Translations under genes and position numbers: made by a program
Shown here: piece after piece, positions 1 through 64,000 of the stretch
Numbering within the stretch: position 1 is the stretch's first letter
Layout of the letters: the number at the start of each line of letters is the position of its first letter
The notes under the pieces: generated by a model
The model's database searches: none
What the model was told of the DNA's origin: nothing
The model's input: only the letters and a program-made list of their open reading frames with translations
NCBI GenBank assembly: GCA_024655825.1
Contig: JANLFJ010000013.1
Span: 1 to 64,000 of the forward strand
Length of the DNA stretch: 64,000 bases
Source: Peptococcaceae bacterium
GTDB taxonomy: Bacteria; Bacillota; Peptococcia; DRI-13; PHAD01
Direction: 5' to 3'

Positions 1-106
1 CGTTCCTTTCAACGCTTGTGCTGTTTGGCCCCCTGAACATAGCAATTAGCTCTTTCAACATTTGCCTGGTTCTATCTGTTTCTGGTATATTTGTGTATAA
101 GAACAC
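1..106 (-). CDS. Possible 5' end of an unidentified gene running off the window
   Basis: An open frame on the minus strand runs from a GTG at 106 to the window edge with no stop (about 35 codons) and is divergent from the phosphoribosyltransferase. The start of the peptide reads VFLYTNIPETDRTRQ. I do not recognise it, and no good ribosome site precedes the GTG. It may be a real N-terminus or chance; only sequence beyond the window can decide. Confidence 0.25.
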   Translation of the reverse strand, partial: MFLYTNIPETDRTRQMLKELIAMFRGPNSTSVERN

Positions 107-135
107 CTCGATTAGCCTTGTGGAGGTGACAAGTT

Positions 136-795
136 TTGTTTAGAAACAGAAATCAGGCCGGCCTGCTCCTGGCCTCCGAAGTCGCCGGGTTAAACCTGGA
201 AAAACCCGTCGTTATAGGTATCCCGCGGGGAGGGGTGGAAGTGGCCGCTCCAATTGCGAAAAAACTCGGAGCACCACTTTATGTGATCCTGCCCAGGAAA
301 ATCGGGGCGCCGCATAATCCCGAGTTTGCCGTGGGCGCCCTGGCCCCGGACCATACGGCGGTCTTCGACGAGGAAACCCTGGATTTACTTGGCCTGACCC
401 CGGCCGCTTTACAACCTGTAATTGAAAAAGAGAAGGAAGAGATCAAAAAAAGGCTCGAACTTTACGGGCGGTGGGGAGTCATTCCTGACCTGGCGGGATG
501 CGACGTTATCCTGGTGGATGACGGCATCGCCACCGGGCAGACCGTTAAAGCCGCGCTTTCCTCTTTGCAAAAGAAAACGGACAACCCGCTCATTCTTGCC
601 GTCCCGGTATTGCCTGAAGATGCGGTTCCCATTTTTACGGCCCTGGCCGGCAGGCTGGTCTTCCTTGAAGCTCCCCGTTATTTCCGGGCTGTGGGGCAGT
701 TTTACGAAGACTTCTCTGACCTGCCTCATGAGACCTTGATCTCGCTGCTCGAAGAAACGAACAGCAAAACGCAAAAAAGCCGTTCGGGTTTATAG
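136..795 (+). CDS. Phosphoribosyltransferase family protein
   Basis: A type I phosphoribosyltransferase fold protein of 219 residues. The PRPP-binding loop is seen as [10 protein letters not shown] at residues 127-136, preceded by the hydrophobic strand and acidic pair usual for the family. An N-terminal [10 protein letters not shown] stretch (about 28-37) is typical of the stand-alone predicted phosphoribosyltransferases found beside hydrolase or dienelactone genes. The true base substrate cannot be read from sequence. The start is a TTG at 136, supported by GGAGGTGA about 8 bases upstream. Its stop overlaps the stop of the convergent phenylacetate-CoA ligase gene by a few bases, so the two genes share their ends with no room for a terminator between them. 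Confidence 0.8.
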
Positions 796-2088
796 CTCGC
801 GCTTGTCGACAACCCGTTTAGCCTTGCCCTCGCTGCGAGGGATTGTGCGCGGCTCCACCAGCTTGATGCGCGCCGCTATTCCCAGGACACTGCTGATGCG
901 CGAGCGCAGCCTGTTTTCAATGTCCTCCAGGTCCTTAACCTTATCTTTAAACATCTGCGCGGAAACCTCAACCCAGATCTCCAGGTCATCCATAACGTTT
1001 TTCCTGTCAACCACCAGCAGATAATGAGGTTCGGTTTCTCCAAATTCCAGGAGCACGCTTTCAACCTGGGAGGGGAACACATTAACGCCCCGGATAATCA
1101 GCATGTCATCGCTGCGGCCCGTTACCCGGCACATTCTCACATGTGTCCGCCCGCAGGCGCATTTTTCAGGCTTGAGATAAGTGATGTCCCTGGTCCGGTA
1201 CCGGACGATGGGAAAAGCCTCTTTGGTTATGGAGGTAAGAACAAGCTCGCCCTGTTCCCCGAAGGGAAGGGGTTCTTTCGTCTCGGGGTCAATAATCTCG
1301 GCAATAAAATGGTCTTCAAAAATGTGCATCCCTTGCTGGGCCGGGCATTCCATCGCCACCCCCGGTCCGAGCACCTCGCTTAAACCGTAAATATCAAGAG
1401 CCTTAATATCAAGTTTTGCTTCCAATTGTTGTCGCATGCGCTCCGTCCACGGTTCGGCGCCAAAGATGCCGGCCTTTAGAGGAAGTTTCTGGAAATCGAT
1501 CCCCTGGTTTTGGCCCTCTTCGGCGAGCAGCAAGGCGTAAGAGGGAGTGCAGCACAAAATGGTGGCGCCGAAATCCTGCATCAGCATGAGCTGGCGGGCG
1601 GTATTGCCGCCGGAAACCGGCACCACCGTGGCGCCAAGCAGTTCGGCCCCGTAATGAAGTCCCAGTCCCCCGGTAAAAAGGCCATAACCATAGGCGTTCT
1701 GGACAATGTCGCCTTTTGTCCCTCCCGCCATGGCCAGGGCCCGGGCTATCAGGTTGGCCCACGTGTTAATATCGTTCCTGGTGTAGCCTACCACGGTCGG
1801 CTTGCCTGTAGTCCCGGACGAAGCGTGTACCCTTACGACCTCTTCAAGGGGCACTGCAAATAGACCGAAAGGATAGTTGTCCCGCAGGTCCGTTTTCTCC
1901 GTAAACGGTAGTTTCGTCAAGTCATCAAGCGAGCGTATGTCGCCAGGCGCAATTCCCTTCTCTTCAAAAGCCCGGCGGTAAAAAGGAACATTCTGGTAGA
2001 CTCTTTCCACCGTGGCTCGCAATCTCCGCCCCTGCAGTTCAGCCAGCCTGTCACGCGACATGGTTTCGTATTCTTGCTCCCAGTACAT
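790..2088 (-). CDS. paaK: Phenylacetate-CoA ligase (aryl-acetate:CoA ligase)
   Basis: An AMP-forming ligase of 432 residues, the normal PaaK length, which activates phenylacetate or a related aryl acetate to its CoA thioester with ATP. The ATP loop SSGTTGKP is at residues 90-97, and the C-terminal domain has the YRTRD and [11 protein letters not shown] motifs of this family. The ATG at 2088 is preferred because AAAGGAGAG lies 6 bases before it; a longer frame upstream runs into the T-box leader and should not be used. The gene stands alone behind that leader and follows the activator gene and biosynthetic operon on the same strand. In anaerobes such ligases usually finish the oxidation of Phe through phenylpyruvate and phenylacetate. 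Which aryl acid is used here is inferred, not shown. Confidence 0.88.
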
Positions 2089-2119
2089 AAAGCTCTCTCC
2101 TTTCCTCAGATTATAAAGT

Positions 2120-2420
2120 GATAAAACAAAAAAACTTTTCATCCAGGCAAGGGACGAAAAGCCGTTCGCGGTACCACCCTTTTTGGTCCAAAAAAGACCC
2201 ACTCAACTTTGGGTATGGAAATTCAAGTTTCCTCTTACCCCTCCCTTTTAACGGCGGAAGCACCCGGCCGGACCTACTTGCGCTGCGGTTTCAACCCGGC
2301 GGCTCCGGGGAGAACTTCAACGGTCTTGCCTTGGAAGCGCTTCCAGTCTGCGGCGCTTCCTCCCTGAAAAAGCAGCACCGTCCACTTTCCCCATCATCGC
2401 CTTATAACATGTGACGTCAA
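2120..2420 (-). ncRNA. T-box leader, Phe (UUC) specifier, for paaK
   Basis: The minus strand carries the T-box signature GGGTGGTACCGCG (2167-2179), followed by CGTCCCTT and a run of seven T (2128-2134), as in the antiterminator/terminator switch of T-box riboswitches. Upstream is a Stem I: GGGGA at its base pairs with TCCCC, and GACGGT pairs with ACCGTT. The specifier-loop strand between these reads GAAG-UUC, placing the specifier at 2312-2314, a Phe codon. A Phe specifier fits the gene downstream, paaK. By family knowledge, uncharged tRNA(Phe) would allow readthrough. The boundary and the exact specifier frame are read by eye. Confidence 0.88.
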
Positions 2421-2424
2421 AGTA

Positions 2425-2453
2425 ATTCTACCAGCACACAGCAAAAAGATCAA
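2425..2453 (-). promoter_or_regulatory. Sigma-A promoter of the T-box-paaK transcript
   Basis: The minus strand shows TTGATC (2448-2453) and TAGAAT (2425-2430) separated by exactly 17 bases, just upstream of the start of Stem I of the T-box. It is a good housekeeping promoter match and shows that paaK is transcribed separately from the activator gene. Confidence 0.7.
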
Positions 2454-2476
2454 CAAATTTAATCTGTATTTTGTTT

Positions 2477-4447
2477 TTAATATTCAAGGCCATATTTCAT
2501 TATTTTGCTGTACAAGGTGTTCCTGGAAACTCCCAGCATCTTAGCCGCCTTGCTGATGTTTCCCCGGCAGTGCGCAAGTCCCGCGGCAATGGCTTCCCTT
2601 TCTGCCTGCTCAAGCGATACAACCTGGGACGAGGAATGAGGCCCCTTATTTTTTGCCAGCAGGTTCTTCGGAAGGTGATGCGGCATGATAACACTGCCCT
2701 CGGCAAAGGCAATCGCCCTTTCCAGGGTGTTTTCCAGTTCGCGCACGTTGCCCGGCCAGCTGTAGTTTAACAGTATTTCCATGGTGCCGGCATCCAGCGT
2801 GTATTTCGTATTGTGGCGCTTCGAGAACTCATGCAGGAAGTGGGCTACAAGCTCGGGAATGTCACTGCTGCGTTGGGATAAAAGAGGCAAATAAATCGTA
2901 AGGACATTAAGGCGCCAGTACAGGTCCTTCCGGAACGTTTCTTCCGACATTTCCCGGTGAAGGTCTTTGTTGGTGGCCGCTATCACCCTAATATCCACCG
3001 CTATTGTTTTGTTTCCGCCAACCCGGGTAACCTCCCTCTCTTGCAAGACCCTGAGGAGTTTGACCTGCATATCGAAGGGCATTTCGGCTATCTCGTCAAG
3101 GAAGATTGTGCCTCCCGTGGCCATTTCGAACTTGCCCGGCCTTCCGTCCTGCTTGGCCCCTGTAAAAGCTCCTCCTTCATAACCGAACAATTCACTCTCG
3201 ATCAATTCCCGGGGAATAGCCCCGCAGTTTATGGCAATAAACGGCCCCCCGGCCCGTGGACTGGCATTGTGAATGGCCTGGGCAAACAGTTCTTTGCCCG
3301 TACCGCTGTCTCCTATGATCAGCACATTGGACATGCTCTTGGCTGCAATGCGGGCCAGGCGCTTAGCCTCAACCATCTCCCTGCTGGAGCCGATGATGTT
3401 ATCGAAGGTGAAACGAGCCTGGGCGCCCACCATCTGGTTTACCAGGTGTTTAACCTGCTTAATCTCGCGAAACACGTCCACCACTCCGTCTATTTGGCCG
3501 TCTTCTCCCCTGATCGGGACAGCGCTTTTAAAGAAATGCAGCCGGCCCCGCTTGGAGTTGATAATAAACTCTTTGTCCACGTACCCTTCACCGGTGCGAA
3601 GCACGTCAAGGATGACCGGCCGGAAATCGACCACTTCCGTAACATGCTTCCCGATGGCTTCACCAGGGTCAGTAAACAGTATCTTTCCTGCGCTCTTGTT
3701 CATGCAGGTGACATACCCTTTGCTGTCAACCGCGAGAATACCTTCGGAAACCGCCTCAATTACTGCCTTGTAGTATTTATTGCTTACCAGCAGCTTTTCT
3801 GACGTCTCCAAAACCTGCAGCTGGTTCCTTATGGCAAGCTCAGCGGCAACCAGCATGCCGAGGGTATGGGAGTAAACCTTCTCTGAACTTCCCATGATGC
3901 TCAACACCGCTGTTATGTTTCCCCGGGGATCCCTTATCGGCACGGCTGAACTGGTCCATTTTTTTTGCCTTAAACAATAATGTTCATCACCTTTTATCTG
4001 GATGACTTTTCCCTCGGCCAGGACAACCCCAACCGCGGTTGTACCGACATTTTTTTCGCTCCAGTTCGACCCGGTTTTAAAATTGGTTCCCAGCCTCAAC
4101 TCTTCCAGTTCTTCCTTGTCCCCTAAAATGTATAAAATATTAGCCTTTTCATCACATAAAAATACTACAAACCCTGAACCTTTTACTATTTTGTAAATAT
4201 TTTTAATATAAGGAACAGATGTATTTATTATTACGCTTTTTTCTTCAAGTCTTGTATAGAGTTCCTCCCGGGTAAGGACGCTTTGGGATTCCCCGCCCAG
4301 GGGATTGACATTAAGAACCTTGCACCTTTGCCAGGACGCTAAGATACAGGACCTGATTTTTTGCGGTTCATTGCCGTTCCGGATAAAACTCTCCCACTCG
4401 CGGAAAGATTCAGTTTTGTCGTTCAACAAAGAAATATTTAAAGACAC
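2477..4447 (-). CDS. Sigma-54-dependent activator 1 (GAF-PAS-AAA-Fis)
   Basis: An enhancer-binding protein of 656 residues. In order it has an N-terminal GAF-like sensor (about 60-205, with the GDEHYC motif seen in AcoR-type regulators), a PAS domain (about 225-320), a sigma-54 AAA+ domain (Walker A GDSGTGKE 379-386, the sigma-54 contact loop GAFTGA 426-431), and a Fis-type helix-turn-helix at the C-terminus. The GTG at 4447 is chosen because GAGGGAG lies 8 bases before it and the resulting N-terminus matches the two paralogs at 46114-48078 and 60230-62200. It is placed at the distal end of the biosynthetic operon after a 127-base gap, so it is the best candidate for the activator of the promoter at 24909. 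The effector is unknown. Confidence 0.92.
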   Translation of the reverse strand: MSLNISLLNDKTESFREWESFIRNGNEPQKIRSCILASWQRCKVLNVNPLGGESQSVLTREELYTRLEEKSVIINTSVPYIKNIYKIVKGSGFVVFLCDEKANILYILGDKEELEELRLGTNFKTGSNWSEKNVGTTAVGVVLAEGKVIQIKGDEHYCLRQKKWTSSAVPIRDPRGNITAVLSIMGSSEKVYSHTLGMLVAAELAIRNQLQVLETSEKLLVSNKYYKAVIEAVSEGILAVDSKGYVTCMNKSAGKILFTDPGEAIGKHVTEVVDFRPVILDVLRTGEGYVDKEFIINSKRGRLHFFKSAVPIRGEDGQIDGVVDVFREIKQVKHLVNQMVGAQARFTFDNIIGSSREMVEAKRLARIAAKSMSNVLIIGDSGTGKELFAQAIHNASPRAGGPFIAINCGAIPRELIESELFGYEGGAFTGAKQDGRPGKFEMATGGTIFLDEIAEMPFDMQVKLLRVLQEREVTRVGGNKTIAVDIRVIAATNKDLHREMSEETFRKDLYWRLNVLTIYLPLLSQRSSDIPELVAHFLHEFSKRHNTKYTLDAGTMEILLNYSWPGNVRELENTLERAIAFAEGSVIMPHHLPKNLLAKNKGPHSSSQVVSLEQAEREAIAAGLAHCRGNISKAAKMLGVSRNTLYSKIMKYGLEY

Positions 4448-4574
4448 CTTGATTACTCCCTCTCTATAAAACTCTCCTCGTGTCTCTTCAAGTATTATAT
4501 ACACCGCTATTACTATTCTTCTCTACAAATTTACAAATTCCTTCTACAATTTACATGTTTATGAAATTTAATGT

Positions 4575-6518
4575 TTATTTTTCCATCGCCTCCGCGATAC
4601 CCGCGAGGTCGAGTTCTTCAAGTTTTTTCCTGGTGGGAATCGAGGTAACCGGGTCCCAACCCCTGTATTCATAATACTCGTCCAGCAGCCTGTCGAAAAA
4701 ATCGCGCGCCTTCATGCCTTCGCCGGGGCCGGACCGGATGGGTTCGTCCATCCACCTTGGGCAAAGGGTGTCATCCGAACGTCGCAATCCCACCCTAACA
4801 TTGAAAGCCTTTTCCACGTTGTAAGCCCTCTCGGCGGCGAGCAGCAGCCCGTTTTCCGTCATGTCCATGCCGGTAATCGCCGCATAGGCTTCCGCCAGCA
4901 TATCCAGGGGATATATCGCCGACGAGGCCCTGAACATGCAAATTCCGAGGCAGTTGAACACCGAAATGTAGTTTTCAGCCGCGGCAGCAGCCTTGCCTTT
5001 TAGGTCGGGAACATGCTTTATACCGGCGTCCTTTTTCCCGAACCACCGTAGCGACACGTCCTCTCTCCCCGTTTTATCTATAAAATTAAACCCTTTCATC
5101 ACGTCGCACCCGCGCGTGTTGGTGGCAGCCATCACGCACCAGATAGGGAACGGCCTAACCTCTTCCGGAACCACCATTCCTCCCTTGCCGGCCATTGAAT
5201 AACGCCTTGCGCAAGCGCCCGTCTGCGCCTCGATAAACTCACATAATTTTCCGGTGCTGTAAGAACACATCCGCCCAAGTGTGTTTTCCTGCAGGGCAAT
5301 CGATTCGATGATTTTTACCACCGCTTCGGCACTGCCCCACTCGAGCGCCAGTTCTTCTCCGAACCATTCTTTCACCTGTTGTTCATTGATGATGCCCCGC
5401 TGCCGGAGTTCCATCAAAAAAGGGATGATTCCACCGATTTCTTCATAGTCCAGGCCGTATTTATTGCACAGGTCGCCCAGGAACAGGATCGCCGGGTAAT
5501 CATGGATGTCGCAGGCCATGCCGAATGAACCAACCGTGATGTATTCCGGACTGTATCCTTTAAAGCCCGGTATCTTCCGGGCAAAGGGCGTTTCATTTCC
5601 CCTGACTTCACAGGTTGAACCGCAGCCGAAAGTGCATCCCGGCGAGCAGGAAATGTCGCGGAGCTTTAAGTTTTCTATATACCAGTCGGCGCTTATCTTG
5701 GCAATGTTCTCGTCAGCAGTTTTCGTAAACTGGTTATTGCGGAAGGCGTTGCCGTTAATTGTATTGTAGTAGGCTACACCCATGGTTGAACCGATCTTTT
5801 TCCACCGATCAATACCCGCGCTGTTATTTATGACCTGATATATTTTTTCTGCGGCATTCAAGGCCGCCTTCTTATCATATACATCAATACCCCTGCTGCC
5901 CAAAGCAACTATTGCCTTGAGGTTTTTGCTCCCGGCAACGCATCCTCCGCCCGCGCGAGCGGCGGCCCGGTGGTGCGTCACGATTAAGGAAGCATACCTT
6001 ACGCCGTTCTCTCCGGCCGGCCCGATGCACACAATACCCGCCTCATCCGGAACCCCTCCGGCATACAATGCCTCGATGGTCTCATCCGTGGTCAGTCCCC
6101 ATAAACAGCGGGCGTCCCTGATCTCAATCTTCGCGTTTTCAATATAAATGTACACCGGCCAAGGAGCCCTTCCCGTTATCACCAGGTAGTCTATCCCCGC
6201 CCACCTGAGCTGCGCCCCGAAAGTGCCTCCGCTGGTGGTATCGCCAAAAAAGCCTGTGAGCGGGGACTTGAAGGTGAATTTCGTTTTTGTGCCGAAACAT
6301 GTCGCCGTCCCGCCCAACGGCCCGACGCCGACAATCAGGACATTGTCCTCATCCAGGGGGTCTACCCGCGGGTCAACCTTTAAAAAATGTTCCCACAGCA
6401 GCCAGTCATTTATGCCCATCCCGCCGATGAATTTTTTCGCCAGGGCGGGATCGACCGGCTCCCGCTCAATCGTCCCGGAGCTCAAATCAATCCTTGCCAT
6501 ATCGCCGTACCCGAACAT
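4575..6518 (-). CDS. Aldehyde:ferredoxin oxidoreductase (tungsten/molybdenum pterin enzyme)
   Basis: An AOR-family enzyme of 647 residues that interconverts aldehydes and carboxylic acids with low-potential electrons. Seen are the N-terminal DLSSG and FIGGMGI motifs, the pterin-binding RAGGG-type segment followed by GSKNLKAI (188-203), and a cluster-ligand motif at C291, C295 and C299. This is CX3CX3C, whereas characterised AORs have CX2CX3C. A late Cys in LGIC is the likely fourth ligand. The start has GAGGTGA before it. It is the last enzyme of the 19-gene operon and lies 27 bases after the polyferredoxin gene, its probable electron partner. It could reduce a cluster-made acid to an aldehyde, or oxidise an arylacetaldehyde to feed PaaK; the direction is not decidable. 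Confidence 0.88.
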   Translation of the reverse strand: MFGYGDMARIDLSSGTIEREPVDPALAKKFIGGMGINDWLLWEHFLKVDPRVDPLDEDNVLIVGVGPLGGTATCFGTKTKFTFKSPLTGFFGDTTSGGTFGAQLRWAGIDYLVITGRAPWPVYIYIENAKIEIRDARCLWGLTTDETIEALYAGGVPDEAGIVCIGPAGENGVRYASLIVTHHRAAARAGGGCVAGSKNLKAIVALGSRGIDVYDKKAALNAAEKIYQVINNSAGIDRWKKIGSTMGVAYYNTINGNAFRNNQFTKTADENIAKISADWYIENLKLRDISCSPGCTFGCGSTCEVRGNETPFARKIPGFKGYSPEYITVGSFGMACDIHDYPAILFLGDLCNKYGLDYEEIGGIIPFLMELRQRGIINEQQVKEWFGEELALEWGSAEAVVKIIESIALQENTLGRMCSYSTGKLCEFIEAQTGACARRYSMAGKGGMVVPEEVRPFPIWCVMAATNTRGCDVMKGFNFIDKTGREDVSLRWFGKKDAGIKHVPDLKGKAAAAAENYISVFNCLGICMFRASSAIYPLDMLAEAYAAITGMDMTENGLLLAAERAYNVEKAFNVRVGLRRSDDTLCPRWMDEPIRSGPGEGMKARDFFDRLLDEYYEYRGWDPVTSIPTRKKLEELDLAGIAEAMEK

Positions 6519-6545
6519 CGATAAATCACCTCGCCTTTTGCCGAT

Positions 6546-6989
6546 TCAATAGTAATTGAGGGCCTGTTCTCCCTCTTGGTTATTCATCAAGGGGCTGCTT
6601 TTTTCCGGCCTTGGGGAGCAAAGCCTCACACAGACCGGGTTCCCGCCGCACAGGTCGCACTTCAATATATACCCTTTTTCGGCGATATAAATCGCCTTGA
6701 ACGGGCAGGCCTTTACGCATTCATAACACCTGGCGCATTTATCCCTGTCGTAAACAACAACACCCGTCTCCCGGTTAAAGGCAAGAGCCCCAGCAGCACA
6801 GGCTTCAAGGCATTTCGGCCGGGAACAATTGCGGCAAGTATTGGGACTGTACGTGTTCGTTTTCTGGTCGTAGATAACCCTTATCCTTGCCAGGGACGGG
6901 TTGAATTGCCCTTCATTGTACAGCGAGCACGCCAGTTCGCACTGCCGGCAGCCTATGCATAAATTCTCTTTAACGTTTAACTTTTTCAT
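6546..6989 (-). CDS. Four-cluster ferredoxin-like electron-transfer subunit
   Basis: A 147-residue iron-sulfur protein with sixteen or so cysteines in ferredoxin patterns: CIGCRQCELAC near the N-terminus, CRNCSRPKCLEAC, CARCYECVKACP, and a C-terminal CDLCGGNPVCVRLC. This suggests four [4Fe-4S] clusters, as in HycB/AorA-type subunits that wire AOR-family enzymes to ferredoxin or another carrier. It lies 24 bases after the DAHP synthase gene and directly before the AOR gene, so a two-subunit aldehyde oxidoreductase is the natural reading. A BamC-like role was considered, but no Bam cluster partners are present. Confidence 0.88.
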   Translation of the reverse strand: MKKLNVKENLCIGCRQCELACSLYNEGQFNPSLARIRVIYDQKTNTYSPNTCRNCSRPKCLEACAAGALAFNRETGVVVYDRDKCARCYECVKACPFKAIYIAEKGYILKCDLCGGNPVCVRLCSPRPEKSSPLMNNQEGEQALNYY

Positions 6990-7013
6990 AATGATCGCTT
7001 CTCCCGGTTGTTG

Positions 7014-8075
7014 TTAATACTCTCTTTTCCGCACGAAGTTCAGCATTTCTTCAAATTCGCCGATGCTCAACTGCTGCTTGCTGTCGGAAAGCGCAAGTTC
7101 GGGGTAAGGGTGCACTTCCACCATCAGGCCGTCGGCCCCGGCCGATAAAGCGGCCGAAGCCATATGATTGACAATGTCTTTTCTTCCCAAGGAGTGACTT
7201 AAATCCACTACTATCGGTAAATGGGTTTCCTTTTTGATAATCGGTATCGACGACAGGTCCAGCGTGTTCCGGGTCTTTGTTTCAAACGTGCGGATTCCGC
7301 GTTCGCACATGATGACCTTTTTATTACCTCGCAAAACAATATACTCAGCCGCATACAAAAACTCCTGGATTGTGGCGTTCAGCCCGCGTTTCAGCAAAAC
7401 CGGGCAATTGCTCTGTCCCACTTCTTTTAACAGCTCGTAGTTGTACATATTCCTCGCGCCTATCTGTAATACATCCGCGTATTCAGCGACGAGTTCGACA
7501 TCCCTTGTATCCACGACCTCCGTAACGGTATAAAGATCATATTTTTTAGCCACATCATGGAGTATTTTCAGGCCTTCCGCCCTCAACCCCTGGAAATCGT
7601 AGGGCGATGTCCTGGGCTTATAAGCGCCTCCCCTCAGAAAACCGATGCCTTTCTCTTTTAACACGCCAGCAACTGTTTCCAGGTATTCCGGTTTTTCCAC
7701 GGCGCAGGGACCAGCAATTATTACCGCTTCCTTGCTGTCCAAATTGAACATTTCCTGGATGCTGTCGAACTTCTCCGGCGAACCGCTGCTGATCAGCAGT
7801 TTCCTTTCCCGGCTCATGCCCATATACTTGAGGGAAGCGGCAAAAACCATATTAAATATTTCCTTGACTAGCTCATTGTTTAAAGGTCCCCGGTTATTCC
7901 TCAAGATCTTTTCAGTCATCTCCGCTTCACGCTCTGCGTCGAAGTACTCCATGCCTTTCTGGTCCTTGAGGTCCACTATCTCTTTTAACAGGCTCGTTCT
8001 CTTGTTAAGCAAATCCAGTATTGATAAATTGATGTCGTCAATTTCCTCCCGCAAGGCTTTTAATTCCCTGGCCAT
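7014..8075 (-). CDS. aroF: Bifunctional chorismate mutase / DAHP synthase
   Basis: A 353-residue fusion. The first about 85 residues are an AroQ-type chorismate mutase (helical, with LREEIDDIN and LLNKRTSLLKEI), and the rest is a type I-beta 3-deoxy-D-arabino-heptulosonate 7-phosphate synthase (GPCAVE, RGGAYKPRTSPYDFQG, QIGARNMYN, LLKRG, DLSHSLGRKD). It catalyses both entry into the shikimate pathway and the chorismate-to-prephenate step. No other shikimate gene is nearby. Being embedded in the operon with a prephenate decarboxylase-like gene suggests a pathway-dedicated copy that raises prephenate for the cluster. In housekeeping copies the mutase domain often serves as an allosteric sensor for prephenate or chorismate; whether that holds here is unknown. 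Confidence 0.92.
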   Translation of the reverse strand: MARELKALREEIDDINLSILDLLNKRTSLLKEIVDLKDQKGMEYFDAEREAEMTEKILRNNRGPLNNELVKEIFNMVFAASLKYMGMSRERKLLISSGSPEKFDSIQEMFNLDSKEAVIIAGPCAVEKPEYLETVAGVLKEKGIGFLRGGAYKPRTSPYDFQGLRAEGLKILHDVAKKYDLYTVTEVVDTRDVELVAEYADVLQIGARNMYNYELLKEVGQSNCPVLLKRGLNATIQEFLYAAEYIVLRGNKKVIMCERGIRTFETKTRNTLDLSSIPIIKKETHLPIVVDLSHSLGRKDIVNHMASAALSAGADGLMVEVHPYPELALSDSKQQLSIGEFEEMLNFVRKREY

Positions 8076-8103
8076 TTATCTCTACCTCCGTTCTTTTAAA
8101 ATG

Positions 8104-9243
8104 TTACCTCAGTAATTCGCGGGCAATGATGTTTTTTTGGATCTGGTTGGTGCCTTCATATATCTGCGTTATTTTTGCGTCCCTCATCCTTTTTTCGACA
8201 GGGTATTCTTTCAAATAACCGTAGCCGCCCAGGATTTGCACCGCATCCACCGTAACCTTCATCGCCATGTCCGACGCCACCGCCTTAGCCATCGCCGCCT
8301 CTTTTGATATGCTGTCCGCACCGCTGTCGATATGCCTGCATGCCTGGTAGAGCAGGCACCTGGCGGCTTCTATCTGCATGGCCATGTCCGCCAGCATGTG
8401 TTGAACGGCCTGGAAGGAAAAGATCGGCTGTCCAAATTGCCTTCTCTCTTTTGAATACTTGAGAGCTTCTTCAAAAGCGCCCTGGGCAATACCTACCGCC
8501 TGCGCGGCGATCCCCGGCCTCGTCCTGTCCAAGGTCCTCATGGCGATTATAAAGCCCATGCCTTCCGCGGCCAGCAGGTTTTCTTTCGGTATCCTGCAGT
8601 AGTCAAAGACCAGGCCCCTTGTGGTCGAGGCCCTTACCCCCAGTTTGTCCTCCTTTTTCCCGAAAGAAAAACCCGGGGTGTCTTTTTCCACAATAAAGGC
8701 CGACAGGCCCATAGCCCCTTTGCTTCTGTCCGTGGAGGCGAAAATGACATAAACATCCGCTTCACCGGCATTGGTGATCATTTGTTTTGTCCCGTTGATT
8801 ACATAGTGCTGGCCGTCTAAAACCGCCCTGGTTTCCGTGCCGGCAATGTCGCTGCCGGCATTGGCCTCGGTCAGCCCAAAGGCGGCCAGTTTTTCCCCCG
8901 AAGCCAGAGCGGGAAGATATTTCGCTTTTTGCTCCGGGCTCCCAAAGAGTATGATGGGGATGGTTCCCACCGCGCTGCCGTTGTAAATCAAGGCAATCCC
9001 GCCGCAGGCCTTGCTTAATTCTTCAACCACCAGGGCCAGTTCAAAAATACCGCCTCCCAGGCCGCCGTATTGTTCTTCGATATAGACCCCGCATAAATCG
9101 GAACCGGCAAGCGCCTTAATAACTTCGTGCGGAAACCTCTCCTCCTCGTCACACTGCGCGGCGACCGGCGCTATTATTTCCCGGGCAATCCTGCCCGCGA
9201 TCTTTTTTATCATTTGCTGCTCTTCTGTTAAGAAATAATCCAT
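8104..9243 (-). CDS. Acyl-CoA dehydrogenase 1
   Basis: A 379-residue FAD-dependent acyl-CoA dehydrogenase of the butyryl-CoA dehydrogenase type. It has the FAD/substrate signature FGLTEANAGSD and, near the C-terminus, IYEGTNQIQ, whose Glu is the usual catalytic base. The ATG at 9243 is chosen because GGGGGGATAAAG lies just before it; a longer frame would run into etfA. EtfA and EtfB are directly upstream in the same operon, so electrons should pass to this flavoprotein pair. In a biosynthetic operon the likely job is an alpha,beta-desaturation (or its reverse) on a CoA- or ACP-bound intermediate. Confidence 0.9.
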   Translation of the reverse strand: MDYFLTEEQQMIKKIAGRIAREIIAPVAAQCDEEERFPHEVIKALAGSDLCGVYIEEQYGGLGGGIFELALVVEELSKACGGIALIYNGSAVGTIPIILFGSPEQKAKYLPALASGEKLAAFGLTEANAGSDIAGTETRAVLDGQHYVINGTKQMITNAGEADVYVIFASTDRSKGAMGLSAFIVEKDTPGFSFGKKEDKLGVRASTTRGLVFDYCRIPKENLLAAEGMGFIIAMRTLDRTRPGIAAQAVGIAQGAFEEALKYSKERRQFGQPIFSFQAVQHMLADMAMQIEAARCLLYQACRHIDSGADSISKEAAMAKAVASDMAMKVTVDAVQILGGYGYLKEYPVEKRMRDAKITQIYEGTNQIQKNIIARELLR

Positions 9244-9280
9244 GACTTTATCCCCCCGTATGGTATTGGTTTGGTTCCCA

Positions 9281-10273
9281 TCAATCGCGAAAACTGTCAA
9301 GAGCCTTGTTTATTTCCGGCACCACTTCATACAAATCGCCGATTATCCCGTATTTTGCATAATTGAAAATAGGCGCATGAGGGTCCTTGTTTACAGCGAC
9401 GATCACTTTGCTGCCGCGGATCCCGGCAATATGCTGGACAGCACCCGATATGCCCAGCGCGATGTACAGCCTGGGCGACACGTTTTTGCCGGTCTGTCCG
9501 ATTTGAATGCCCTGTGAGGCGAGGCCGGAATCAACGACTGCTCTTGTGGCGCCGACCGTTCCTGCCATTTTTTTTGCCAGTTCCGCCAGCATTTTGAACC
9601 CTTCGGGGTTTTTTATTCCCCGGCCCCCCGAGACAATTATCTCCGCCTCCGTCACATCTTCCTGCCCCGGCTCCTGGGTCCGGGCGGCAATCAGCCTCCC
9701 CGGCGGCTCGTGGTCCAGCACATATTCAATCACGTCCAGTTCAGTTTTCCCTCTCGCCTCACCCCCCCCTTTTTTCAGGTTCGAAGACCGGCGGGCCATG
9801 GTGACTATATATGGCGGTTCTCCAGTAAAACTCAGCTGTGCGTGCGCTTTGCCGTAGAAAACCGGCCTGACCGCCTTCAACCTGCCGCCTTCAACAAACA
9901 CCCTGAGACAGTCTGAAATCATGGGAACCCCAAACAGAGCCGAAATCCTGGGGAAGAGGTCTTTTCCCATTATCGAAGCGCTGCCCATGATCAGGCGCGG
10001 GCTCAAATTCCGGGCAGCGGAAAAGAATGCGGGAGCGAAAACATGAACATCGTAGTTCTTGAAGAGCGTTGATTTCAGATAGTGCACGCACCGAATACCG
10101 CAGCCGGATATTTCTTTGATGCTCTCCGGTGGTTCATCCGCCATGACGATGGCCTCTATCTCCAACCCCAGCTGGCCGGCCAGGCAATTGGCAACATTGA
10201 TCAACTCAAAAGCGCTTTTCTTAAAACCCCCGTCCTTGTTCGTCTCTAAAAAAACCACAATTCTGTTATCCAT
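9281..10273 (-). CDS. etfA: Electron transfer flavoprotein alpha subunit
   Basis: EtfA of 330 residues, which with EtfB accepts electrons from acyl-CoA dehydrogenases. The C-terminal FAD domain is clear: GATRAVVDSG, QIGQTGKNVSP, GISGAVQH and AVNKDPHAPIF. The start has AAGGAGCA before it. It follows etfB after 15 bases and precedes the dehydrogenase gene, the usual arrangement. There is no N-terminal ferredoxin domain, so this is a classical Etf of the type that works with acyl-CoA dehydrogenases rather than the fused form. Confidence 0.93.
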   Translation of the reverse strand: MDNRIVVFLETNKDGGFKKSAFELINVANCLAGQLGLEIEAIVMADEPPESIKEISGCGIRCVHYLKSTLFKNYDVHVFAPAFFSAARNLSPRLIMGSASIMGKDLFPRISALFGVPMISDCLRVFVEGGRLKAVRPVFYGKAHAQLSFTGEPPYIVTMARRSSNLKKGGGEARGKTELDVIEYVLDHEPPGRLIAARTQEPGQEDVTEAEIIVSGGRGIKNPEGFKMLAELAKKMAGTVGATRAVVDSGLASQGIQIGQTGKNVSPRLYIALGISGAVQHIAGIRGSKVIVAVNKDPHAPIFNYAKYGIIGDLYEVVPEINKALDSFRD

Positions 10274-10288
10274 AACGTGCTCCTTAAA

Positions 10289-11047
10289 TCAAAGTACTTT
10301 TTCTATTTCCCGCAAAATTCTCACTAATTCCGCCGCGGCATTTCCCGGCTCACCTTCGACAAACCGGCAATCGCTCTTCTCCTCAACCGGATGAATCCTT
10401 TCGATTTCGAGACCGTATAAAACCGATCCCGGAACAGCCAGTTCCTCAATCCTAACCCTTTTCACTTCTTTTTTCCTGGCTGAGATAACGCCTTTCAAGG
10501 AGGGATAACGCGGTTCATTAATCCCTCTGGTTACCCCGACCACACAGGGTATCCCCGCCCGGATAACTTCAATATTGCCGTTTTCAGCCAGTCTTTCAGC
10601 AATCACTTCGTTCTCTTTCACCTGCAGCCTGATGGTATCTATCGCCTGGGGCCATCCCAGCAGGCCGGCCAGCATCCCCCCCACCTGGTGTGCTGAATTG
10701 TCCACGGATTGTTTTCCCATTAACACAAGATCTACTTTTTCCATTAAAACAATGTTTTTTATTATGCTCGCGATCCCGAACCCGTTGATATACCTGCCGT
10801 CTTCATTCACGACATGTACCGCGCGCTCAGCCCCCAGGGCCAGCGCAGAATAAAGGACTTCTTCCAGCCTGCCGTTCCCAATCGTGAGGGCAACAACTTC
10901 GACCCCGCCTTGCTTTTCTTTGATCCTAAGCGCTTCTTCCAGGGCATACTCATCAAAAGCATTCATCACGTATTTAAACGCATTGCCGTACCCGCTCACG
11001 TCTGCCGTCGTTTCAAGTACCCCTTTTATGCATACACCAATCCTCAT
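10289..11047 (-). CDS. etfB: Electron transfer flavoprotein beta subunit
   Basis: EtfB of 252 residues, the small subunit of the flavoprotein pair. The N-terminal CIKGVLETTADV and the central ALEEALRIKEK and GKQSVDNSAHQVGGMLAGLLGWP segments are typical; the last is the adenine-nucleotide binding and recognition region. It sits 16 bases after the methylaspartate ammonia-lyase gene and 15 before etfA. Whether the pair is of the bifurcating kind was not judged; the second nucleotide site motif cannot be settled by eye. Confidence 0.92.
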   Translation of the reverse strand: MRIGVCIKGVLETTADVSGYGNAFKYVMNAFDEYALEEALRIKEKQGGVEVVALTIGNGRLEEVLYSALALGAERAVHVVNEDGRYINGFGIASIIKNIVLMEKVDLVLMGKQSVDNSAHQVGGMLAGLLGWPQAIDTIRLQVKENEVIAERLAENGNIEVIRAGIPCVVGVTRGINEPRYPSLKGVISARKKEVKRVRIEELAVPGSVLYGLEIERIHPVEEKSDCRFVEGEPGNAAAELVRILREIEKVL

Positions 11048-11063
11048 GATCCAAAACCCCAGT

Positions 11064-12323
11064 TCATATCAATATTTTTACTCTATTTCGCGCGTTCACC
11101 AGGGCCAAAACCCGGTTCATCTCGTTGTGGACGATCATATACCCCTCATCAAATCCCATGCCCGGTTTGGCCATGCACAGGTCGGCCCCGCAGGCCAGGG
11201 CTATATTGGTACAAACCGCTGCTGACCTGTCAGTGCCGTTGCAGGTTCCCCCGCAGTATGCCCCAATCCCTTTTTTCTTGCAGTAAAGTATGGCCTTGGC
11301 CAGATTATTTACTCCGCCCAAATCGGGAGGTTTGATATGAATCATATCCGCAGCTTCCTCATCGACAAACTGTTTAATATCCTCCCAGGTGTTACACCAC
11401 TCGTCGGCCACAATTTCCACAGCGATCCTTTTGGCCTTTAACATGCGGCGCAGTTCTTTATAAACCTGCAGTTGAGCGGCCCTGTTTTCCATATCCAGCG
11501 GCCCTTCGATGCGCAACCTAAAAGGCATCGCCTCCAGGGCCAGTTCCCCGAAATAATTGGCTATCCTCTCCACATTGCTATCAAAGGCCAGGCCGACTGT
11601 GCCGTAGGTGTCAATATGGATAACCGGGCTGTAGGTCTCATTCTCTCTCAGGAGTATAATCCTGTCCCGCACCCAGCCAACGTATTCCTTCAATATTTCT
11701 CCCCTGGAGCCGAGTTTTTCCGCCACATTGTTGACCAGCCCATGGGGGAGGGCATCCACGCCCTTGAGAATCATTTTATCCGTGTTGGCAAAGCGTTCAT
11801 CCCCCGACTGCCCAAGAATAGGCACCCTCTTCATCTCTTGGGCGATCCTGTATTCATCCCTAATCACTTCGGCCATCGTAATCCTCCTGGCCTTCGCCAC
11901 GGCATCGAGGAGGGCCTGGGTAATCCCGTACCGCAGGGCCGGGTGCAGCCTTCTTCCCCTTAAAGCCAGCGTATCAATTTCACCAGCCAATTCGCGAAAG
12001 CTGCCAAGCTCTCTCCCCCGCAACAGTGGTGCAATAACCCTTTCAATAACCGGCAGGGAATTCTCCGCCAGGAATAGAGGTTCTCTTCCTCCAGCGCCTG
12101 AATACTGGACAGCAACGCAATCTCCCAAGGCCACCTGTCCATCTTCCAGTACGAGCATGACGGAGACGGCCTCACCCGGTTGCCTTATTTTTCTGAATCC
12201 CGCGGTAACCGGACTACCCGCATAATTAAAACCATCCCGGACCGCCCCCCTTCTTATTGCCTGCAGATCATCGTAAAAATATCCAGTTCGGCCAACGGAG
12301 CAGACAACATCTGCTATCTTCAT
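11064..12323 (-). CDS. mal: Methylaspartate ammonia-lyase homolog with H329 in place of Gln
   Basis: An enolase-superfamily lyase of 419 residues that aligns without gaps to the numbering of the characterised clostridial enzyme. Catalytic His194, metal ligands Asp238, Glu273 and Asp307, catalytic base Lys331 and Thr360-Cys361 are all present, as are Gln73 and Gln172. Position 329, a Gln that contacts the substrate in known enzymes (recalled, not checked), is His (MIHIKPPDLGG). The family adds or removes ammonia at mesaconate / 3-methylaspartate. No glutamate mutase (glmES) lies nearby, so the glutamate fermentation route is not encoded here. A role making or trimming an amino acid building block of the cluster product is inferred. 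Confidence 0.9.
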   Translation of the reverse strand: MKIADVVCSVGRTGYFYDDLQAIRRGAVRDGFNYAGSPVTAGFRKIRQPGEAVSVMLVLEDGQVALGDCVAVQYSGAGGREPLFLAENSLPVIERVIAPLLRGRELGSFRELAGEIDTLALRGRRLHPALRYGITQALLDAVAKARRITMAEVIRDEYRIAQEMKRVPILGQSGDERFANTDKMILKGVDALPHGLVNNVAEKLGSRGEILKEYVGWVRDRIILLRENETYSPVIHIDTYGTVGLAFDSNVERIANYFGELALEAMPFRLRIEGPLDMENRAAQLQVYKELRRMLKAKRIAVEIVADEWCNTWEDIKQFVDEEAADMIHIKPPDLGGVNNLAKAILYCKKKGIGAYCGGTCNGTDRSAAVCTNIALACGADLCMAKPGMGFDEGYMIVHNEMNRVLALVNARNRVKILI

Positions 12324-12346
12324 GTTGCTTCCCCCCTAACCTCAAG

Positions 12347-13330
12347 TCACTCCTGCAGCATTTCCAGCAAGGCCGCGTTCCAGCTGGTTCCCCACCCCAG
12401 CCCGTAAGCGATCATCAGCTCGCCTTTCTTAACCACTTTTTGCCCGGTTATATCCGTTAAATTCCTGATTGTGTCCACGTCGCCGGTGTGAGCGCCCTTG
12501 GGAATATTGTCCAAAAACACTTTCCGGATATCGATCCCCAGCAAGGAGGCATAAATCTCATACCCGCCGTAAGTCGTGTTTTGGGGACATATTACTTTGA
12601 TCGCCTCAAAATCAAGGTTGTTCCTTCTCAACAGCTCCTTCATCGTTTCGGCACCATCGGCAATATAATTTACCAGTTCACGGTAATTGCCTCTCTTGGT
12701 AAAGCTCTCGATGGTAAAACTGTAGCTGCCGGTAGTCCTTGACAAATAATCCCGTATCAGCAGTTTTCTGGGATTGCTCTCAATATAAAGCACGCCAGCC
12801 GCATCGCTGATCAGCGTTACCTGGACATTACGCTTTTCAAGTTCTTTGATTAAACTGGAAGACAGTATGAGCGCCGAGCGGTACCTTCCTGTCCTGATGA
12901 GGGATTCGGCCACATGGATGGAAGTAAGGGAAGCCCCGCAGGTCTGGTCCACATTAAAGGTAACGACATCTCTTTTCAAGTCGAATTTCTTATGAATGTA
13001 GTAAGGAACATTCACTTTACAAGCATGAATGGGCACGCCTTTGGTATAAATCAAAATATCAATGTCTTCCGGCCTGACACCCGAATCTTCGAAAAACCCG
13101 GCGACCAGGTTTTCAAATATTTCAACCTCTTCTTTTTCCTCTTCCACGTACACCCCCGTGATCTTTTTCTGCTTGTAAAACGATTCGCAGAAACTTTCCA
13201 TGTCGCTGTAACCTTCAGGAAGGGAAAAGTTTTTCAGGCTGTTGAAAAATTCATTTACACCAAGGTATTTCCCCGGCAGGTAATAATCGCTGTATGAAAT
13301 TCCAATCCTGTTATTCTCCAAACCCTTCAT
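12347..13330 (-). CDS. 3-oxoacyl-ACP synthase III-like protein, atypical active site
   Basis: A 327-residue thiolase-fold protein of the FabH group. The nucleophilic Cys131 is in DQTCGASL. The place of the usual PHQAN motif reads CPQNTTYGG, so the active-site His appears to be Gln, and the usual Asn (GNTS) is replaced by a GAHTGD segment that offers a His. The overall length and the C-terminal GLGWGTSWNAALL agree with the family. It starts 6 bases after the U32 gene stop, with AAAGGGATG before it. Variants of this kind can act as acyl transferases forming C-C, C-O or C-N bonds instead of chain-extending condensing enzymes. With a dedicated ACP nearby and no malonyl transferase or ketoreductase, a single condensation or acyl transfer is more likely than chain building. 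Confidence 0.82.
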   Translation of the reverse strand: MKGLENNRIGISYSDYYLPGKYLGVNEFFNSLKNFSLPEGYSDMESFCESFYKQKKITGVYVEEEKEEVEIFENLVAGFFEDSGVRPEDIDILIYTKGVPIHACKVNVPYYIHKKFDLKRDVVTFNVDQTCGASLTSIHVAESLIRTGRYRSALILSSSLIKELEKRNVQVTLISDAAGVLYIESNPRKLLIRDYLSRTTGSYSFTIESFTKRGNYRELVNYIADGAETMKELLRRNNLDFEAIKVICPQNTTYGGYEIYASLLGIDIRKVFLDNIPKGAHTGDVDTIRNLTDITGQKVVKKGELMIAYGLGWGTSWNAALLEMLQE

Positions 13331-13336
13331 CCCGTT

Positions 13337-14629
13337 TCATCCCTTTCCGTAACTGTAAAAGAGCCTGCTCGAATTAACGTCGTCCAGAGCTTTTTCAGCC
13401 CTGCCTATTATTCTTTTTCTTTCTTCAGGGTCTATCGACAGCGCTTTTTTCGCCCAGACCCTGCAGTAGGAGCAGGTTTCACCGGATAAATAATCATCTG
13501 GCGTTTTGGAGTCATAGTCGCTTTCGTCGCACATTTTACTGTCGCACTGGTAATGGTCTATGAAAAATTTCAAGAAGTTATCCAGCTTTGTGTTATCAAG
13601 ATAAGGGAGGGTATAAAAAATCGACTCGCGGTAATTGCGGAACAATTCTTCGTTATAGCCTTCTTCCTCAATCTGTTTCCAAAGGTGCTCGTCATGAAGC
13701 TTCCCGTAAAAATTGCCTTTCCCCACAAAATTTACGATATCCAGCAGGTTTCCGCGGTAGGACCTGTGGTGATAGGCTTCGGCCACCCTTAATAACCATT
13801 CGGTTGTCCTGCCTCTTTCGGTTAATTTGAGCGTCAGCCTGTCATACCCCACCTCCTGGCTCAGTTCCTCATAATAATGAATATCCTCTGGCCTGATCCA
13901 CTCTGAAGACACTATCCTGGAGGGGTCTTTAATCTTTAAAAGATTGCAGTTTAAGATCTGGTAATCGACATGAAACAGCCTTGTTTTGGCGTCATCCTTG
14001 GAACCGTGGGCATGAGTCACTGCATGGTTGGCGTGAAAGGGGCATTCGTGCAGGCAGCTGTTGTTGGCAATAAGCCTTATCGTAATATTATGGAGCTTTG
14101 CGTATTTCATCATTTGTTTCAGTTTTTTAAAGTCACGGTTGACGGTGTGAAACATCGTAACCTCGTCTGCCCCTAGCATTTTCCAGTATTGCAGCTGCGT
14201 AAGCGTTTGTACCTTATTGTAAATAGACACCGAAACATAAAGGTGAGGAAACTGGTTTTTTATTATTTCGCATAAATACGGGGAGGCGATTGTTACCCCA
14301 TCGGCCTTTATTGACGAAATCCTTTTCAACAGCTCAACGACTTCCTGGTGAAAAGACTTCTGGAACTCCATCCCGCCCAGGCACAGGGCGTTAAGCAAGT
14401 AATTGAACTTGATGTTGTGGCGGTGACAGTATTCTATATAATCAGCCAGCTCCTTCCATGACAGGATGGGCAGCCTGATCGAAGGCCTGCCTCCGCCAAC
14501 CACATCGTGGTTCATTTTTCCGTATACCCATTCAAAATCGCCATAAGTCGAAATAACATCAATGACTTGTTTATCGAAATTTGCGGCGAGGTCAAAGGTC
14601 ACTTTGCACTCTTTCCTGATTTCTTCCAT
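13337..14629 (-). CDS. U32-family protein, possible Fe-S oxygen-independent hydroxylase
   Basis: A 430-residue protein resembling the U32 'peptidase' family, whose characterised members UbiU, UbiV and RlhA are iron-sulfur proteins of O2-independent hydroxylation. A TIM-barrel-like N-terminal half is followed by a cysteine motif CLHECPF (C192, C196) with a downstream C228, then a C-terminal domain with more cysteines, including TCSYC (386-389). The ATG at 14629 is preferred over the upstream TTG at 14725 because AAGGGGAG precedes it. It lies 119 bases after the ACP gene. Prephenate is reported as oxygen donor for UbiUV/RlhA, and this operon has its own prephenate supply. Peptidase function is not supported by anything visible. 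Confidence 0.72.
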   Translation of the reverse strand: MEEIRKECKVTFDLAANFDKQVIDVISTYGDFEWVYGKMNHDVVGGGRPSIRLPILSWKELADYIEYCHRHNIKFNYLLNALCLGGMEFQKSFHQEVVELLKRISSIKADGVTIASPYLCEIIKNQFPHLYVSVSIYNKVQTLTQLQYWKMLGADEVTMFHTVNRDFKKLKQMMKYAKLHNITIRLIANNSCLHECPFHANHAVTHAHGSKDDAKTRLFHVDYQILNCNLLKIKDPSRIVSSEWIRPEDIHYYEELSQEVGYDRLTLKLTERGRTTEWLLRVAEAYHHRSYRGNLLDIVNFVGKGNFYGKLHDEHLWKQIEEEGYNEELFRNYRESIFYTLPYLDNTKLDNFLKFFIDHYQCDSKMCDESDYDSKTPDDYLSGETCSYCRVWAKKALSIDPEERKRIIGRAEKALDDVNSSRLFYSYGKG

Positions 14630-14748
14630 TTTTCTCCCCTTCGATCTCTTTATAATTTTTTTTATAATTTGTTTCATCTTGCTAATTTTATGACAACTGC
14701 CTTCCCCGCTGTACTTAACCTTCAAGCCAGGCCGGGCTTTTGCTTTGG

Positions 14749-15015
14749 TTAACTGATTTTGTTCATTAACCCAAGTTTGCTGTCAATCAGGTTGGCCAGC
14801 GCGTTTATTGTATTGAAATTTTCAGGGATCAATTCGGCGTCGTCAATTGAGATACCGTACATCCTCTCAATCTCCATGATCAAAACCAGAACTCCCGATG
14901 AGTCAATGATCTGTTGATCGAGCAGCTTGGAATCGTAAGCCAGTTCGTAAGCTGCGCTTCCAGCTAAAAATCTGTCTTTAATAAGCGTTTTCAGTTCTTT
15001 TTTAATATTTTTCAT
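14749..15015 (-). CDS. Acyl carrier protein
   Basis: A small 88-residue carrier protein. The phosphopantetheine site is DSSG with Ser39 as the attachment residue, followed by the helix VLVLIMEIERMYGISI typical of carrier proteins. The ATG at 15015 is favoured by AAGGAGCA; the upstream Met at 15039 lacks this. It sits between the GNAT and U32 genes in the operon, next to an acyl-AMP ligase that could load it. It is distinct from a fatty-acid AcpP by its neighbours and its lack of fab genes, so a pathway-specific carrier is inferred. No phosphopantetheinyl transferase is in the window. Confidence 0.88.
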   Translation of the reverse strand: MKNIKKELKTLIKDRFLAGSAAYELAYDSKLLDQQIIDSSGVLVLIMEIERMYGISIDDAELIPENFNTINALANLIDSKLGLMNKIS

Positions 15016-15044
15016 TAATCGATTGCTCCTTTCTTTCACATCCG

Positions 15045-15983
15045 TTAAATCAGGTTCGTTATAAACGTACCCTCGCGCGGGGCATCTATCTCTTCGCCCG
15101 CCGCCAGATCGCCGGGCTGTTCTTGACCGAGTAGAAACAGGGCATACTTTTTTTCCAGCACCTTTTTACTTCGTTCCCAGCCGGATAAAAAACGGTCGTA
15201 TTCGCTTCCTTTCGGCACTTTTAAGATCATGTAGGCAAAACCCTGTGTTTGTAAAAAAGCCATCATTTCGCGCAAACAAGCTGCCGATTCTTTTTTTTCC
15301 CCTTGTCTTTCCATATATATTTCCCCTATTTCAACTCCCTTCACCCCGTTGATAATGACTGTCGTAAAAGCAAAATACCCCGCTCTTAATCCCTTTTTCT
15401 CGGCAACAACGAAGCCGTGCTTGACCGGATGTTTAAAATACCTCCACTTTAAATAATCATTCTCTTTTTTGAAATCCAGGCCGTCTATGTCCGGTTCGTT
15501 CAGGAATTGAAAATGCAGCTTTTTCACCGCTGCGTCCCGGCAGCCGAGCGAGATGCCCCACCGGTGCAATTCGCGGTATTCATTGATCTGAAACATAAAC
15601 CGCCAAGTGATAAATGAATTGCGGTCTATGGGGAAAAAGACAAACCTTGGGCAGTCCTTTAACTCTTGCCGGCACAGTGTTTCCACAAACTCTTTCGCGT
15701 AGCCCTGCATACGGTAAGCGGGGTCAAAAATGACGTCCGAAAAAGCAGCCATCCTGCCGTGCCGGTCTTTCCCCAGGATGACGCCGCAGAAACCTATCGG
15801 CCGGCCGTCCTCATTAAGACAGCAGTACGCCCTGGCATAAGGATTATCAAAATACTTGTACCTGTAAAAACCCACTTCATGCGTTCTCAGGACATGGTTG
15901 TTGTTTTTCCAGTATACCTCCCACATCCCGCTCCACTGCTGAAGGTCCTTGCTCGACAGGGGTTCAATGCCTATTTTTTTCAT
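15045..15983 (-). CDS. GNAT-type acyltransferase
   Basis: A 312-residue protein with a GNAT acyltransferase domain in its first half: the strand IGFCGVILG, then the acyl-CoA pyrophosphate-binding segment YRMQGYAKEF. The second half looks like a further degenerate GNAT-like fold of the kind seen in two-domain family members. It lies between the acyl-AMP ligase (10 bases upstream) and the ACP gene. It could transfer an acyl group from CoA or from the adjacent carrier protein to an amine of the product. The substrate is unknown. Confidence 0.72.
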   Translation of the reverse strand: MKKIGIEPLSSKDLQQWSGMWEVYWKNNNHVLRTHEVGFYRYKYFDNPYARAYCCLNEDGRPIGFCGVILGKDRHGRMAAFSDVIFDPAYRMQGYAKEFVETLCRQELKDCPRFVFFPIDRNSFITWRFMFQINEYRELHRWGISLGCRDAAVKKLHFQFLNEPDIDGLDFKKENDYLKWRYFKHPVKHGFVVAEKKGLRAGYFAFTTVIINGVKGVEIGEIYMERQGEKKESAACLREMMAFLQTQGFAYMILKVPKGSEYDRFLSGWERSKKVLEKKYALFLLGQEQPGDLAAGEEIDAPREGTFITNLI

Positions 15984-15993
15984 TGAATACCAC

Positions 15994-17553
15994 TCACTTC
16001 AGGAGTTCTGCCAGGAGATCCCTTTTTAATTTGCCCGTGTTGGTCCGAGGAAGGGCTTCGACGAATACCACCCTGGCCGGCACTTTATGGCGCGGCAGGA
16101 CTCTTTTGCAGAATTCGTATATTTCATTCTCCGTCAGCCTCTCTTTCGGAACAACAAAAGCGTATATGGTTTTTCCCATGTAGTCGCTGAAGGTTTCCCT
16201 AATCCCGCTTTCTTCCTTGATGCCTATCACGCCGGCTTCGGCGACCAGTTCATGGGTCAGAAGCGCTTTCTCAATCTCGATGGGGAAGACCCTTTCCCCG
16301 CCTATTTTGATCATTTCGTCCATTCGGCCGGAAATATACAGGTACCCGTCTTCATCAAGTTTCCCAAAATCGCCGGTGTATAGATACGAATCCTTTATTT
16401 TCGAGGCCGTCGCTTCAGGATCGTTCCAATAGCACTTCATAATATTCGGCCCGGCGACGATAACCTCCCCGTACTCATTGGGCGGCAGTATGTTCCCTTC
16501 GGAGTCGACAATCTTTAAGTCCATTCCTTTTATGGGCCTGCCTACGGAACCCGGTTTCTTATCCAGCTCGTCCGGCTTCAGAATGGAAATCCTGGCAGTC
16601 GCTTCGGTTTGGCCGTACATCACGTAAACATCCAAGCCCATAGACCTCATCTCCGAAACAACCCAGTCGGCCACAGGCTCGCCGGCAAAAGTGACATATC
16701 TTAAAGCGGGCCATTCCAGTTCTTTAAACGGCGACCTTTTCAACAGCAGAATAAAATTCGAGGCAACACCGGCAATGCTTGTGCATTTCTTCTCTTTTAA
16801 ATCATTGAGAATATAGACGGGCAGCTGTGAATTGTTGTTGATGGTCAGCCTCGCGCCCCTGGCCACGTGGCTTAAAATGAGAGAGTTCCCATATGAGTAG
16901 TAAAAGGGGATTATCACCAGCATGTTGTCGTTTTCGTTAATGTCTATCCGGTCAATGATTTGCTCCATGTTCGCCAGGAGGTTCCTGTGCGTCAGGCAGA
17001 CCCCGTTGGGTAAACCTTTCGTCCCCGACGTGTAGATGATCTGGGCGATGTCGTTTTCATCCTGCCTGTAAAAGTCAGCAGGGTTATAATGCATATCGCT
17101 GTCGTCAAGAATAACCTTTTTAAAACTTTTTATTTCCATGCTTGTACCATTTTTGTATCGCTCAAATTCGTCATCGAAATTGTAACAGGTGATAGAGTCT
17201 AGCAATTTTTTGTCCAGGTTCAAGACAGTTTGCAGGTAATTGTTGTTGGTAAACAAGACCCTGATCCCGGCATTGGAAATAATCCTTTCCAGGTCGTATT
17301 CCTTATTGAGAGGATTGATGGCCACCACAATATTGCCGCTTTTGATTATGCCAAAATGGCAAACCAGGTAATCAAGGGAATTTTTGGATAGTATCCCCAC
17401 CGCAGTCCCCCGGCCGTACTTTTTTAGTTCCAGGGCCAGCCTGTCCGAGTAGTAGTCCAGTTCCCGGTACGTCATGTTTTCATCGCCGGCGCTGGCATAA
17501 ACCCGGTCACCGTACTTTTGGGCGCAGCTTTTAAGCAGTTCCTGGACGAGCAT
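15994..17553 (-). CDS. Acyl-AMP ligase / acyl-CoA or acyl-ACP synthetase
   Basis: An adenylate-forming enzyme of 519 residues. The ATP loop reads IIYTSGTKGLPNG, the mid motif MYGQTEA, the ATP-contact YLYTGDFG, the hinge SGRMDEMIKIGG, and the catalytic C-terminal Lys lies in NTGKLKRD. The ATG at 17553 is chosen for the GAGGAGGTG just before it; a longer frame starting at 17613 overlaps the previous gene. It most likely activates a carboxylic acid and loads the ACP encoded two genes on, or makes a CoA ester for the acyl-CoA dehydrogenases. The acid cannot be named from sequence. Confidence 0.88.
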   Translation of the reverse strand: MLVQELLKSCAQKYGDRVYASAGDENMTYRELDYYSDRLALELKKYGRGTAVGILSKNSLDYLVCHFGIIKSGNIVVAINPLNKEYDLERIISNAGIRVLFTNNNYLQTVLNLDKKLLDSITCYNFDDEFERYKNGTSMEIKSFKKVILDDSDMHYNPADFYRQDENDIAQIIYTSGTKGLPNGVCLTHRNLLANMEQIIDRIDINENDNMLVIIPFYYSYGNSLILSHVARGARLTINNNSQLPVYILNDLKEKKCTSIAGVASNFILLLKRSPFKELEWPALRYVTFAGEPVADWVVSEMRSMGLDVYVMYGQTEATARISILKPDELDKKPGSVGRPIKGMDLKIVDSEGNILPPNEYGEVIVAGPNIMKCYWNDPEATASKIKDSYLYTGDFGKLDEDGYLYISGRMDEMIKIGGERVFPIEIEKALLTHELVAEAGVIGIKEESGIRETFSDYMGKTIYAFVVPKERLTENEIYEFCKRVLPRHKVPARVVFVEALPRTNTGKLKRDLLAELLK

Positions 17554-17569
17554 ATCGAACACCTCCTCA

Positions 17570-18595
17570 CTAAACAATGTGTTCCAGTCCCAGTTTTCGT
17601 TTGCACTCGTCAATAACTTTTTGGTCCAGGCTTCCCTCCAGCCTGGCCAGCCCTTCGTCGCGGGTAATGACCCCGCTGCGGATCAACCCGCTGATCTCCT
17701 GGACATACGGGTTATAACCGTATTTTTTCAGGTGGACGTAATTGCCGAAAGCGTTCAACAGGCAGTTGGTCGAGTTTAAATCCGTGTTTTCGGGGTTTTC
17801 CCAGCCCAGGTCTTCAATCAAGGCCCTGACCTTTTCCATCCTGTATTCGTTAAAAAGCAATGGATTAATCAAATAAGGGATAGCGGGCGCGTTTTCCTCA
17901 AATTCGCGGGCCTCAAGAAAGTAGTTCTCTTGAAACCCTTCCAGGTGCGTCTTGTTGGCGTTGATAAACACTTCCTGGGATTTTGCCAGGAAAGAGGGGA
18001 GCGGTTTCAGGATGATGCCCCTGCGCTCTATTTGCCCGGGAGCCCACCCGAAAACCAGCATGGGGATTCTCTTTTCGACCGCCAGCTTTAACGAATTGTA
18101 CCGGATAAAATTTATGCAGGTGGTGCAGATGGCCGACGCTCTCATAATGGCTGCCCTTGAATATATTTGGTCGTTCAACGCGGCACTGGCAAAAAGCTTT
18201 TTCAACAGGTCGATCCTGGGCGAAAAAACGATGTTGTCCACATTAAGTCTTTCGGTAATGTTTTTGATGTTTTTCCTGGCGCCTTCTGAAATAAACCCGT
18301 TATCAAACGTGTAGGTGAGAACGTTTAGCCCGTATTTTTCTTTTAGGAGGTACAGAGTGTACGTGCTGTCTTTACCGCCGCTGAAGGCCAGCAGGCAGTC
18401 ATACCTGTTTTTGGACTTGATCGAATCAATGATCTGCAGGAACTGGTTCTCGTACTCCCGGCCAAACGCCCCGTTTTCTTCACTGGCCGGCGAGCGGCAG
18501 TAATTGCACACGCCGTCCTCCGAGAAGGTTATTCCCGGAAAGGCTTCTGGCAGCACGCACCTGCTGCAGACCCTGAGGCTTCCTGGAGAACTCAT
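17570..18595 (-). CDS. PP-loop ATP pyrophosphatase (N-acetyl sugar amidotransferase-like)
   Basis: A 341-residue enzyme with a zinc-ribbon-like N-terminus (CSRCVLPEAFPGITF...CNYC) and the PP-loop AFSGGKDSTYT. A CTTC motif follows in the middle. This layout is that of the WbpG/PseA amidotransferase-like group, which adenylates a carbonyl or amide and replaces it with nitrogen, usually with ammonia from a HisH-type partner. No HisH partner is here. An ATG at 18595 is preferred because GGAGGTGG lies just before it (two tandem ATGs, and a TTG at 18610, are alternatives). It is next to the NadE-like enzyme, giving two ATP-dependent nitrogen-inserting candidates in one operon. The substrate is unknown. 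Confidence 0.78.
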   Translation of the reverse strand: MSSPGSLRVCSRCVLPEAFPGITFSEDGVCNYCRSPASEENGAFGREYENQFLQIIDSIKSKNRYDCLLAFSGGKDSTYTLYLLKEKYGLNVLTYTFDNGFISEGARKNIKNITERLNVDNIVFSPRIDLLKKLFASAALNDQIYSRAAIMRASAICTTCINFIRYNSLKLAVEKRIPMLVFGWAPGQIERRGIILKPLPSFLAKSQEVFINANKTHLEGFQENYFLEAREFEENAPAIPYLINPLLFNEYRMEKVRALIEDLGWENPENTDLNSTNCLLNAFGNYVHLKKYGYNPYVQEISGLIRSGVITRDEGLARLEGSLDQKVIDECKRKLGLEHIV

Positions 18596-18640
18596 CATCC
18601 ACCTCCACAAACAGCTTTACTCGTTTCCAGGCCGCTGAGC

Positions 18641-19615
18641 CTACAATTCCATGGAACCGCAGGCCGGCGGGAGCATCTTAATGTGCATGGTGTTGTTTTT
18701 CTTGTTCTGGAAGTTGGCAAAGATCGCGGCAACCTGCTTTTCTTCCATCCCGACTATTTTTGCTGTTTTAGCCGCTGAAAAGTTCTTGGCGTGCGCGTAC
18801 AACAGCCTGTCCAGAATATCAAAGGGAAGCGAAAAGAAAAATTCTTCGTCGCTCACATAAGCGCTGCATGTGTCGGGTGACGGCGTCCTCTGCTGTATCT
18901 CTTCGGGAATCTTCAGGTATTTTGCCAGGTCATAGACCTGCGTTTTATAAAGGTGAGAAATAACCTCGAAATCTATCCCTCCATCCCCGTACTTGCAGAA
19001 ATTGCCCAGGTCGAATTCGGACCTGTTTGTCGTACCGGCAACCGCCATATTGTTTTTTTCGGAATAATAGTAGAGGTTGATCATTCGCACCCTCAATTTT
19101 ATGCTGAGAGCGGCCTGAAAAGCTTTGTAATCATGAAAGGGCAGTTTTTTCCTTAACACCTCGTTGCCGCTGCTGTCCACCACGGAAAGCGAGTAAAGAT
19201 TTAAGATCGATTTATCCAGCATGCCTGGAAGCACGATTTTATATTTGAATGACTCGTTAAATCCCGGGTGGTATTTCTTGACAATCTCTTCGATTTTTTC
19301 ATATACGCCGAACTGTTCAAGAATCGGGGTAATATCTTTTTTGACATAATTTATGCCCAGGGTTTCAGCAAGTTTTACTGCATAAGGCTCGCTTTCCTTG
19401 CTTGACTCTTTTTCCGGCAGCACAACACCCAGGACCTTGTCTTTTCCAAGCGCTCTCACGCACAGGGCTGCCGTTACGGAAGAGTCAATTCCCCCGCTCA
19501 GGCCGATTACCACCCCGTCCCTCTTGAGAAACTCATAAACAATTTGCCGGATGGAGTCGCAAATTTTCTGGCATTCCACAGCCCAGTCTTTTACAAAACA
19601 AATACTCTCGCTCAC
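18641..19615 (-). CDS. NAD synthase-like amide synthetase
   Basis: A 324-residue protein of the NH3-dependent NadE family, with the adenylation loop GLSGGIDSSVTAAL and GTTNRSEFDLGNFCKYGDGG, a family hallmark. It lacks a nitrilase glutaminase domain, so it would use free ammonia. It carries an insertion of roughly 50 residues in the middle (about 100-165) compared with short bacterial NadE, and starts with GTG after GGAGGGATG. It could be the cell's NAD synthase caught in the operon, but its place between biosynthetic genes suggests recruitment to adenylate and amidate a carboxylate of the product. Confidence 0.8.
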   Translation of the reverse strand: MSESICFVKDWAVECQKICDSIRQIVYEFLKRDGVVIGLSGGIDSSVTAALCVRALGKDKVLGVVLPEKESSKESEPYAVKLAETLGINYVKKDITPILEQFGVYEKIEEIVKKYHPGFNESFKYKIVLPGMLDKSILNLYSLSVVDSSGNEVLRKKLPFHDYKAFQAALSIKLRVRMINLYYYSEKNNMAVAGTTNRSEFDLGNFCKYGDGGIDFEVISHLYKTQVYDLAKYLKIPEEIQQRTPSPDTCSAYVSDEEFFFSLPFDILDRLLYAHAKNFSAAKTAKIVGMEEKQVAAIFANFQNKKNNTMHIKMLPPACGSMEL

Positions 19616-19666
19616 ATCTCATCCCTCCACATTTATCGACGGCCGGTAATTAGCCGCGCACGAGTT

Positions 19667-20788
19667 TCACACGAAAATGGAAATAAAACTTTTAATCCTG
19701 TCAGGATCGCCCCCCAGTATGGTCACGGCCCTGATGTCGCGATAAAGGCGTTCAAGTATGTTGCCCCTGATATAGCCGTACCCACCAAAAAGCTGCAGGC
19801 AGTAATCGCAGATTGCTTTTGCCTTTTCGGTAATTTTCAGTTTGGTAATGCAACAGTTCAAGAAATCGTTTTGTCCCGCCTGGCCGAACAGGGAGGCCGC
19901 ATTAAACGTCGCCAGCCTCATCAGTTCCAGGTCCGCCTTCATGTCGGCGAAATTGTATTTTACATACTGCATGTCGATAAGATAAGTCGAGTATATCTTC
20001 CTGATTTTTGCGTAGGCCAGCGCCTCCTCGTAAGCCCTTTCGGCAATCCCCAGCGCGATGGCGCAGTTGCTTATCCTCGCCAGGTTGGTGGCATTGGTGA
20101 TTATTTCCATTCCCTGGTTTACTTTTCCCAAAAGGCTCCCTTCATCCAGGGTCACATTGTTAAAAAACATGTCCGCGATCCTCAAAGACTGCAGTCCCAT
20201 GGTCTCTTCAGCCTGCCCTATCTCCACGCCCGGGCTTTTCAAGTCAACGATGAACGCCGACAACCGTTCCCTTTCCTCAACCGGTTCCTCGCTTGTCGCC
20301 GCGACCATGGCAAAATCGGCAAAAGGCGCGTTGGTAATCATTGACTTGCTGCCGTTCAAAACAAACCGGTTGCCGGCGGGCTTAAAGACTGTCCTGATCT
20401 CGGTCTGGGGCTCCACATAAGCGAAATTACCTTCCTTTTCTCCCAGGGCGCAGGGTCTTAGATACTTCTCCTTTTGTTCCCTGGTCCCATAGACAATTAC
20501 GGGGTAGGCAAAGCCGAAGTTTACGGTAGCCACCATGTGGGCTACGGCCGCGTCAGACCTGGCTATTTCGTTGATCACGATCATGGATGAAACGACATCC
20601 AGGCCGGCGCCGTCGTATTCCGGGGGAACCAGTAATCCCTTATAACCCAATTCGCCCAGCTTTTTCAACACCCCGGCAGGGTACTCTTGCTTGTTGTTGC
20701 GCTCATGGGCGCCTTTTTCAATATGCCTGTTAACCAGTTCTCTAACCGATTCCCTCAGACTGACCTGTTCCTTGCTGAACGCGAACAT
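19667..20788 (-). CDS. Acyl-CoA dehydrogenase 2, lacking the usual catalytic Glu
   Basis: A 373-residue acyl-CoA dehydrogenase-fold protein with the family N-terminus and FAD-binding segments (FAYVEPQTEI, LFGGYGYIRGN). At the C-terminus, where dehydrogenase 1 has IYEGTNQIQ, this protein reads ILGGDPDRI, so the standard catalytic Glu is a Gly. Some family members carry the base elsewhere (helix G), so loss of activity is not proven. It lies 40 bases after the TPP enzyme gene and 51 before the NadE-like gene. It may be a paralog working on a different, perhaps non-CoA, intermediate. Confidence 0.83.
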   Translation of the reverse strand: MFAFSKEQVSLRESVRELVNRHIEKGAHERNNKQEYPAGVLKKLGELGYKGLLVPPEYDGAGLDVVSSMIVINEIARSDAAVAHMVATVNFGFAYPVIVYGTREQKEKYLRPCALGEKEGNFAYVEPQTEIRTVFKPAGNRFVLNGSKSMITNAPFADFAMVAATSEEPVEERERLSAFIVDLKSPGVEIGQAEETMGLQSLRIADMFFNNVTLDEGSLLGKVNQGMEIITNATNLARISNCAIALGIAERAYEEALAYAKIRKIYSTYLIDMQYVKYNFADMKADLELMRLATFNAASLFGQAGQNDFLNCCITKLKITEKAKAICDYCLQLFGGYGYIRGNILERLYRDIRAVTILGGDPDRIKSFISIFV

Positions 20789-20828
20789 GGCTGCCCTCCC
20801 TTTTATTCATCCCGTTTTTTTAATCAGG

Positions 20829-22532
20829 CTATTTTTGCAGTTTTAAGGCCTCGTTGAAAGAATGCACGCCTGGGCTGTACGCGTATTTGTCCACCATTAT
20901 GTTGATACAGGAGGGAAGTTTGGACTCCTTGGCCTTGGTTATGCTTTCCTCCAGCGTGTTCAGATCCGTGGCCAACCCGCCGACCCCCCCGAGCGCTTCG
21001 ACCATTTTGTCGTACCTGACCATTCCCAGGTCCGCCGCCTCAGTTTTCCCGTATAGTATCTCCTGGGTGGTTTTGCAAAAGCCCCAAGTCTGGTCGTTGT
21101 GTATGAAAACCATAACCGGAAGATTGAATCTTACCGCCGTATCCATTTCCAGGGCATTGAAACCGAAGGAACCATCGCCCGTGTATAAAACAACCTCTCT
21201 TTGCGGGTTGGCGGCTTTGGCGCCAATAGCCACGGCAACCCCCGTCCCCATAGGGCCGAACTGCCCGTCAGGCCCGTAAATCAGCTGGCCCGGGTAATTG
21301 CAGTCAAAACACAGTCCTCCCCAGAACATGGCATTGGAACCGTCCAGCACGATAAGCGCATCTTGGCCGATCATTTTTTTTATCATCTTAAGACCGTGCA
21401 GGGGGTGCAAAAACGGCGTGTCGCGGCATATGGATTCTCTTTCCAAATCATCCCAGAACTTGCGGTTGTTTTCTTTTAACTCGTCCAGCCAATCTTCGAA
21501 GTCGGGATTTTCCTGACTGGATAGTTCTCTGATCCTTGAACAAATTTGCCCCAGTACCCTGTCGACTCTCCCTGAAATGACCAGATCCGGCCGGCAGTTG
21601 CCATTTATTACCGTAAAGATTTCCTTATTAACAGCCACCAGCTTTTGTTTTTCGCCAAACCTGGGAGGTTTTAAGTTTTCTACCTGGTAGTCGCTTTCCA
21701 GCCCTACGGTGATGACGAGGTCGGCATTACGAAAGGCGTATAACTGCGGACCCGCCTCAAGCACCCTGCCCGGCCCCATGCACAAAGGGTGCGTGTCTGC
21801 GATGCAGCCCCTCCCCCTGCTGGTGGTATAAACGGGTATCCGGGTCAAATCTACAAATTCAACCAGTTCCGCTTCGGCATGGTCATAATACACCTCGTCC
21901 CCGGCAATGATTATGGGTCTCTTCGCTTTGGACAGCATGTTTAAAAACGCATCTATCTTCCCCGGTACGGCCATTGAGACATCGGAGGAAACCAGGTCGC
22001 AGTCAAAGGTGTGAACCATTTCAGTTTTTTGTTTCAAAATATTGATTGGTATTTCCAGCACCACCGGTCCTTTCCGGCCCGTGGAACTGAACTGAATGGC
22101 CCTGCTGACATATTCCGGAATTCTCGCCGGGTCATAAACGGTGCAAGCCCATTTGGTATACGGCCTGATTAAAGAAACCTGTTCACACTCTGCCAGAACA
22201 CCGTTGTCCCTTTGCTGCGGCACAATAGCGCCGGTTATAACCACCAGGGGAGTACGGGCATAATATGACTTAATGATCGCGCTTACGGCATTGGCAAAAC
22301 CGGGACCTCCGCTGATGATGGCCACCCCTGCCCTGCGGCTTGCCTGCGCCCAGCCGTTGGCCATCAAAACCGCTCCAGTTTCGGTACGTGTATGGATGAC
22401 CTTGATGCCGTTCTCCGCCAAGTACACGATGGTTGGTGACACCTGGTTTCCAATCAAGGTGAAAACGGTATCGACATTTTCTTTTTTCAGTTGCCGGGCC
22501 AGCAGTTCCCCTCCGGTAATTACCGCGTCCAT
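20829..22532 (-). CDS. TPP-dependent enzyme of the acetolactate synthase/decarboxylase family
   Basis: A 567-residue thiamine diphosphate enzyme with the three-domain layout of acetolactate synthase and 2-oxoacid decarboxylases. The cofactor-activating Glu51 is in TRTETGA, and the diphosphate-binding motif starts as YTGDGSFGFN and ends with NDQTWG. No regulatory subunit gene is present and no ilv genes are adjacent, so branched-chain synthesis is unlikely. Downstream of the prephenate decarboxylase- and bicupin-like genes, a 2-oxoacid (such as dihydro-hydroxyphenylpyruvate) is the natural substrate for decarboxylation or carboligation; that is inference. Confidence 0.85.
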   Translation of the reverse strand: MDAVITGGELLARQLKKENVDTVFTLIGNQVSPTIVYLAENGIKVIHTRTETGAVLMANGWAQASRRAGVAIISGGPGFANAVSAIIKSYYARTPLVVITGAIVPQQRDNGVLAECEQVSLIRPYTKWACTVYDPARIPEYVSRAIQFSSTGRKGPVVLEIPINILKQKTEMVHTFDCDLVSSDVSMAVPGKIDAFLNMLSKAKRPIIIAGDEVYYDHAEAELVEFVDLTRIPVYTTSRGRGCIADTHPLCMGPGRVLEAGPQLYAFRNADLVITVGLESDYQVENLKPPRFGEKQKLVAVNKEIFTVINGNCRPDLVISGRVDRVLGQICSRIRELSSQENPDFEDWLDELKENNRKFWDDLERESICRDTPFLHPLHGLKMIKKMIGQDALIVLDGSNAMFWGGLCFDCNYPGQLIYGPDGQFGPMGTGVAVAIGAKAANPQREVVLYTGDGSFGFNALEMDTAVRFNLPVMVFIHNDQTWGFCKTTQEILYGKTEAADLGMVRYDKMVEALGGVGGLATDLNTLEESITKAKESKLPSCINIMVDKYAYSPGVHSFNEALKLQK

Positions 22533-22587
22533 AGTTCAATCACTTCCTATACCTTTTTGGTCATACATGTGCAGCCATGTACTGCTT

Positions 22588-23196
22588 TCAAATCTCCAGC
22601 ACCAGCAAATAGCCGCTGCTCATCAACAGCAAGCTGAATTCTTCGCGGCCGGCCATCTGGTAAATTGTCATTGGCTGGAACTCGAATCCCACACCGTCGA
22701 TTTTTATTCTTGTTTCGCCCGGGGCGATAAAAAAGTAGTCGCATGTTTTTTTCGCGCTGATATTTATGAGCGCCGTGTTCTTTTTGTTCATTATTTTTCT
22801 GAGTTTCATCCCGTTTAGTTGTGCTGTCTCCAGCAGGAGGTCGTCGTTGTTAACTTTTTCTTCCAGCACATTTAATCTCAGGTCAACTGTTTCTTTACCG
22901 CCCGACAGGTATTTAACATCCATTGATTTGAAATCGGCTGCCGCATCGACCGAGTGTTCCGCTCCCGCGTTTATTAACAGGGAGTCTCCCCGCTTTACCG
23001 GATGCCTTATTCCCTTTACCGTGAGGTCAAATCGCCCTTGAAAGCAGTAAACGAACTGGTGGTGCGGGTGACTGTGGCCGTCAAAACCGGTGCCTTTTTT
23101 GATGTCATTGAGCAAAATCTCATAATTATCGGTTATAAAGTAAACTTGGTTAAACCCTTTCTTAACAAGTTTTGAATCTGTTATTTCTCTTATCAA
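22588..23196 (-). CDS. Bicupin protein, BacB-like
   Basis: A 202-residue protein with two cupin barrels. The first has a full metal-binding set: HSHPHHQFVYCFQG (about residues 41-54) and, after the turn, GDSLLINAGAEHS. The second (from about residue 120) lacks these His. The start is a TTG at 23196 after GGGGAG. It lies directly after the BacA-like gene (28 bases). In bacilysin synthesis BacB is a bicupin that isomerises the product of the prephenate decarboxylase BacA. The same neighbour pair and fold make that role the leading guess here, though bicupins are functionally diverse. Confidence 0.75.
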   Translation of the reverse strand: MIREITDSKLVKKGFNQVYFITDNYEILLNDIKKGTGFDGHSHPHHQFVYCFQGRFDLTVKGIRHPVKRGDSLLINAGAEHSVDAAADFKSMDVKYLSGGKETVDLRLNVLEEKVNNDDLLLETAQLNGMKLRKIMNKKNTALINISAKKTCDYFFIAPGETRIKIDGVGFEFQPMTIYQMAGREEFSLLLMSSGYLLVLEI

Positions 23197-23224
23197 ACAA
23201 ACCCACTCCCCGTTTTATTTTGCC

Positions 23225-23785
23225 TTATTTTGCCGCCTGGACCGGGCTGGCCGTTTTTATTCTTTCAAAAACATTCCAGCTCATCATAATCGGGCCGCAG
23301 TCTTTGATGACGTTAAGGCCGTATTCTTCAACGCAAATGTAATTCGTCATGCAGACATCCACCTCGCCCTCGGCTACCATTAATGCAGCCCTGCTGTTGC
23401 TTTCTGCAAAAATGATCTCCGCATCAGGGTAATATCTTTTGACCCAACTGCTGGGTGCAGGATGGGTGGCAATTTTTTTTATATCTGTCACCACAGGCTT
23501 TTTGCTCCCTATAACAAGCCTGGGTGTTTCGTAAACAAAAGTGTTTACAATTTTTATTGAATCGAAATTTTCAAATAACAATTTGGCAAAATTCTGATAA
23601 GCAGAAGGAACGAGGGCCAAATCCGATTCTCCTCTTTTCAAAACATCAATCGCCTCTTCAAAAGTGGAATACAGCCTTATTTCCCCTGTCAAACCGTTCT
23701 TGTCCATGTAGTACTGCGCAGTATATTCGCTGCATGTGCCGCGCGGTCCAAGGGTTGATATGACAATTTTCTTTTTGCTTTTCAT
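23225..23785 (-). CDS. Prephenate decarboxylase, BacA-like (degenerate prephenate dehydratase fold)
   Basis: A 186-residue protein whose N-terminus (TLGPRGTCSEYTA, residues 11-23) is that of prephenate dehydratases. The dehydratase catalytic motifs are gone: the ENS segment reads VPSAYQNF (59-66), the HP-QC segment reads THPAPSSWV, and the TRF motif is replaced by IMMSWNVF (166-173). From memory of BacA these replacements (VPxAY, HPxP, MSWxxF) are what the non-aromatizing prephenate decarboxylase has. That enzyme makes a dihydro-4-hydroxyphenylpyruvate instead of phenylpyruvate. No ACT domain is present. With a chorismate mutase-DAHP synthase in the same operon, prephenate is the likely substrate. 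Confidence 0.78.
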   Translation of the reverse strand: MKSKKKIVISTLGPRGTCSEYTAQYYMDKNGLTGEIRLYSTFEEAIDVLKRGESDLALVPSAYQNFAKLLFENFDSIKIVNTFVYETPRLVIGSKKPVVTDIKKIATHPAPSSWVKRYYPDAEIIFAESNSRAALMVAEGEVDVCMTNYICVEEYGLNVIKDCGPIMMSWNVFERIKTASPVQAAK

Positions 23786-23813
23786 AAACCATTAACACAC
23801 CTTTTTAAATGTT

Positions 23814-24854
23814 TTATTTGCCCGGCTTAACGGCGGTGATGATGCTCCTGCTGGCCACAGTCGGGATGACCTGGATCCCTGAAAACCCCGCCTCTTCCAT
23901 AAATGTGCCGACCTCTCGGCAGGAATAACACTTGCCCCTTGTCGAAAGCATTAACAGTACCGAGTATTCCGCAATTTCCAGCGGGCCGTTCTTTTCGGGA
24001 TTGAGATGAGCGTCGTGGACGACAATCATCCCCTCGTCATCTAGCGCTTCGTATGATTTTTTCAGGAGTCCTCTGATTTCGCCCTCGTCCCAATCATGGA
24101 ATACATTTGAATAAAGATGAACATCATAACCCTCAGGCAGTTTTTCCTTGAACATATCGCTTCCGATTACAGTTATCCTGCCGGATAGCCCTCTTTTGTT
24201 TATTGAATGCCTGGCAATTCTATCAATAGGTGGTTTCTCCAGTACAGCGGCACTCATGTTTTGATGTTTAAGCACGATCGCCGCCGAATAAATACCAGAG
24301 GCCCCGCCGATGTCCAAAAGCCTGTTATAATCCTTAAAATCAATTCTCTGGGCGAGGACCGGTGCAAGAAAGGCCCCCCTGCTGTCCATCGCTTCCGTAA
24401 AATTCTCCGAAAATTCCTCTTTCTCCATGGCCAGCGCCCATTCTTTTTCATTCTTATTACCGCCCCAACCTTCCGGTTCACCGGTTCTCAATACCTTCAC
24501 CATATCCAGGCAAGCCGGACGGTTCATCTGCGTGGCTAAATAAGGCCCCAAATACCATTGGCTTGAATCGACCAAGTGCTCTCTGGCAAGCTCCGTCAGG
24601 TGTAATTCATTTTCCTTTTGTTCCAGCAGCCCGTATGCTTTGAAAAGAGTCAACATTACATCGGCAGGCCTTTCCTTTATTTTCAGGCCTTCGCATATTT
24701 TTTTAAGGTCTGCAGGATGTTCATTCAACCACGAAAAAAAGTTCAGGTGCGCGACAGCCGCTATAAACAGATCCGCGGCATACATGCCGTCGCGCAGCGC
24801 CATCAAACGGCTGGGATCAGTCGCCGGGTTTGTATCAAGTTTGTTTAAAACCAT
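23814..24854 (-). CDS. SAM-dependent O-methyltransferase
   Basis: A 346-residue class I methyltransferase of the plant-type/hydroxyneurosporene group: an N-terminal winged-helix dimerisation domain (about 15-110), the SAM loop LLDIGGASGIYS, and the catalytic His of NVFHDWDE. The family methylates phenol or enol hydroxyls and is common in natural-product clusters. It is the first gene of the operon, about 55 bases downstream of the sigma-54 promoter at 24909-24924, with GAGAGGTAGGT before the ATG. Confidence 0.87.
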   Translation of the reverse strand: MVLNKLDTNPATDPSRLMALRDGMYAADLFIAAVAHLNFFSWLNEHPADLKKICEGLKIKERPADVMLTLFKAYGLLEQKENELHLTELAREHLVDSSQWYLGPYLATQMNRPACLDMVKVLRTGEPEGWGGNKNEKEWALAMEKEEFSENFTEAMDSRGAFLAPVLAQRIDFKDYNRLLDIGGASGIYSAAIVLKHQNMSAAVLEKPPIDRIARHSINKRGLSGRITVIGSDMFKEKLPEGYDVHLYSNVFHDWDEGEIRGLLKKSYEALDDEGMIVVHDAHLNPEKNGPLEIAEYSVLLMLSTRGKCYSCREVGTFMEEAGFSGIQVIPTVASRSIITAVKPGK

Positions 24855-24908
24855 ACCTACCTCTCGTTTTTGTTTAATTATTATGATAAATAACGCAACA
24901 ATTTGAAT

Positions 24909-24924
24909 TGCAAGTTTTATGCCA
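24909..24924 (-). promoter_or_regulatory. Sigma-54 promoter of the biosynthetic operon
   Basis: The minus strand reads TGGCATAAAACTTGCA, with the invariant GG and GC exactly ten bases apart, as required for sigma-54. It lies about 55 bases before the methyltransferase start. Activator 1, encoded at the far end of the operon, or its two paralogs would be needed to open it. Confidence 0.85.
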
Positions 24925-24978
24925 GATCACAAAATTCCACCGTTCTTGGGTTTTTTCGTTCGACCCTCCCAGAACTTG

Positions 24979-24989
24979 TGTTCAAAAAT
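24979..24989 (-). promoter_or_regulatory. Candidate upstream activating sequence (copy C)
   Basis: ATTTTTGAACA on the minus strand, about 70 bp upstream of the promoter at 24909. The same eleven bases occur on the plus strand upstream of the sigma-54 promoters at 45948 and 60059. It sits in an imperfect inverted repeat (TGTTC-N7-TATCA). It is inferred to bind the Fis-type activators. Confidence 0.55.
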
Positions 24990-25059
24990 TTATCAAATGC
25001 ACATCAGCAAAAGGTTTTCTGGCTGGTTCTGCCTTTTTCCAGTTTTGTTAGTATTTTGT

Positions 25060-25082
25060 ACATGCTAAATTTTTTAGCATGT
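25060..25082. repeat. Perfect inverted repeat, possible activator site
   Basis: Two 10-base arms, ACATGCTAAA and its exact complement, around three T. It is about 145 bp upstream of the sigma-54 promoter and in no gene. The A/T-rich centre with GC-containing ends suggests a dimeric protein site more than a terminator, as no T-run follows on either strand. Confidence 0.5.
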
Positions 25083-25194
25083 GTATTCATGTTTAACTGC
25101 ATTTTTAGACACGAAAAGATGTATTAGCCCATATTCCGATTGTTTTCTTTACAATTCGTATAATGCACTGGCTTTATGGCGACGTAAAGTCTTG

Positions 25195-25231
25195 TTAAAT
25201 AATAAGTTGCCGGCAGCTAAATGCCGGCAAC
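25195..25231 (-). terminator. Terminator of the TRAP/aconitase X operon
   Basis: A perfect 10-bp stem (arms GTTGCCGGCA, 25206-25215 and 25222-25231) with a 6-base loop lies 34 bases after the dctP stop; a T-rich but interrupted tail (TTATTATTTAAC) follows on the minus strand. Confidence 0.6.
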
Positions 25232-25265
25232 CCGGTAGGGGAGGTAATATTATCGGTTTTTCAGT

Positions 25266-26420
25266 CTATTTTTTGCCATATAGTTTTTCATAAGTTTCCG
25301 AGACGCCTAATACTTTGCTTTCTTTGCTGAATTCAGAAGTATACTTGTCAAGCTTGGCCAAAAAATCCTTTGCTTCCGCTTCTGTCATGAGTTTTAACTT
25401 GGTAACATCGTTGATCCACATTTTTTCCTGCATGGGAACGGCAATCTTAGCCGCTTCCTTTATGACGTTATCCGGCCATTTGTGAAACTTGCCGCCTTGC
25501 TCCGTTATGGTCTTGACACCCGTTTCCATGGTATTGTTCATAATCTCGGCCCACTTGTAGTCAATTAACTCCTTCCGGACCTGCATGAAGAGATCCTTGA
25601 TGTCCTGCGGGAATTCATCCCATAACTTCTTATTGATTACCACCGCGGAGGGCCCTTGCACACCGCTGCCAATGTCAATGACATGGGGTGCGATTTCATG
25701 CAGTTTCATGCCGGCGGCCGTCCTTAACCCGAAACTGGTTACAGCGTCAATGATGCCTCTTTCCAGGGACGTATAGGTTTCAGGAGCAGCAATGGGCATC
25801 GGCGTGGCTCCCAAAGCCTTCATGACATCGCCTTCCACACCATATGTCCGGACCTTGAGCCCTTTTAGTTTATCCAGTGACAGGACCGGAGTTTTGAATA
25901 AACAGGCTTCGTTACCCCAGTTCGTCATATACAGAACCTTGATATTGTTACTCTCGTATTCCTTCTGCCAGGCGGGGGTTTCTTCATACAGCCTGTTCGT
26001 GGATTTAAACAGGGCATCTGGACTTTCCAGGCCAGGTCTCCACTTCCACTCGACGCCCCTGCTCACCGGAAGCTCGGCAGTATAATAGCCGTAGTTTAAA
26101 AATGTCAGTTCACACAGCCCATCCCTAACGGCGGCAAAATGTTCACCGGTTTTATGCAGGGCACCCGACCAGTAATATTCGACTTTAATCCGGCCATTGC
26201 TTCGTTTGGCCACTTCATCGAAATACCACTGATCGATGATGGACGGCTCAGTGTTTTGAATACTGTAATAGTCGTACTTTAACGTCCAGGTTTTAGGAGT
26301 TTCAACCTTTTTTTCCTGCGGTTTCTCTGCTTTAGCACATCCTATGGACATACCGCTTATTAGGAAAATACAGGCAACCAGCAGGACAAGCAGTTTGGTT
26401 TTTCCAGTCCTTCCTTTCAT
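25266..26420 (-). CDS. dctP: TRAP transporter substrate-binding lipoprotein (DctP family) 1
   Basis: A 384-residue extracytoplasmic solute receptor for a TRAP transporter. It has a lipoprotein signal peptide (hydrophobic segment 9-24, Cys28 in SIGC) and the DctP fold, including the conserved KGLKVRTYG arginine motif that binds the substrate carboxylate. It is the last gene of the operon, after dctM. Acidic ligands (C4 dicarboxylates, sugar acids, 2-oxo acids, aromatic acids) are usual for the family. The neighbouring dehydratase-like genes point to a hydroxy acid, but which one is unknown. Confidence 0.92.
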   Translation of the reverse strand: MKGRTGKTKLLVLLVACIFLISGMSIGCAKAEKPQEKKVETPKTWTLKYDYYSIQNTEPSIIDQWYFDEVAKRSNGRIKVEYYWSGALHKTGEHFAAVRDGLCELTFLNYGYYTAELPVSRGVEWKWRPGLESPDALFKSTNRLYEETPAWQKEYESNNIKVLYMTNWGNEACLFKTPVLSLDKLKGLKVRTYGVEGDVMKALGATPMPIAAPETYTSLERGIIDAVTSFGLRTAAGMKLHEIAPHVIDIGSGVQGPSAVVINKKLWDEFPQDIKDLFMQVRKELIDYKWAEIMNNTMETGVKTITEQGGKFHKWPDNVIKEAAKIAVPMQEKMWINDVTKLKLMTEAEAKDFLAKLDKYTSEFSKESKVLGVSETYEKLYGKK

Positions 26421-26467
26421 GAACTTTATATCCTCCCTTTATTTAATATTAAATGCACAACTATGCG

Positions 26468-27787
26468 CTATTGAACCTTGGATGGCAGCCAGGTAGTGAG
26501 CTGCGGAAACAGCAGCACCAGCACGACCACAATAATTGTAAAAAAGATAAACCAGTTGCAGCCCTTGAAAATGTCTTCCAAGGGCATATCGGGGCAAACC
26601 CCTTTCATGATATAGGCGTTCAAGCCTACCGGCGGCGTAATCAATCCTATTTGGATCAGCAGGGTGCAGAGTATGCCGTACCACAGCGGGTCGTAACCAA
26701 AGGTCTTGACCACTACCGGAAAAGTGATGGGCAGGGTGATGACCAGGATAGAAAAGGGGTCCAGGAACATGCCCATGGGAATCATGATAAGCAAGAAAAC
26801 GGCAACTATAAAAATCGAGGGAATATCAAGTCCCGCCGCCCAGGCGTTAACCAGGGCGGGGACTCCCGCCAGGGTCATGAAAAAGCTGAACAGCCCGGAC
26901 CCAATCAAGATTATGAAAATCATGCCACATGTATTTAACGTCTCTTTCAAAGCATCCCAGACTTTACCTGGTATTTGCGCTCTTTCCTCCCTGGGGCACT
27001 TTAACAAGTACATGATGAAGCTGGCAAAAGCCCCTACAGCCGCCGCTTCCGTTGGGGTAACCACACCGCCGTAAATGCCGCCGATAACAATTATGAACAG
27101 CACGCCGACTCCCCAGAACAATCTTAAGGATTTAATCCGTTCCAGCCAGCTTACCTCCATCGGTGACGGGCACAAACTCGGGTCTTGCCTGCTCAGCATC
27201 AAAAGCCCCAGGCAAAATACCGCTGCCGTCAAGATTCCGGGGATGATCCCGGCAATAAGCATCTTGCCTACCGATACTTCGGTTATAGCCCCATAAAAGA
27301 CAAGAATAACACTGGGCGGGATCATGATGCCCAACAGTCCACCCGCGGCCACCGTACCGGCGGCGATTTTCCTATCATACCCCCTTTCGAGCATTTCTGG
27401 TATGGCCACTCTGCCCATGGTGGCGGAACAGGCCACGCTTGAACCACAGCAGGCGCCGAAGCCGGCGCAGGCCATAACCGTCGCTATAGCCAAACCGGCC
27501 GGCAGTTTCGACAGCCACTTATTGGCAATTATATAGGCATCCTTGCTCAGCCCGCCGGCAAAGGCCAAATACCCCATCAAAATAAACATTGGAACCACCA
27601 GCATCAAGTAATCGGCAGCATGCATATACGGGTACGTTTTCAACTGCGCAAGGGCAAAGCCCAGCCCCTTTAGTCCTATCAACCCGACAACCCCGCTTAC
27701 TCCAAGGCTGGCATAAATCGGCACCCCGATGGCCATAAGGATGAGCATCAGAAACGTTGCCATTATAACTGCAGTAATTGGCTCCAT
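26468..27787 (-). CDS. dctM: TRAP transporter large permease (DctM) 1
   Basis: A 439-residue membrane protein with about a dozen hydrophobic segments and the DctM landmarks FGACCGSSVACSATMGRVA and GGLLGIMIPPSVILVFYG. It is the ion-coupled transport subunit that works with DctQ and the DctP receptor. It lies between dctQ and dctP in transcription order. The substrate follows from the receptor and is not readable here. Confidence 0.93.
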   Translation of the reverse strand: MEPITAVIMATFLMLILMAIGVPIYASLGVSGVVGLIGLKGLGFALAQLKTYPYMHAADYLMLVVPMFILMGYLAFAGGLSKDAYIIANKWLSKLPAGLAIATVMACAGFGACCGSSVACSATMGRVAIPEMLERGYDRKIAAGTVAAGGLLGIMIPPSVILVFYGAITEVSVGKMLIAGIIPGILTAAVFCLGLLMLSRQDPSLCPSPMEVSWLERIKSLRLFWGVGVLFIIVIGGIYGGVVTPTEAAAVGAFASFIMYLLKCPREERAQIPGKVWDALKETLNTCGMIFIILIGSGLFSFFMTLAGVPALVNAWAAGLDIPSIFIVAVFLLIMIPMGMFLDPFSILVITLPITFPVVVKTFGYDPLWYGILCTLLIQIGLITPPVGLNAYIMKGVCPDMPLEDIFKGCNWFIFFTIIVVVLVLLFPQLTTWLPSKVQ

Positions 27788-27850
27788 AGAATCACTTCCC
27801 CCCGTCGTAAAAGATTGGCTCGCTTAACCCGGCCTTATCCTGACAGCTGG

Positions 27851-28357
27851 TTATCCTGTCGGGAACCGTTTTAGCAGAAAATACAGGTTCCCCTTTATCT
27901 CGGCAACCAGCTGGCCCATCATGGCCAGCGCGCCCACAGGGACAAACAGCCTGGCCCACCATGTCGGAAACCGGTAAAAATCCCCGTACCTAAAAGACTT
28001 TACACCATACGCCCAGAGGCCGTCTTTTAAGGTTTGGGTAAAGATCATCGCAAAAAAGAGCAAACAGACCGTAAGGCTAACCAGCTCAAGGGCTGCTCTC
28101 CACTTTTCATTAAGTCTGCTTGTCAATATGGTTACACTGATATGACCGCCCGCTTCCTGTGTCGGCGCCAGGGCGGCAAAGACCATCACGGCCATCAAGG
28201 TCTCGCACATGGAGAAAACAGGCCCTACCGGCTCATCTGAAAACCAGCGCCATATCACATCAATTGTAGTAAACACTCCCATCAGTATTATCGCGGCAAT
28301 GGCAATCAGAGCAAATCCACTGTTTACAATAGACCACTTGCTTTTTTTTACATCCAT
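27851..28357 (-). CDS. dctQ: TRAP transporter small permease (DctQ) 1
   Basis: A 168-residue protein with four hydrophobic segments, the DctQ topology, including the usual EAGGHISVTIL stretch after the second helix. It lies 15 bases after the aconitase X small subunit gene and 63 before dctM, so it is the same operon. It is required for the transport function of DctM and has no known catalytic role of its own. Confidence 0.9.
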   Translation of the reverse strand: MDVKKSKWSIVNSGFALIAIAAIILMGVFTTIDVIWRWFSDEPVGPVFSMCETLMAVMVFAALAPTQEAGGHISVTILTSRLNEKWRAALELVSLTVCLLFFAMIFTQTLKDGLWAYGVKSFRYGDFYRFPTWWARLFVPVGALAMMGQLVAEIKGNLYFLLKRFPTG

Positions 28358-28372
28358 TCTTTATCCCCTCCC

Positions 28373-28783
28373 CTATTGTTCCTGTTTTTTGAGGGTTCTG
28401 ACACTGCCGTCTTCATTTATTTCAAGATAATCCCCGGTTTTGATCTCTTTTGTAATGTCTCCCATAAAGCCGTCCAATACCGGTATGTCCATTGTCAAAG
28501 CGCACTCAAGGGTTACTGGTTCAATATGGTTGCAGAGTATTGCCAGCGGCGCCTTGTCGTTTTTCTTGAGCTGGTAGGCAATGTACGGCGCTATGGTTCC
28601 CCCCTTGCCGGTGGGTATGACCATAATTTTACCCTTTAGCGGAGTGCCAAAAAGATGATGGCCAGTCAGTGTAATTTCACCATTGGTTGGATTTACATCT
28701 CCAATAAAGGAAAACGGAACATCGATCACCACTGCTTCCCCTCTGACATATCCAGCATTTAAGACCCTTCCGGTAAATCGCAC
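28373..28783 (-). CDS. Aconitase X small (swivel) subunit
   Basis: A 136-residue swivel-domain protein of the DUF126 type, the small half of split aconitase X dehydratases. Seen are VRFTGRVLNAGYVRGEA at the N-terminus and PTGKGGTIAPYIAYQL in the middle. In family members I recall, this loop reads PSGRGSxS with a functional Ser; here it is Thr/Gly, which may change the chemistry. The GTG at 28783 is chosen for GGAGGTGA 7 bases before it; it follows the large-subunit stop by two bases. Known activities of the family are mevalonate 5-phosphate dehydration and cis-3-hydroxyproline dehydration. Confidence 0.83.
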   Translation of the reverse strand: MRFTGRVLNAGYVRGEAVVIDVPFSFIGDVNPTNGEITLTGHHLFGTPLKGKIMVIPTGKGGTIAPYIAYQLKKNDKAPLAILCNHIEPVTLECALTMDIPVLDGFMGDITKEIKTGDYLEINEDGSVRTLKKQEQ

Positions 28784-28785
28784 CG

Positions 28786-30033
28786 TCAGTTCACCTCCAG
28801 CTTCCCTGATACTGCTGACTGCAGGCACTGTTTCAGACTGCCAACGACTACCTTTACTTTTCCTTTTTGTAAAGCAGTAATGTAATGAGCCGCTTTAAAA
28901 GAGTTGGTCATTACGGTTCGAACACTATCCGGGATTGGAGAGTCAGGAATGGTCGCCAGGCAGGTATTGCTGAATACACCTCCGGCTTTTTCGATTTCAT
29001 CCGCAAATCCCATGGTCCTGGCAAGACAGTAGGTCGGCTCGGACATCGCCAGCCAAAGCCTTGAGTTATCACTTATCTTTTTACCTCTGATAATCCCGGC
29101 TACCCTTGCAGCCTCCTCGATAGTAACATGCGGGCAGCCTATTACTACCAGGTCTACCTGGTCGCTAGAAGCCTGCCTGTATTTTTCTTTGGTCTTTTCA
29201 ATCTGGATTCTGTCGACGGTGATAACCTCTTCCGGCTTTTGACCGCCAAGCGCCGCCTCTGTTGTCGGAGCCTCGGGTGTAACGCCGGCCACATGACAGA
29301 CGTGGACCGAACCGCTGGTCGCAGCCGGTGCTATCAAATACTTCAATTGATCAAAAGTTATTTCCCTGGAAATGCCCTCAAAAACAACGTTCTTGTTCCA
29401 AACCTTCTCTCCCACGTAATACCCCAGTGCGCCAAAATCGTCGTCCGTCATCTCCGCGGCATCCATCCTCACCCTCACAACAACACTGGCGCGGCGGTTT
29501 TCATCTTTCAAGAGTCCATAATATAAAGCCCTCCCCGTTAATGCTGAACAAAGATTGACAATTGTTCCATCTTTATTGGTTCGCGCCCCGATGATAGAAT
29601 TGGCGATTATCTGAGCACATGATCCTATCCACGATATGTAATCGCCTATGCGGGGAAGATTTCCAACATGCATGGGAAGGCAGCTGTAAGTCTGAATAAA
29701 CCCGAGCTTTTTATAGATGGCCTGTCTTTTTTCATGGTCTTTAAGTTCCGACAGCGCAAAATCCTCCCTTATGCCCATGGCCATCCACTTGTCAGGATTA
29801 AATGCGGACATTAGCGGGTGAAGCGTGGTTAAAACCGGCACCGCCTCAACCCCTTCCGTCAGCTCCATCAGCAATTCCGGCGGTTCCTTAGGCATGGTAT
29901 GCGCGCTGGCAATTGGAACGAACTTTTCCACGCTACAAGACCGGCCAAATTTTATCAGAATGTTGATGGCTTTTTCCAACCCTGGGCCGTGTTTGCCCGA
30001 AGCCATCTCTTCTTCATATCTGGTCAATTGCAA
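28786..30033 (-). CDS. Aconitase X large (catalytic) subunit
   Basis: A 415-residue protein of the DUF521 family, the iron-sulfur half of aconitase X. It shows the conserved Cys-bearing segments expected to hold the cluster (TYSCLPMH, FSNTCLATIPDS, GSLKQCLQSA) and the family's MSAFNPDKWMAMGI region. Split large and small genes in tandem occur in archaea and in many bacteria. It should dehydrate a hydroxy acid brought in by the TRAP system. cis-3-hydroxyproline is possible, but no proline racemase or pyrroline reductase lies nearby to support it. Confidence 0.88.
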   Translation of the reverse strand: MQLTRYEEEMASGKHGPGLEKAINILIKFGRSCSVEKFVPIASAHTMPKEPPELLMELTEGVEAVPVLTTLHPLMSAFNPDKWMAMGIREDFALSELKDHEKRQAIYKKLGFIQTYSCLPMHVGNLPRIGDYISWIGSCAQIIANSIIGARTNKDGTIVNLCSALTGRALYYGLLKDENRRASVVVRVRMDAAEMTDDDFGALGYYVGEKVWNKNVVFEGISREITFDQLKYLIAPAATSGSVHVCHVAGVTPEAPTTEAALGGQKPEEVITVDRIQIEKTKEKYRQASSDQVDLVVIGCPHVTIEEAARVAGIIRGKKISDNSRLWLAMSEPTYCLARTMGFADEIEKAGGVFSNTCLATIPDSPIPDSVRTVMTNSFKAAHYITALQKGKVKVVVGSLKQCLQSAVSGKLEVN

Positions 30034-30049
30034 TCGCTACATCCCCTTT

Positions 30050-30331
30050 TTATTTCACTTCATAATGATCTCTGACATTGTGGGTATGAACCCAGTCCCC
30101 GGTCCTGATCCTGGCCGTTGCCAGGCCTATCGTTTCACCGTATTTAATCACCGGTCCATCTTTTTCAATATTTACAATAGCTATTTTGTGTCCAAAGGGT
30201 ACATCATGATTCGACTTGTATGACAATTCCTTGTCTTCGACTTTGACAAAAAATTCTTCGCCCGCTTTTATATCCGCCACGCTTGTTACGACATTATCGC
30301 TGGAGGAAATTAACTTGGCATACTTCTTCAC
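30050..30331 (-). CDS. UxaA-type lyase, small SAF-domain subunit
   Basis: A 93-residue SAF-domain protein, the small part of split altronate dehydratase-like or sulfolactate sulfo-lyase (SuyA-like) enzymes. The HDVPFGHKIAI segment and a closing THNV are characteristic. The GTG at 30331 is chosen because GGAGGTGATATT lies just before it; this gives the usual length near 90. It pairs with the large-subunit gene 29 bases upstream. Confidence 0.82.
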   Translation of the reverse strand: MKKYAKLISSSDNVVTSVADIKAGEEFFVKVEDKELSYKSNHDVPFGHKIAIVNIEKDGPVIKYGETIGLATARIRTGDWVHTHNVRDHYEVK

Positions 30332-30360
30332 AATATCACCTCCCGATTTTGATATTCTGC

Positions 30361-31521
30361 TCACATAACCGGACCTTTAATCAGGATTTCCATCTGACCG
30401 TCATAATTTAATATCTCGGCCTTCGTCAACCTGCCGGATGCCACTTCAACAGCCAGTTCATACAGTCTTTCTCCCGCCTGGGCTACACTTTCCGTTTCTT
30501 CGATTACCGATGATACATCAATATCAATATGGGACTTCATTGTAATGTTGGTTTTTTTATTTCCGCATATCTTTATTGTTGGTATGACGGGATGGCCGTT
30601 GGGTGCTCCGCGCCCGGTGGTAAACAGTATCAATTGAGCCCCGCCGGCAGCACCGCCAGTCAGGTTTTCAAAACCATGACCGGGAGTGGCCATAATATGC
30701 CTGCCGGGACACCGCGGTCTTTCTCCATATAAAAGGGCGCTCTGAATCGGTACCCTTTGCCCCTTAGCATTTGCGCCCAGGGCTTTTTCAATTAATGTTG
30801 TCAACCCCCCGGCTACATTTCCCGCCGTCATCTGGCTGCCTCTTACATCTGCTCCCACTGCCACCCCTCTTTCATACAAGTCCTTCACAAAGCCGATTAT
30901 TTTATCCCCTTGTGAGGGGTCCACACACAAATCTTTCAGTGCATATTCACCGCCCATAATGTCGCACACTTCTCCCTGAATGAACGTACCTCCATTATCC
31001 GTCATCAGCCTGCATACTTCTCCAACCACAAGATTGGAAGATAACCCGGAAGTGGTATCGGAGGAGCCGCACTTCGTGCAAAAACACAGCTTGTCTAAGC
31101 CGAATTTTTCTCTTTTTATCCTGCTTGCTTCCAGGACTAGATCAGCCGCTATCTGCGCGCCCTTGTTTATGGTCTCAAGCATACCTCCCAACTCGTGAAC
31201 CGTTACGGCTTCAACCGGTTTTTTTGATTCCCTGATTCCTTCCACAACTTCTTCCAGCTTAACCATTTCACAGCCCAGCCCCAACACAAGGGCTGCAGCA
31301 ACATTGGGATTTTTGCCCAGGTTAATTAATGTCCGTGTCACCTGTTCCGTATCCTGCGGTGGATGCAGGCACCCCTGGTGATGAGTAAAAGCCCGGGTTC
31401 CCCTGATTAATCTCTCGATGTGCAAGGCTACGGCATTTACACATCCGACGGTTGGAATAAGCGCCACCATGTTTCTGGCTCCAACCTGCCCGTCTAACCT
31501 TGGATAACCATAAAAATCCAT
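30361..31521 (-). CDS. UxaA-type lyase, large subunit
   Basis: A 386-residue protein of the altronate/galactarate dehydratase C-terminal family (UxaA, SuyB). It has the GRxNMVALIPTVGC opening, the HHQGCLHPP segment, the iron-cluster Cys region FCTKCGSSDTTSGLSSN and the C-terminal GRGAPNGHPVIPTIKICGN. Enzymes of this family remove water or sulfite from sugar acids or sulfolactate. The ATG at 31521 follows GAGGAGG by 8 bases. It is the first enzyme gene after the GntR regulator. The pairing with aconitase X in one operon is not one I know a pathway for. Confidence 0.88.
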   Translation of the reverse strand: MDFYGYPRLDGQVGARNMVALIPTVGCVNAVALHIERLIRGTRAFTHHQGCLHPPQDTEQVTRTLINLGKNPNVAAALVLGLGCEMVKLEEVVEGIRESKKPVEAVTVHELGGMLETINKGAQIAADLVLEASRIKREKFGLDKLCFCTKCGSSDTTSGLSSNLVVGEVCRLMTDNGGTFIQGEVCDIMGGEYALKDLCVDPSQGDKIIGFVKDLYERGVAVGADVRGSQMTAGNVAGGLTTLIEKALGANAKGQRVPIQSALLYGERPRCPGRHIMATPGHGFENLTGGAAGGAQLILFTTGRGAPNGHPVIPTIKICGNKKTNITMKSHIDIDVSSVIEETESVAQAGERLYELAVEVASGRLTKAEILNYDGQMEILIKGPVM

Positions 31522-31595
31522 CTGCAATTCCTCCTCTCTATCTAGTTCAATATGTCAGATTTTTAATAAAAACCGCCTTGTATTTTAATTTATAT

Positions 31596-32297
31596 TTAAA
31601 GATTGTAATAACTGGTCTCCAGGTGCAGTTTCATAAGCTCCGTAGCGGTTTTTACGTCTCTTTCTTTAACGGCCTCGTAAATCGCCCTGTGTTCATCAAT
31701 AGACAGCCTGTACCTCCCCTTGATTATTAAAGACTGCTTGCGTCCCTCGTTTATCACATCACTGAAACAGGCCAGTATGGCAATAAACAGTTTATTATGG
31801 CTTGCTTTCATAAGGCTGTTGTGATAGTTCAAGGAAGCCCTGATTATTTTCTCGTCATCGTTACTGTTAACGGCAATCTCCATTTCTTCTATTGCCTCCA
31901 GCATTCTCTTTAAATCTTTATCCGTTCTCCTCATGCAGGCCAGCTCGGTGGCTTTGACTTCCAGAGTAATCCGCATTTCTTTGAGATCATTCAAAATGTT
32001 TTGCCCCGGTTCAACAGCATTTTCAAGAATATCAAGCAAATTTGCCGTTTCAAGCCCTTTTACCACATAACCTTCGCCGGGCCTCAAGTCCAAAACATTT
32101 ATAAACTGCAGTATCTTCAGGGCTTCCCTCAGCGGAAGCCTGCTGACACCGAGTTTCTGCGCCAAATCTCTCTCGGGGGGGAGCTTATCCTCCGGTTTCA
32201 AAATCCCCTTCTCAATCATCTCTTTGATCTGTCGAATGATCTGGTCAGATAAATTCTCCTTATTGACTTTCTTGAATTCATCAAACGATTCGTTCAT
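31596..32297 (-). CDS. GntR/FadR-family transcriptional regulator 1
   Basis: A 233-residue regulator: an N-terminal winged helix (about 10-80, with LPPERDLAQKLGVSRLPLREALKIL) and a C-terminal helical FCD ligand domain with the expected His/Asp metal-site residues. It heads the UxaA-aconitase X-TRAP operon with a 74-base gap. Two copies of the FadR-type operator TNGTNNNACNA lie upstream of it, so it is inferred to repress itself and the operon until an imported acid or its product binds. Confidence 0.9.
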   Translation of the reverse strand: MNESFDEFKKVNKENLSDQIIRQIKEMIEKGILKPEDKLPPERDLAQKLGVSRLPLREALKILQFINVLDLRPGEGYVVKGLETANLLDILENAVEPGQNILNDLKEMRITLEVKATELACMRRTDKDLKRMLEAIEEMEIAVNSNDDEKIIRASLNYHNSLMKASHNKLFIAILACFSDVINEGRKQSLIIKGRYRLSIDEHRAIYEAVKERDVKTATELMKLHLETSYYNL

Positions 32298-32625
32298 TAC
32301 AACACCCCATTATATGGTTTTATTTTATTATGGTATTACCGTTATTGGTATATATGTATTTTGGTATTACCAACTTACCATAAAGTATATCACATCATTT
32401 ATATAATTCAAGACCTTTTTTATAAAAAGGTGGTTAGAACTCTGCCGGCCAAGGTAGAATCATAAATATTATATCCTGGTTAACTGAATTGTCACGGTAC
32501 ACATGATTCCCGATTGACCGATAAAAATTAATAAATACCCTTGGAAAAAAATGATCCGCTTCGAATAATATGGGTGCTGCCAAGGCTAAATAAATTAGTA
32601 TCTATGGTTATGAGGAGGTAATCTT
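32298..32625. promoter_or_regulatory. Divergent intergenic region with FadR-type operators
   Basis: The 328 bases between the GntR gene and the divergent secreted-protein gene hold two good operators on the GntR side (32331-32341 and 32362-32372) and A/T-rich sequence that could contain both promoters. On the other side GAGGAGGT (32611-32618) is the ribosome site of the secreted protein. No gene or RNA structure was seen. Confidence 0.5.
32331..32372. promoter_or_regulatory. Tandem FadR/GntR operators
   Basis: TGGTATTACCG (32331-32341) and the perfect palindrome TGGTATTACCA (32362-32372) fit the FadR-group consensus TNGTNNNACNA, with centres 31 bp apart (three helical turns). A further TTGGTATA lies between them. 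They are placed just upstream of the GntR start at 32297. Confidence 0.7.
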
Positions 32626-33621
32626 ATGAAAAAGACGCTGGCCATCCTGCTGACCCTGATTCTGATACTGTGCAGCAGCACAGCCACCCTGGCCAAGCCC
32701 CACGGAGTAATCCACTCTGTTCCTGCAAAATCCACTTACACGTTCAGCTATGAAGTGCCTGGTTACATCGTGACGGAAAAAGATACTGCTGTTAACGTGA
32801 CATTTAAAACAGCCCTGTTGGGAAGCGCCGGTTATGAAGGGGTCCACTTTGAGTTTCAAGCAACAAATAATGTAGCCGGAACCGTATATTTTACAGCTAC
32901 AGACAGTGCAGGCAACACTCAAACCTTTATCAACAATGGCTCCTGGGGGCCTGCTGAAGGGTTTACACTGCCAGCATATTATAATGAATCCACCAGCTGG
33001 AACCTGAAATTCACTAAAGCGGGTCAATATAATATTATTTTTAAAGCATTCAGCGGCAGTAACGTCTTTGCCGAAAAGATTCAATCATTAACAGTTACAG
33101 ATGCCGCTTTCGTCTACACAGTCCCGGAAACTGTTTATGCAAACCAGGAGATAACAGTAAATGTCGGCTTCGTTACAGAACAAGATTACAGCAATGTACA
33201 CTTTGAATTCTCAAAAACTGCAGGTCCTGGGAACGTGGTTTTTAAAGCAAAAGACAGTAATGAAGTATGGTTTAACTTTATAAATGCCGGCACGTGGGGC
33301 TCCGGATTTAATATTACCAGTCCTTACAGCACAACCACTCCCTGGCTTATGACCTTCAGCTTGCCCGGCACCTATACGATAACCTACAAACTGGTGGAGA
33401 GCGACAATGACATAGTAGCTACCGGCAGTACAAACGTAGTAGTGAAAGACCCCACTGCAGTTAATAACGATGACGAAGATGATGACAGTATTAAAAATGG
33501 AAACACCAAAGGTTTGCTGAATGCCCTCCGGAATCACTACAAAAAAAATAAAAAGATAAACCACGGTGCAGAGCGGATTGTGGAACTGCTGATGGCCAGA
33601 GGAGTAAATCAGGTAGAGTAG
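32626..33621 (+). CDS. Secreted protein with two Ig-like repeats
   Basis: A 331-residue protein I do not recognise. A signal peptide covers about residues 1-23 (ending near TLAKP). Two related beta-rich repeats follow, about 32-155 and 160-275; each has a YEGVHFEF/YSNVHFEF motif, a FINNGSWG/FINAGTWG motif and a WNLKF/WLMTF strand before a YNIIFK/YTITYK strand. Then come an acidic linker (NNDDEDDD) and a basic C-terminal tail of about 45 residues. TATGAGGAGGT gives a strong ribosome site. No sortase motif or membrane anchor is seen, so it is likely released or bound to the wall by charge. It stands alone on the plus strand. Confidence 0.8.
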   Translation: MKKTLAILLTLILILCSSTATLAKPHGVIHSVPAKSTYTFSYEVPGYIVTEKDTAVNVTFKTALLGSAGYEGVHFEFQATNNVAGTVYFTATDSAGNTQTFINNGSWGPAEGFTLPAYYNESTSWNLKFTKAGQYNIIFKAFSGSNVFAEKIQSLTVTDAAFVYTVPETVYANQEITVNVGFVTEQDYSNVHFEFSKTAGPGNVVFKAKDSNEVWFNFINAGTWGSGFNITSPYSTTTPWLMTFSLPGTYTITYKLVESDNDIVATGSTNVVVKDPTAVNNDDEDDDSIKNGNTKGLLNALRNHYKKNKKINHGAERIVELLMARGVNQVE

Positions 33622-33707
33622 GACAAGGTCGGCTGTCCGGTTCTAATCCATTTTAAGCTGACTAGTAGCTAAAACTCCCGCTAAATCAACTCTATCGGCC
33701 TTCCCCC

Positions 33708-35246
33708 TTATTCCCACTCTATGGTGGCGGGAGGCTTGGAGGTGATGTCGTACACCACGCGGTTGACGTGGGGGACTTCATTGACAATGCGGTTGGAGAT
33801 GCGCTCCAGCAAGTCATAGGGCAGGCGGGCCCAGTCTGCCGTCATGGCATCGTCGCTGGTTACGGCCCGCAGAACGATGGGGTAAGCGTAAGTGCGTTCG
33901 TCCCCCATCACTCCCACGCTCCTGATTGTGGGTAAAACGGCAAAGTACTGCCAGATATTCTCTTGCAGCCCGGCTTTTCCGACCTCCTCCCGGACAACGG
34001 CATCAGCTTCCCTCAGTATTTCCAGTTTCTCCTCCGTCACTTCGCCGATGACGCGAATGGCCAGGCCCGGACCGGGAAACGGCTGGCGAGCAACGATTTC
34101 TTCCGGCAGCCCCAGTTCACGCCCAACCTGTCGCACCTCATCCTTGAATAAAAGCCTCAAGGGCTCGAGCAGCCTGAATTTCATGTCGCGCGGAAGACCC
34201 CCCACGTTATGGTGGGTCTTGATTGTCGCCGCCGTGCTGGTCCCGCTTTCAATGACATCGGGATAAAGAGTACCCTGAACAAGGAACTGGATGTTTCCCA
34301 GCTTGGCGGCTTCCTCTTCGAAGACACGGATAAACTCATTGCCGATGATGACGCGTTTCTTTTCCGGGTCGCTTATTCCTTTTATTTTGTTTAAGAAACG
34401 CTGCCCCGCCTCCACAAAAACCAGGTTTATGCCAAATTTTCCGCTAAAAGTATCCCTGACCTGCTCCGATTCGCCCTTACGCATAAAGCCGTGGTCCACG
34501 TAAACGCAGGTTAACCGGTCCCCTACGGCCTTGTGGACCAGGACCGCCGCCACAGACGAGTCCACCCCCCCGCTTAAGGCGCACAGGACTTTTTCACGGC
34601 CCGTCTCTTTTTTAATTTTTTCTACCTGTTCTTTGATAAATGAACCCATGGACCACTCGCCCTGGCAGCGGCAGATGTCATAAAGAAAACGGCTCAGTAT
34701 TTCCATGCCGTACTCGGTATGCCTCACCTCAGGATGGAACTGCACTCCGTACAATTTTTTTTCGTTGTGGGCAAAAGCGGCATATGGAGTGTCGGCAGTC
34801 CGGGCGCATGAGACAAAGCCTCCAGGCATGCCAGCCACAAAATCTCCATGGCTCATCCAGCACCGCTGTTTCCCGGCAAGACCGCGAAAGAGGGGGGTTT
34901 CTGTGTTTACCTCAACAACCGCTCTTCCGTACTCGCGCTTGCCGGCTCTTTTCACTTCTCCTTTGAAAAGATGGGCAATGAGCTGCATACCGTAGCAAAT
35001 GCCCAGGATTGGTATACCCAGTTCGAAAAGCCCAGGGTCCACCTGGGGAGCATTTTCGGCGTATACACTGGCCGGGCCGCCGGAAAAAATAATCCCTTTG
35101 GGTTTCCTGGCTTTTATCTCGTCCAAAGGAGTATGATAAGGAATCATTTCGGAATAGACATGCAGTTCCCGAACCCGCCGGGCTATCAACTGGTTGTACT
35201 GGCCGCCAAAATCCAAAACCAAAACCGTTTCGTGTTCCTGGAGCAA
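33708..35246 (-). CDS. guaA: GMP synthase (glutamine-hydrolysing)
   Basis: A 512-residue enzyme that aminates XMP to GMP. The N-terminal glutamine amidotransferase has the nucleophile in GICYGMQLI and a His/Glu pair in [14 protein letters not shown]. The PP-loop [12 protein letters not shown] and the C-terminal dimerisation domain ending in PPATIEWE are typical. A TTG at 35246 is preferred, as AAGGAGG lies 7 bases before it, and gives the normal length; an ATG at 35264 would overlap that site. It follows hpt after 49 bases, a purine salvage/synthesis pair. Confidence 0.96.
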
Positions 35247-35295
35247 CCGGCTTCCTCCTTCCATGCTTCAAACAACAACCGGTTAAAACTATTAA

Positions 35296-35829
35296 CTAAC
35301 CGCTTTTTGTTTCAATTACCGCCACATAGGGCAGGTTTCTGAATTCTTCATTATAATCCAGGCCGTAGCCGACCACGAATTCGTCAGGAATTTCATAGCC
35401 GTTGTAGTCCGGCACAAGCGGCACTCTCCTCCGGCCTGGTTTATCAAGAAAAGCGCAGACCTTCAGGCTGGCCGGGCTGCGTGTCATGAGGTTCTCTTTC
35501 AGGTAGCTCAGGGTGAGACCTGTATCCACGATATCCTCGACTATCAATACATCTTTGCTCATAATATCGGCTTCCAGGTCTTTTAAGATGCGCACCACCC
35601 CGGAAGTGCTGGTCGAAGCGCCGTAGCTTGAAACCGCCATGAAATCCATCTGCAGGGGTAAAGGAATTTCCCTTATCAAGTCTGAAAGAAAGATGATTGA
35701 ACCTTTGAGAATCCCAACGACAAACAGGTCTTTATTCTTGTAATCCTGTGTTATTAGCTCTCCCAGTTCTTTTACTTTACTGCGGATTTCAGCCTCGGAA
35801 ATTAAAATCCTGGTGATCTCGGCGGTCAT
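35296..35829 (-). CDS. hpt: Hypoxanthine phosphoribosyltransferase
   Basis: A 177-residue purine salvage enzyme that makes IMP or GMP from the free base and PRPP. The PRPP loop is VLIVEDIVDTGLTL and the flexible-loop segment MAVSSYGAST is also seen. The ATG at 35829 has GGGAGGGG before it; the longer frame from 35877 adds a stretch not seen in the family. It is upstream of guaA on the same strand and likely co-transcribed. Confidence 0.95.
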   Translation of the reverse strand: MTAEITRILISEAEIRSKVKELGELITQDYKNKDLFVVGILKGSIIFLSDLIREIPLPLQMDFMAVSSYGASTSTSGVVRILKDLEADIMSKDVLIVEDIVDTGLTLSYLKENLMTRSPASLKVCAFLDKPGRRRVPLVPDYNGYEIPDEFVVGYGLDYNEEFRNLPYVAVIETKSG

Positions 35830-35981
35830 TGTCAACCCCTCCCTTTTTTTAAAAACCTCTCCCGCAAGCCTGTCCAACTATAACACCCTTTGATTATACC
35901 AAAAAGCGGCAATGGGCCTCAAGTGGATGCGAGTAAAGGCATCTTGCCTGGCAAAGTTCGGGACTTCATATTGTTTCCCGG

Positions 35982-36710
35982 CTACACTTCAGGTCCCTTT
36001 ATGTCGACCGGCTCGTTAAAGTCCTTCAGTTCCACATCAATTTTGAGGAGGTGGCGGGAGTTGTCGCGGTGTTCGGCCATAATTTCAGCCCTACGGATCA
36101 CCCCTTCTTTTCTGTCGATCCACAGCCTGTAATTAAAGTCCTCCCAGTACAGTTCCATGTACTTGTTACCCCCGCGTCCCATGACCTCGTAAAGGCGGCA
36201 CGTCTTCCCGCCAGCCTTTTCTCGGCCCACGTACTTTACGTCGATATTATCCCTTTCCGTAAAATGGAACGCCCCCAGCGGGTTTATTTCCGCAATCAAC
36301 TTTTCCACGGCGGCGCGTTCCTTGTCGGGGACCACCACCCAGCCTTTGGTCAAGCTGTCGCGCCGGTACAGGACGTCTCCCAAGTGGTAAATCTCCACCT
36401 CCGCCTTGATGATGGGAAGACTCCCCTGGAGATGAACACCCCTTAAATTTTTTTCGCCGTTTATCTCGGAAATGATTGACTCCTTTCCTTCCAAAACGCG
36501 AACTGCCACTGCCCTGTAGCGGTAGCTCTTGGCGTTCAGGGTTTTGACCAGGCCCTGCAGCACCGCTTCTTTCGGGGGAGGCGCAGTCAGCTCGTTGATT
36601 CCATAAACCAAAAGCGCCGCCAGAAAACAAGCCGCCAGCAGTTTCCACCATTTTCCGCGCAAGTTGACCGCTGGCAATGTAAATCCCGCCAACTGCCGCA
36701 TTATCTCCAC
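35982..36710 (-). CDS. Membrane-anchored LolA-like protein
   Basis: A 242-residue protein with one N-terminal transmembrane segment (about 22-40, KLLAACFLAALLVYGI) and an extracytoplasmic beta-rich domain. Its alternation of strands (GVHLQGSLPIIKAEVEIYHLGDVLYRRD, YWEDFNYRLWIDRKEGVIRRAE) resembles LolA/LppX-type lipoprotein- or lipid-binding domains found in Firmicute membrane proteins. No catalytic motif is visible. It is unlinked in function to the neighbouring hpt and Lon-like genes as far as can be seen, so the call is a structural guess. Confidence 0.6.
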   Translation of the reverse strand: MEIMRQLAGFTLPAVNLRGKWWKLLAACFLAALLVYGINELTAPPPKEAVLQGLVKTLNAKSYRYRAVAVRVLEGKESIISEINGEKNLRGVHLQGSLPIIKAEVEIYHLGDVLYRRDSLTKGWVVVPDKERAAVEKLIAEINPLGAFHFTERDNIDVKYVGREKAGGKTCRLYEVMGRGGNKYMELYWEDFNYRLWIDRKEGVIRRAEIMAEHRDNSRHLLKIDVELKDFNEPVDIKGPEV

Positions 36711-36776
36711 TCCCGCTCCAACACTTCTTGCTCGTTTTTATATCTTTACGAAGGCAGGCGGAGAATTATGCACATA

Positions 36777-39176
36777 TTATTTTGCTTCGGAAATCACGCT
36801 TCCTTCTGTTTTTTCCTCCCTGGCGCACTCGTGAATTTCCAGCAGCCTTTGCTGCGCTTTAGCAAAAACCTCCTCCCAGCTTATCCCGGTGAGAATCTCT
36901 ATGCCCTCTTCGATCGTTTTTACGGCATAAACATGGAATTTGCCTTCTTTTACAGCCTCGATCACCTCGTCGTCAAGCATCAGGTTCTTAATGTTCTGGT
37001 GCGGGATAATCACCCCCTGCTCTCCTGTGAGACCCTTGATCTTGCAGACCTGGAAGAACCCCTCGATTTTCTGGTTGACTCCGCCGATTGGCTGGATTGC
37101 CCCTTTCTGGTTGACGGAACCGGTAACGGCGATCCCCTGCTTCACCGGCACGCCGGAAAGACTGGAAAGCAGGCCGTAAAGTTCGGCGCTGGAAGCGCTG
37201 TCCCCTTCCACCCCTTCGTAAGACTGTTCAAAACAAATACTGGCCGAAAAAGAAAGAGGAAACCTGGCCCCGAATTTTTCTCCCAGGTAGCCGCTCAGGA
37301 TCAGCACGCCTTTGTCATGAATCGGACCGCTCAGCTTAACTTCCCGCTCAATGTTGATGATGCCCCTTTTGCCTACGTATGTGTTTACCGTAATGCGCGA
37401 GGGCTTGCCAAAGGAGTACTCGCCAAGGTCGTAAACGGCCAACCCGTTGACCTGCCCGACCGTTTTTTCGCCGGTGTCAATGAGAATGACCCCTTTTTCG
37501 ATAAGCTCCCGCAGCTTCTGCTCAATTTTGTTGGCCCGGTATATCTTTTTTCTGATCGCCTTTTTTACATGTTCTTCGGTCACCGTTGCCGCTTTTTCCA
37601 GCTCCGCCCACGTATCGGCCTCGTATAATATTTCCACCAGGTCGTTGAATCGAACAGAGAGCTTTTCCTGGTTGTCAGCCATGCGGGAACTGTACTCCAC
37701 AATCCTGGCCAGGGCGGAACTGCTGAAGGGGCGAAGGTTCTCCCTTTTACAGTGATAGCAGATTATCCTGGCCAGTTTATCAACATTCCCGGCGGTTCTC
37801 TCCATCTCCACATCAAAATCGGCTTTGATCTTAAACAGCTTGCGGTAATCCTCATCGTACTGGTACAGCAGGCGGTACTCCCACTCGCTGCCAATCACAA
37901 TCACTTTAACCTTAAGCGGGATGGGTTCCGGCTTTAAGGTGGAAGTCGGTATTACCCCCATCTGCTCGCCTATGTTCTCCATGATTATTTTTTCCGTCTT
38001 CAGGGCGCGCTTCAAGGCGTTCCAGGAATAAATATTCGTAAAAAGGTCCCGGCACTGCAGGATCAGGTACCCCCCATTGGCCCGGTGCAAGGAGCCGGGT
38101 TTTATTTTCATAAAATCGGTGGTGAGAATTCCCAGCTGGGTTTCATATTCAACCTTCCCCACGAGGTTGTAGTATGTGGGATTGGTCTCCACCACGACCG
38201 GTGCGCCTTCGGTCTTGCCGTTATCGATAAGCAGGTTCACCTGGTACCTGTGAGTAAAATCCCTCACCTTTTCATCCTTAAACAGCAGGAGCTCCAGTCC
38301 GGCCTTTTCTTCCTTGTCCTTGAAAAGCCTTAAGTTCTTCATAATATCTTTGAGGACATCTTCGATATATTGACCGATTTTATCATATTGCGCGTACTTT
38401 TCCTTATGTTTTTCGAATGTATCCTCAATGGCGCTCAAAACGACCCGCTTTTCCAGCCGGTCCAATTCTTCTTGTGAACCCTTTTCCAGGTCCTTTAATT
38501 TTTTGAAGGTATCAAGGATGATCATGTTGAGTTCTTTGGATTTTTCATCGATTCTCCTGGTATCGTCGTCGCTTAATTTTTCGAACTCATCTTCCCCCAT
38601 CGGCCTGCCCTCGCTGTTAAGGGGCACTGTGACTATACCTTTTTCCGTGTTTTTCAGGGCAAAACCTAGCTGCCTGGCTGTTTCATTCAAGGAAGCCAGG
38701 ACCTGGTTTTGCTTTTCCTGCAGTTCTTGCAGAAACTTGCTTTTTTCCTTGTTATACCGTTCGGAAGCAAGTGCCTGGGGAATTATGTTCATGACCTGTT
38801 TGATCAATTTTCTCATATCTTCTCTGAATTCCCTTCCCATGCCGGCGGGAAGGCTCACCACACGGGGATGGTCCGGTTTTTCAAAATTATAGAGATAGCA
38901 CCAGTCTGGCGGCTTGGGCTCCTGGGCCGCAAATTGTTTTACCAGGGACTGGCTGTATTTGTTGCGTCCCGTTCCCGTCGCCCCGGTAATAAAAATGTTG
39001 TACCCGTATTTTCTGATTTTCAACCCGAATTCCAGGGCTTCTGCAGCTCTTTCCTGGCCGGCGATGCCATCAAAGGGTTCAATGTCTTTGGTTGTTTTAA
39101 ACGGAAATACACTGGTATCACAGGAATTCCGCAACTGTTCAGGTTTCAATTCCCACTGCCTGTTCATCAGCGCCAA
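36777..39176 (-). CDS. Lon-like ATP-dependent protease (AAA_32 + S16)
   Basis: A 799-residue protein with an N-terminal AAA-like region, a long coiled coil insert (about 170-280), and a C-terminal Lon protease domain. The catalytic Ser is in EGDSASSAE and the Lys in GGVNQKIEGF. The Walker A is GATGTGRNK, with Arg-Asn where Lys-Ser/Thr is usual, which I recall as common in this LonB-like subfamily. The start is uncertain: a TTG at 39176 is very close to GAGGAGG, while an ATG at 39167 is somewhat far. It is divergent from motA. Substrates are unknown; general protein quality control is the likely role. Confidence 0.88.
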   Translation of the reverse strand: MALMNRQWELKPEQLRNSCDTSVFPFKTTKDIEPFDGIAGQERAAEALEFGLKIRKYGYNIFITGATGTGRNKYSQSLVKQFAAQEPKPPDWCYLYNFEKPDHPRVVSLPAGMGREFREDMRKLIKQVMNIIPQALASERYNKEKSKFLQELQEKQNQVLASLNETARQLGFALKNTEKGIVTVPLNSEGRPMGEDEFEKLSDDDTRRIDEKSKELNMIILDTFKKLKDLEKGSQEELDRLEKRVVLSAIEDTFEKHKEKYAQYDKIGQYIEDVLKDIMKNLRLFKDKEEKAGLELLLFKDEKVRDFTHRYQVNLLIDNGKTEGAPVVVETNPTYYNLVGKVEYETQLGILTTDFMKIKPGSLHRANGGYLILQCRDLFTNIYSWNALKRALKTEKIIMENIGEQMGVIPTSTLKPEPIPLKVKVIVIGSEWEYRLLYQYDEDYRKLFKIKADFDVEMERTAGNVDKLARIICYHCKRENLRPFSSSALARIVEYSSRMADNQEKLSVRFNDLVEILYEADTWAELEKAATVTEEHVKKAIRKKIYRANKIEQKLRELIEKGVILIDTGEKTVGQVNGLAVYDLGEYSFGKPSRITVNTYVGKRGIINIEREVKLSGPIHDKGVLILSGYLGEKFGARFPLSFSASICFEQSYEGVEGDSASSAELYGLLSSLSGVPVKQGIAVTGSVNQKGAIQPIGGVNQKIEGFFQVCKIKGLTGEQGVIIPHQNIKNLMLDDEVIEAVKEGKFHVYAVKTIEEGIEILTGISWEEVFAKAQQRLLEIHECAREEKTEGSVISEAK

Positions 39177-39373
39177 CTACCTCCTCGTTATGATAAGCCT
39201 GCCTGATATCATTGGGGTTATTTGCTGTTTTTTCTACATGATATGCTCCGAATCCTTTTTACCGAAAAACTTTTTTAAACACGGCATTTAATTATTTATC
39301 ATGCTGAAAAAGGCAGGAATTTGCCAATTATTAGCGAAAAGTGAATAATGATTCGATTATACGGGGTGAAAGT

Positions 39374-40171
39374 ATGGATATTGCAACTTTACTGGGAATT
39401 TCCATTGCTTTAATCGGGGTCATTGGGGGATACCTTTACGAAGGCGGGGCGCTGTTGGGCCTGTTCAGCGTGGCCTCGGCGCTCATCGTCTTAGGGGCCA
39501 CAATTGGGGCTGTGTTTATCTCTTTGCCCCTGTCGGAAATAAAAGAAATCCCGAAACTGATCAAGCTGGTCCTGACCGAAAAAGATTATGACTATAACGC
39601 CTTGATTAAAAAAATCACGGAACTGGCCCATACCGCGCGGAAGGAAGGAATCCTGGCCCTTGAATCTTTAACCCAGGAAATCGACTACCGGTTCCTGGCC
39701 AACGGGATCATGATGGTTGTCGACGGCATGGACAAGGAGGCAACCAAAAGCATTATGGAGGCCGAAATCAGTTCAGTGCAGGAAAGGCATTTCCGGCGAG
39801 CCAAAATATTCGACATTGCCGGCGGCTACTGCCCGACCATGGGCATCATGGGAACCGTTATGAGCATGATCTCCGTCTTAAAAGAGCTAAATGAACCTGC
39901 CGCCCTGGGGCCGAAAATAGCCATGGCCTTTACAGCCACATTATATGGAGTGGGCTTCGCCAACGTGCTCTTTTTCCCGATCGCCGAGAAATTAAAAGCG
40001 AAGTCCCACGCCGAAATGGTTTACATGGAAATCTGCATGGAAGGCGTTTTGTCCATCCAGGCCGGAGAAAGCCCCAAGATCATCAGTGAAAAGCTGCTGG
40101 TTTTCATCAACCAGGGCAAACGCGAAGAAGAGGAAACGGAAACTAAGAAAGAGGAAGAGCAGAATGCTTAG
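39374..40171 (+). CDS. motA: Flagellar motor stator protein MotA
   Basis: A 265-residue stator subunit with four hydrophobic segments (the first at about 3-22, the second 26-50, and a pair in the C-terminal half) and the cytoplasmic loop between them. The conserved GGYCPTMGIMGTV segment contains the Pro at the third helix. The ATG at 39374 is used since GGGGTGAA precedes it; an upstream frame to 39341 adds residues not expected. Its last 8 bases overlap motB, which suggests coupled translation. Confidence 0.94.
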   Translation: MDIATLLGISIALIGVIGGYLYEGGALLGLFSVASALIVLGATIGAVFISLPLSEIKEIPKLIKLVLTEKDYDYNALIKKITELAHTARKEGILALESLTQEIDYRFLANGIMMVVDGMDKEATKSIMEAEISSVQERHFRRAKIFDIAGGYCPTMGIMGTVMSMISVLKELNEPAALGPKIAMAFTATLYGVGFANVLFFPIAEKLKAKSHAEMVYMEICMEGVLSIQAGESPKIISEKLLVFINQGKREEEETETKKEEEQNA

Positions 40172-40886
40172 GAAGAAAAAACACGCCGATCACATCAACA
40201 TGGAAAGATGGCTGATTTCCTACGCCGACTTCATCACGCTTCTTTTTATCCTCTTCATCATTTTATACTCATTCAGCCAGATTGACATTCAAAAATACAA
40301 GCAGATGGCCGCTTCCCTCGCCGGCGAATTCGGCGGCAGCAATCCCATCATGGAGCATCAGGGACAAGGTCACAGTGAGGAAAAATCCCCGGCGGAAATA
40401 GAGAATGAAACGCTGGCCAGGCTGGCGGAAGAAATAAGGGCTTACGGCCAGCAGCGGGGAATAACCCCCAACCTCGCTTTTCGCGTCGATGAGCGCGGTC
40501 TCCATATTTCCATCACCGGAACGGTCCTGTTCAATGACGCCAGCGCCGCCCTGACGCCGCAAGCCAAGGAGTTTATCAGCATCATCTTCGAACAGCTAAA
40601 AAATTTGCCCAACCCGATACTTATTGAGGGACATACGGACAACCGCCCCATCAATACCAGGGAATTCCCCTCCAACTGGGAACTGTCGGCGGCCCGCTCC
40701 ATTAACCTTGTCCGCTATCTTATCGAAGAATACAAGTTCGACCCGCGCCGTCTTTCATCGGCAGCGTACGGGGAATACCGTCCCGTCGCCCCAAACGATA
40801 CTCCGGAAAACCAGGCCAAAAACCGCCGGGTGGAGATCATCATCTTGCGGACAAACCAGTCCGCAGCCACGCCGGTCAAGCAGTGA
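40164..40886 (+). CDS. motB: Flagellar motor stator protein MotB
   Basis: A 240-residue stator subunit. A single N-terminal transmembrane helix (WLISYADFITLLFILFIIL, about 14-32) carries the proton-binding Asp in ADF. A plug and linker region and a C-terminal OmpA-like peptidoglycan-binding domain follow (GHTDNRPI, SAARSINLVRYLIE, NRRVEIII). The ATG at 40164 lies inside the end of motA. A terminator follows. Confidence 0.94.
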   Translation: MLRKKKHADHINMERWLISYADFITLLFILFIILYSFSQIDIQKYKQMAASLAGEFGGSNPIMEHQGQGHSEEKSPAEIENETLARLAEEIRAYGQQRGITPNLAFRVDERGLHISITGTVLFNDASAALTPQAKEFISIIFEQLKNLPNPILIEGHTDNRPINTREFPSNWELSAARSINLVRYLIEEYKFDPRRLSSAAYGEYRPVAPNDTPENQAKNRRVEIIILRTNQSAATPVKQ

Positions 40887-40902
40887 CGCGCGCCAAAGCA
40901 AA

Positions 40903-40942
40903 CCCCGGGCCGCTTCTTAACGAGCCCGGGGATCTCTTTTTT
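40903..40942 (+). terminator. Rho-independent terminator after motAB
   Basis: An 8-bp perfect GC stem (arms CCCCGGGC at 40903-40910 and GCCCGGGG at 40924-40931) is followed by a T-run (40936-40942). It lies 16 bases after the motB stop and may also stop the convergent E3 transcript. Confidence 0.85.
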
Positions 40943-40952
40943 AATAACAGTT

Positions 40953-42359
40953 TTACGCTTGCCTGCGCGCCGGAGGCCAGTGCACGGCCAGGCCGTTTAC
41001 GGCCAGCGCCGCTTCGCCTATGGCTTCCGTCACCGTAGGATGGGGGTGCACCGTGGAAACCAGTTCGTCCACAGTGGCCTCCAGCCTGATGGCCAGGGCC
41101 GCCTCGGCAATGATGTCGGTGGCCCTTGGCCCGATCACGTGAACACCCAGTATTTCGCCGTATTTTTTCCCGGCAATCACTTTCACCAGGCCTTCTCCCC
41201 CGCTGTCGATAACAGCCTTACCGTTGGCTGCCAGCGGGAATTTTCCCACTTTGTACGAAATGTTCTTGTTGGCGGCCTCTTCTTCGGTAAGACCGACTCC
41301 TGCCGCTTCCGGGCTTGTGTAGATGCAGGAAGGGACAGTGGCCGGGAAATAAGCAGGCTGGTGACCCAGGGCATGCTCAACCGCCGCCACTCCCTGGGCG
41401 GAAGCGGCATGGGCCAGCATTTGCTGCCCATTGCAGTCACCAACGGCATAAATCCCCGGAACTCCCGTGGAGAATGCACCGTCAACAAGTATTCTACCGC
41501 GCTCCACCCGGACCCCAGCTGATTCCAGGCCCAATCCCGCCGTACGCGGCCGACGGCCTACCGCCACCAGCACGTACTGGGCCGCTATTTCCTGCTCTTT
41601 ACCCTGAGATTCAACCGCGGCAAGCAACCCATTATCATTTCGACCAGGTCTGACCTCCCGCAGTTTCGCTCCGGTAAAGAAAACAACCCCCCGTTTTTCG
41701 AGTTCTTTTCTCAAGCAGGCGGCAATTTCGCCGTCCATTACCGGCAGGACCTGCGGCAGCAGTTCCACGACGGTCACGCTGCTGCCCAGGGAACTGAAAA
41801 GGTCCGCAAACTCGATGCCGATAACGCCGCCTCCCACAATCACCAAGGAGGATGGAATATCCTGCAGGTTCAAGGCCTGTGTGCTGTCGATGACCCCCGG
41901 CAGCTCGGAACCCGGGAAATCCAACCTCACAGGTTCCGAGCCTGCCGCCAGGATGATTATATCGGCGTTAAGCGTCTCCGCCTTCTCGCCCTCTATTTCC
42001 ACGCTGCGAGCGCCGCGCAAAACGGCTTTGCCCCTGTGGCATTTGACCCCGTTAGCCTGAAGGAGGGACCCGACACCACCGACCAGGCGGTTGACCACCG
42101 CCTGTTTGTGTTTTTGCAGTTCAGGCCAGTCAACACGCACTGCCTCCGCCTTGATCCCGTGCACAGTTCCTTCCCGTATCGCCCGGTACATCTCGGCGGT
42201 ATGGAGGAGCGCTTTGGTGGGAATACAGCCTACATTCAGGCAGGTCCCGCCCAATCTTTCCTTTTCCGCCAGGTGTACTTCCGCTCCCAGCTGGGCCCCG
42301 CGAATGGCCGCCACATAACCGCCGGGACCGCCGCCTATCACCACCACTCTTTTGCTCAT
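40953..42359 (-). CDS. lpdA: Dihydrolipoamide dehydrogenase (E3)
   Basis: A 468-residue flavoprotein that reoxidises the lipoyl groups of E2 with NAD+. Seen are the N-terminal FAD fold GGGPGGYVAAI, the redox pair GGTCLNVGCIPTK, the NAD motif GGGVIGIEFA, and the C-terminal HPHPTVTEAIGEA with the catalytic His-Glu. It has no fused lipoyl domain. It is the last gene of the E1alpha-E1beta-E2-E3 operon and overlaps the E2 gene by 4 bases. Confidence 0.95.
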   Translation of the reverse strand: MSKRVVVIGGGPGGYVAAIRGAQLGAEVHLAEKERLGGTCLNVGCIPTKALLHTAEMYRAIREGTVHGIKAEAVRVDWPELQKHKQAVVNRLVGGVGSLLQANGVKCHRGKAVLRGARSVEIEGEKAETLNADIIILAAGSEPVRLDFPGSELPGVIDSTQALNLQDIPSSLVIVGGGVIGIEFADLFSSLGSSVTVVELLPQVLPVMDGEIAACLRKELEKRGVVFFTGAKLREVRPGRNDNGLLAAVESQGKEQEIAAQYVLVAVGRRPRTAGLGLESAGVRVERGRILVDGAFSTGVPGIYAVGDCNGQQMLAHAASAQGVAAVEHALGHQPAYFPATVPSCIYTSPEAAGVGLTEEEAANKNISYKVGKFPLAANGKAVIDSGGEGLVKVIAGKKYGEILGVHVIGPRATDIIAEAALAIRLEATVDELVSTVHPHPTVTEAIGEAALAVNGLAVHWPPARRQA

Positions 42360-43690
42360 GTCTCAACCGGTCCTCCTCCCAGCAGCAACAGGGGATCTTC
42401 CAGCAGCCGGCGCACCCTGGCCATAAACCGCGCCGCAAGCGCCCCGTCGATCAGGCGGTGGTCAAAGGACAGGCACAAATTGGCCAGGGGTCTTATCACT
42501 ACCGAACCGTCGACCGCCGCCGGGCGTTCCGCTACCCGGCACACGCCCAGGATCGCGCTTTCCGGCGGGTTGATGATCGGCGTAAAGTGATCGGCGCCGT
42601 ACATCCCCAGGTTTGTAACGGTAAAGGTTCCGCCGCTTACCTCGTCGGGCAAGAGTTCACCTTTGCGCGCTTTTTCGCTCAAAACCGCTATCTCCTGCCG
42701 CAAGAGGCGAAGGGACTTCTGCTCCGCATTCTTTATCACCGGTACGATTAAACCGTTGTCCAAGGCTACCGCCACGCCGATATTTACGCCGGAGTGCCGC
42801 TTTATCCTGCCTTCCTGCAGGCTGCTGTTGACTTCACGGAACTCGGCGAGAGCGCAGGCGACACACTTGACAATGACCTCGGTATATGAATACCTGACCC
42901 CGTCCTCGCGCGACAGGCTGTCTTTCAAGCGGCCGGCTGCAGTCATATCAACTTCGACGGTCAGGTTGACATGGGGCGCGGTCTTCCAGCTCAAGCTCAT
43001 CCGCTCGGCTATCGCTTTGCGCATGCCGGCCAGCGCCGTTCCCCCATCTTCTTTCTCTCCGGCGGCGGGTCCCGCGGCAGCTGCGGCCGCTCCCTGAAGA
43101 GCAGACAGGACATCATCTTTCATGATCCGCTTGTCTGAAGCTATCGCGCTCAGTTCCACGCCAAGTTCGGCCGCCATTTTGGCCGCCACGGGGGTGGCCT
43201 TCACTTCTTTGACTTTTTGCTCGCGGCAGGCCAGGACATCTCGTTCCACGATCCGGCCGTCCGGGCCGCTTCCCTTTACCCGGCTGAGATCGATGCCCAA
43301 CTCGCGGGCCAGCTTTTTTGCGGCCGGGGAAGCCTTCACCCCGCTGTCCGCTCCTTTTTCGGCGGTAAATTGAACAGGTGTTTCACAGGCCGCAGCCGGA
43401 TGGTCATTTTTCTCCTCTCCTGCCGGCTGCGGCAAATCCGCCGCTTTTTCGCCCGGTTCGCCGATCAGGGCAAGAGCCGCTTTCACCGGGACCGTTTCAC
43501 CCTCCGGAACCAGTATTTTCAATAAAACCCCGCTGCCGGGAGCCTCGATTACGTTCGTGATTTTATCCGTCGTAATTTCCACCAGTTCCTCGCCGGCGGC
43601 AACCGTTTCTCCCTCCCGTTTATGCCATTTCACCACAGTTCCCTCAGTCATGGTCAGTCCCAGCTGGGGCATCTGCACATACACTGCCAT
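42356..43690 (-). CDS. acoC: Dihydrolipoamide acyltransferase (E2) with two subunit-binding domains
   Basis: A 444-residue E2 with one N-terminal lipoyl domain (lipoyl Lys43 in TTDKIT), then two peripheral subunit-binding domains in tandem (VKASPAAKKLARELGID..., about 123-160, and VKATPVAAKMAAELGVE..., about 170-205), and a C-terminal acyltransferase domain with the catalytic FDHRLIDGA. Most E2 proteins have one subunit-binding domain. The ATG at 43690 has GAGAGGAGG before it. The gene order and short E1 subunits match acetoin dehydrogenase (AcoABCL), but pyruvate or branched-chain 2-oxo acids are possible substrates. Confidence 0.9.
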   Translation of the reverse strand: MAVYVQMPQLGLTMTEGTVVKWHKREGETVAAGEELVEITTDKITNVIEAPGSGVLLKILVPEGETVPVKAALALIGEPGEKAADLPQPAGEEKNDHPAAACETPVQFTAEKGADSGVKASPAAKKLARELGIDLSRVKGSGPDGRIVERDVLACREQKVKEVKATPVAAKMAAELGVELSAIASDKRIMKDDVLSALQGAAAAAAGPAAGEKEDGGTALAGMRKAIAERMSLSWKTAPHVNLTVEVDMTAAGRLKDSLSREDGVRYSYTEVIVKCVACALAEFREVNSSLQEGRIKRHSGVNIGVAVALDNGLIVPVIKNAEQKSLRLLRQEIAVLSEKARKGELLPDEVSGGTFTVTNLGMYGADHFTPIINPPESAILGVCRVAERPAAVDGSVVIRPLANLCLSFDHRLIDGALAARFMARVRRLLEDPLLLLGGGPVET

Positions 43691-43708
43691 TGCCTGGCCT
43701 CCTCTCAA

Positions 43709-44680
43709 TTAGCATATTTCTTGGGCCGCGTTGACAATATCTTCAACACCGATTTTTACCAGCTTTTCAAGAACAGGACTGAATGGGATGGGCACATAAG
43801 GAGCTCCCAGGCGTTTTATAGGAGCGTCGAGGCAATCGAGCATCTCCTCGGCGATAATCGCGGCTATTTCCGCTCCAACACCGCCGGTCTTTACGGCCTC
43901 ATGGACAATCATCACCCGCTTTGTTTTGGCTATAGACTCAAAGATTGTCTCCTTGTCAATCGGCGAGATGGTGCGAAGGTCTATGACTTCCGCTTCGATA
44001 CCCGACCCCGCCAGCGATTTGGCCGCTTCCAAAACCCGGTGCAGCATCAGGGAATAAGAAATAATGGTGATGTCCTTCCCTTCTCTCACGATGCTGGCCT
44101 TTCCGATGGGTGTCAGGTGGTCACCGTCCGGAACCTCGCCCTTCATCGGAAATAATACCTTGTGTTCAAAATACAACACCGGGTTATCGTCCCGGATCGC
44201 CGACTTCAGCAGTCCTTTGGCATCCGCCGGATTTGAAGGGATTACGACTTTTAGTCCCGGAATATGAAGAAACCAGGATTCGATGCACTGGGAATGCTGC
44301 GCGGCTGCTGAGCGAATAATCCCGTCCGGGGCCCTCAAAACTACGGGTACTATTGTTTGGCCGCCGAACATATAGCGAATCTTGGCCATCTGGTTAAAAA
44401 CCTCATCCATGGCCACGCCCAGGAAGTCGGCAAAATGCATATCCACAACCGGGCGCATTCCGGCCAGCGCCGCGCCGACCCCGGCGCCCACGATAGCTGT
44501 TTCCGAAATCGGCGTATCTTTAACCCTTTCAAAGCCAAAACGCTGCGGAAGTCCCTTGAACTGTCCAAAAATTCCGCCCTGCCTGGCAATGTCTTCTCCC
44601 ATGATGAAGACCCTGTCATCTCGTTCCATCTCTTCACTCATAGCCTCTAGTGTGGCTTCCGAAAAGGTAATACTACGCAT
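43709..44680 (-). CDS. acoB: TPP-dependent dehydrogenase E1 beta (acetoin-dehydrogenase type)
   Basis: A 323-residue E1 beta subunit. It carries the RSAAAQHSQCIESWFLHIPGLKVVIPS segment and the C-terminal transketolase domain (SIVREGKDITIISYS, VIDLRTISPIDKETI). It works with the alpha subunit, whose gene it overlaps by 8 bases, to decarboxylate or cleave the substrate and pass the acyl group to E2 lipoate. It is one of two E1beta copies in the window; the other is at 54976-55950. Confidence 0.92.
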   Translation of the reverse strand: MRSITFSEATLEAMSEEMERDDRVFIMGEDIARQGGIFGQFKGLPQRFGFERVKDTPISETAIVGAGVGAALAGMRPVVDMHFADFLGVAMDEVFNQMAKIRYMFGGQTIVPVVLRAPDGIIRSAAAQHSQCIESWFLHIPGLKVVIPSNPADAKGLLKSAIRDDNPVLYFEHKVLFPMKGEVPDGDHLTPIGKASIVREGKDITIISYSLMLHRVLEAAKSLAGSGIEAEVIDLRTISPIDKETIFESIAKTKRVMIVHEAVKTGGVGAEIAAIIAEEMLDCLDAPIKRLGAPYVPIPFSPVLEKLVKIGVEDIVNAAQEIC

Positions 44681-45659
44681 TGCTTACACCACCTTCAACA
44701 TATAAATCTTCATACAGCTCATGCGGTTCAGGGAACGGGCTTTCGACCGCAAACTGCTCGGCTTCTCTGATCTCTGCTTCAACCTGGGCCTCGATTTGGG
44801 CAAGCTCCTTCTCTGACAGCCTTTTTTCGGCTATGACCCTCTCTTTGAGCCTTGTTATGGGATCGTTTTCCTTCATCATCCTTTGCACTTCTTCCCTGGA
44901 GCGGTACAACTCCGGATCACCGACAAAATGCCCTTTGATCCTGTAAGTCTTGGCTTCAAGCAGGGTGGGACCTCCACCTGTTCTTGCCCGTTCAACGGCC
45001 CTGGCGGCCTTTTCATAAACGTCGAACACATCGTTCCCGTCCACTATTTCGCCGGGAATCCCGTAACCGACCGACCTGTCGGCGATGTTTTCCACCGCTG
45101 TCGTTGTCCTGTAGGGTGTGGTTGAAGCCCACTGGTTGTTCTCGCAGACAAAAACGACGGGTAGTTTCCAGGCGGCGGCCATGTTCACCGCTTCATGAAA
45201 GGTCCCCCTGTTGGAAGCCCCGTCTCCAAAAAAGCATACCGCCACATCGTCCCTTCCCTGCATTTTACAGGCCAGGGCCGCTCCGGCAGCCAGGGTGTAT
45301 CCTCCTCCTACCACTCCATTTGCTCCCAGCATACCCACGCTGAAATCGGCGATGTGCATCGAACCTCCTTTACCCTTGCAGTAGCCGGTCCGTTTCCCGA
45401 AGATCTCCGCCATCATTGGTTTCAACTGTGCGCCTTTGGCTATTGTATGCCCGTGTCCGCGGTGGGTGCTGGTAATGTAATCGGAGTTCCGAAGATTCTG
45501 GCACACACCTGTCGCTATCGCCTCTTCCCCGATGTAGAGATGCACAAACCCTGGAATTTCGCCTTTCAAAAACAACTCGTTTACCTTCTCCTCAAACAGG
45601 CGAATTCTCGTCATGATCAGATAAAAGTTTTTCAGGACTTCTTTTGATATTTGCTTCAA
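44673..45659 (-). CDS. acoA: TPP-dependent dehydrogenase E1 alpha (acetoin-dehydrogenase type)
   Basis: A 328-residue E1 alpha subunit with the thiamine diphosphate motif beginning FFGDGASNRGTFHEA and ending in ENNQWA, and GKGGSMHIADFSVGMLGANGVVGGG, typical of the AcoA/PdhA group. The length (near 330, not 370) favours the acetoin type. It is the first gene of the operon, some 290 bases downstream of a sigma-54 promoter at 45948-45963 and next to activator 2, an AcoR-like protein. Confidence 0.92.
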   Translation of the reverse strand: MKQISKEVLKNFYLIMTRIRLFEEKVNELFLKGEIPGFVHLYIGEEAIATGVCQNLRNSDYITSTHRGHGHTIAKGAQLKPMMAEIFGKRTGYCKGKGGSMHIADFSVGMLGANGVVGGGYTLAAGAALACKMQGRDDVAVCFFGDGASNRGTFHEAVNMAAAWKLPVVFVCENNQWASTTPYRTTTAVENIADRSVGYGIPGEIVDGNDVFDVYEKAARAVERARTGGGPTLLEAKTYRIKGHFVGDPELYRSREEVQRMMKENDPITRLKERVIAEKRLSEKELAQIEAQVEAEIREAEQFAVESPFPEPHELYEDLYVEGGVSNA

Positions 45660-45947
45660 AAATAGTCACCCCGCATTTATTAATCTTCGATTTGATCAGG
45701 ACCCATGCCCTCCCACTGTATAAATAATTAACACTGTTCCATAAATGAACTCCTTTCCTTCAAAAAGGCCAAAAAAAAATTAATAAAAATCAACAATACG
45801 AATACGATAAAGTCTCTAAGCCTTATCCCGTTGAAGAAAGCCCAACCCGGGGAGGTATGAGTCAGGCTTCCTTGGCCGGAAAACCGGAAGATATGTTTTT
45901 TCTTAATTTACACCCCCTCGGTTAAGATGCTTGCACAAATAATTACA

Positions 45948-45963
45948 TGCAATTTTTGTGCCA
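45948..45963 (-). promoter_or_regulatory. Sigma-54 promoter of the E1-E2-E3 operon
   Basis: The minus strand reads TGGCACAAAAATTGCA, a near-perfect -24/-12 element with GG and GC ten bases apart. Confidence 0.88.
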
Positions 45964-46024
45964 GTTTTAATCTCCTTGCCTCTACTTAATTTTTATGTTC
46001 CGTCTGGCAGCCAGCAATTCCTGT

Positions 46025-46044
46025 ATTGTACTATTTTTGAACAA
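46025..46044 (+). promoter_or_regulatory. Candidate upstream activating sequence (copy A)
   Basis: ATTG-TA-CTATTTTTGAACAA, about 80 bp upstream of the promoter at 45948. Copy B at 60135 matches it at all but the two central spacer bases and the last base; the core ATTTTTGAACA also occurs at 24979 on the other strand. It is an imperfect inverted repeat with TTGTWC arms and 7-base spacing. Confidence 0.6.
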
Positions 46045-46113
46045 CATCAAAAAGAAGCAAGGAAAAAGAGTAAAAACGGGTTATGTGCAATTATTGAAAA
46101 ATAGTTAGTTTTT

Positions 46114-48078
46114 CTAACACTCGATTTTATATTTGTCTATCTTAAAATACAGCGTATTGCGGGCTATTCCCAGTATTTTGGCCGACTTTGTAATATTACC
46201 CTGACAGTGTTTAAGCACTTCGATTATCGTTTGCCGTTCCGCTTCTTCCAGAGAGCAAAATTTTCTCGACTGCTGTAAATGAGCGCCGCTCCCCGATAAA
46301 ATTTTGGGTAAATGGTGAGGCATAATACGATTGGTCTCCGCAAAATTTACCGCTCTTTCCAGCGCGTTTTGCAATTCCCGGATATTTCCCGGCCAGGAGT
46401 ATTCCATAAGGATTTTCATGGCTTTGTCGTCCAGCACGTAATCCATGCCCCGTTCTTCCGACAGCTTCTGGAGAAAGAACCGCACCAGCAGGGGAATATC
46501 ACCGCTTCTCTGGACAAGCGCAGGAAGGTGAATATTTAAAACATAGAGCCGCCAAAAAAGGTCTCGGCGAAAAGTCCCCTCCTCTATTTCCTTGTAAAGG
46601 TCCTTATTGGTCGCGGCAATAACCCTCACATCAACCGCCAGCGTCTTACTGCCGCCAACCCTGGTTATCTCTTTATCCTGCAGTACCCTCAGAAAACGAA
46701 CCTGCATCTCCAGGGGCATTTCTCCAATTTCATCAAGAAAAATGGTACCGCCGGAAGCCAGTTCGAACTTGCCGGGTCTGCCTCCCTGGCGCGCGCCGGT
46801 AAAAGCTCCCTCATCATAACCGAACAGTTCGCTCTCGATCAAATCGCGGGGAATAGCCCCGCAGTTAACGGCAATAAACGGTCCCCTGGCACGTGAACTG
46901 GCATTATGGATGGCCTGGGCAAACAACTCCTTGCCCGTCCCGCTTTCCCCCGTGATTATTACCGTGGAAGAACTGCTGGCCGCTATGGCGGCAATGCGCT
47001 TTGCTTCCAAGATCTCCCTGCTGTTTCCGATAATATCGTCAAACGTATAACGCGCCTGGGCGCCGACCATCCGGTTCACCAGTTGTTTTACCTGTTTTAT
47101 TTCTCGAAAAACATCAACCACGCCTTCAATCCTTCCATTTTCCCCCTTGATGGGGAAAGCGCTTTTTATAAAATGCAGGCGTCCTCTCTTTGAATTGATA
47201 ATAAACTCTCGGTCCGTATAACCTTCTCCCGATTTAAGAACATCCAGAACAGGCGGATGAAAATCGACTATTTTCGTGATATGTTTTCCTAAAACCTTTT
47301 CAGAATCTACAAGCAGGATTTTTGCCGCGCTCTTGTTGAGGTAAGTGATGTAACCTTCCGCATTGACAGCAAGGATCCCTTCAGAAACCGCGTCTATAGC
47401 CGTCCGGTAATACCGTGCGGTCAGGTCATGTCCATCCTCTTTCTCCGCAAGCCGGAACTGGTTCTCTACAGAATATCCTACTACTGCCAACATACCCAAA
47501 ATATGGTTCGGGACCTCTTCACAGCTGCCCAGTGCGCCCAGGACCGCCGTGGTTTTGCCCAGCGGATCGGCAAGGGGTACGGCTAAACTGCAGCAGCGCT
47601 TGAGTTCCAAACAATAATGCTCATCGGCTGAGACTAAACAGGGCGCTTCTTCCCGCAGGACCAGCCCAATCGCCGTAGTCCCCACCACCTTTTCGCTCCA
47701 GCTGGCGCCTGCCCGGAGATTGAGAGCCTGGCGAAACCTATTAAGCGTCTCTTTATCGCCCAGTGTTAATAAAATGGTCCCTTCGCCGTCAGCCAAAAAA
47801 GTGACAAAATTGAATTCCGCAGCCGCCAGATAAATGTTTTCCAAGTAAGGCTTGACTATGTTTATCAACGGCTTTTTTTCTTCCAGCCTGGCAAAGAACT
47901 CCTCGCTGTGGAGAGCCAGACTGCTTTTACCTCCCAAGGGATTTACTCCCCAAGACCTGCACCTCTGCCACGAAGCGGCAATAGCGGGTCTGACATTTTC
48001 CGGTTCCTTACCGGAATTGATAAAATTCTGCCACTCTGTAAACAAGTCACTGTTCTTTTTTAACCTGGTTAGTTGCAT
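46114..48078 (-). CDS. Sigma-54-dependent activator 2 (GAF-PAS-AAA-Fis, AcoR-like)
   Basis: A 654-residue enhancer-binding protein with the same layout as activator 1: N-terminal GAF sensor (SADEHYC motif), PAS domain, AAA+ domain ([14 protein letters not shown]) and a Fis helix-turn-helix ([14 protein letters not shown]). The ATG at 48078 is taken as start, with GAGGGGG upstream; an earlier frame to 48108 is possible. The gene follows ilvD by 66 bases on the same strand and so may be read from the TRAP-ilvD operon, while its probable target promoter lies just downstream. The ligand is unknown; AcoR relatives respond to acetoin. Confidence 0.92.
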   Translation of the reverse strand: MQLTRLKKNSDLFTEWQNFINSGKEPENVRPAIAASWQRCRSWGVNPLGGKSSLALHSEEFFARLEEKKPLINIVKPYLENIYLAAAEFNFVTFLADGEGTILLTLGDKETLNRFRQALNLRAGASWSEKVVGTTAIGLVLREEAPCLVSADEHYCLELKRCCSLAVPLADPLGKTTAVLGALGSCEEVPNHILGMLAVVGYSVENQFRLAEKEDGHDLTARYYRTAIDAVSEGILAVNAEGYITYLNKSAAKILLVDSEKVLGKHITKIVDFHPPVLDVLKSGEGYTDREFIINSKRGRLHFIKSAFPIKGENGRIEGVVDVFREIKQVKQLVNRMVGAQARYTFDDIIGNSREILEAKRIAAIAASSSSTVIITGESGTGKELFAQAIHNASSRARGPFIAVNCGAIPRDLIESELFGYDEGAFTGARQGGRPGKFELASGGTIFLDEIGEMPLEMQVRFLRVLQDKEITRVGGSKTLAVDVRVIAATNKDLYKEIEEGTFRRDLFWRLYVLNIHLPALVQRSGDIPLLVRFFLQKLSEERGMDYVLDDKAMKILMEYSWPGNIRELQNALERAVNFAETNRIMPHHLPKILSGSGAHLQQSRKFCSLEEAERQTIIEVLKHCQGNITKSAKILGIARNTLYFKIDKYKIEC

Positions 48079-48144
48079 TGGCGTATTACCCCCTCTCACA
48101 CAGCTCACATTGCGCGGTTAACTGCGGGGAAACCGCCGCCGCGC

Positions 48145-49809
48145 TTAAGGCAAGACAGCTCCCCTGCTGGCCGAAGAAACCAGGGCGGCATAGCGCCTGA
48201 GGTAAGAACCGGGCGCCGCTTTGTCCGCGGGCATCGACCATTTTCGCTTCCGCCTGTTGATCTCCTCGCTGTCCAGCCTGACATTTAAGGCCCGGTTTGG
48301 TATATCCACCCGGATAATGTCTCCTTCCTCAATTAGCCCCAGCGGACCTCCTTCGGCCGCTTCCGGCGATATATGGCCTATCGCCGCGCCCCTCGTAGCC
48401 CCGGAAAACCTGCCATCGGTAAGAAAAACAACATCCTTTTCCAGGCCCATCCCGCACAAGACCGCGGTTGGGCTGAGCATTTCTCTCATCCCCGGCCCGC
48501 CCTTCGGTCCTTCATACCGGATGACAATAACATCTCCCCGCCTTATTCGTTTATTCATGATTGCTGAAAAAGCCTCTTCTTCCGAATCATAAACCCTGGC
48601 CGGTCCCTCATGGCATTTCAGCCGGGCGTCGATTGCCGACTGTTTCGTTACCGCGCCGTCAGGCGCAAGGTTACCCCACAGCACGGCAATGCCGCCTTCG
48701 TTCTCATACGGATTGTCTATGGGCCTAATCACCTCCGGGTTTAACACCCTGGCCCGCGCAACCGATTGTGACAGGGTAAGGCCGCTGACGGTGATTTCAT
48801 CACCCTCCATCAGCCCTGCCTCATCCAGCTGCCTGAGCACGGCCGAAACACCCCCGGCATAAAACAGGTCAAGCATCCTGTGTTCGCCTGCCGGATTTAT
48901 TTTGACAATGTTTGGCACCTTCTTGCTCATTTCATCGAAGACCGCAAGGTTCAGCGGTACGCCCGCCTCATAAGCGATGGCGAGCAGGTGCAAGACAGAA
49001 TTGGTTGACCCCCCGAGGGCCATATCGAGTGCAATGGCATTACGGAAAGCCCCTGGGGTCATCACATCACGGGGACATACATTTCGCCTGACCAGTTCCA
49101 TTATCTGCATTCCCGCCTTTTTGGCCAGGGCAATCCGCTGCCCGTAAGGGGCAGGTACGGTCCCGTTCCCGGGAAGGGCTATCCCTAAGGCCTCGGCCAG
49201 GCAGTTCATGGTATTTGCTGTGTAAAGTCCGGCGCAGCTTCCACAGGATGGACAGGTATTTCCTTCCATCTCGTAAAGAGTTTCTTCGCTAATTCTGTCC
49301 GCAGCCAGGGAACCTACCGCTTCAAAACCGCCCTTTGTTACATCCGTATCCTGGCCTTGAAAACGTCCCGGCAGCATAGGTCCGCCCGATACGTAGACGG
49401 CGGGGACATTCAGCCTCGCCGCGGCCATCAACATGCCCGGCACAATCTTGTCACAGTTGCCAACCAGCACCATGGCGTCGAACTTATGGGCCGCCATCAT
49501 CGTTTCAATGGAATCGGCAATCAGTTCCCTGCTGGCCAGGGGATATTTCATCCCGCTGTGATTCATTGTTATCCCGTCACAAACTCCGATAACGGGAAAC
49601 TCGATAGGCGTGCCCCCGCCCGCCGCTACGCCGAGTTTCGCCGCCAGGACCAGCTTATCGAGGTGGTAATGACCGGGGACAATCTCACTATGGGCATTGA
49701 CTACTGCCACCAGCGGCTTTGCCAAATCCTGCGGTGTATAACCCATGGCATAAAACAAAGAACGGTGGGGTGAACGGGCTGTCCCTTTAGTAACTTGCTC
49801 GCTTAGCAA
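48145..49809 (-). CDS. ilvD: Dihydroxy-acid dehydratase
   Basis: A 554-residue iron-sulfur dehydratase that turns 2,3-dihydroxyisovalerate (and the isoleucine homolog) into the 2-oxo acid. Cluster ligands are seen in [10 protein letters not shown] and [18 protein letters not shown], and the closing segment includes [19 protein letters not shown]. It is closest in look to true IlvD, although sugar-acid dehydratases share these motifs. The TTG at 49809 has GGAGG 8 bases before it and is preferred to the TTG at 49815. It is embedded after dctPQM of a TRAP operon, not with ilvBN or leu genes, which suggests a catabolic or special role. Confidence 0.9.
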
Positions 49810-49832
49810 AACCAAAACCTCCTCGCTTAATA

Positions 49833-51092
49833 TTAAAAAATAATGTCAAAATATAAGGGAATATAGGTTATCAACAATAAGGCCAGAACAAGTCCCAGCA
49901 TTAAGGGGACTACGGCTTTGCTTATCCTCTCGATGGGAATATTAGAAATGGTACTGGCCACGTACAGGTTAATAGCCACCGGGGGCGTGATCATCCCGAT
50001 GGCCAGCCCGATCACCACCAGCAAACCGAAGTGAATGAGGTCCACCCCCAGCTGGTTTACCAGGGGTAAAAACACCGGAGTGAGAATAATCAGGGCGGAG
50101 GCTGTTTCCATGAACACGCCGGCAATAAGGATGACTATGTTTATCAGCAGAAGAATAATAAATTTGTTGGAAGACAAAGCCAGGATGTTCCTGGCAATGA
50201 GACCGGGTATCTGCCAGTTGGCCAGTATCCAGCTCAGCGCTGAAGCCGTGGCGATCAGGAACATGACCACCGACATGGTAACGGCCGACTTCGTGAAGAT
50301 CCTGAAAATGTCGCGCCAGCCCATATCCCTGTAAATGAAGACGGCTACGAGCAGGGCGTAATCTACCGCTATTACCGCGGCTTCCGAGGGAGTGAAATAA
50401 CCTGAAAAGATGCCGCCCAGGATAATCAGCGGAGTGAGCAGCCCCCATACCGCCTCCTTGAAAGTCCGGCCAATATGGCGAAAGGAGAAGGGCGAACCCT
50501 GCTCGTAATTGTTCCTGTAAGCCTTTGACAGCGCAATAATAATCAGCACAAGACCCATCAGGACTCCCGGAATAAAACCGTTTAAGAAGAGCCGGGCCAC
50601 CGACTGGTCGGCGATGACGGCATACAGGATCATGGGAACCGACGGAGGTATGACAACCCCTATGCAGCCTCCCGCAGCAATGAGCGCGGCGGAGGTCGCC
50701 GGATTATATTTCTTTTTCTCCAGTTCCGGTATGAGGGGAGTGCCCACGGCAGCAGTTGTGGCGGCTCCCGAACCGGAAATGGCGGCAAAGAACATGGAAG
50801 CCAGAACAGCTACAACCCATAAGCCCCCTCTCAAAAACCCCAGGATGGCATCGGCAAACTGGACCAGTTTTTCCGAAACCTTGCCCTGGGCTAAAAGATC
50901 CCCTGCCAGGATAAAAAAGGGAACCGCTACGAGAGGAAAGGAATCCGTCCCGGCGAACATCCGCTGGGGAATTACCACCAGGGGAACACTCTGAGTCAGG
51001 AGAACAGTAACGGCTGTCAGTCCCATAGAGACGGCTACGGGAACACCCAAGATTAAAAAAGCCGCGAAAGAACCAAATAGAAGGGTTATCAT
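49833..51092 (-). CDS. dctM: TRAP transporter large permease (DctM) 2
   Basis: A 419-residue membrane protein with about twelve hydrophobic segments and DctM landmarks ([55 protein letters not shown]). It overlaps dctQ by 4 bases and precedes ilvD by 23 bases, so transport and dehydration are linked in one transcript. Confidence 0.93.
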
Positions 51093-51595
51093 GCCGCCAC
51101 CCCCTTTTTTCCCTTATTATTTAACATTTGCGCCATTCCGCCGAGAGCGTGCAGCGCCATTACCGTCAGGCTAACGGGAATGCTCATATACACAAACTGC
51201 ATGGGTATCCCCAATGCCGGCGAGATTTGAAAAACCTGGAGTTTTATCATTACCAGGCTGTAATAAGATATTACGGCAAAAAACAGCAGGGACAGAACAT
51301 ATATGAGCAGCGAAAAATAAAACCGGATTTTCTGGGGAAGGGCTTCGATAAAAAAATTTATGGCAATATGGTTGCCGCGCTTGTAGGCCATGGTAGCGGC
51401 AAAAAATGTGCCCCATACCAGAAAATAACGGGAAATTTCCTCGCTCCAGGCTAAAGCGGTGAAAAAGACTCTAAACACGACCTGCAGGGTTGTCGCAGTT
51501 ACCATACCCGTAATTATGAAAAAAACAAGCGCCGTAATCATCCTGTCTAAGAGGTCGCTTGTCTTTACAAGCAGTGAAGATACGGTTTTAGCCAT
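51089..51595 (-). CDS. dctQ: TRAP transporter small permease (DctQ) 2
   Basis: A 168-residue protein with four hydrophobic segments and the DctQ pattern WSEEISRYFLVWGTFFAATMAYKRGNH at the second helix. It is separated from dctP by a strong hairpin (51621-51657) and overlaps dctM. Confidence 0.92.
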   Translation of the reverse strand: MAKTVSSLLVKTSDLLDRMITALVFFIITGMVTATTLQVVFRVFFTALAWSEEISRYFLVWGTFFAATMAYKRGNHIAINFFIEALPQKIRFYFSLLIYVLSLLFFAVISYYSLVMIKLQVFQISPALGIPMQFVYMSIPVSLTVMALHALGGMAQMLNNKGKKGVAA

Positions 51596-51620
51596 TCTTT
51601 ACTCCTCCATATTTAGTGGA

Positions 51621-51657
51621 AGATTTGTGTGACACCTCAACAGTGTCACACAAATCT
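51621..51657 (-). other. Intercistronic hairpin between dctP and dctQ
   Basis: A perfect 15-bp stem (51621-51635 with 51643-51657) and 7-base loop lie right after the dctP stop. No T-run follows, so it more likely stabilises the dctP message or slows readthrough than fully terminates. Confidence 0.7.
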
Positions 51658-51675
51658 TCTGTTGTTTCTTTTTTC

Positions 51676-52689
51676 TTATTTTTTGGCTTTATTGATTTCA
51701 TCCAGCAGGGTTCCAAACTTTGATCCGTATTTATCATAGACTGGTTTTACGGCTTTCTGGAAAGAAGCCAAATCCGGTTCAATTATCTGCATGCCTTTTT
51801 CAGCCAGTTCTTTCAACTGGCCTGACATCTGCTCGGCATTCCACTTGCGCTCGTATACCGCCGCTTCCTGCGCGGATTTTTGAACCGTTTCCTGCACTTC
51901 CTTGCTCAAGGAATCAAAGAACTTCTTGCTCATCAAAAACAGCGCCGGAGCATACGTGTGCTTTGTCATGGACAGGTATTTTTGCGTTTCATACAGTTTA
52001 TAAGCATAGATGACGTTTACCGGGTTTTCCTGGCCGTCGATTGTTTTTTGCTGTAAAGCCGTCAAGGCCTCGGTCCAGGCCATGGGAACGGCATTCGCGC
52101 CCAGGGCCTTGAAGGTATCGATGTACACGGGATTCTCCATCACCCTGATCTTCAATCCCGCCACGTCATCGGCAGCTTTCACCGCCTTTTTCGAGTTGGT
52201 AAGGTTTCTGAAACCTCTTTCCGCAAAAGCGAGACCTTTTAAGTTAACAGTATCCAGCTTGGACAGGACTTTTTTCCCGGCTTCCCCGTCCAGGACCTTG
52301 TAGGCTTCCTCAGGTGAACCAAATAGAAAGGGCATCTCGAAAACGGCTATTTCCGGAAGAAAGTTCGCCACCGGACCGTTGGTGATAACTCCCATTTGGA
52401 TCGTGCCTACCTGCATTCCCTCGATCAGGGTTCGTTCATCCCCCAGCGTGGCGTTGGGATGGATTTCGATTTTCACCGCTCCCTTGGTCCGTTCTTCCAC
52501 AAGTTCCTTAAACTTGACGGCGGCGATATGAAAGCCGTCCTTTTCATTCACGACATGCGCCAGTTTGATAACAGCAGGCCCGGCGGGTTCTTTTTTCTCC
52601 TCTGTCACAGGGGCGGAAGAAGTGCACGCCGCTGTCACGAATGCGATGATCAACAGCAGGGCAAACAAAAATGAAATCTTTTTTCTCAT
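51676..52689 (-). CDS. dctP: TRAP transporter substrate-binding lipoprotein (DctP family) 2
   Basis: A 337-residue receptor with a lipoprotein signal (Cys22 in TAAC) and DctP landmarks, including RGFRNLTNSKKAVKAADDVAGLKIRVMENP, whose Arg usually binds the substrate carboxylate, and QQKTIDGQENPVNVI. It is the first gene of the operon after the GntR regulator. DctP 3 is a close relative. Ligand unknown; ilvD in the operon makes a dihydroxy acid a reasonable guess. Confidence 0.93.
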   Translation of the reverse strand: MRKKISFLFALLLIIAFVTAACTSSAPVTEEKKEPAGPAVIKLAHVVNEKDGFHIAAVKFKELVEERTKGAVKIEIHPNATLGDERTLIEGMQVGTIQMGVITNGPVANFLPEIAVFEMPFLFGSPEEAYKVLDGEAGKKVLSKLDTVNLKGLAFAERGFRNLTNSKKAVKAADDVAGLKIRVMENPVYIDTFKALGANAVPMAWTEALTALQQKTIDGQENPVNVIYAYKLYETQKYLSMTKHTYAPALFLMSKKFFDSLSKEVQETVQKSAQEAAVYERKWNAEQMSGQLKELAEKGMQIIEPDLASFQKAVKPVYDKYGSKFGTLLDEINKAKK

Positions 52690-52799
52690 AATACCACCTT
52701 TTTCGTTAATTTTATGTATTTTATAAATACATCATCTAAAAACTCCTCGCTTTTTCCTCCTTTCTTTCTTTTTAATAATATTCAGGAGCCTGATTCGAA

Positions 52800-53504
52800 T
52801 TAACGGGGATAAAACTGTTCTTCGGCAAAGGAAATATGTCTTTCCATGGCCGCGCGGCATAAAGAGGGGTCTTTTACGGCTATACCCTTTAAAATTGCCT
52901 GGTGTTGCTCAATAACCTGCTGCGCTTTGGATTTTTCATGCTGCAAAAAATATTTCCAATTCTTAACAGAAATCCTGCCGATGTAAACGGCAAAAATGTT
53001 AACCAGATTTTTTAATAAAACATTGCCGGAAAAACTGGCCAGCAGCGTATGGAACCTGACGTCTTCATTGGCCAGCCTGACGGGATCATCCAGTTTGGAC
53101 ATGTTGTGCAGGCAGTTCTTTAAAAGAGCCAGGTTTTCGGCGGACCTGTTGACGGCGCTCAGTTCTACCGCCGCCATTTCCATTATTCTCCTGACCTGGC
53201 TGATGTCCTTAATGTCAACCTCATCCAGCAACAGCAAAAGGGAAAGAGCTTTCGAAGAGTTCTCCAGGCTGAAAGCATTAAGGTAAGTTCCTTCTCCCTG
53301 TTTGCTGCTGACAACTCCCAGTATTTCCAGGGCCGCAATCGTTTCTCTTACCGGTCCCCTGTTTATGCCCAGGATATTGGAAAGCCTGTGCTCGGAATAG
53401 ATCTTTTTGTTCGGCTTGAAGGTGCCCTTTTCCACACAATCAACAATTTTATCTATTATCAGGTCATGCTTGCGTTTGGAGGGCTCTCCGTTCACCGTAC
53501 TCAC
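52800..53504 (-). CDS. GntR/FadR-family transcriptional regulator 2
   Basis: A 234-residue regulator with a winged-helix domain (about 8-75, HRLSNILGINRGPVRETIAALE) and an FCD-type helical ligand domain. It is upstream of the dctPQM-ilvD genes on the same strand, with a 110-base gap that may hold a further promoter. Its likely site is the perfect palindrome at 53580-53593. It is inferred to control TRAP import and, through the distal activator 2 gene, the E1-E2-E3 operon. Confidence 0.9.
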   Translation of the reverse strand: MSTVNGEPSKRKHDLIIDKIVDCVEKGTFKPNKKIYSEHRLSNILGINRGPVRETIAALEILGVVSSKQGEGTYLNAFSLENSSKALSLLLLLDEVDIKDISQVRRIMEMAAVELSAVNRSAENLALLKNCLHNMSKLDDPVRLANEDVRFHTLLASFSGNVLLKNLVNIFAVYIGRISVKNWKYFLQHEKSKAQQVIEQHQAILKGIAVKDPSLCRAAMERHISFAEEQFYPR

Positions 53505-53579
53505 TTCCTTCAGGTTATTTAAATTGTCGCTTAATTAATGTCTGTTATAAATATTCTATCGTTTTAATGAAAACCCTTT

Positions 53580-53593
53580 ACTTGTTAACAAGT
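53580..53593. promoter_or_regulatory. Palindrome, candidate GntR 2 operator
   Basis: ACTTGTTAACAAGT is a perfect 14-base palindrome about 75 bases before the GntR 2 start. It resembles but does not exactly fit the FadR consensus (two central bases instead of three). Confidence 0.5.
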
Positions 53594-53798
53594 TTTTGTA
53601 ATTCCGAAAGCATTCTGTTTTTCGATAAGACGTAATAAAAACTAACTACCGTCATATTACCGAACAAAAGCATTAAACAGCGTTCCGTCGGCTTTTTTCA
53701 TGAAACCGGACTATCCTCATGATCATAAATAAGACAGTCCCCCTGAGGACCTTTCGTCGAAAAACGCAAAATTTCTTGAGAATATCGTCCTGCCGTTT

Positions 53799-53814
53799 TG
53801 GCACATGATTTGCA
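53799..53814 (+). promoter_or_regulatory. Sigma-54 promoter upstream of ilvC
   Basis: TGGCACATGATTTGCA on the plus strand, GG and GC ten bases apart, about 100 bases before the ilvC start. Confidence 0.85.
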
Positions 53815-53916
53815 GTTTTCTTTTTGACATCAGGTAAAAAAGGGGGCTTGGCCATGTGAACAGCCGCATCCAAATCCAGTGCGACCGTAAAAATTAAACG
53901 AAGGAGGATCAACCCG

Positions 53917-54915
53917 ATGGCTAAACTATACTATGACAGCGACTGCAATTTCCAATTAATCAAGGATAAAAAAATCGCCGTGATCGGTTACGGCAGCCAG
54001 GGCCACGCTCAGGCCCAGAATCTCCAGGACAGCGGGGCAAACGTGGTGGTGGGGCTGCCAGCGGAATTCAAAGAAGAGAGGGCCAAGGTTGTCGCGGACG
54101 GGCTGGCTGTCGCGGATACGGCGGAAGCGGCCAGGCTCGGCGATATTATCATGATGCTGGCTCCAGACACGCTTCAGCCCGCCATCTACGAGCAAAGCAT
54201 CAAACCGCATCTCCAAGCGGGTAACGTTCTGATGTTCGCCCACGGTTTTAATATCAATTACAACCAGATCATTCCTCCGCCGTACGTGGATGTGGTCATG
54301 GTGGCTCCCAAGGCTCCCGGTCATACGGTGAGAAGCCAGTACAAGGCCGGGATGGGGGTCCCCTGTCTTCTTGCCGTGCATCAGGACGTGTCCGGTAAAG
54401 CCAAGGAATACGGGCTTGCTTACGCGAAAGGCATCGGAGCCGGTCGGGCCGGTATTATTGAAACGACTTTCCGTGAAGAAACGGAAACCGACCTGTTCGG
54501 GGAACAGGCCGTGCTCTGCGGTGGAGTAACCGAGTTAATGAAAGCAGGTTTCGAGACGCTCGTAGAAGCCGGGTATCAGCCGGAAATCGCCTATTTTGAG
54601 TGCATCAACGAAATGAAGCTTATTATCGATCTCATCTTTCAGGGCGGTTTCAAGTACATGAGGTATTCGGTCAGTGATACCGCCGAATACGGCGACTATA
54701 TAAGCGGGTCAAGAATAATCACGGAGGAAACAAGAAAAGAAATGAAAAAGATCTTGGCCGAAGTCCAGAGCGGGGCTTTCGCCAGCAAGTGGATCCAGGA
54801 AAACAACGCCGGCGGCAGGGCTGAATTCCTGTACAGGCGGAAAAAGGAATCAGAACACCAGCTGGAAATAGTGGGTGAAAATTTAAGAAAAATGATGACC
54901 TGGATAAAAAAATAG
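53917..54915 (+). CDS. ilvC: Ketol-acid reductoisomerase
   Basis: A 332-residue class I enzyme that converts acetolactate to 2,3-dihydroxyisovalerate with NADPH. Seen are the nucleotide fold [13 protein letters not shown], the metal-site Glu in ETDLFGEQ and [10 protein letters not shown], and the C-terminal knotted domain. The length is normal. GAAGGAGGATC precedes the ATG. It is a single-gene unit with its own sigma-54 promoter and terminator and no ilvBN, unlike the usual biosynthetic operon. Confidence 0.96.
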
Positions 54916-54924
54916 CGGTAACAA

Positions 54925-54971
54925 GAGTGGCCCGGCAGTTTTGTTTCCGGGTCACTCCTTCTTTTTATTTT
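54925..54971 (+). terminator. Terminator after ilvC
   Basis: A stem of GAGTGGCCCGG with CCGGGTCACTC (one mismatch) around an 11-base loop, followed by CTTCTTTTTATTTT. Confidence 0.8.
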
Positions 54972-54975
54972 GAGT

Positions 54976-55950
54976 TTATCTCAACACTTCACGCACGCCC
55001 TGCATGATGTCTTGTTTATGGGGATAAATCAAGTCCTCCAGGCCTGGACTGAACGGCGGGATCACATTCAGCCCGGCCACCCGTTTGACAGGCGCATCAA
55101 GGTAATCGAAAGCGTTTTCCATCACCTGGGCGGCGATTTCCGCCGCATAGCCGCCGCGCTTGACGGCTTCCTGCACCACCACGACCCTGTGCGTTTTTTT
55201 CACCGAGCTTTCGATAGCAGCCCAGTCAAGCGGGACCAGCGTCCTCAGGTCGACAATCTCCGCTTCGATCCCCTCGGCGCTTAGTTCTTCCGCCGCTTCC
55301 AGGGCAAAAAGAACCTGCCGGGAATAACAAATGACCGTGACATCCCGCCCTTTTCGCTTAATCTCCGCCTTCCCCAGAGGGACGAGGTGTTCTTCTTCCG
55401 GGACCTCTCCCCTGGTGGCATAAAGCAGCTTGTGTTCGATGCACACCACCGGATCGGGATCACGTATGGCGCTTTTCAGCAGCCCCTTGGCATCGTAGGG
55501 AGTGGCGGGAGCAATCACCTTCAGGCCGGGGATATGGGTAAAGAGCGCTTCCAGGCTCTGCGAATGCTGGCCCGCATTCCTGCGCCCCGCGCCGCCGGGA
55601 GCCCTGATGACCAGGGGTACGGAGATCTGTCCCCCTGTCATATAGCACATTTTTGCCGCCTGGTTGACGATGGCATCCATGCAAACGGGAGTGAAATCAA
55701 CATACATTATCTCCACCACGGGCCTCAGGCCGCGCATGGCGGCGCCGACCGCCATACCCGTAAAAGAAGACTCGGAAATAGGGGTATCGATAACCCGGAG
55801 CGGCCCGAATTCTTCAAGAAAACCTTTCGTCAAACCAAAAACGCTGCCCAGTACGCCCATATCCTCACCCATGATCAGTACCGACCTGTCGCGGAGCATT
55901 TCTTCACGCAGAGCTTCTGATATGGCCTGGCCGTATGTAATCGTTCTCAC
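54976..55950 (-). CDS. acoB: TPP-dependent dehydrogenase E1 beta, second copy
   Basis: A 324-residue E1 beta subunit, paralogous to that at 43709-44680 (compare VRTITYGQAISEAL with MRSITFSEATLEAM). It has the NAGQHSQSLEALFTHIPGLKVIAP segment and the C-terminal transketolase domain. The GTG at 55950 overlaps the E1alpha stop as GTGA, a translational-coupling sign, and lines up with the paralog's start; an ATG at 55965 is the alternative. No E2 or E3 gene accompanies this pair, so it would have to use those encoded at 40953-43690. Confidence 0.91.
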   Translation of the reverse strand: MRTITYGQAISEALREEMLRDRSVLIMGEDMGVLGSVFGLTKGFLEEFGPLRVIDTPISESSFTGMAVGAAMRGLRPVVEIMYVDFTPVCMDAIVNQAAKMCYMTGGQISVPLVIRAPGGAGRRNAGQHSQSLEALFTHIPGLKVIAPATPYDAKGLLKSAIRDPDPVVCIEHKLLYATRGEVPEEEHLVPLGKAEIKRKGRDVTVICYSRQVLFALEAAEELSAEGIEAEIVDLRTLVPLDWAAIESSVKKTHRVVVVQEAVKRGGYAAEIAAQVMENAFDYLDAPVKRVAGLNVIPPFSPGLEDLIYPHKQDIMQGVREVLR

Positions 55951-56942
55951 CGCGCCACACCCCATTCGTTATCCTTAGAATAAACATCGGCTGTTACCTG
56001 CGCGGCGTCGGGATAAGGGCTGTCCATGGCAAATTCGACGGCTTCCTCGATTTCAAGCCGCAGCTCATTTTCTATCGCGCCCAGTTCCTCATCACCGGCC
56101 AGTCCTTCTTCCAGTATTTTTCTCTTTAACCCGGCAACGGGATCGCGTTCTTTCCACTCTTGGATTTCTTCTTTCGGTTTATAGACCTGGGGGTCACCCT
56201 CGTAGTGCCCGCGGTGGCGGTAGGTAACAGCTTCAATCAGGGTGGGCCCTTCCCCGCCGCGCGCCCGCCGGGCGGCCTCTGCTACGGCTTCATGGACGGC
56301 AAACACGTCGTTTCCGTCGATGGTTACCCCCGGGATTCCATAGGCCTTAGCGCGTTCGGCCAAATTACTGACCCTGGTAACCCTTTCGATACAGACCGAA
56401 ACGCCGTACCTGTTGTTTTCGCAAAGGTAAATTACGGGCAGGTTCCAGGCCGAGGCCATATTAAGCGATTCATGAAAATTACCCGTATTGCTGGCCCCGT
56501 CGCCAAAGAAGGCCAGCGTCACTTCGTCTTTTCCCATTATTTTAGAAGCAAGCGCGGAACCAGCGGCAATGGGCAGCCCTGCCCCCACGATCCCGTTCGC
56601 CCCCAGAATACCCAGGCTTACATCGGCGATGTGCATGGAGCCGCCCTTCCCGCGGCAGTACCCCGCGGACTTGCCAAACAGCTCGGCCATCATTTTCCTG
56701 GAATCGCCGCCCTTCGCCAGGCAGTGGCCGTGGCCCCGGTGTGTGGCCGTGATATAGTCTCCCGGCCGCAAGGCCTGGCAGGCTCCTACCGCAACAGCCT
56801 CCTGTCCCACGCAGGTGTGGATGTTGCCAGCCAGCAGCGCCCGGCTGAACAATTCGGCGGCTTTCATCTCGAACAGCCTTATTCTCAACATTTCCCGGTA
56901 GAATTTTACGGCTGTTTCTCTATCGTACCCGCCTGTCTTCAT
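55947..56942 (-). CDS. acoA: TPP-dependent dehydrogenase E1 alpha, second copy
   Basis: A 331-residue E1 alpha subunit, paralog of 44673-45659, with FFGDGASNTGNFHESLN and ENNRYG for thiamine diphosphate, and GKGGSMHIADVSLGILGANGIVGAG. It lies 119 bases downstream of dctM 3, with a likely terminator in between. Its substrate may be what the neighbouring TRAP system imports, in contrast with the first copy. Confidence 0.91.
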   Translation of the reverse strand: MKTGGYDRETAVKFYREMLRIRLFEMKAAELFSRALLAGNIHTCVGQEAVAVGACQALRPGDYITATHRGHGHCLAKGGDSRKMMAELFGKSAGYCRGKGGSMHIADVSLGILGANGIVGAGLPIAAGSALASKIMGKDEVTLAFFGDGASNTGNFHESLNMASAWNLPVIYLCENNRYGVSVCIERVTRVSNLAERAKAYGIPGVTIDGNDVFAVHEAVAEAARRARGGEGPTLIEAVTYRHRGHYEGDPQVYKPKEEIQEWKERDPVAGLKRKILEEGLAGDEELGAIENELRLEIEEAVEFAMDSPYPDAAQVTADVYSKDNEWGVAR

Positions 56943-56969
56943 CTGGCAGCTTTCCGCCTCCTTCCATAT

Positions 56970-56999
56970 AAAATAAATAGCGCATGTCTTTTAGGTCAA
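56970..56999 (-). promoter_or_regulatory. Possible sigma-A promoter for the second E1 pair
   Basis: The minus strand has TTGACC (56994-56999) and, 18 bases on, TATTTT (56970-56975), just after the terminator-like hairpin at 57013-57049. The -10 match is only fair. Confidence 0.35.
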
Positions 57000-57012
57000 T
57001 CGGCAGCAAAAG

Positions 57013-57049
57013 GTAAAAAAAGAGAATCAACCCCCGCTGCAAAGGGGGG
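57013..57049 (-). terminator. Terminator-like hairpin after dctM 3
   Basis: A CCCCC/GGGGG stem with an 8-base loop (57031-57048), followed on the minus strand by TTGATTCTCTTTTTTT. It lies between dctM 3 and the second E1alpha gene, so the E1 pair is read by readthrough or its own promoter. Confidence 0.55.
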
Positions 57050-57061
57050 ATCTTCTCCCCC

Positions 57062-58345
57062 CTACTTAAGACCCATCAGGTTTGGCAGCCATAAAGAAAG
57101 TTCCGGAAAATAGGTGATCAACATCAAAGCTACAAGCGAAGCAATCAAAAACGGCGGCAAGGCCCGGGTGAGGGTCTTGATGGGAATGCCGGCGATACCG
57201 CAGGCCACGTAAAGGTTTACTCCAACCGGGGGCGTCACCTGCCCGATGGCCATGTTGGCGGTAAAGACCACGCCGAAGACCAGGGGATCGTAGCCGATAA
57301 AGTTGATCAGCGGCAGCAGGATCGGCACCAGGATATACATGGCGGAAATGGCATCGATGAAGCAGCCGGCTATCAAAAGAAGAATATTGATCAGCAGAAG
57401 AATCATGTACTTGTTCTGGGTAATGGAAAGAATAAGCTGGCCGGCGGTTTCGGTAATCCCTTCCGTGGTGATGACCCAGGCAAAAAGGCTGGCCGTGGAA
57501 ACGATCAGCATGACCACCGCCGAAGAAACAGCGGAATCAACCAGCACCCTGACAAACTCCTTCCAGCGGATCTCCCTGTAAATAAACACGCCCACGAAAA
57601 GCCCGTAAACCACGGCCACGGCCGCTGCCTCCGTGGGCGTGAAAACCCCACCGTAAATGCCGCCCAGGATGATCACCGGCGTCATTAACCCCCACAGGGC
57701 GTCTTTAAAGGCCGCCCACGTTTCCCTGAAGGGGGCCTTGTCCTGCAGGCCGTACTGTTTTTTCATCGTTACCAGGAGGCTGGCAATTATAAAACCGAGG
57801 CCGATCAGCAGCCCGGGCACGATGCCCGCGATAAACAGCTTGCCGATGGAGACCTCAGCCACAACGCCGTAGATGACGAAGGCTATGCTGGGCGGGATGA
57901 TGATGCCTATAGCGCCTGAAGAAGCCAGCAACGCGGAAGACATGCCCACATCGTAGCCGGCCTTGACCATGGCGGGGATCAGCATGGTCCCCAGCGCGGC
58001 GACGGTGGCCGGCCCGGAACCCGAAATGGCGGCGAAAAAGCAAGAGGTGATTACCGCCACAATGGCCAGTCCCGCCGGCAGGTGCCCTACCGCCGTGTTG
58101 GCCAGTTTGATGAGCCGGTGAGAGATGCCCGCTTTTTCCATGATGATCCCGGCCATGATGAAAAAGGGAATGGCTAAGAGGGTGAACCTGGCCATGGCGG
58201 CGTAAATCACCATGGGGTACATGGAAAAGGGCACGCCCATCAAATAAAGCGCCACCAGGCTGGAAGCGCCCAAGGAAACGGCAATGGGCACGTTCAAAAC
58301 GAGCAAGACAGCGAAAATAAGAAAAAGCGCGGTTCCCGGTTCCAT
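57062..58345 (-). CDS. dctM: TRAP transporter large permease (DctM) 3
   Basis: A 427-residue membrane protein with about twelve hydrophobic segments and DctM landmarks ([53 protein letters not shown]). It starts two bases after the dctQ stop. Confidence 0.93.
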   Translation of the reverse strand: MEPGTALFLIFAVLLVLNVPIAVSLGASSLVALYLMGVPFSMYPMVIYAAMARFTLLAIPFFIMAGIIMEKAGISHRLIKLANTAVGHLPAGLAIVAVITSCFFAAISGSGPATVAALGTMLIPAMVKAGYDVGMSSALLASSGAIGIIIPPSIAFVIYGVVAEVSIGKLFIAGIVPGLLIGLGFIIASLLVTMKKQYGLQDKAPFRETWAAFKDALWGLMTPVIILGGIYGGVFTPTEAAAVAVVYGLFVGVFIYREIRWKEFVRVLVDSAVSSAVVMLIVSTASLFAWVITTEGITETAGQLILSITQNKYMILLLINILLLIAGCFIDAISAMYILVPILLPLINFIGYDPLVFGVVFTANMAIGQVTPPVGVNLYVACGIAGIPIKTLTRALPPFLIASLVALMLITYFPELSLWLPNLMGLK

Positions 58346-58346
58346 T

Positions 58347-58814
58347 TCAATTATCGCCCCCTTTCAGTTCCCGGTAACCCAGTTCCACGAACCGGATGAG
58401 CAGGAAGACGGCCCCGATGGGAACCGAAATCCCGAAGGTCCATTCCGGCAATCCTAGGGCGGGGGTTGTCTGGCCCATTTTGTACTGGGATATGACCATG
58501 TCAATGCCGTATTTCAGCAGAATGACGAATATTGTGACCGAAACCACAACAGCAAAAAGGGCCGCCGCCTTTTGCAGCCTGGGAGGCAGAAAATCGGTCA
58601 GGTAACTCAGTCCCAGGTGCCCTTTTCTTTTAACCGCCACGGCGGCTCCCAAAAAGCTGGCCCAGACAAAAAAGTTGGTGGTTATTTCCTCGGTGAAAGA
58701 CCATGACGCATGGAGGACATAGCGGGAAACCACGTTGCTAAAAGTAATGACCGTCATTACCAGCAAGAAGACAACGATCAGTATTTCTTCCAGATAGTCA
58801 ATTATTTTCATCAC
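58347..58814 (-). CDS. dctQ: TRAP transporter small permease (DctQ) 3
   Basis: A 155-residue protein with four hydrophobic segments and the DctQ motif FTEEITTNFFVWASFLGAAVAVKRKGH. It follows dctP after a 78-base gap with a hairpin and is adjacent to dctM. Confidence 0.92.
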   Translation of the reverse strand: MMKIIDYLEEILIVVFLLVMTVITFSNVVSRYVLHASWSFTEEITTNFFVWASFLGAAVAVKRKGHLGLSYLTDFLPPRLQKAAALFAVVVSVTIFVILLKYGIDMVISQYKMGQTTPALGLPEWTFGISVPIGAVFLLIRFVELGYRELKGGDN

Positions 58815-58838
58815 ATCACTCCTAGATGACGCGCCGCG

Positions 58839-58867
58839 GCCTGGCCCCGTCCAGGCAGGGACCAGGC
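58839..58867 (-). other. Intercistronic hairpin between dctP and dctQ (third TRAP operon)
   Basis: A 10-bp stem (58839-58848 with 58858-58867, one G-U type pair) and 9-base loop lie after the dctP stop with no T-run. It has the same position as the hairpin in the second TRAP operon but unrelated sequence. Confidence 0.6.
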
Positions 58868-58892
58868 GCGCAGCTCAAATTTTCTCCCCGTT

Positions 58893-59906
58893 CTATCTAA
58901 ACAGATCTATTACATCCTTGCCGATGATCGGTTCGTATTCGGCGTAGACCGGTTTTACTTTTTCCTGGAAGGCCTTTATTTCATCAGGTGTCAGCGTGGT
59001 AACCTTCAGACCCTTATCCTTGAAAAGTTGAACCTGTTCGGCCACTTTATCCCGGTTAATCTTGCGCTGGTAAACCATTGCTTCTTCAGCGGCCTTGCGG
59101 AGCATGTCCTGCGTAGCCTTGTCCAGGGCGTCAAACTTGGCCTTGTTCATGCCCAGGATAAGAGCGTCATAGGAATAGTTCCATAGGCTGATGTATTTTT
59201 GCACTTCATACAGCTTGGAAGAGGTGATAACGTCAGTCGGGTTTTCCTGGCCATCAATGGTGCCCTGCTGGAGAGCGGTAAACACCTCGGCGAAGTTCAT
59301 CGCCGTCGGGTCTGCGCCCAGGGCCTTGTACAAAGAAGTGTACATCTTAATGCCGGGTATCCTGATTTTCAGGCCGGCAATGTCTGCCGGAGTCTTAACT
59401 TCCCTCTTGCTGTTGGTGAGCTGGCGGAACCCGTTCTCGCCGAAGGCCAGCCCTTCCACACCCTTTTCTCTCAGCATTTCATTGAATTTCTTACCGGCCG
59501 CGCCCGACAGCTTGGCATCGACGGTGGCCTCATCCGGCATAAGCCAGGGAAGGCTGATCACGCCGAATTTTTGGTCGATGACTGAATAAATGATATTGGA
59601 ATGAAGGCTGAAATCTGTAGCTCCGGTCTGCAGCATCTCAATGCCTTTAGCCTGGTTGCCGCCGGAAAGCTGTTCATTTGGGAACACCTTGATTTCAATC
59701 TTTCCGCCTGAACGCTCTTTCACCAGTTCGGCAAACTTCTTGGCGCCCAAAGTCCAGGTGGAGGTATCCGCGGTAGTGACGCTCATTTTATACTCAACGG
59801 GTTTTACTTCTTCCTTCTTTTGTTCACCGGCCTGTTTGTTGCACCCAATCATCACCAGGGATACCGATAAGAAAATTACAAGCAAAACAAGAAAAAACTT
59901 TTTCAC
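58893..59906 (-). CDS. dctP: TRAP transporter substrate-binding lipoprotein (DctP family) 3
   Basis: A 337-residue receptor with a lipoprotein signal (Cys22 in MIGC) and DctP landmarks (NGFRQLTNSKREVKTPADIAGLKIRIPG, QQGTIDGQENPTDVI). The GTG at 59906 is preferred because GGGAGGA lies 7 bases before it and yields a clean signal peptide; a longer frame to 60044 adds an implausible N-terminus. A sigma-54 promoter lies about 150 bases upstream. It is similar to DctP 2, so both may bind related acids. Confidence 0.93.
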   Translation of the reverse strand: MKKFFLVLLVIFLSVSLVMIGCNKQAGEQKKEEVKPVEYKMSVTTADTSTWTLGAKKFAELVKERSGGKIEIKVFPNEQLSGGNQAKGIEMLQTGATDFSLHSNIIYSVIDQKFGVISLPWLMPDEATVDAKLSGAAGKKFNEMLREKGVEGLAFGENGFRQLTNSKREVKTPADIAGLKIRIPGIKMYTSLYKALGADPTAMNFAEVFTALQQGTIDGQENPTDVITSSKLYEVQKYISLWNYSYDALILGMNKAKFDALDKATQDMLRKAAEEAMVYQRKINRDKVAEQVQLFKDKGLKVTTLTPDEIKAFQEKVKPVYAEYEPIIGKDVIDLFR

Positions 59907-60058
59907 TAAAAAATCCTCCCTATTCATATTTTTCTGAAACAACGTCCACATCTCACCATCCTTGCTGTCATTTGCCCGCATACACACTAGACCATCTCCC
60001 ACCCCCATAAAAATAAGCTGGCTAGAAACAAAAATAATAATCACCTTAACAAATTATA

Positions 60059-60074
60059 TGCAATATTTGTGCCA
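60059..60074 (-). promoter_or_regulatory. Sigma-54 promoter of the third TRAP operon
   Basis: The minus strand reads TGGCACAAATATTGCA, with GG and GC ten bases apart. It differs by one base from the promoter at 45948-45963. Confidence 0.88.
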
Positions 60075-60134
60075 ACCATCAAAGCCAGTAAGGACGGGGC
60101 TGGAGCGATTATCACCGTACAGTTTCTGCCCTGA

Positions 60135-60153
60135 ATTGCTCTATTTTTGAACA
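60135..60153 (+). promoter_or_regulatory. Candidate upstream activating sequence (copy B)
   Basis: ATTG-CT-CTATTTTTGAACA, about 78 bp upstream of the promoter at 60059, in the same orientation as copy A. A second shared motif, CAATTATTGA, is at 60214-60223. Confidence 0.6.
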
Positions 60154-60229
60154 CAGGGAATATTGAGCTAATGAATAATACTGCTCCCCTCCCCTGCCGC
60201 GTCAACCATTGTCCAATTATTGAGCATTG

Positions 60230-62200
60230 TTAGAATGTCTTACACTCTATTCCATACTTCTGTATTTTGCTGTACAGCGTATTGCGGGCGATCCCCAGAA
60301 GCTGCGCCGTTTTGCTGAGGTTACCCCTGCTGTACTTGATCGCTTCGAGAATCGCTTGCCTTTCCGACTGCTCCAAGCTCAAAACCCTGGAAGCGCGGTT
60401 TGTGCCCCGGCTTTTCGTCAGCAGGTTCTTAGGCAGGTGGTGAGGAAGAATCACATCGTCTTCGGCAAAATTCACCGCTCTTTCCAAGGCATTTTCCAGT
60501 TCACGCACATTGCCCGGCCAGGGGTAGTTTTTCAGGAGCTCCATAGTCTTCCGGTCAATGCTGTATTTTACGTTATGGTCCCGGCACAGTTTCTCCAGGA
60601 AATGACAGGCCAGCAGTTCAATATCGTCGCCCCTCTGCTGCAGGGGCGGTATGTAAATGTTAATCACGTTCAAACGCCAGAAAAGGTCTTCCCTGAAATT
60701 CCGCTCCGCCATTTCCCTGGCCAGGTCCTTGTTCGTGGCGGCAATGACCCTCACGTCCACGGGGATCGTTTTGGAACCGCCCACACGCGTAACCTCTCTC
60801 TCCTGAATGACCCTGAGCAGCCTGACCTGCAAATCCAACGGCATTTCGCCGATCTCATCAAGAAAAATGCTGCCGCCGGACGCCATTTCGAACTTGCCAG
60901 GCCTGCCTCCCTGGCGCGCGCCGGTAAAAGCCCCCTCCTCATAACCGAAAAACTCGCTTTCAATAAGCTCCCGGGGAATGGCCCCGCAGTTTACGGCTAT
61001 AAACGGACCCTGGCTGCGCGAGCTCGCGTTGTGAATGGCCTGGGCAAACAATTCTTTTCCCGTCCCGCTCTCTCCCGTGATCAAAACGTTGGACGAACTC
61101 CTGGCAGCCATCATGGCAAGCCTCTTGGCCTCCATGATTTCCTTGCTGGCGCCGACAATATCGCTGAATGTGAAACGGGCGTGGGCGCCTACCATCTGGT
61201 TAACCAGGCGCTTGACCTGCTTGATTTCCCTGAAAATATCCACTACTCCTTCTATTTGGCCGTCCTCACCCCTGATGGGCACCGCGCTCTTGATGAAATG
61301 CATCCTTCCCCTTTTCGAGTGGATGATGTACTCCTTATCGCTGTACCCGACGCCGCTTTCCAAGACATCAAGAATAACGGGACGAAAATCCAGGACCTCG
61401 GAAGGGTGTTTACCTATCGCCTCCTGGGGATTGATCAGCAGGATCTTACCCGCGCTGTCGTTCATATAAGTGATGATTCCCCTGTTGTTTACGGCCAGAA
61501 TCCCTTCGGAAACCGAGTCTATCACCGCTCGGTGATGGCGCATGGTCACGACCAGCTTATCCGTTGTCTCCAGGACCTGAAGCTGGTTCTCCACGGCCAT
61601 CCCTGCAGCCACCAGCATGCCCAGGGTATGGCAGTGCACTTTTTCGGAACTCCCGGCCATGCCAAGCACGGCGACAATATCACTGGACGGGTTGCGTATC
61701 GGGACGGCGGAACATGTCCAGCGCTGGTGCTCCAGGCAGTAGTGTTCCTCCCCGGCAATCTGGATTGGTTTGCCCTCGATAAGCGCCATCCCCACCGAGG
61801 TCGTCCCGACATATTTCTCCTTCCAATCTGCGCCCACCTTGAAATTAGCAGCTGCGCGGATGTCATCGAGGACTTCCCTGTCTCCCAGCACATGCAGAAT
61901 AACGGCCTCGGCATCGGCCAAAAAAATTATGAACCCTGACCCTTTCACGAATCCGTAAATTTTCTCCATGTAAGGCTTAACCACATCAATCAGCGGCCTT
62001 TTTTGCTCGAGTATTTGAAAGAGCTGGTCAGCCGAAAGGATTACCGTGTTTTTACCGCCCAGCGGGTTGACGCCTAATTCTCTGCACCTTCGCCAGGAAG
62101 CAAGGATGCTCGGCTTTAAATTTTCCGGTTCGACTCCTTCTTCCACAAACTTCCGCCACCCGTTGAAAAGGGTTGAATTGTAATGTACCCTGGACAACAT
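60230..62200 (-). CDS. Sigma-54-dependent activator 3 (GAF-PAS-AAA-Fis)
   Basis: A 656-residue enhancer-binding protein, paralog of activators 1 and 2: GAF-like sensor with GEEHYC, PAS domain, AAA+ domain ([14 protein letters not shown]) and Fis helix-turn-helix ([15 protein letters not shown]). Its recognition helix is almost the same as those of the other two. The ATG at 62200 has GGGGGA about 9 bases before it. It lies just upstream of the TRAP operon whose promoter it most likely activates. Confidence 0.93.
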
Positions 62201-62381
62201 GGAGCACATTTCCCCCACCCCTTGCCGAAAGTAATTGCTAATATAAATATTCGCTAAAGATTATACTTTTCCTTTATAAACTTAATTATTTATATGCTGA
62301 AAATATTCCTATAACAATAATTTCGCCCATAAATCATGACCACCCTCCCCTGAGGGAAGGTGGTCTTGTCACTACGCATTT
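62201..62381 (-). other. Gap between the CBS gene and activator 3
   Basis: An A/T-rich 181-base gap with a hairpin at 62338-62365 (arms GACCACC/GGTGGTC plus inner pairs) after the CBS gene. No T-run follows on either strand, so a terminator is doubtful. A promoter for activator 3 is expected here but none stands out. Confidence 0.4.
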
Positions 62382-62813
62382 TTACATCCTGGGTTCGCTG
62401 GGGGTCGAAATATCGGACAGGGCCTCCTGGGAAGCCTTGTCGAAACGGCCGTTGGTGGCCATATCCCCCAGGGAGACAAAACCGACCAGCTTGCCGTTCT
62501 CGACAACCGGCAGGCGGCGAACCTGCAGGTCTCCCATCAGGTCAAGAGCCGACTCCACCTCCATATCCGTTCGGCCCACGACGAGCCGGTCGGACATAAC
62601 ATCCTGGCATTTTGTCTTCCCCGGGTCCTTTTGGGCGGCTACAACCCGCAGCACGATATCCCTGTCGGTGAGGATGCCCTGCACATCCATTTCATCCGTG
62701 CAAATGGGTATTGCCCCGATGTTTTTGTCTTTCATGATCTGGGCGGCGTCCAAAACTGTCGTCCCGGGGGAAACGGCAATAACATCTTTGGTCATAATGT
62801 CCTTCAGTTTCAT
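62382..62813 (-). CDS. CBS-domain pair protein
   Basis: A 143-residue protein made of two CBS motifs (KDIMTKDVIAVSPGTTVLDAAQIM... and ...DVMSDRLVVGRTDMEVESALDLM), ending in VRRLPVVENGKLVGFVSLGD. Such free-standing pairs bind adenosine nucleotides and act as sensors or regulators. The ATG at 62813 follows AAGGAGGT. No partner domain is fused, and its target is unknown. Confidence 0.9.
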   Translation of the reverse strand: MKLKDIMTKDVIAVSPGTTVLDAAQIMKDKNIGAIPICTDEMDVQGILTDRDIVLRVVAAQKDPGKTKCQDVMSDRLVVGRTDMEVESALDLMGDLQVRRLPVVENGKLVGFVSLGDMATNGRFDKASQEALSDISTPSEPRM

Positions 62814-62912
62814 AGAAATACCTCCTTGTCTGTTTCTCCTCATAGGATTTCCCAAACAAAGCGGTTTCTTGCATGCAACGCCTGTTTTTTTCGCCTCCGG
62901 GATCAGTAATCA

Positions 62913-63434
62913 TTACGCTTGTGACTTATTAAATTTTTCCATGTAATCGAGTATAAAATCGGCGATGCTTTTCGCGTCGTCAATATGAAAACAGGGTACC
63001 TCCAAGTTCCATTCCACATCGCTGGCAATGGCCAATAGTTCCTCTGGTTCGCAAAGCAGTTCCCGGTGAGCCGCTGACCTGAACACCTCAATTTTGGGTT
63101 TGTCGGCCCGTTTAAAACCTTCCGTCAGGACAAGGTCTACCCCGGATATTCTCGAAATCACTTCATCCAGGGATAGTTCCTTTTCGGTCTTTTCAATTAT
63201 GGCAATTTTTTCGGGAGACGAAATTGAAACAACATCCGCTCCCGCCTGGGCCAGGCGCCACGAATCCTTCCCCGGTTTATCGATCTCAAAACTGTGGGCG
63301 TCGTGTTTTATCACCGCCAGCCTGATACCCTTGTCTTTCAGTTCCCGGATCACCTTTTCCAAAAGGGTTGTTTTCCCCGCATCCGATTTTGCGACCACGG
63401 AAATTACCGGTACCCGCCTGTTATCTTCTGTCAT
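62913..63434 (-). CDS. mobB: Molybdopterin-guanine dinucleotide biosynthesis adapter MobB
   Basis: A 173-residue P-loop GTPase-like protein (VVAKSDAGKTTLLEKVI near residues 13-29) with the VIKHDAHSFEIDKPGKDSWRLAQAGAD segment typical of MobB. It assists nucleotide attachment to molybdopterin. The ATG at 63434 follows GAGGTGA. It is placed after moeA; the cofactor genes may serve the AOR in this window as well as other enzymes. Confidence 0.92.
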   Translation of the reverse strand: MTEDNRRVPVISVVAKSDAGKTTLLEKVIRELKDKGIRLAVIKHDAHSFEIDKPGKDSWRLAQAGADVVSISSPEKIAIIEKTEKELSLDEVISRISGVDLVLTEGFKRADKPKIEVFRSAAHRELLCEPEELLAIASDVEWNLEVPCFHIDDAKSIADFILDYMEKFNKSQA

Positions 63435-63484
63435 CAGCTTCACCTCGAAATTCGCTTTTTGCGCAGCCAAGCTCTTCCTGGCCG

Positions 63485-64000
63485 TCAATTCCAGTCAATA
63501 CTATTAACTAGGTAAACTTTTACTTTATCACCTGCACCCAGGCCACTGCTGCCGCCAGGTACATCAACCAGGACATTGGAGCCTAAAAGAGGAATCCCCC
63601 GCCCGCAGGCGAGAGAGACGCACGCTTCCCCGTCTTTAAAAATCATTCTTCCCTGCAGAATCCTTCTTTGGGGACTAGGCTTGGGATAATCATCCAGCAG
63701 GGTCGCAGAAACCACATCCGGGAGATATTCAACCTGTCCTTTCACCTTCTTCAGGGCCGGCAGAACAAGCAGTTGAAAAGCGATTACCGCCGCCGCGGGA
63801 CTCCCCGACAGCGCGACGATGGGTTTGCCGTCCTTTACGGCTGCCGCCGTCGGCGACCCCGGTTTAATGTCCAGTTGATGAAAAAGTATTTCCGCGTCAA
63901 GAACAGCCAAGGCCCTTTTCACAAGGTCATACTCTCCCGCCGAAACTCCGCCCGTCGTTATTACCATCTCGGCTTGTTCCAATCCTCGCCTAATGCATAA
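63485..64000 (-). CDS. moeA: Molybdopterin molybdenumtransferase MoeA, C-terminal part (runs off the window)
   Basis: At least 171 codons of a frame that stays open to the window edge, so only the C-terminal part is seen. The conserved TTGGVSAGEYD and IVALSGSPAAAV motifs of the MoeA central domain and the C-terminal beta domain are present. It inserts molybdate (or tungstate, in the MoeA variants) into adenylated molybdopterin. The upstream half is outside the window. Confidence 0.9.
   Translation of the reverse strand, partial: LCIRRGLEQAEMVITTGGVSAGEYDLVKRALAVLDAEILFHQLDIKPGSPTAAAVKDGKPIVALSGSPAAAVIAFQLLVLPALKKVKGQVEYLPDVVSATLLDDYPKPSPQRRILQGRMIFKDGEACVSLACGRGIPLLGSNVLVDVPGGSSGLGAGDKVKVYLVNSIDWN

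Follow-up and report, generated by a model that had tools for sequence, protein, structure and literature searches.

A methylaspartate ammonia-lyase paralog with an altered substrate pocket in a conserved carrier-protein gene cluster of a Peptococcaceae bacterium

A protein of the methylaspartate ammonia-lyase (MAL) family, carrying histidine instead of glutamine at position 329, is encoded within a conserved gene cluster that also encodes a carrier protein, and its substrate pocket is changed at sites that other MALs conserve. The gene lies in a 64,000-nucleotide stretch of DNA from a Peptococcaceae bacterium (assembly GCA_024655825.1, contig JANLFJ010000013.1), referred to here as the window. 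On balance, it is probable that a duplicated MAL of glutamate fermentation moved into a carrier-protein-dependent biosynthetic cluster and was re-specialised there, the direction of the reaction and the substrate being less certain. A more specific version, which is offered tentatively, is that duplication turned a C-N lyase of this family into an enzyme dedicated to making a beta-substituted (non-methyl) aspartate, destined for a carrier-bound, possibly prephenate-derived metabolite.

In the laboratory engineering of MAL, L384 is among the residues that have been changed to broaden the substrate range. Here, a natural lineage has altered the same pocket (F170 and L384), together with the contact to the C4 carboxylate (Q329), after leaving glutamate fermentation. 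With the cluster enzyme, the evolution of MAL specificity can be tested directly; the enzyme might also serve as a biocatalyst for beta-substituted aspartates, and it opens a way to a gene cluster that is apparently undescribed. A search of literature with few subscription journals found no paper that connects methylaspartate ammonia lyase to biosynthetic gene clusters; one review mentions the enzyme in passing (PMC5808125).

Identity of the protein and its gene cluster

The open reading frame runs from 12323 to 11064 on the minus strand, starts with ATG and encodes 419 amino acids. As a whole protein, its product scores 569.3 bits against the NCBIfam model TIGR01502 (curated equivalog cut-off 286.15), and it is also matched by Pfam MAAL_N and MAAL_C. 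Residues 1-412 of the Clostridium tetanomorphum MAL (PDB 1kcz) align with it without gaps, and the classical MAL numbering is therefore valid for the window protein. A preliminary description made from the DNA letters had placed the catalytic and metal residues at their classical numbers, and the alignment agrees: the metal ligands D238, E273 and D307, the catalytic residues K331 and H194, as well as Q172, T360 and C361, are all kept. The same description had read His instead of Gln at position 329, the contact to the C4 carboxylate, and the CAT codon confirms it. In addition, the pocket of the 3-methyl group, formed by F170, Y356 and L384 in the classical enzyme, consists here of Leu170, Tyr356 and Met384. 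Compared with the enzymes of EC 4.3.1.2 (C. tetanomorphum 1kcz and Citrobacter amalonaticus 1kko/1kkr; TIGR01502), the window protein shares full-length homology (about 67% identity to true MALs), the numbering, and the catalytic, metal, amino-group and C1-carboxylate residues. It differs by Q329H and, beyond what had been described, by F170L, I197V, T332P, E363G, Q382L and L384M, T332P being private to this protein, and its gene is unlinked to glutamate mutase and placed inside a carrier-protein cluster. Judged by its sequence and catalytic residues, the protein belongs to the MAL family. Nonetheless, its annotation as "methylaspartate ammonia-lyase" names the family and should not be taken to name the substrate, because the Gln329 and methyl-pocket features both depart from the classical enzyme. 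A pseudogene was considered and rejected, as the reading frame is unbroken and no catalytic residue has been lost; that His329 stems from a sequencing error is very improbable, because both relatives described below use the same CAT codon.

Table 1. Coordinates of the enzyme, its diagnostic codons and the surrounding genes (window positions unless a locus is given).
Feature	Position	Strand	Basis or remark
MAL paralog with H329	11064..12323	-	TIGR01502 569 bits; ungapped alignment to 1kcz; residue table
Codon CAT, His329	11337..11339	-	Gln in 67/67 non-cluster full-length relatives
Codon CTT, Leu170, 3-methyl pocket	11814..11816	-	Phe in 66/67 others; pocket per PMC7241714
Codon ATG, Met384, 3-methyl pocket	11172..11174	-	Leu in 66/67 others; pocket per PMC7241714
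Codon GGC, Gly363, two residues after C361	11235..11237	-	Glu in 66/67 others
O-methyltransferase, first cluster gene	23814..24854	-	PF00891
Diverged prephenate dehydratase-like (PDT-like) protein without TRF motif	23225..23785	-	PF00800 48-50 bits; alignment with the genome's own PheA
Cupin protein	22588..23196	-	Weak BacB match (3h7j, E 2e-5)
ThDP-dependent enzyme, acetolactate synthase-like	20829..22532	-	
Acyl-CoA dehydrogenase-like protein 2	19667..20788	-	
NAD synthase-like ATPase (PRK00876 subfamily)	18641..19615	-	
WbuX-like amidotransferase/ATPase	17570..18610	-	Below family cut-off
AMP-forming acyl/aminoacyl ligase	15994..17613	-	
GNAT acetyltransferase-like protein	15045..15983	-	
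Stand-alone acyl/peptidyl carrier protein, 96 aa	14749..15039	-	PF00550 24.3 bits, cut-off 20.8; homologue in the same place in G010
Peptidase U32-like protein	13337..14725	-	
KAS III-like condensing enzyme/acyltransferase	12347..13330	-	
Electron transfer flavoprotein beta subunit	10289..11047	-	
Electron transfer flavoprotein alpha subunit	9281..10273	-	
Acyl-CoA dehydrogenase-like protein 1	8104..9300	-	Nearest NCBIfam model acryloyl-CoA reductase, below cut-off
DAHP synthase/chorismate mutase	7014..8075	-	PRK12595 496 bits, cut-off 279
4Fe-4S ferredoxin-like protein	6546..6989	-	Last gene in common with the relatives
Aldehyde ferredoxin oxidoreductase	4575..6518	-	27 bp downstream of the cluster's Fe-S gene; not there in the relatives
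Divergent Desulfovibrio MAL	L066:10001-11233		No glmE nearby

The cluster comprises 18 genes (Table 1) and is matched gene by gene in two genomes of the same order and a different family (G003 and G010). The shared order begins with the Fe-S protein, DAHP synthase-chorismate mutase, an acyl-CoA dehydrogenase, EtfA, EtfB, MAL and the KAS III-like and U32-like proteins; continues with the carrier protein (read in G010), GNAT, AMP ligase, WbuX-like ATPase and NAD synthase-like protein; and ends with the second acyl-CoA dehydrogenase, the ThDP enzyme, the cupin, the prephenate dehydratase-like protein and the O-methyltransferase. The encoded proteins are about 39-74% identical between the window and the relatives, which have one extra acyl-CoA dehydrogenase between the carrier protein and the U32 gene. 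The intergenic spacing in the window, from -44 to +55 bp, suggests that the cluster is one operon. The carrier protein exceeds the Pfam cut-off for the phosphopantetheine site, and it stands together with a carboxylate-activating ligase and tailoring enzymes in this conserved operon. Elsewhere in the genome there are apparent housekeeping counterparts of three members: a longer NAD synthase-like protein, a prephenate dehydratase, and a DAHP synthase recognised by eye beside PheA. Such extra copies would fit a dedicated biosynthetic cluster and are what one expects of one. No recognisable aminotransferase was found in the cluster. Searches with the U32 protein located the cluster in 3 of the 46 genomes of the class; among 398 genomes of the phylum, they returned no further copies, only a 33% identical relative in G066, which sits in an NRPS-like cluster (L096).

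Distribution of His329 and origin of the cluster enzyme

Relatives gathered from whole-genome searches and from scanning public genomes amount to 70 full-length MALs, that of the window included. His329 occurs in three of them, the window protein and those of the two relatives (L004 and L005, from G003 and G010), and the remaining 67 all have Gln329. A DNA pattern for HIKxPDLGG found the window as the sole match among the 398 phylum genomes, a sample that excludes G003 and G010. Only three cluster MALs are known in all, two of them 97% identical. It had been conceded at the outset that His329 might be common in true glutamate-fermentation enzymes, which would speak against a changed substrate. 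This does not hold, since none of the 67 others, glmE-linked MALs included, has it, and since G003 and G010 contain MALs of both types. The second MAL of these two genomes lies directly downstream of glutamate mutase E and has Gln329, Phe170, Glu363 and Leu384.

The absence of glmES near the gene, noted from the start, extends for the E subunit to the whole genome: no match to PF06368 was found in this 99.5%-complete assembly, while all five comparison genomes contain one. The window genome has a single MAL, with no glutamate mutase E beside it. The usual fermentation of glutamate through methylaspartate, with a mutase gene at a distant locus, would agree with the equivalog-level match, but it is hardly credible here given the lack of PF06368, the conserved neighbourhood of biosynthetic type, and the absence of His329 from the glmE-linked MALs examined; a distant mutase was rejected on the strength of the whole-genome search for the E subunit. 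Among the 67 Gln329 loci whose flanks were usable, glmE adjoins the MAL gene in about 60. The exceptions include Gln329 MALs in G092 (two copies), G064 and G076 (L108, L109, L110 and L111), which have no adjacent glutamate mutase E and keep Gln329, Phe170 and Leu384. Thus, loss of the mutase neighbour alone does not bring about His329, and it was rejected as its cause.

When the six diagnostic columns (see below) were left out of the alignment, a maximum-likelihood tree grouped the three cluster MALs in a single clade (bootstrap 97, SH-aLRT 84). This clade is sister to the glmE-linked MAL of G006 and lies deep within mostly glmE-linked enzymes. That His329 arose separately in the window protein and in its relatives is not favoured, since the tree unites them even without these columns. 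The simplest history is that a fermentation MAL was duplicated within or near this order and then recruited to the cluster.

Linked changes in the substrate pocket

According to published work on MAL, the C4 carboxylate is bound, and the enolate stabilised, by Q329, H194 and Mg2+; the C1 carboxylate is held by T360 and C361, the amino group is contacted by Q172 and Q73, and the 3-methyl group sits in a pocket of Y356, L384 and F170, the L384A change lowering kcat on 3-methylaspartate 1760-fold (PMC7241714). A comparison at the 172 sites where 90% or more of the other MALs agree showed that the three cluster MALs share changes at six of them: F170L, I197V/F (Val in the window), Q329H, E363G, Q382L and L384M. 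All six lie at most three residues from published pocket residues, and three (170, 329 and 384) are pocket residues themselves; sites 197, 363 and 382 are assigned to the vicinity of the pocket solely by closeness in sequence. The corresponding hypergeometric p values, about 1e-4 and 4e-3, respectively, are rough, as the window of three residues on either side was set post hoc and kinship is ignored. As a control, 14 of 15 other clades or single lineages changed no pocket residue, though some altered 14-18 conserved sites. The exception is the divergent Desulfovibrio MAL L066, which combines F170L, E363G, Q382M and L384Y with H194Q and keeps Gln329. It is possibly an independent change of specificity; its neighbourhood contained nothing informative on its role.

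In the cluster MALs, the contacts to the amino group (Q73 and Q172) and to the C1 carboxylate (T360 and C361), as well as H194 and K331, are unchanged, whereas two of the three methyl-pocket residues and one contact to the C4 carboxylate are changed. This pattern suggests that the aspartate/fumarate core is the same and the substituent at C3 a different one, a reading that we infer from which contacts are kept and which are changed. In this sense, a changed substrate is indicated more directly by F170L and L384M than by His329 alone. The preliminary description had proposed, from His329, a different substrate used as a building-block step of the cluster product: the tight, conserved cluster of biosynthetic type and the two pocket changes strengthen the proposal, but His329 alone is no proof of a new substrate, because the C4 carboxylate can receive a hydrogen bond from histidine as well. 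The reaction need not be abolished by it. Since histidine donates hydrogen bonds as glutamine does, and F170L and L384M are conservative, activity on methylaspartate may be retained.

For the same reason, the enzyme might still work on 3-methylaspartate and mesaconate, the latter coming from, e.g., citramalate and being aminated as a building block, with the pocket changes tuning rate or stereochemistry. All catalytic, amino-group and C1-carboxylate contacts would suit such a role, and 3-methylaspartate, made with glutamate mutase, is known to be loaded as a starter unit onto a carrier protein in clusters of the vicenistatin/sceliphrolactam type (PMC5785472). The window cluster resembles these in having a carrier protein and an AMP-forming ligase, with a beta-branched aspartate as a possible unit; it differs in having a MAL homologue and no mutase E. 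We regard this alternative as rather unlikely, since two of three methyl-pocket residues and the C4 contact changed jointly, while the MALs of other genomes without adjacent glmE keep F170, Q329 and L384. It is distinctly more improbable that the protein is no longer an ammonia-lyase and uses the proton abstraction of the enolase superfamily for isomerisation, epimerisation or another elimination. The members of this superfamily start from a common enolate step with different outcomes (PMC5808125), and the active site is indeed altered, but the protein, so close in sequence to true MALs, retains Q73, Q172 and every catalytic residue.

Proposed reaction and neighbouring genes

If the duplicated enzyme was re-specialised within the cluster, MAL chemistry is most likely kept, with an Mg2+-assisted enolate, Lys331 as the base, and a C-N bond that is formed or cleaved on an aspartate/fumarate core. 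Its substrate would most likely be a 2-substituted fumarate, or an aspartate with a C3 substituent other than methyl. His329 probably makes, in place of Gln329, the hydrogen bond to the C4 carboxylate or enolate. The most likely direction is amination to a beta-substituted aspartate building block, which is favoured because a cluster without a recognisable aminotransferase would need a source of nitrogen. This aspartate could be activated by the AMP ligase and then loaded on the carrier protein.

The MAL reaction is reversible, and a re-specialised enzyme might instead deaminate, the substituted fumarate going on to the carrier protein or to reduction by the acyl-CoA dehydrogenase and ETF. A dehydrogenase resembling acryloyl-CoA reductase is in fact encoded with ETF immediately downstream of MAL. 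However, no cluster gene obviously supplies a beta-substituted aspartate, and the lack of an aminotransferase would make a nitrogen-adding step useful; deamination is thus unlikely, less so than the loss of lyase activity and more so than continued use of mesaconate.

Several neighbours hint at prephenate chemistry. The catalytic TRF motif is present in the genome's own PheA and absent from the PDT-like protein of the window and of both relatives. In the window, this protein adjoins the cupin with a weak resemblance to BacB (22588-23785), and the cluster has its own DAHP synthase-chorismate mutase. In bacilysin biosynthesis, the pair formed by BacA (a prephenate decarboxylase) and BacB (a cupin isomerase) diverts prephenate without aromatisation. 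The PDT-like/cupin pair may be a parallel, given the absence of TRF and the weak cupin match. The U32-like gene shares the cluster with these prephenate-forming genes, and hydroxylation that depends on prephenate is known to require U32 proteins such as TrhP (PMC6599085). The NAD synthase-like gene adjoins that of the WbuX-like ATPase; both proteins may introduce amide or amidine groups into the product.

Genes flanking the cluster in the relatives resemble, as read by eye, AgrB, a sensor kinase and a LytTR-type regulator (L085:5307-10091 and L086:1-1845), and quorum control may operate there. The corresponding flank of the window holds a TRAP transporter operon instead. Downstream of the cluster, a sigma-54 activator and a phenylacetate-CoA ligase come after the aldehyde ferredoxin oxidoreductase. 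Finally, positions 25266-32297 encode the TRAP transporter, aconitase X in two parts, an altronate/galactarate dehydratase-type protein and a GntR regulator, apparently a separate operon for the catabolism of hydroxy acids.

Follow-up and report, generated by a model that had tools for sequence, protein, structure and literature searches.

A BacA-BacB-like gene pair followed by a ThDP-dependent lyase gene in a 19-gene operon of a Peptococcaceae bacterium

Known BacA-BacB systems and the operon in the window

To our knowledge, prephenate decarboxylases have so far been described in aerobic or facultative producers, namely in the producers of bacilysin, aeruginosin and salinosporamide and in Photorhabdus. 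In a review (PMC9147277), BacA is described to decarboxylate prephenate without aromatization, and BacB to isomerise the product. No mention of prephenate decarboxylases in clostridia was found in the literature searched, the coverage of which is partial. In the Bacillus cluster for bacilysin/anticapsin, the BacA-BacB pair is followed by BacC, the ATP-grasp protein BacD and the aminotransferase BacF, and there is neither a ThDP lyase nor an acyl carrier protein (ACP).

A similar pair is located in the stretch of DNA analysed here (64,000 nucleotides of contig JANLFJ010000013.1, hereafter the window). As in Bacillus, a protein with the prephenate dehydratase (PDT) fold but without the dehydratase residues is encoded beside an HxHx3Q...H bicupin, in the same gene order, whereas the identity is only ~30% for BacA and ~15% for BacB, and Bacillus BacB has two metal sites. 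Genes like those for BacC, BacD or BacF are not annotated in the operon of the window, and have no tblastn match in the loci of G011, G012, G014, Cellulosilyticum ruminicola and Clostridium akagii. The cyanobacterial pair AerD-AerE (for the Choi moiety of aeruginosin) is alike in that the cupins of loci L047 and L087 have one metal site and AerE is a top fold match of the bicupin; the differences are that the producers are aerobic, that the identity to the BacA-like protein is ~32–35%, and that neither a ThDP lyase nor a DAHP synthase-chorismate mutase was found in the cyanobacterial loci. The dihydrophenylalanine-type BacA of Photorhabdus shares the BacA signature residues, while its locus has an aminotransferase nearby and no BacB-like match. 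Finally, Phaeobacter TdaC and the DUF6421-associated proteins belong to the same superfamily with HPAP and T147 conserved, but they lack P88, W170 and F173, and mostly S131. TdaC (L139:4926-5528) and the small DUF6421-/ATP-grasp-associated proteins (L023, L024, L025, L028 and L140; from Pseudoalteromonas, Pantoea, Staphylococcus, Proteus and Serpentinimonas) have a PMxFTxH-like end.

The pair lies in an operon of 19 genes on the minus strand (24854 to 4575), in which neighbouring genes overlap or are separated by small gaps. The genes are listed in the order of transcription.

23814..24854, minus strand: methyltransferase (Methyltransf_2 type), first gene (PF00891; nearest solved structure 5i2h, and SibL; conserved neighbour in G011 and G012)
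23225..23785, minus strand: BacA-like prephenate decarboxylase candidate, 186 aa (Pfam, alignment, tree, model, motifs)
22588..23196, minus strand: BacB/AerE-like bicupin isomerase candidate, metal site H41, H43, Q47, H81 (phmmer, ligands, fold)
20829..22532, minus strand: ThDP-dependent lyase/decarboxylase (benzaldehyde lyase/2-hydroxyacyl-CoA lyase type; Pfam; E51 and GDG...ND intact)
19667..20788, minus strand: acyl-CoA/ACP dehydrogenase 1 (Pfam; conserved in operon)
18641..19615, minus strand: NadE-like ATP-dependent amide synthetase (NF002048, 369.9 bits against a cut-off of 313; conserved)
17570..18610, minus strand: WbuX-like PP-loop amidotransferase (TIGR03573, 170 bits, under the cut-off of 203; conserved)
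15994..17613, minus strand: AMP-forming acyl ligase (PF00501; conserved)
15045..15983, minus strand: GNAT-family acyltransferase (PF00583)
14749..15039, minus strand: acyl carrier protein (PF00550)
13337..14725, minus strand: U32-family protein with conserved Cys C224-x3-C228 and C260 (PF01136; alignment)
12347..13330, minus strand: KAS III-like condensing enzyme (PF08541/PF08545; nearest solved FabH)
11064..12323, minus strand: methylaspartate ammonia-lyase family enzyme (PF07476, 356.6 bits)
10289..11047, minus strand: EtfB (PF01012)
9281..10273, minus strand: EtfA (PF00766)
8104..9300, minus strand: acyl-CoA/ACP dehydrogenase 2 (PF00441)
7014..8075, minus strand: chorismate mutase-DAHP synthase fusion (PF01817 and PF00793; conserved in G011, G012, G014 and Acetivibrio mesophilus)
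6546..6989, minus strand: ferredoxin-type 4Fe-4S protein (PF13247)
4575..6518, minus strand: aldehyde ferredoxin oxidoreductase, operon end (PF01314; not seen after the ferredoxin gene in G011/G012)

From the methyltransferase gene through the ferredoxin gene, G011 and G012 are collinear with the window, apart from one extra acyl-CoA/ACP dehydrogenase gene, while most of the operon is found in C. ruminicola and a reduced form in G014 (UBA5318). The G014 copy (L012:8295-10323) has apparently lost the stretch that separates the middle of the AMP ligase from the chorismate mutase-DAHP synthase, and is adjoined by a phosphopantetheinyl transferase gene. In C. ruminicola, the U32 gene (L141:17795-19047) is read as two overlapping reading frames and may be frameshifted. 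This surrounding operon, which the sequence-only reading of the window had missed, is the more informative part of the locus.

The BacA-like protein, the bicupin and their relatives

Both ORFs of the pair (23225-23785 and 22588-23196, minus strand) were confirmed at the positions given in the sequence-only reading. They have plausible ribosome-binding sites and are separated by a gap of 28 bp. PDT is the sole Pfam match of the BacA-like protein (49.9 bits, over the gathering score), while it gets 52.9 bits with the NCBIfam PDT model, far under the cut-off of 219. Its model (pLDDT 91.9) has PDT among the top fold matches, and the fold comes without an ACT domain. In the alignment with PDTs, VPxENS is changed to VP--SAY, HPQAL to HPAPS and TRF to MSW. 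The fold and the His-Pro of HPQAL are kept; the catalytic motifs ENS and TRF are absent. The same columns read VP--HAY, HPSP and MSW in BacA of B. spizizenii. The replaced motifs had been noticed in the sequence-only reading, which had also given the same replacements for BacA; both are confirmed by the alignment, the latter in the Bacillus, cyanobacterial and Photorhabdus loci. Moreover, the whole BacA signature (T11, S19-E20, A62-Y63, T87-P88, HPxP, S129-x-S131, T147 and M168-x-W170) is present. S19, A62, T87-P88, S131, W170 and F173 are common to the anaerobic proteins and canonical BacA, and this set is missing from the TdaC-type, BacA2 and PDT groups in a column comparison. The identity to the known aerobic/facultative BacA groups is only about 28–37%.

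In the bicupin, the HxHx3Q...H site is intact in domain 1 (H41, H43, Q47 and H81) and lost in domain 2; the sequence-only reading had likewise seen one intact metal site. The ligand pattern is that of BacB, in which Gln replaces the Glu of common cupins, and the ligands H, H, Q and H are invariant across the window protein, the fusion proteins (see below), Bacillus BacB and the AerE-type homologues. The assumed resemblance to BacB is thus borne out by the ligands, by sequence (phmmer against B. subtilis BacB, E=2e-5) and by fold: with the AlphaFold model (pLDDT 87.6) as Foldseek query, PDB ranks 1–6 are taken by BacB (3h7y, 3h7j and 3h9a) and AerE (5zbe and 5zbf), with TM (query) of 0.71–0.76 over ~210 columns. 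A single metal site also occurs in the cyanobacterial AerE-type homologues (L047 and L087), which have lost the domain 2 site as well, and in a Streptomyces homologue. One site is therefore compatible with function, and the second is not universal among the members.

Among the genomes of the class that were searched, orthologues of the pair are present in three others of the same order (66–70% identity), inside the conserved operon, and dN/dS between two of these three is 0.02 for BacA and 0.07 for BacB; this conservation speaks against a chance finding. A scan of GTDB with an alignment added relatives in five more clostridial genomes, with identities of 52% (C. ruminicola), 50% (C. akagii), 49% (A. 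mesophilus), 46% (an uncultured Eubacteriales) and 44% (Petralouisia muris), while a scan of GTDB contigs with the single protein as query gave no matches. The BacA domain and the HxHx3Q cupin are joined in one polypeptide in C. ruminicola and C. akagii (375 and 353 aa), and a single-domain HxHx3Q cupin lies within the cluster in A. mesophilus, the uncultured Eubacteriales and P. muris. Two samples of ~390–400 genomes contained no further high-score members of the anaerobic clade, which indicates that the cluster is rare. COX1 and cytochrome bd oxidase were not found in any of the nine genomes with an anaerobic-clade BacA, and the same search found terminal oxidases in B. spizizenii and Photorhabdus; by gene content, these nine organisms are therefore anaerobes, in agreement with the sequence-only reading of a BacA/BacB-like pair in an anaerobe.

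In A. mesophilus, the BacA domain lies at the C-terminal end of a larger protein of 452 aa (L034:9161-10519), the N-terminal part of which resembles a QueG-type Fe-S protein. In the gut-type clusters (L035:4734-8991 and L036), genes for a homocitrate-synthase-like enzyme and a LeuCD-like dehydratase adjoin BacA, which suggests 2-oxo acid chain elongation. There is also a second BacA-like gene in the genome (L019:6361-7014, at ~56.4–57.0 kb of contig C4 of G000), encoding 217 aa with 27% identity to the first. It belongs to a separate cluster with genes for two radical-SAM proteins, an Fe-S protein, a carrier protein, a subtilase and an AMP ligase, and an orthologous cluster is found in G014 (L020). 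In L035 and L036, which come from gut anaerobes, both BacA types occur within one cluster, suggesting that the two clusters may be parts of a single pathway.

The ThDP lyase, prephenate supply and regulation

The gene for the ThDP lyase directly follows the BacA-BacB pair in all six closest clusters. The catalytic Glu and the GDG...ND motif are kept in 6/6 clusters, and among solved structures the enzyme is closest to benzaldehyde lyase, formolase and 2-hydroxyacyl-CoA lyase. A tblastn search with representative queries located an aminotransferase in 59 of the 72 other (canonical) BacA loci and the ThDP lyase in none of them. The five closest loci searched in this way gave no aminotransferase, and none is annotated in the operon of the window. 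Judging from gene order and enzyme family, the non-aromatic 2-oxo acid is likely decarboxylated or ligated rather than transaminated, while a housekeeping aminotransferase from another part of the genome could still be involved. We know of no published pathway that joins BacA-BacB to a ThDP lyase.

The chorismate mutase-DAHP synthase of the operon is one of three DAHP synthases in the genome, another of which adjoins the true PDT. The cluster of A. mesophilus has a chorismate mutase-DAHP synthase with 69% identity, and in the uncultured Eubacteriales a DAHP synthase gene lies ~13 kb from the BacA gene. The extra copy and its counterparts near BacA tie the cluster to prephenate supply.

The U32-family protein shares the operon with this supply, which is noteworthy because U32 oxidases have been linked to prephenate as a hydroxyl source (PMC11574389). 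The cluster motif of the UbiU/TrhP-type oxidases is CX6CX15CX3C (PMC11574389), while the operon protein has CX3C followed by a Cys 31 residues on. We did not adopt a role as prephenate-using oxygenase, since this spacing does not fit the motif.

Two features point to regulation of the operon in the window by sigma-54.

24910..24924, minus strand: putative sigma-54 (-24/-12) promoter TGGCAT-N5-TTGC (exact consensus; 55 bp upstream of the first start codon of the operon)
2477..4504, minus strand: sigma-54 enhancer-binding regulator adjoining the operon (PF00158, PAS and HTH_8)

The window contains four exact elements against 0.46 expected, a number reached by one of 100 shuffles. No such element was found upstream of the operons in G011 and G012, so sigma-54 regulation is not conserved. 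Two more exact elements (45949-45963 and 60060-60074, minus strand) are upstream of an acetoin/pyruvate dehydrogenase operon and a TRAP transporter operon, respectively, each near a sigma-54 activator gene. In G011 and G012, agr-type quorum-sensing genes (AgrB and GHKL kinase; L014:380-1848 and L016-L017) lie directly upstream of the operon, with a LytTR regulator in G012.

Proposed pathway and alternative readings

The BacA/BacB interpretation is supported at the level of sequence, structure and context, and the description that fits the locus best is a variant of the BacA-BacB module that is specific to anaerobes and set in a new operon context. As judged from sequence, the two candidates probably convert prephenate to a ring compound that is not aromatic. 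We assume, with a probability of roughly three in four, that they open an anaerobic biosynthetic pathway by catalysing its first two committed reactions and are followed by the ThDP lyase. From its domains, the operon's own DAHP synthase-chorismate mutase would raise prephenate, which the BacA-like enzyme would bind in a PDT fold devoid of dehydratase residues. Considering its family and residues, this enzyme would remove CO2 and keep the ring hydroxyl, giving the endocyclic dihydro-4-hydroxyphenylpyruvate, and the BacB/AerE-like cupin, with one metal on three His and one Gln, would shift a double bond, so that the conjugated exocyclic isomer results. The ThDP lyase, in place of an aminotransferase, may then decarboxylate the 2-oxo acid or form a C-C bond. 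More speculatively, the product could pass to the AMP ligase, ACP, flavin dehydrogenases, KAS III and amidating enzymes to become a small molecule. The chances seem evenly balanced that this is a new class of anaerobic pathway, leading from the BacA-BacB 2-oxo acid via the ThDP lyase and an ACP line to a cyclohexenyl or cyclohexadienyl metabolite.

Other identities of the BacA-like protein were weighed with a tree of 118 sequences, which includes 24 PDTs and no periplasmic cyclohexadienyl dehydratase. The true PDTs, with which the sequence-only reading had expected no grouping, form one side of a branch with 100/100 support, and the BacA-like protein is on the other. On this branch and the lost ENS and TRF motifs, an identity as true PDT was rejected. 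That the protein is an ordinary PDT supplying phenylpyruvate as the aromatic precursor of the operon is extremely improbable, since its Pfam PDT match is set against the absent ACT domain and a true PDT (202.5 bits) encoded on a separate contig of the genome. Judged on domain matches only, a periplasmic cyclohexadienyl dehydratase is also unlikely; there is no Pfam match to an SBP domain, and in the fold search with the model, AncCDT-1, an ancestral protein, comes no higher than rank 35. When the tree is rooted on the PDTs, with a long root branch, the anaerobic sequences fall just outside a group (97/99) of canonical BacA, the TdaC/DUF6421-associated proteins and the BacA2 paralogues. This position would fit a protein siding with the TdaC/DUF6421-type relatives and catalysing a different reaction, perhaps not on prephenate, as would C145 and G164, shared with the TdaC-type group, and the role of TdaC itself, described as obscure (PMC7497051). 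Nevertheless, we consider such an enzyme very unlikely, because the PMxFTxH end and NCE start of that group are missing, the canonical T87-P88, S131, W170 and F173 are present, and a DAHP synthase-chorismate mutase is encoded within the same operon. In addition, forcing the anaerobic sequences together with canonical BacA costs 4.6 log units and is not rejected (AU p=0.308), although the best tree places them outside; a constraint that unites the nine anaerobic sequences has a cost of 0.1 log units (p=0.471) and is not rejected either.

The step after decarboxylation leaves somewhat more room. The BacA-like enzyme could decarboxylate prephenate without aromatization while the cupin catalyses a reaction other than that of BacB, for example after the ThDP lyase or to another tautomer, so that the product would not be ex-H2HPP. 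The lost second cupin site, the low sequence identity, the gut-type clusters with a single-domain cupin only and the novelty of a ThDP lyase in a BacA-BacB setting are in line with this. We hold it to be unlikely, as BacB and AerE rank first in the fold search, the metal ligands are identical to those of BacB, and both gene order and fusion place the cupin directly after BacA. The operon might also be catabolic, degrading a cyclic acid via CoA esters with Etf and acyl-CoA dehydrogenases, with the BacA-like protein as a by-player. The sigma-54 regulator, Etf, the acyl-CoA dehydrogenases, the AMP ligase, the aldehyde ferredoxin oxidoreductase and the nearby TRAP transporters could all serve such a purpose, but ACP, KAS III and the dedicated DAHP synthase-chorismate mutase point to synthesis, as do the phosphopantetheinyl transferase gene beside the G014 copy and the agr locus upstream in G011 and G012, which leaves catabolism a very small probability.

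For the preferred reading, prephenate decarboxylation followed by isomerisation, the substrate prediction for the pair is sharp and within reach of a simple two-enzyme assay. The module probably starts a secondary metabolite pathway. The strictly anaerobic version of BacA-BacB, together with its fusions and with the ThDP lyase in the place of the usual aminotransferase, points to a so far uncharted shikimate-derived route in clostridia, gut and rumen species among them.
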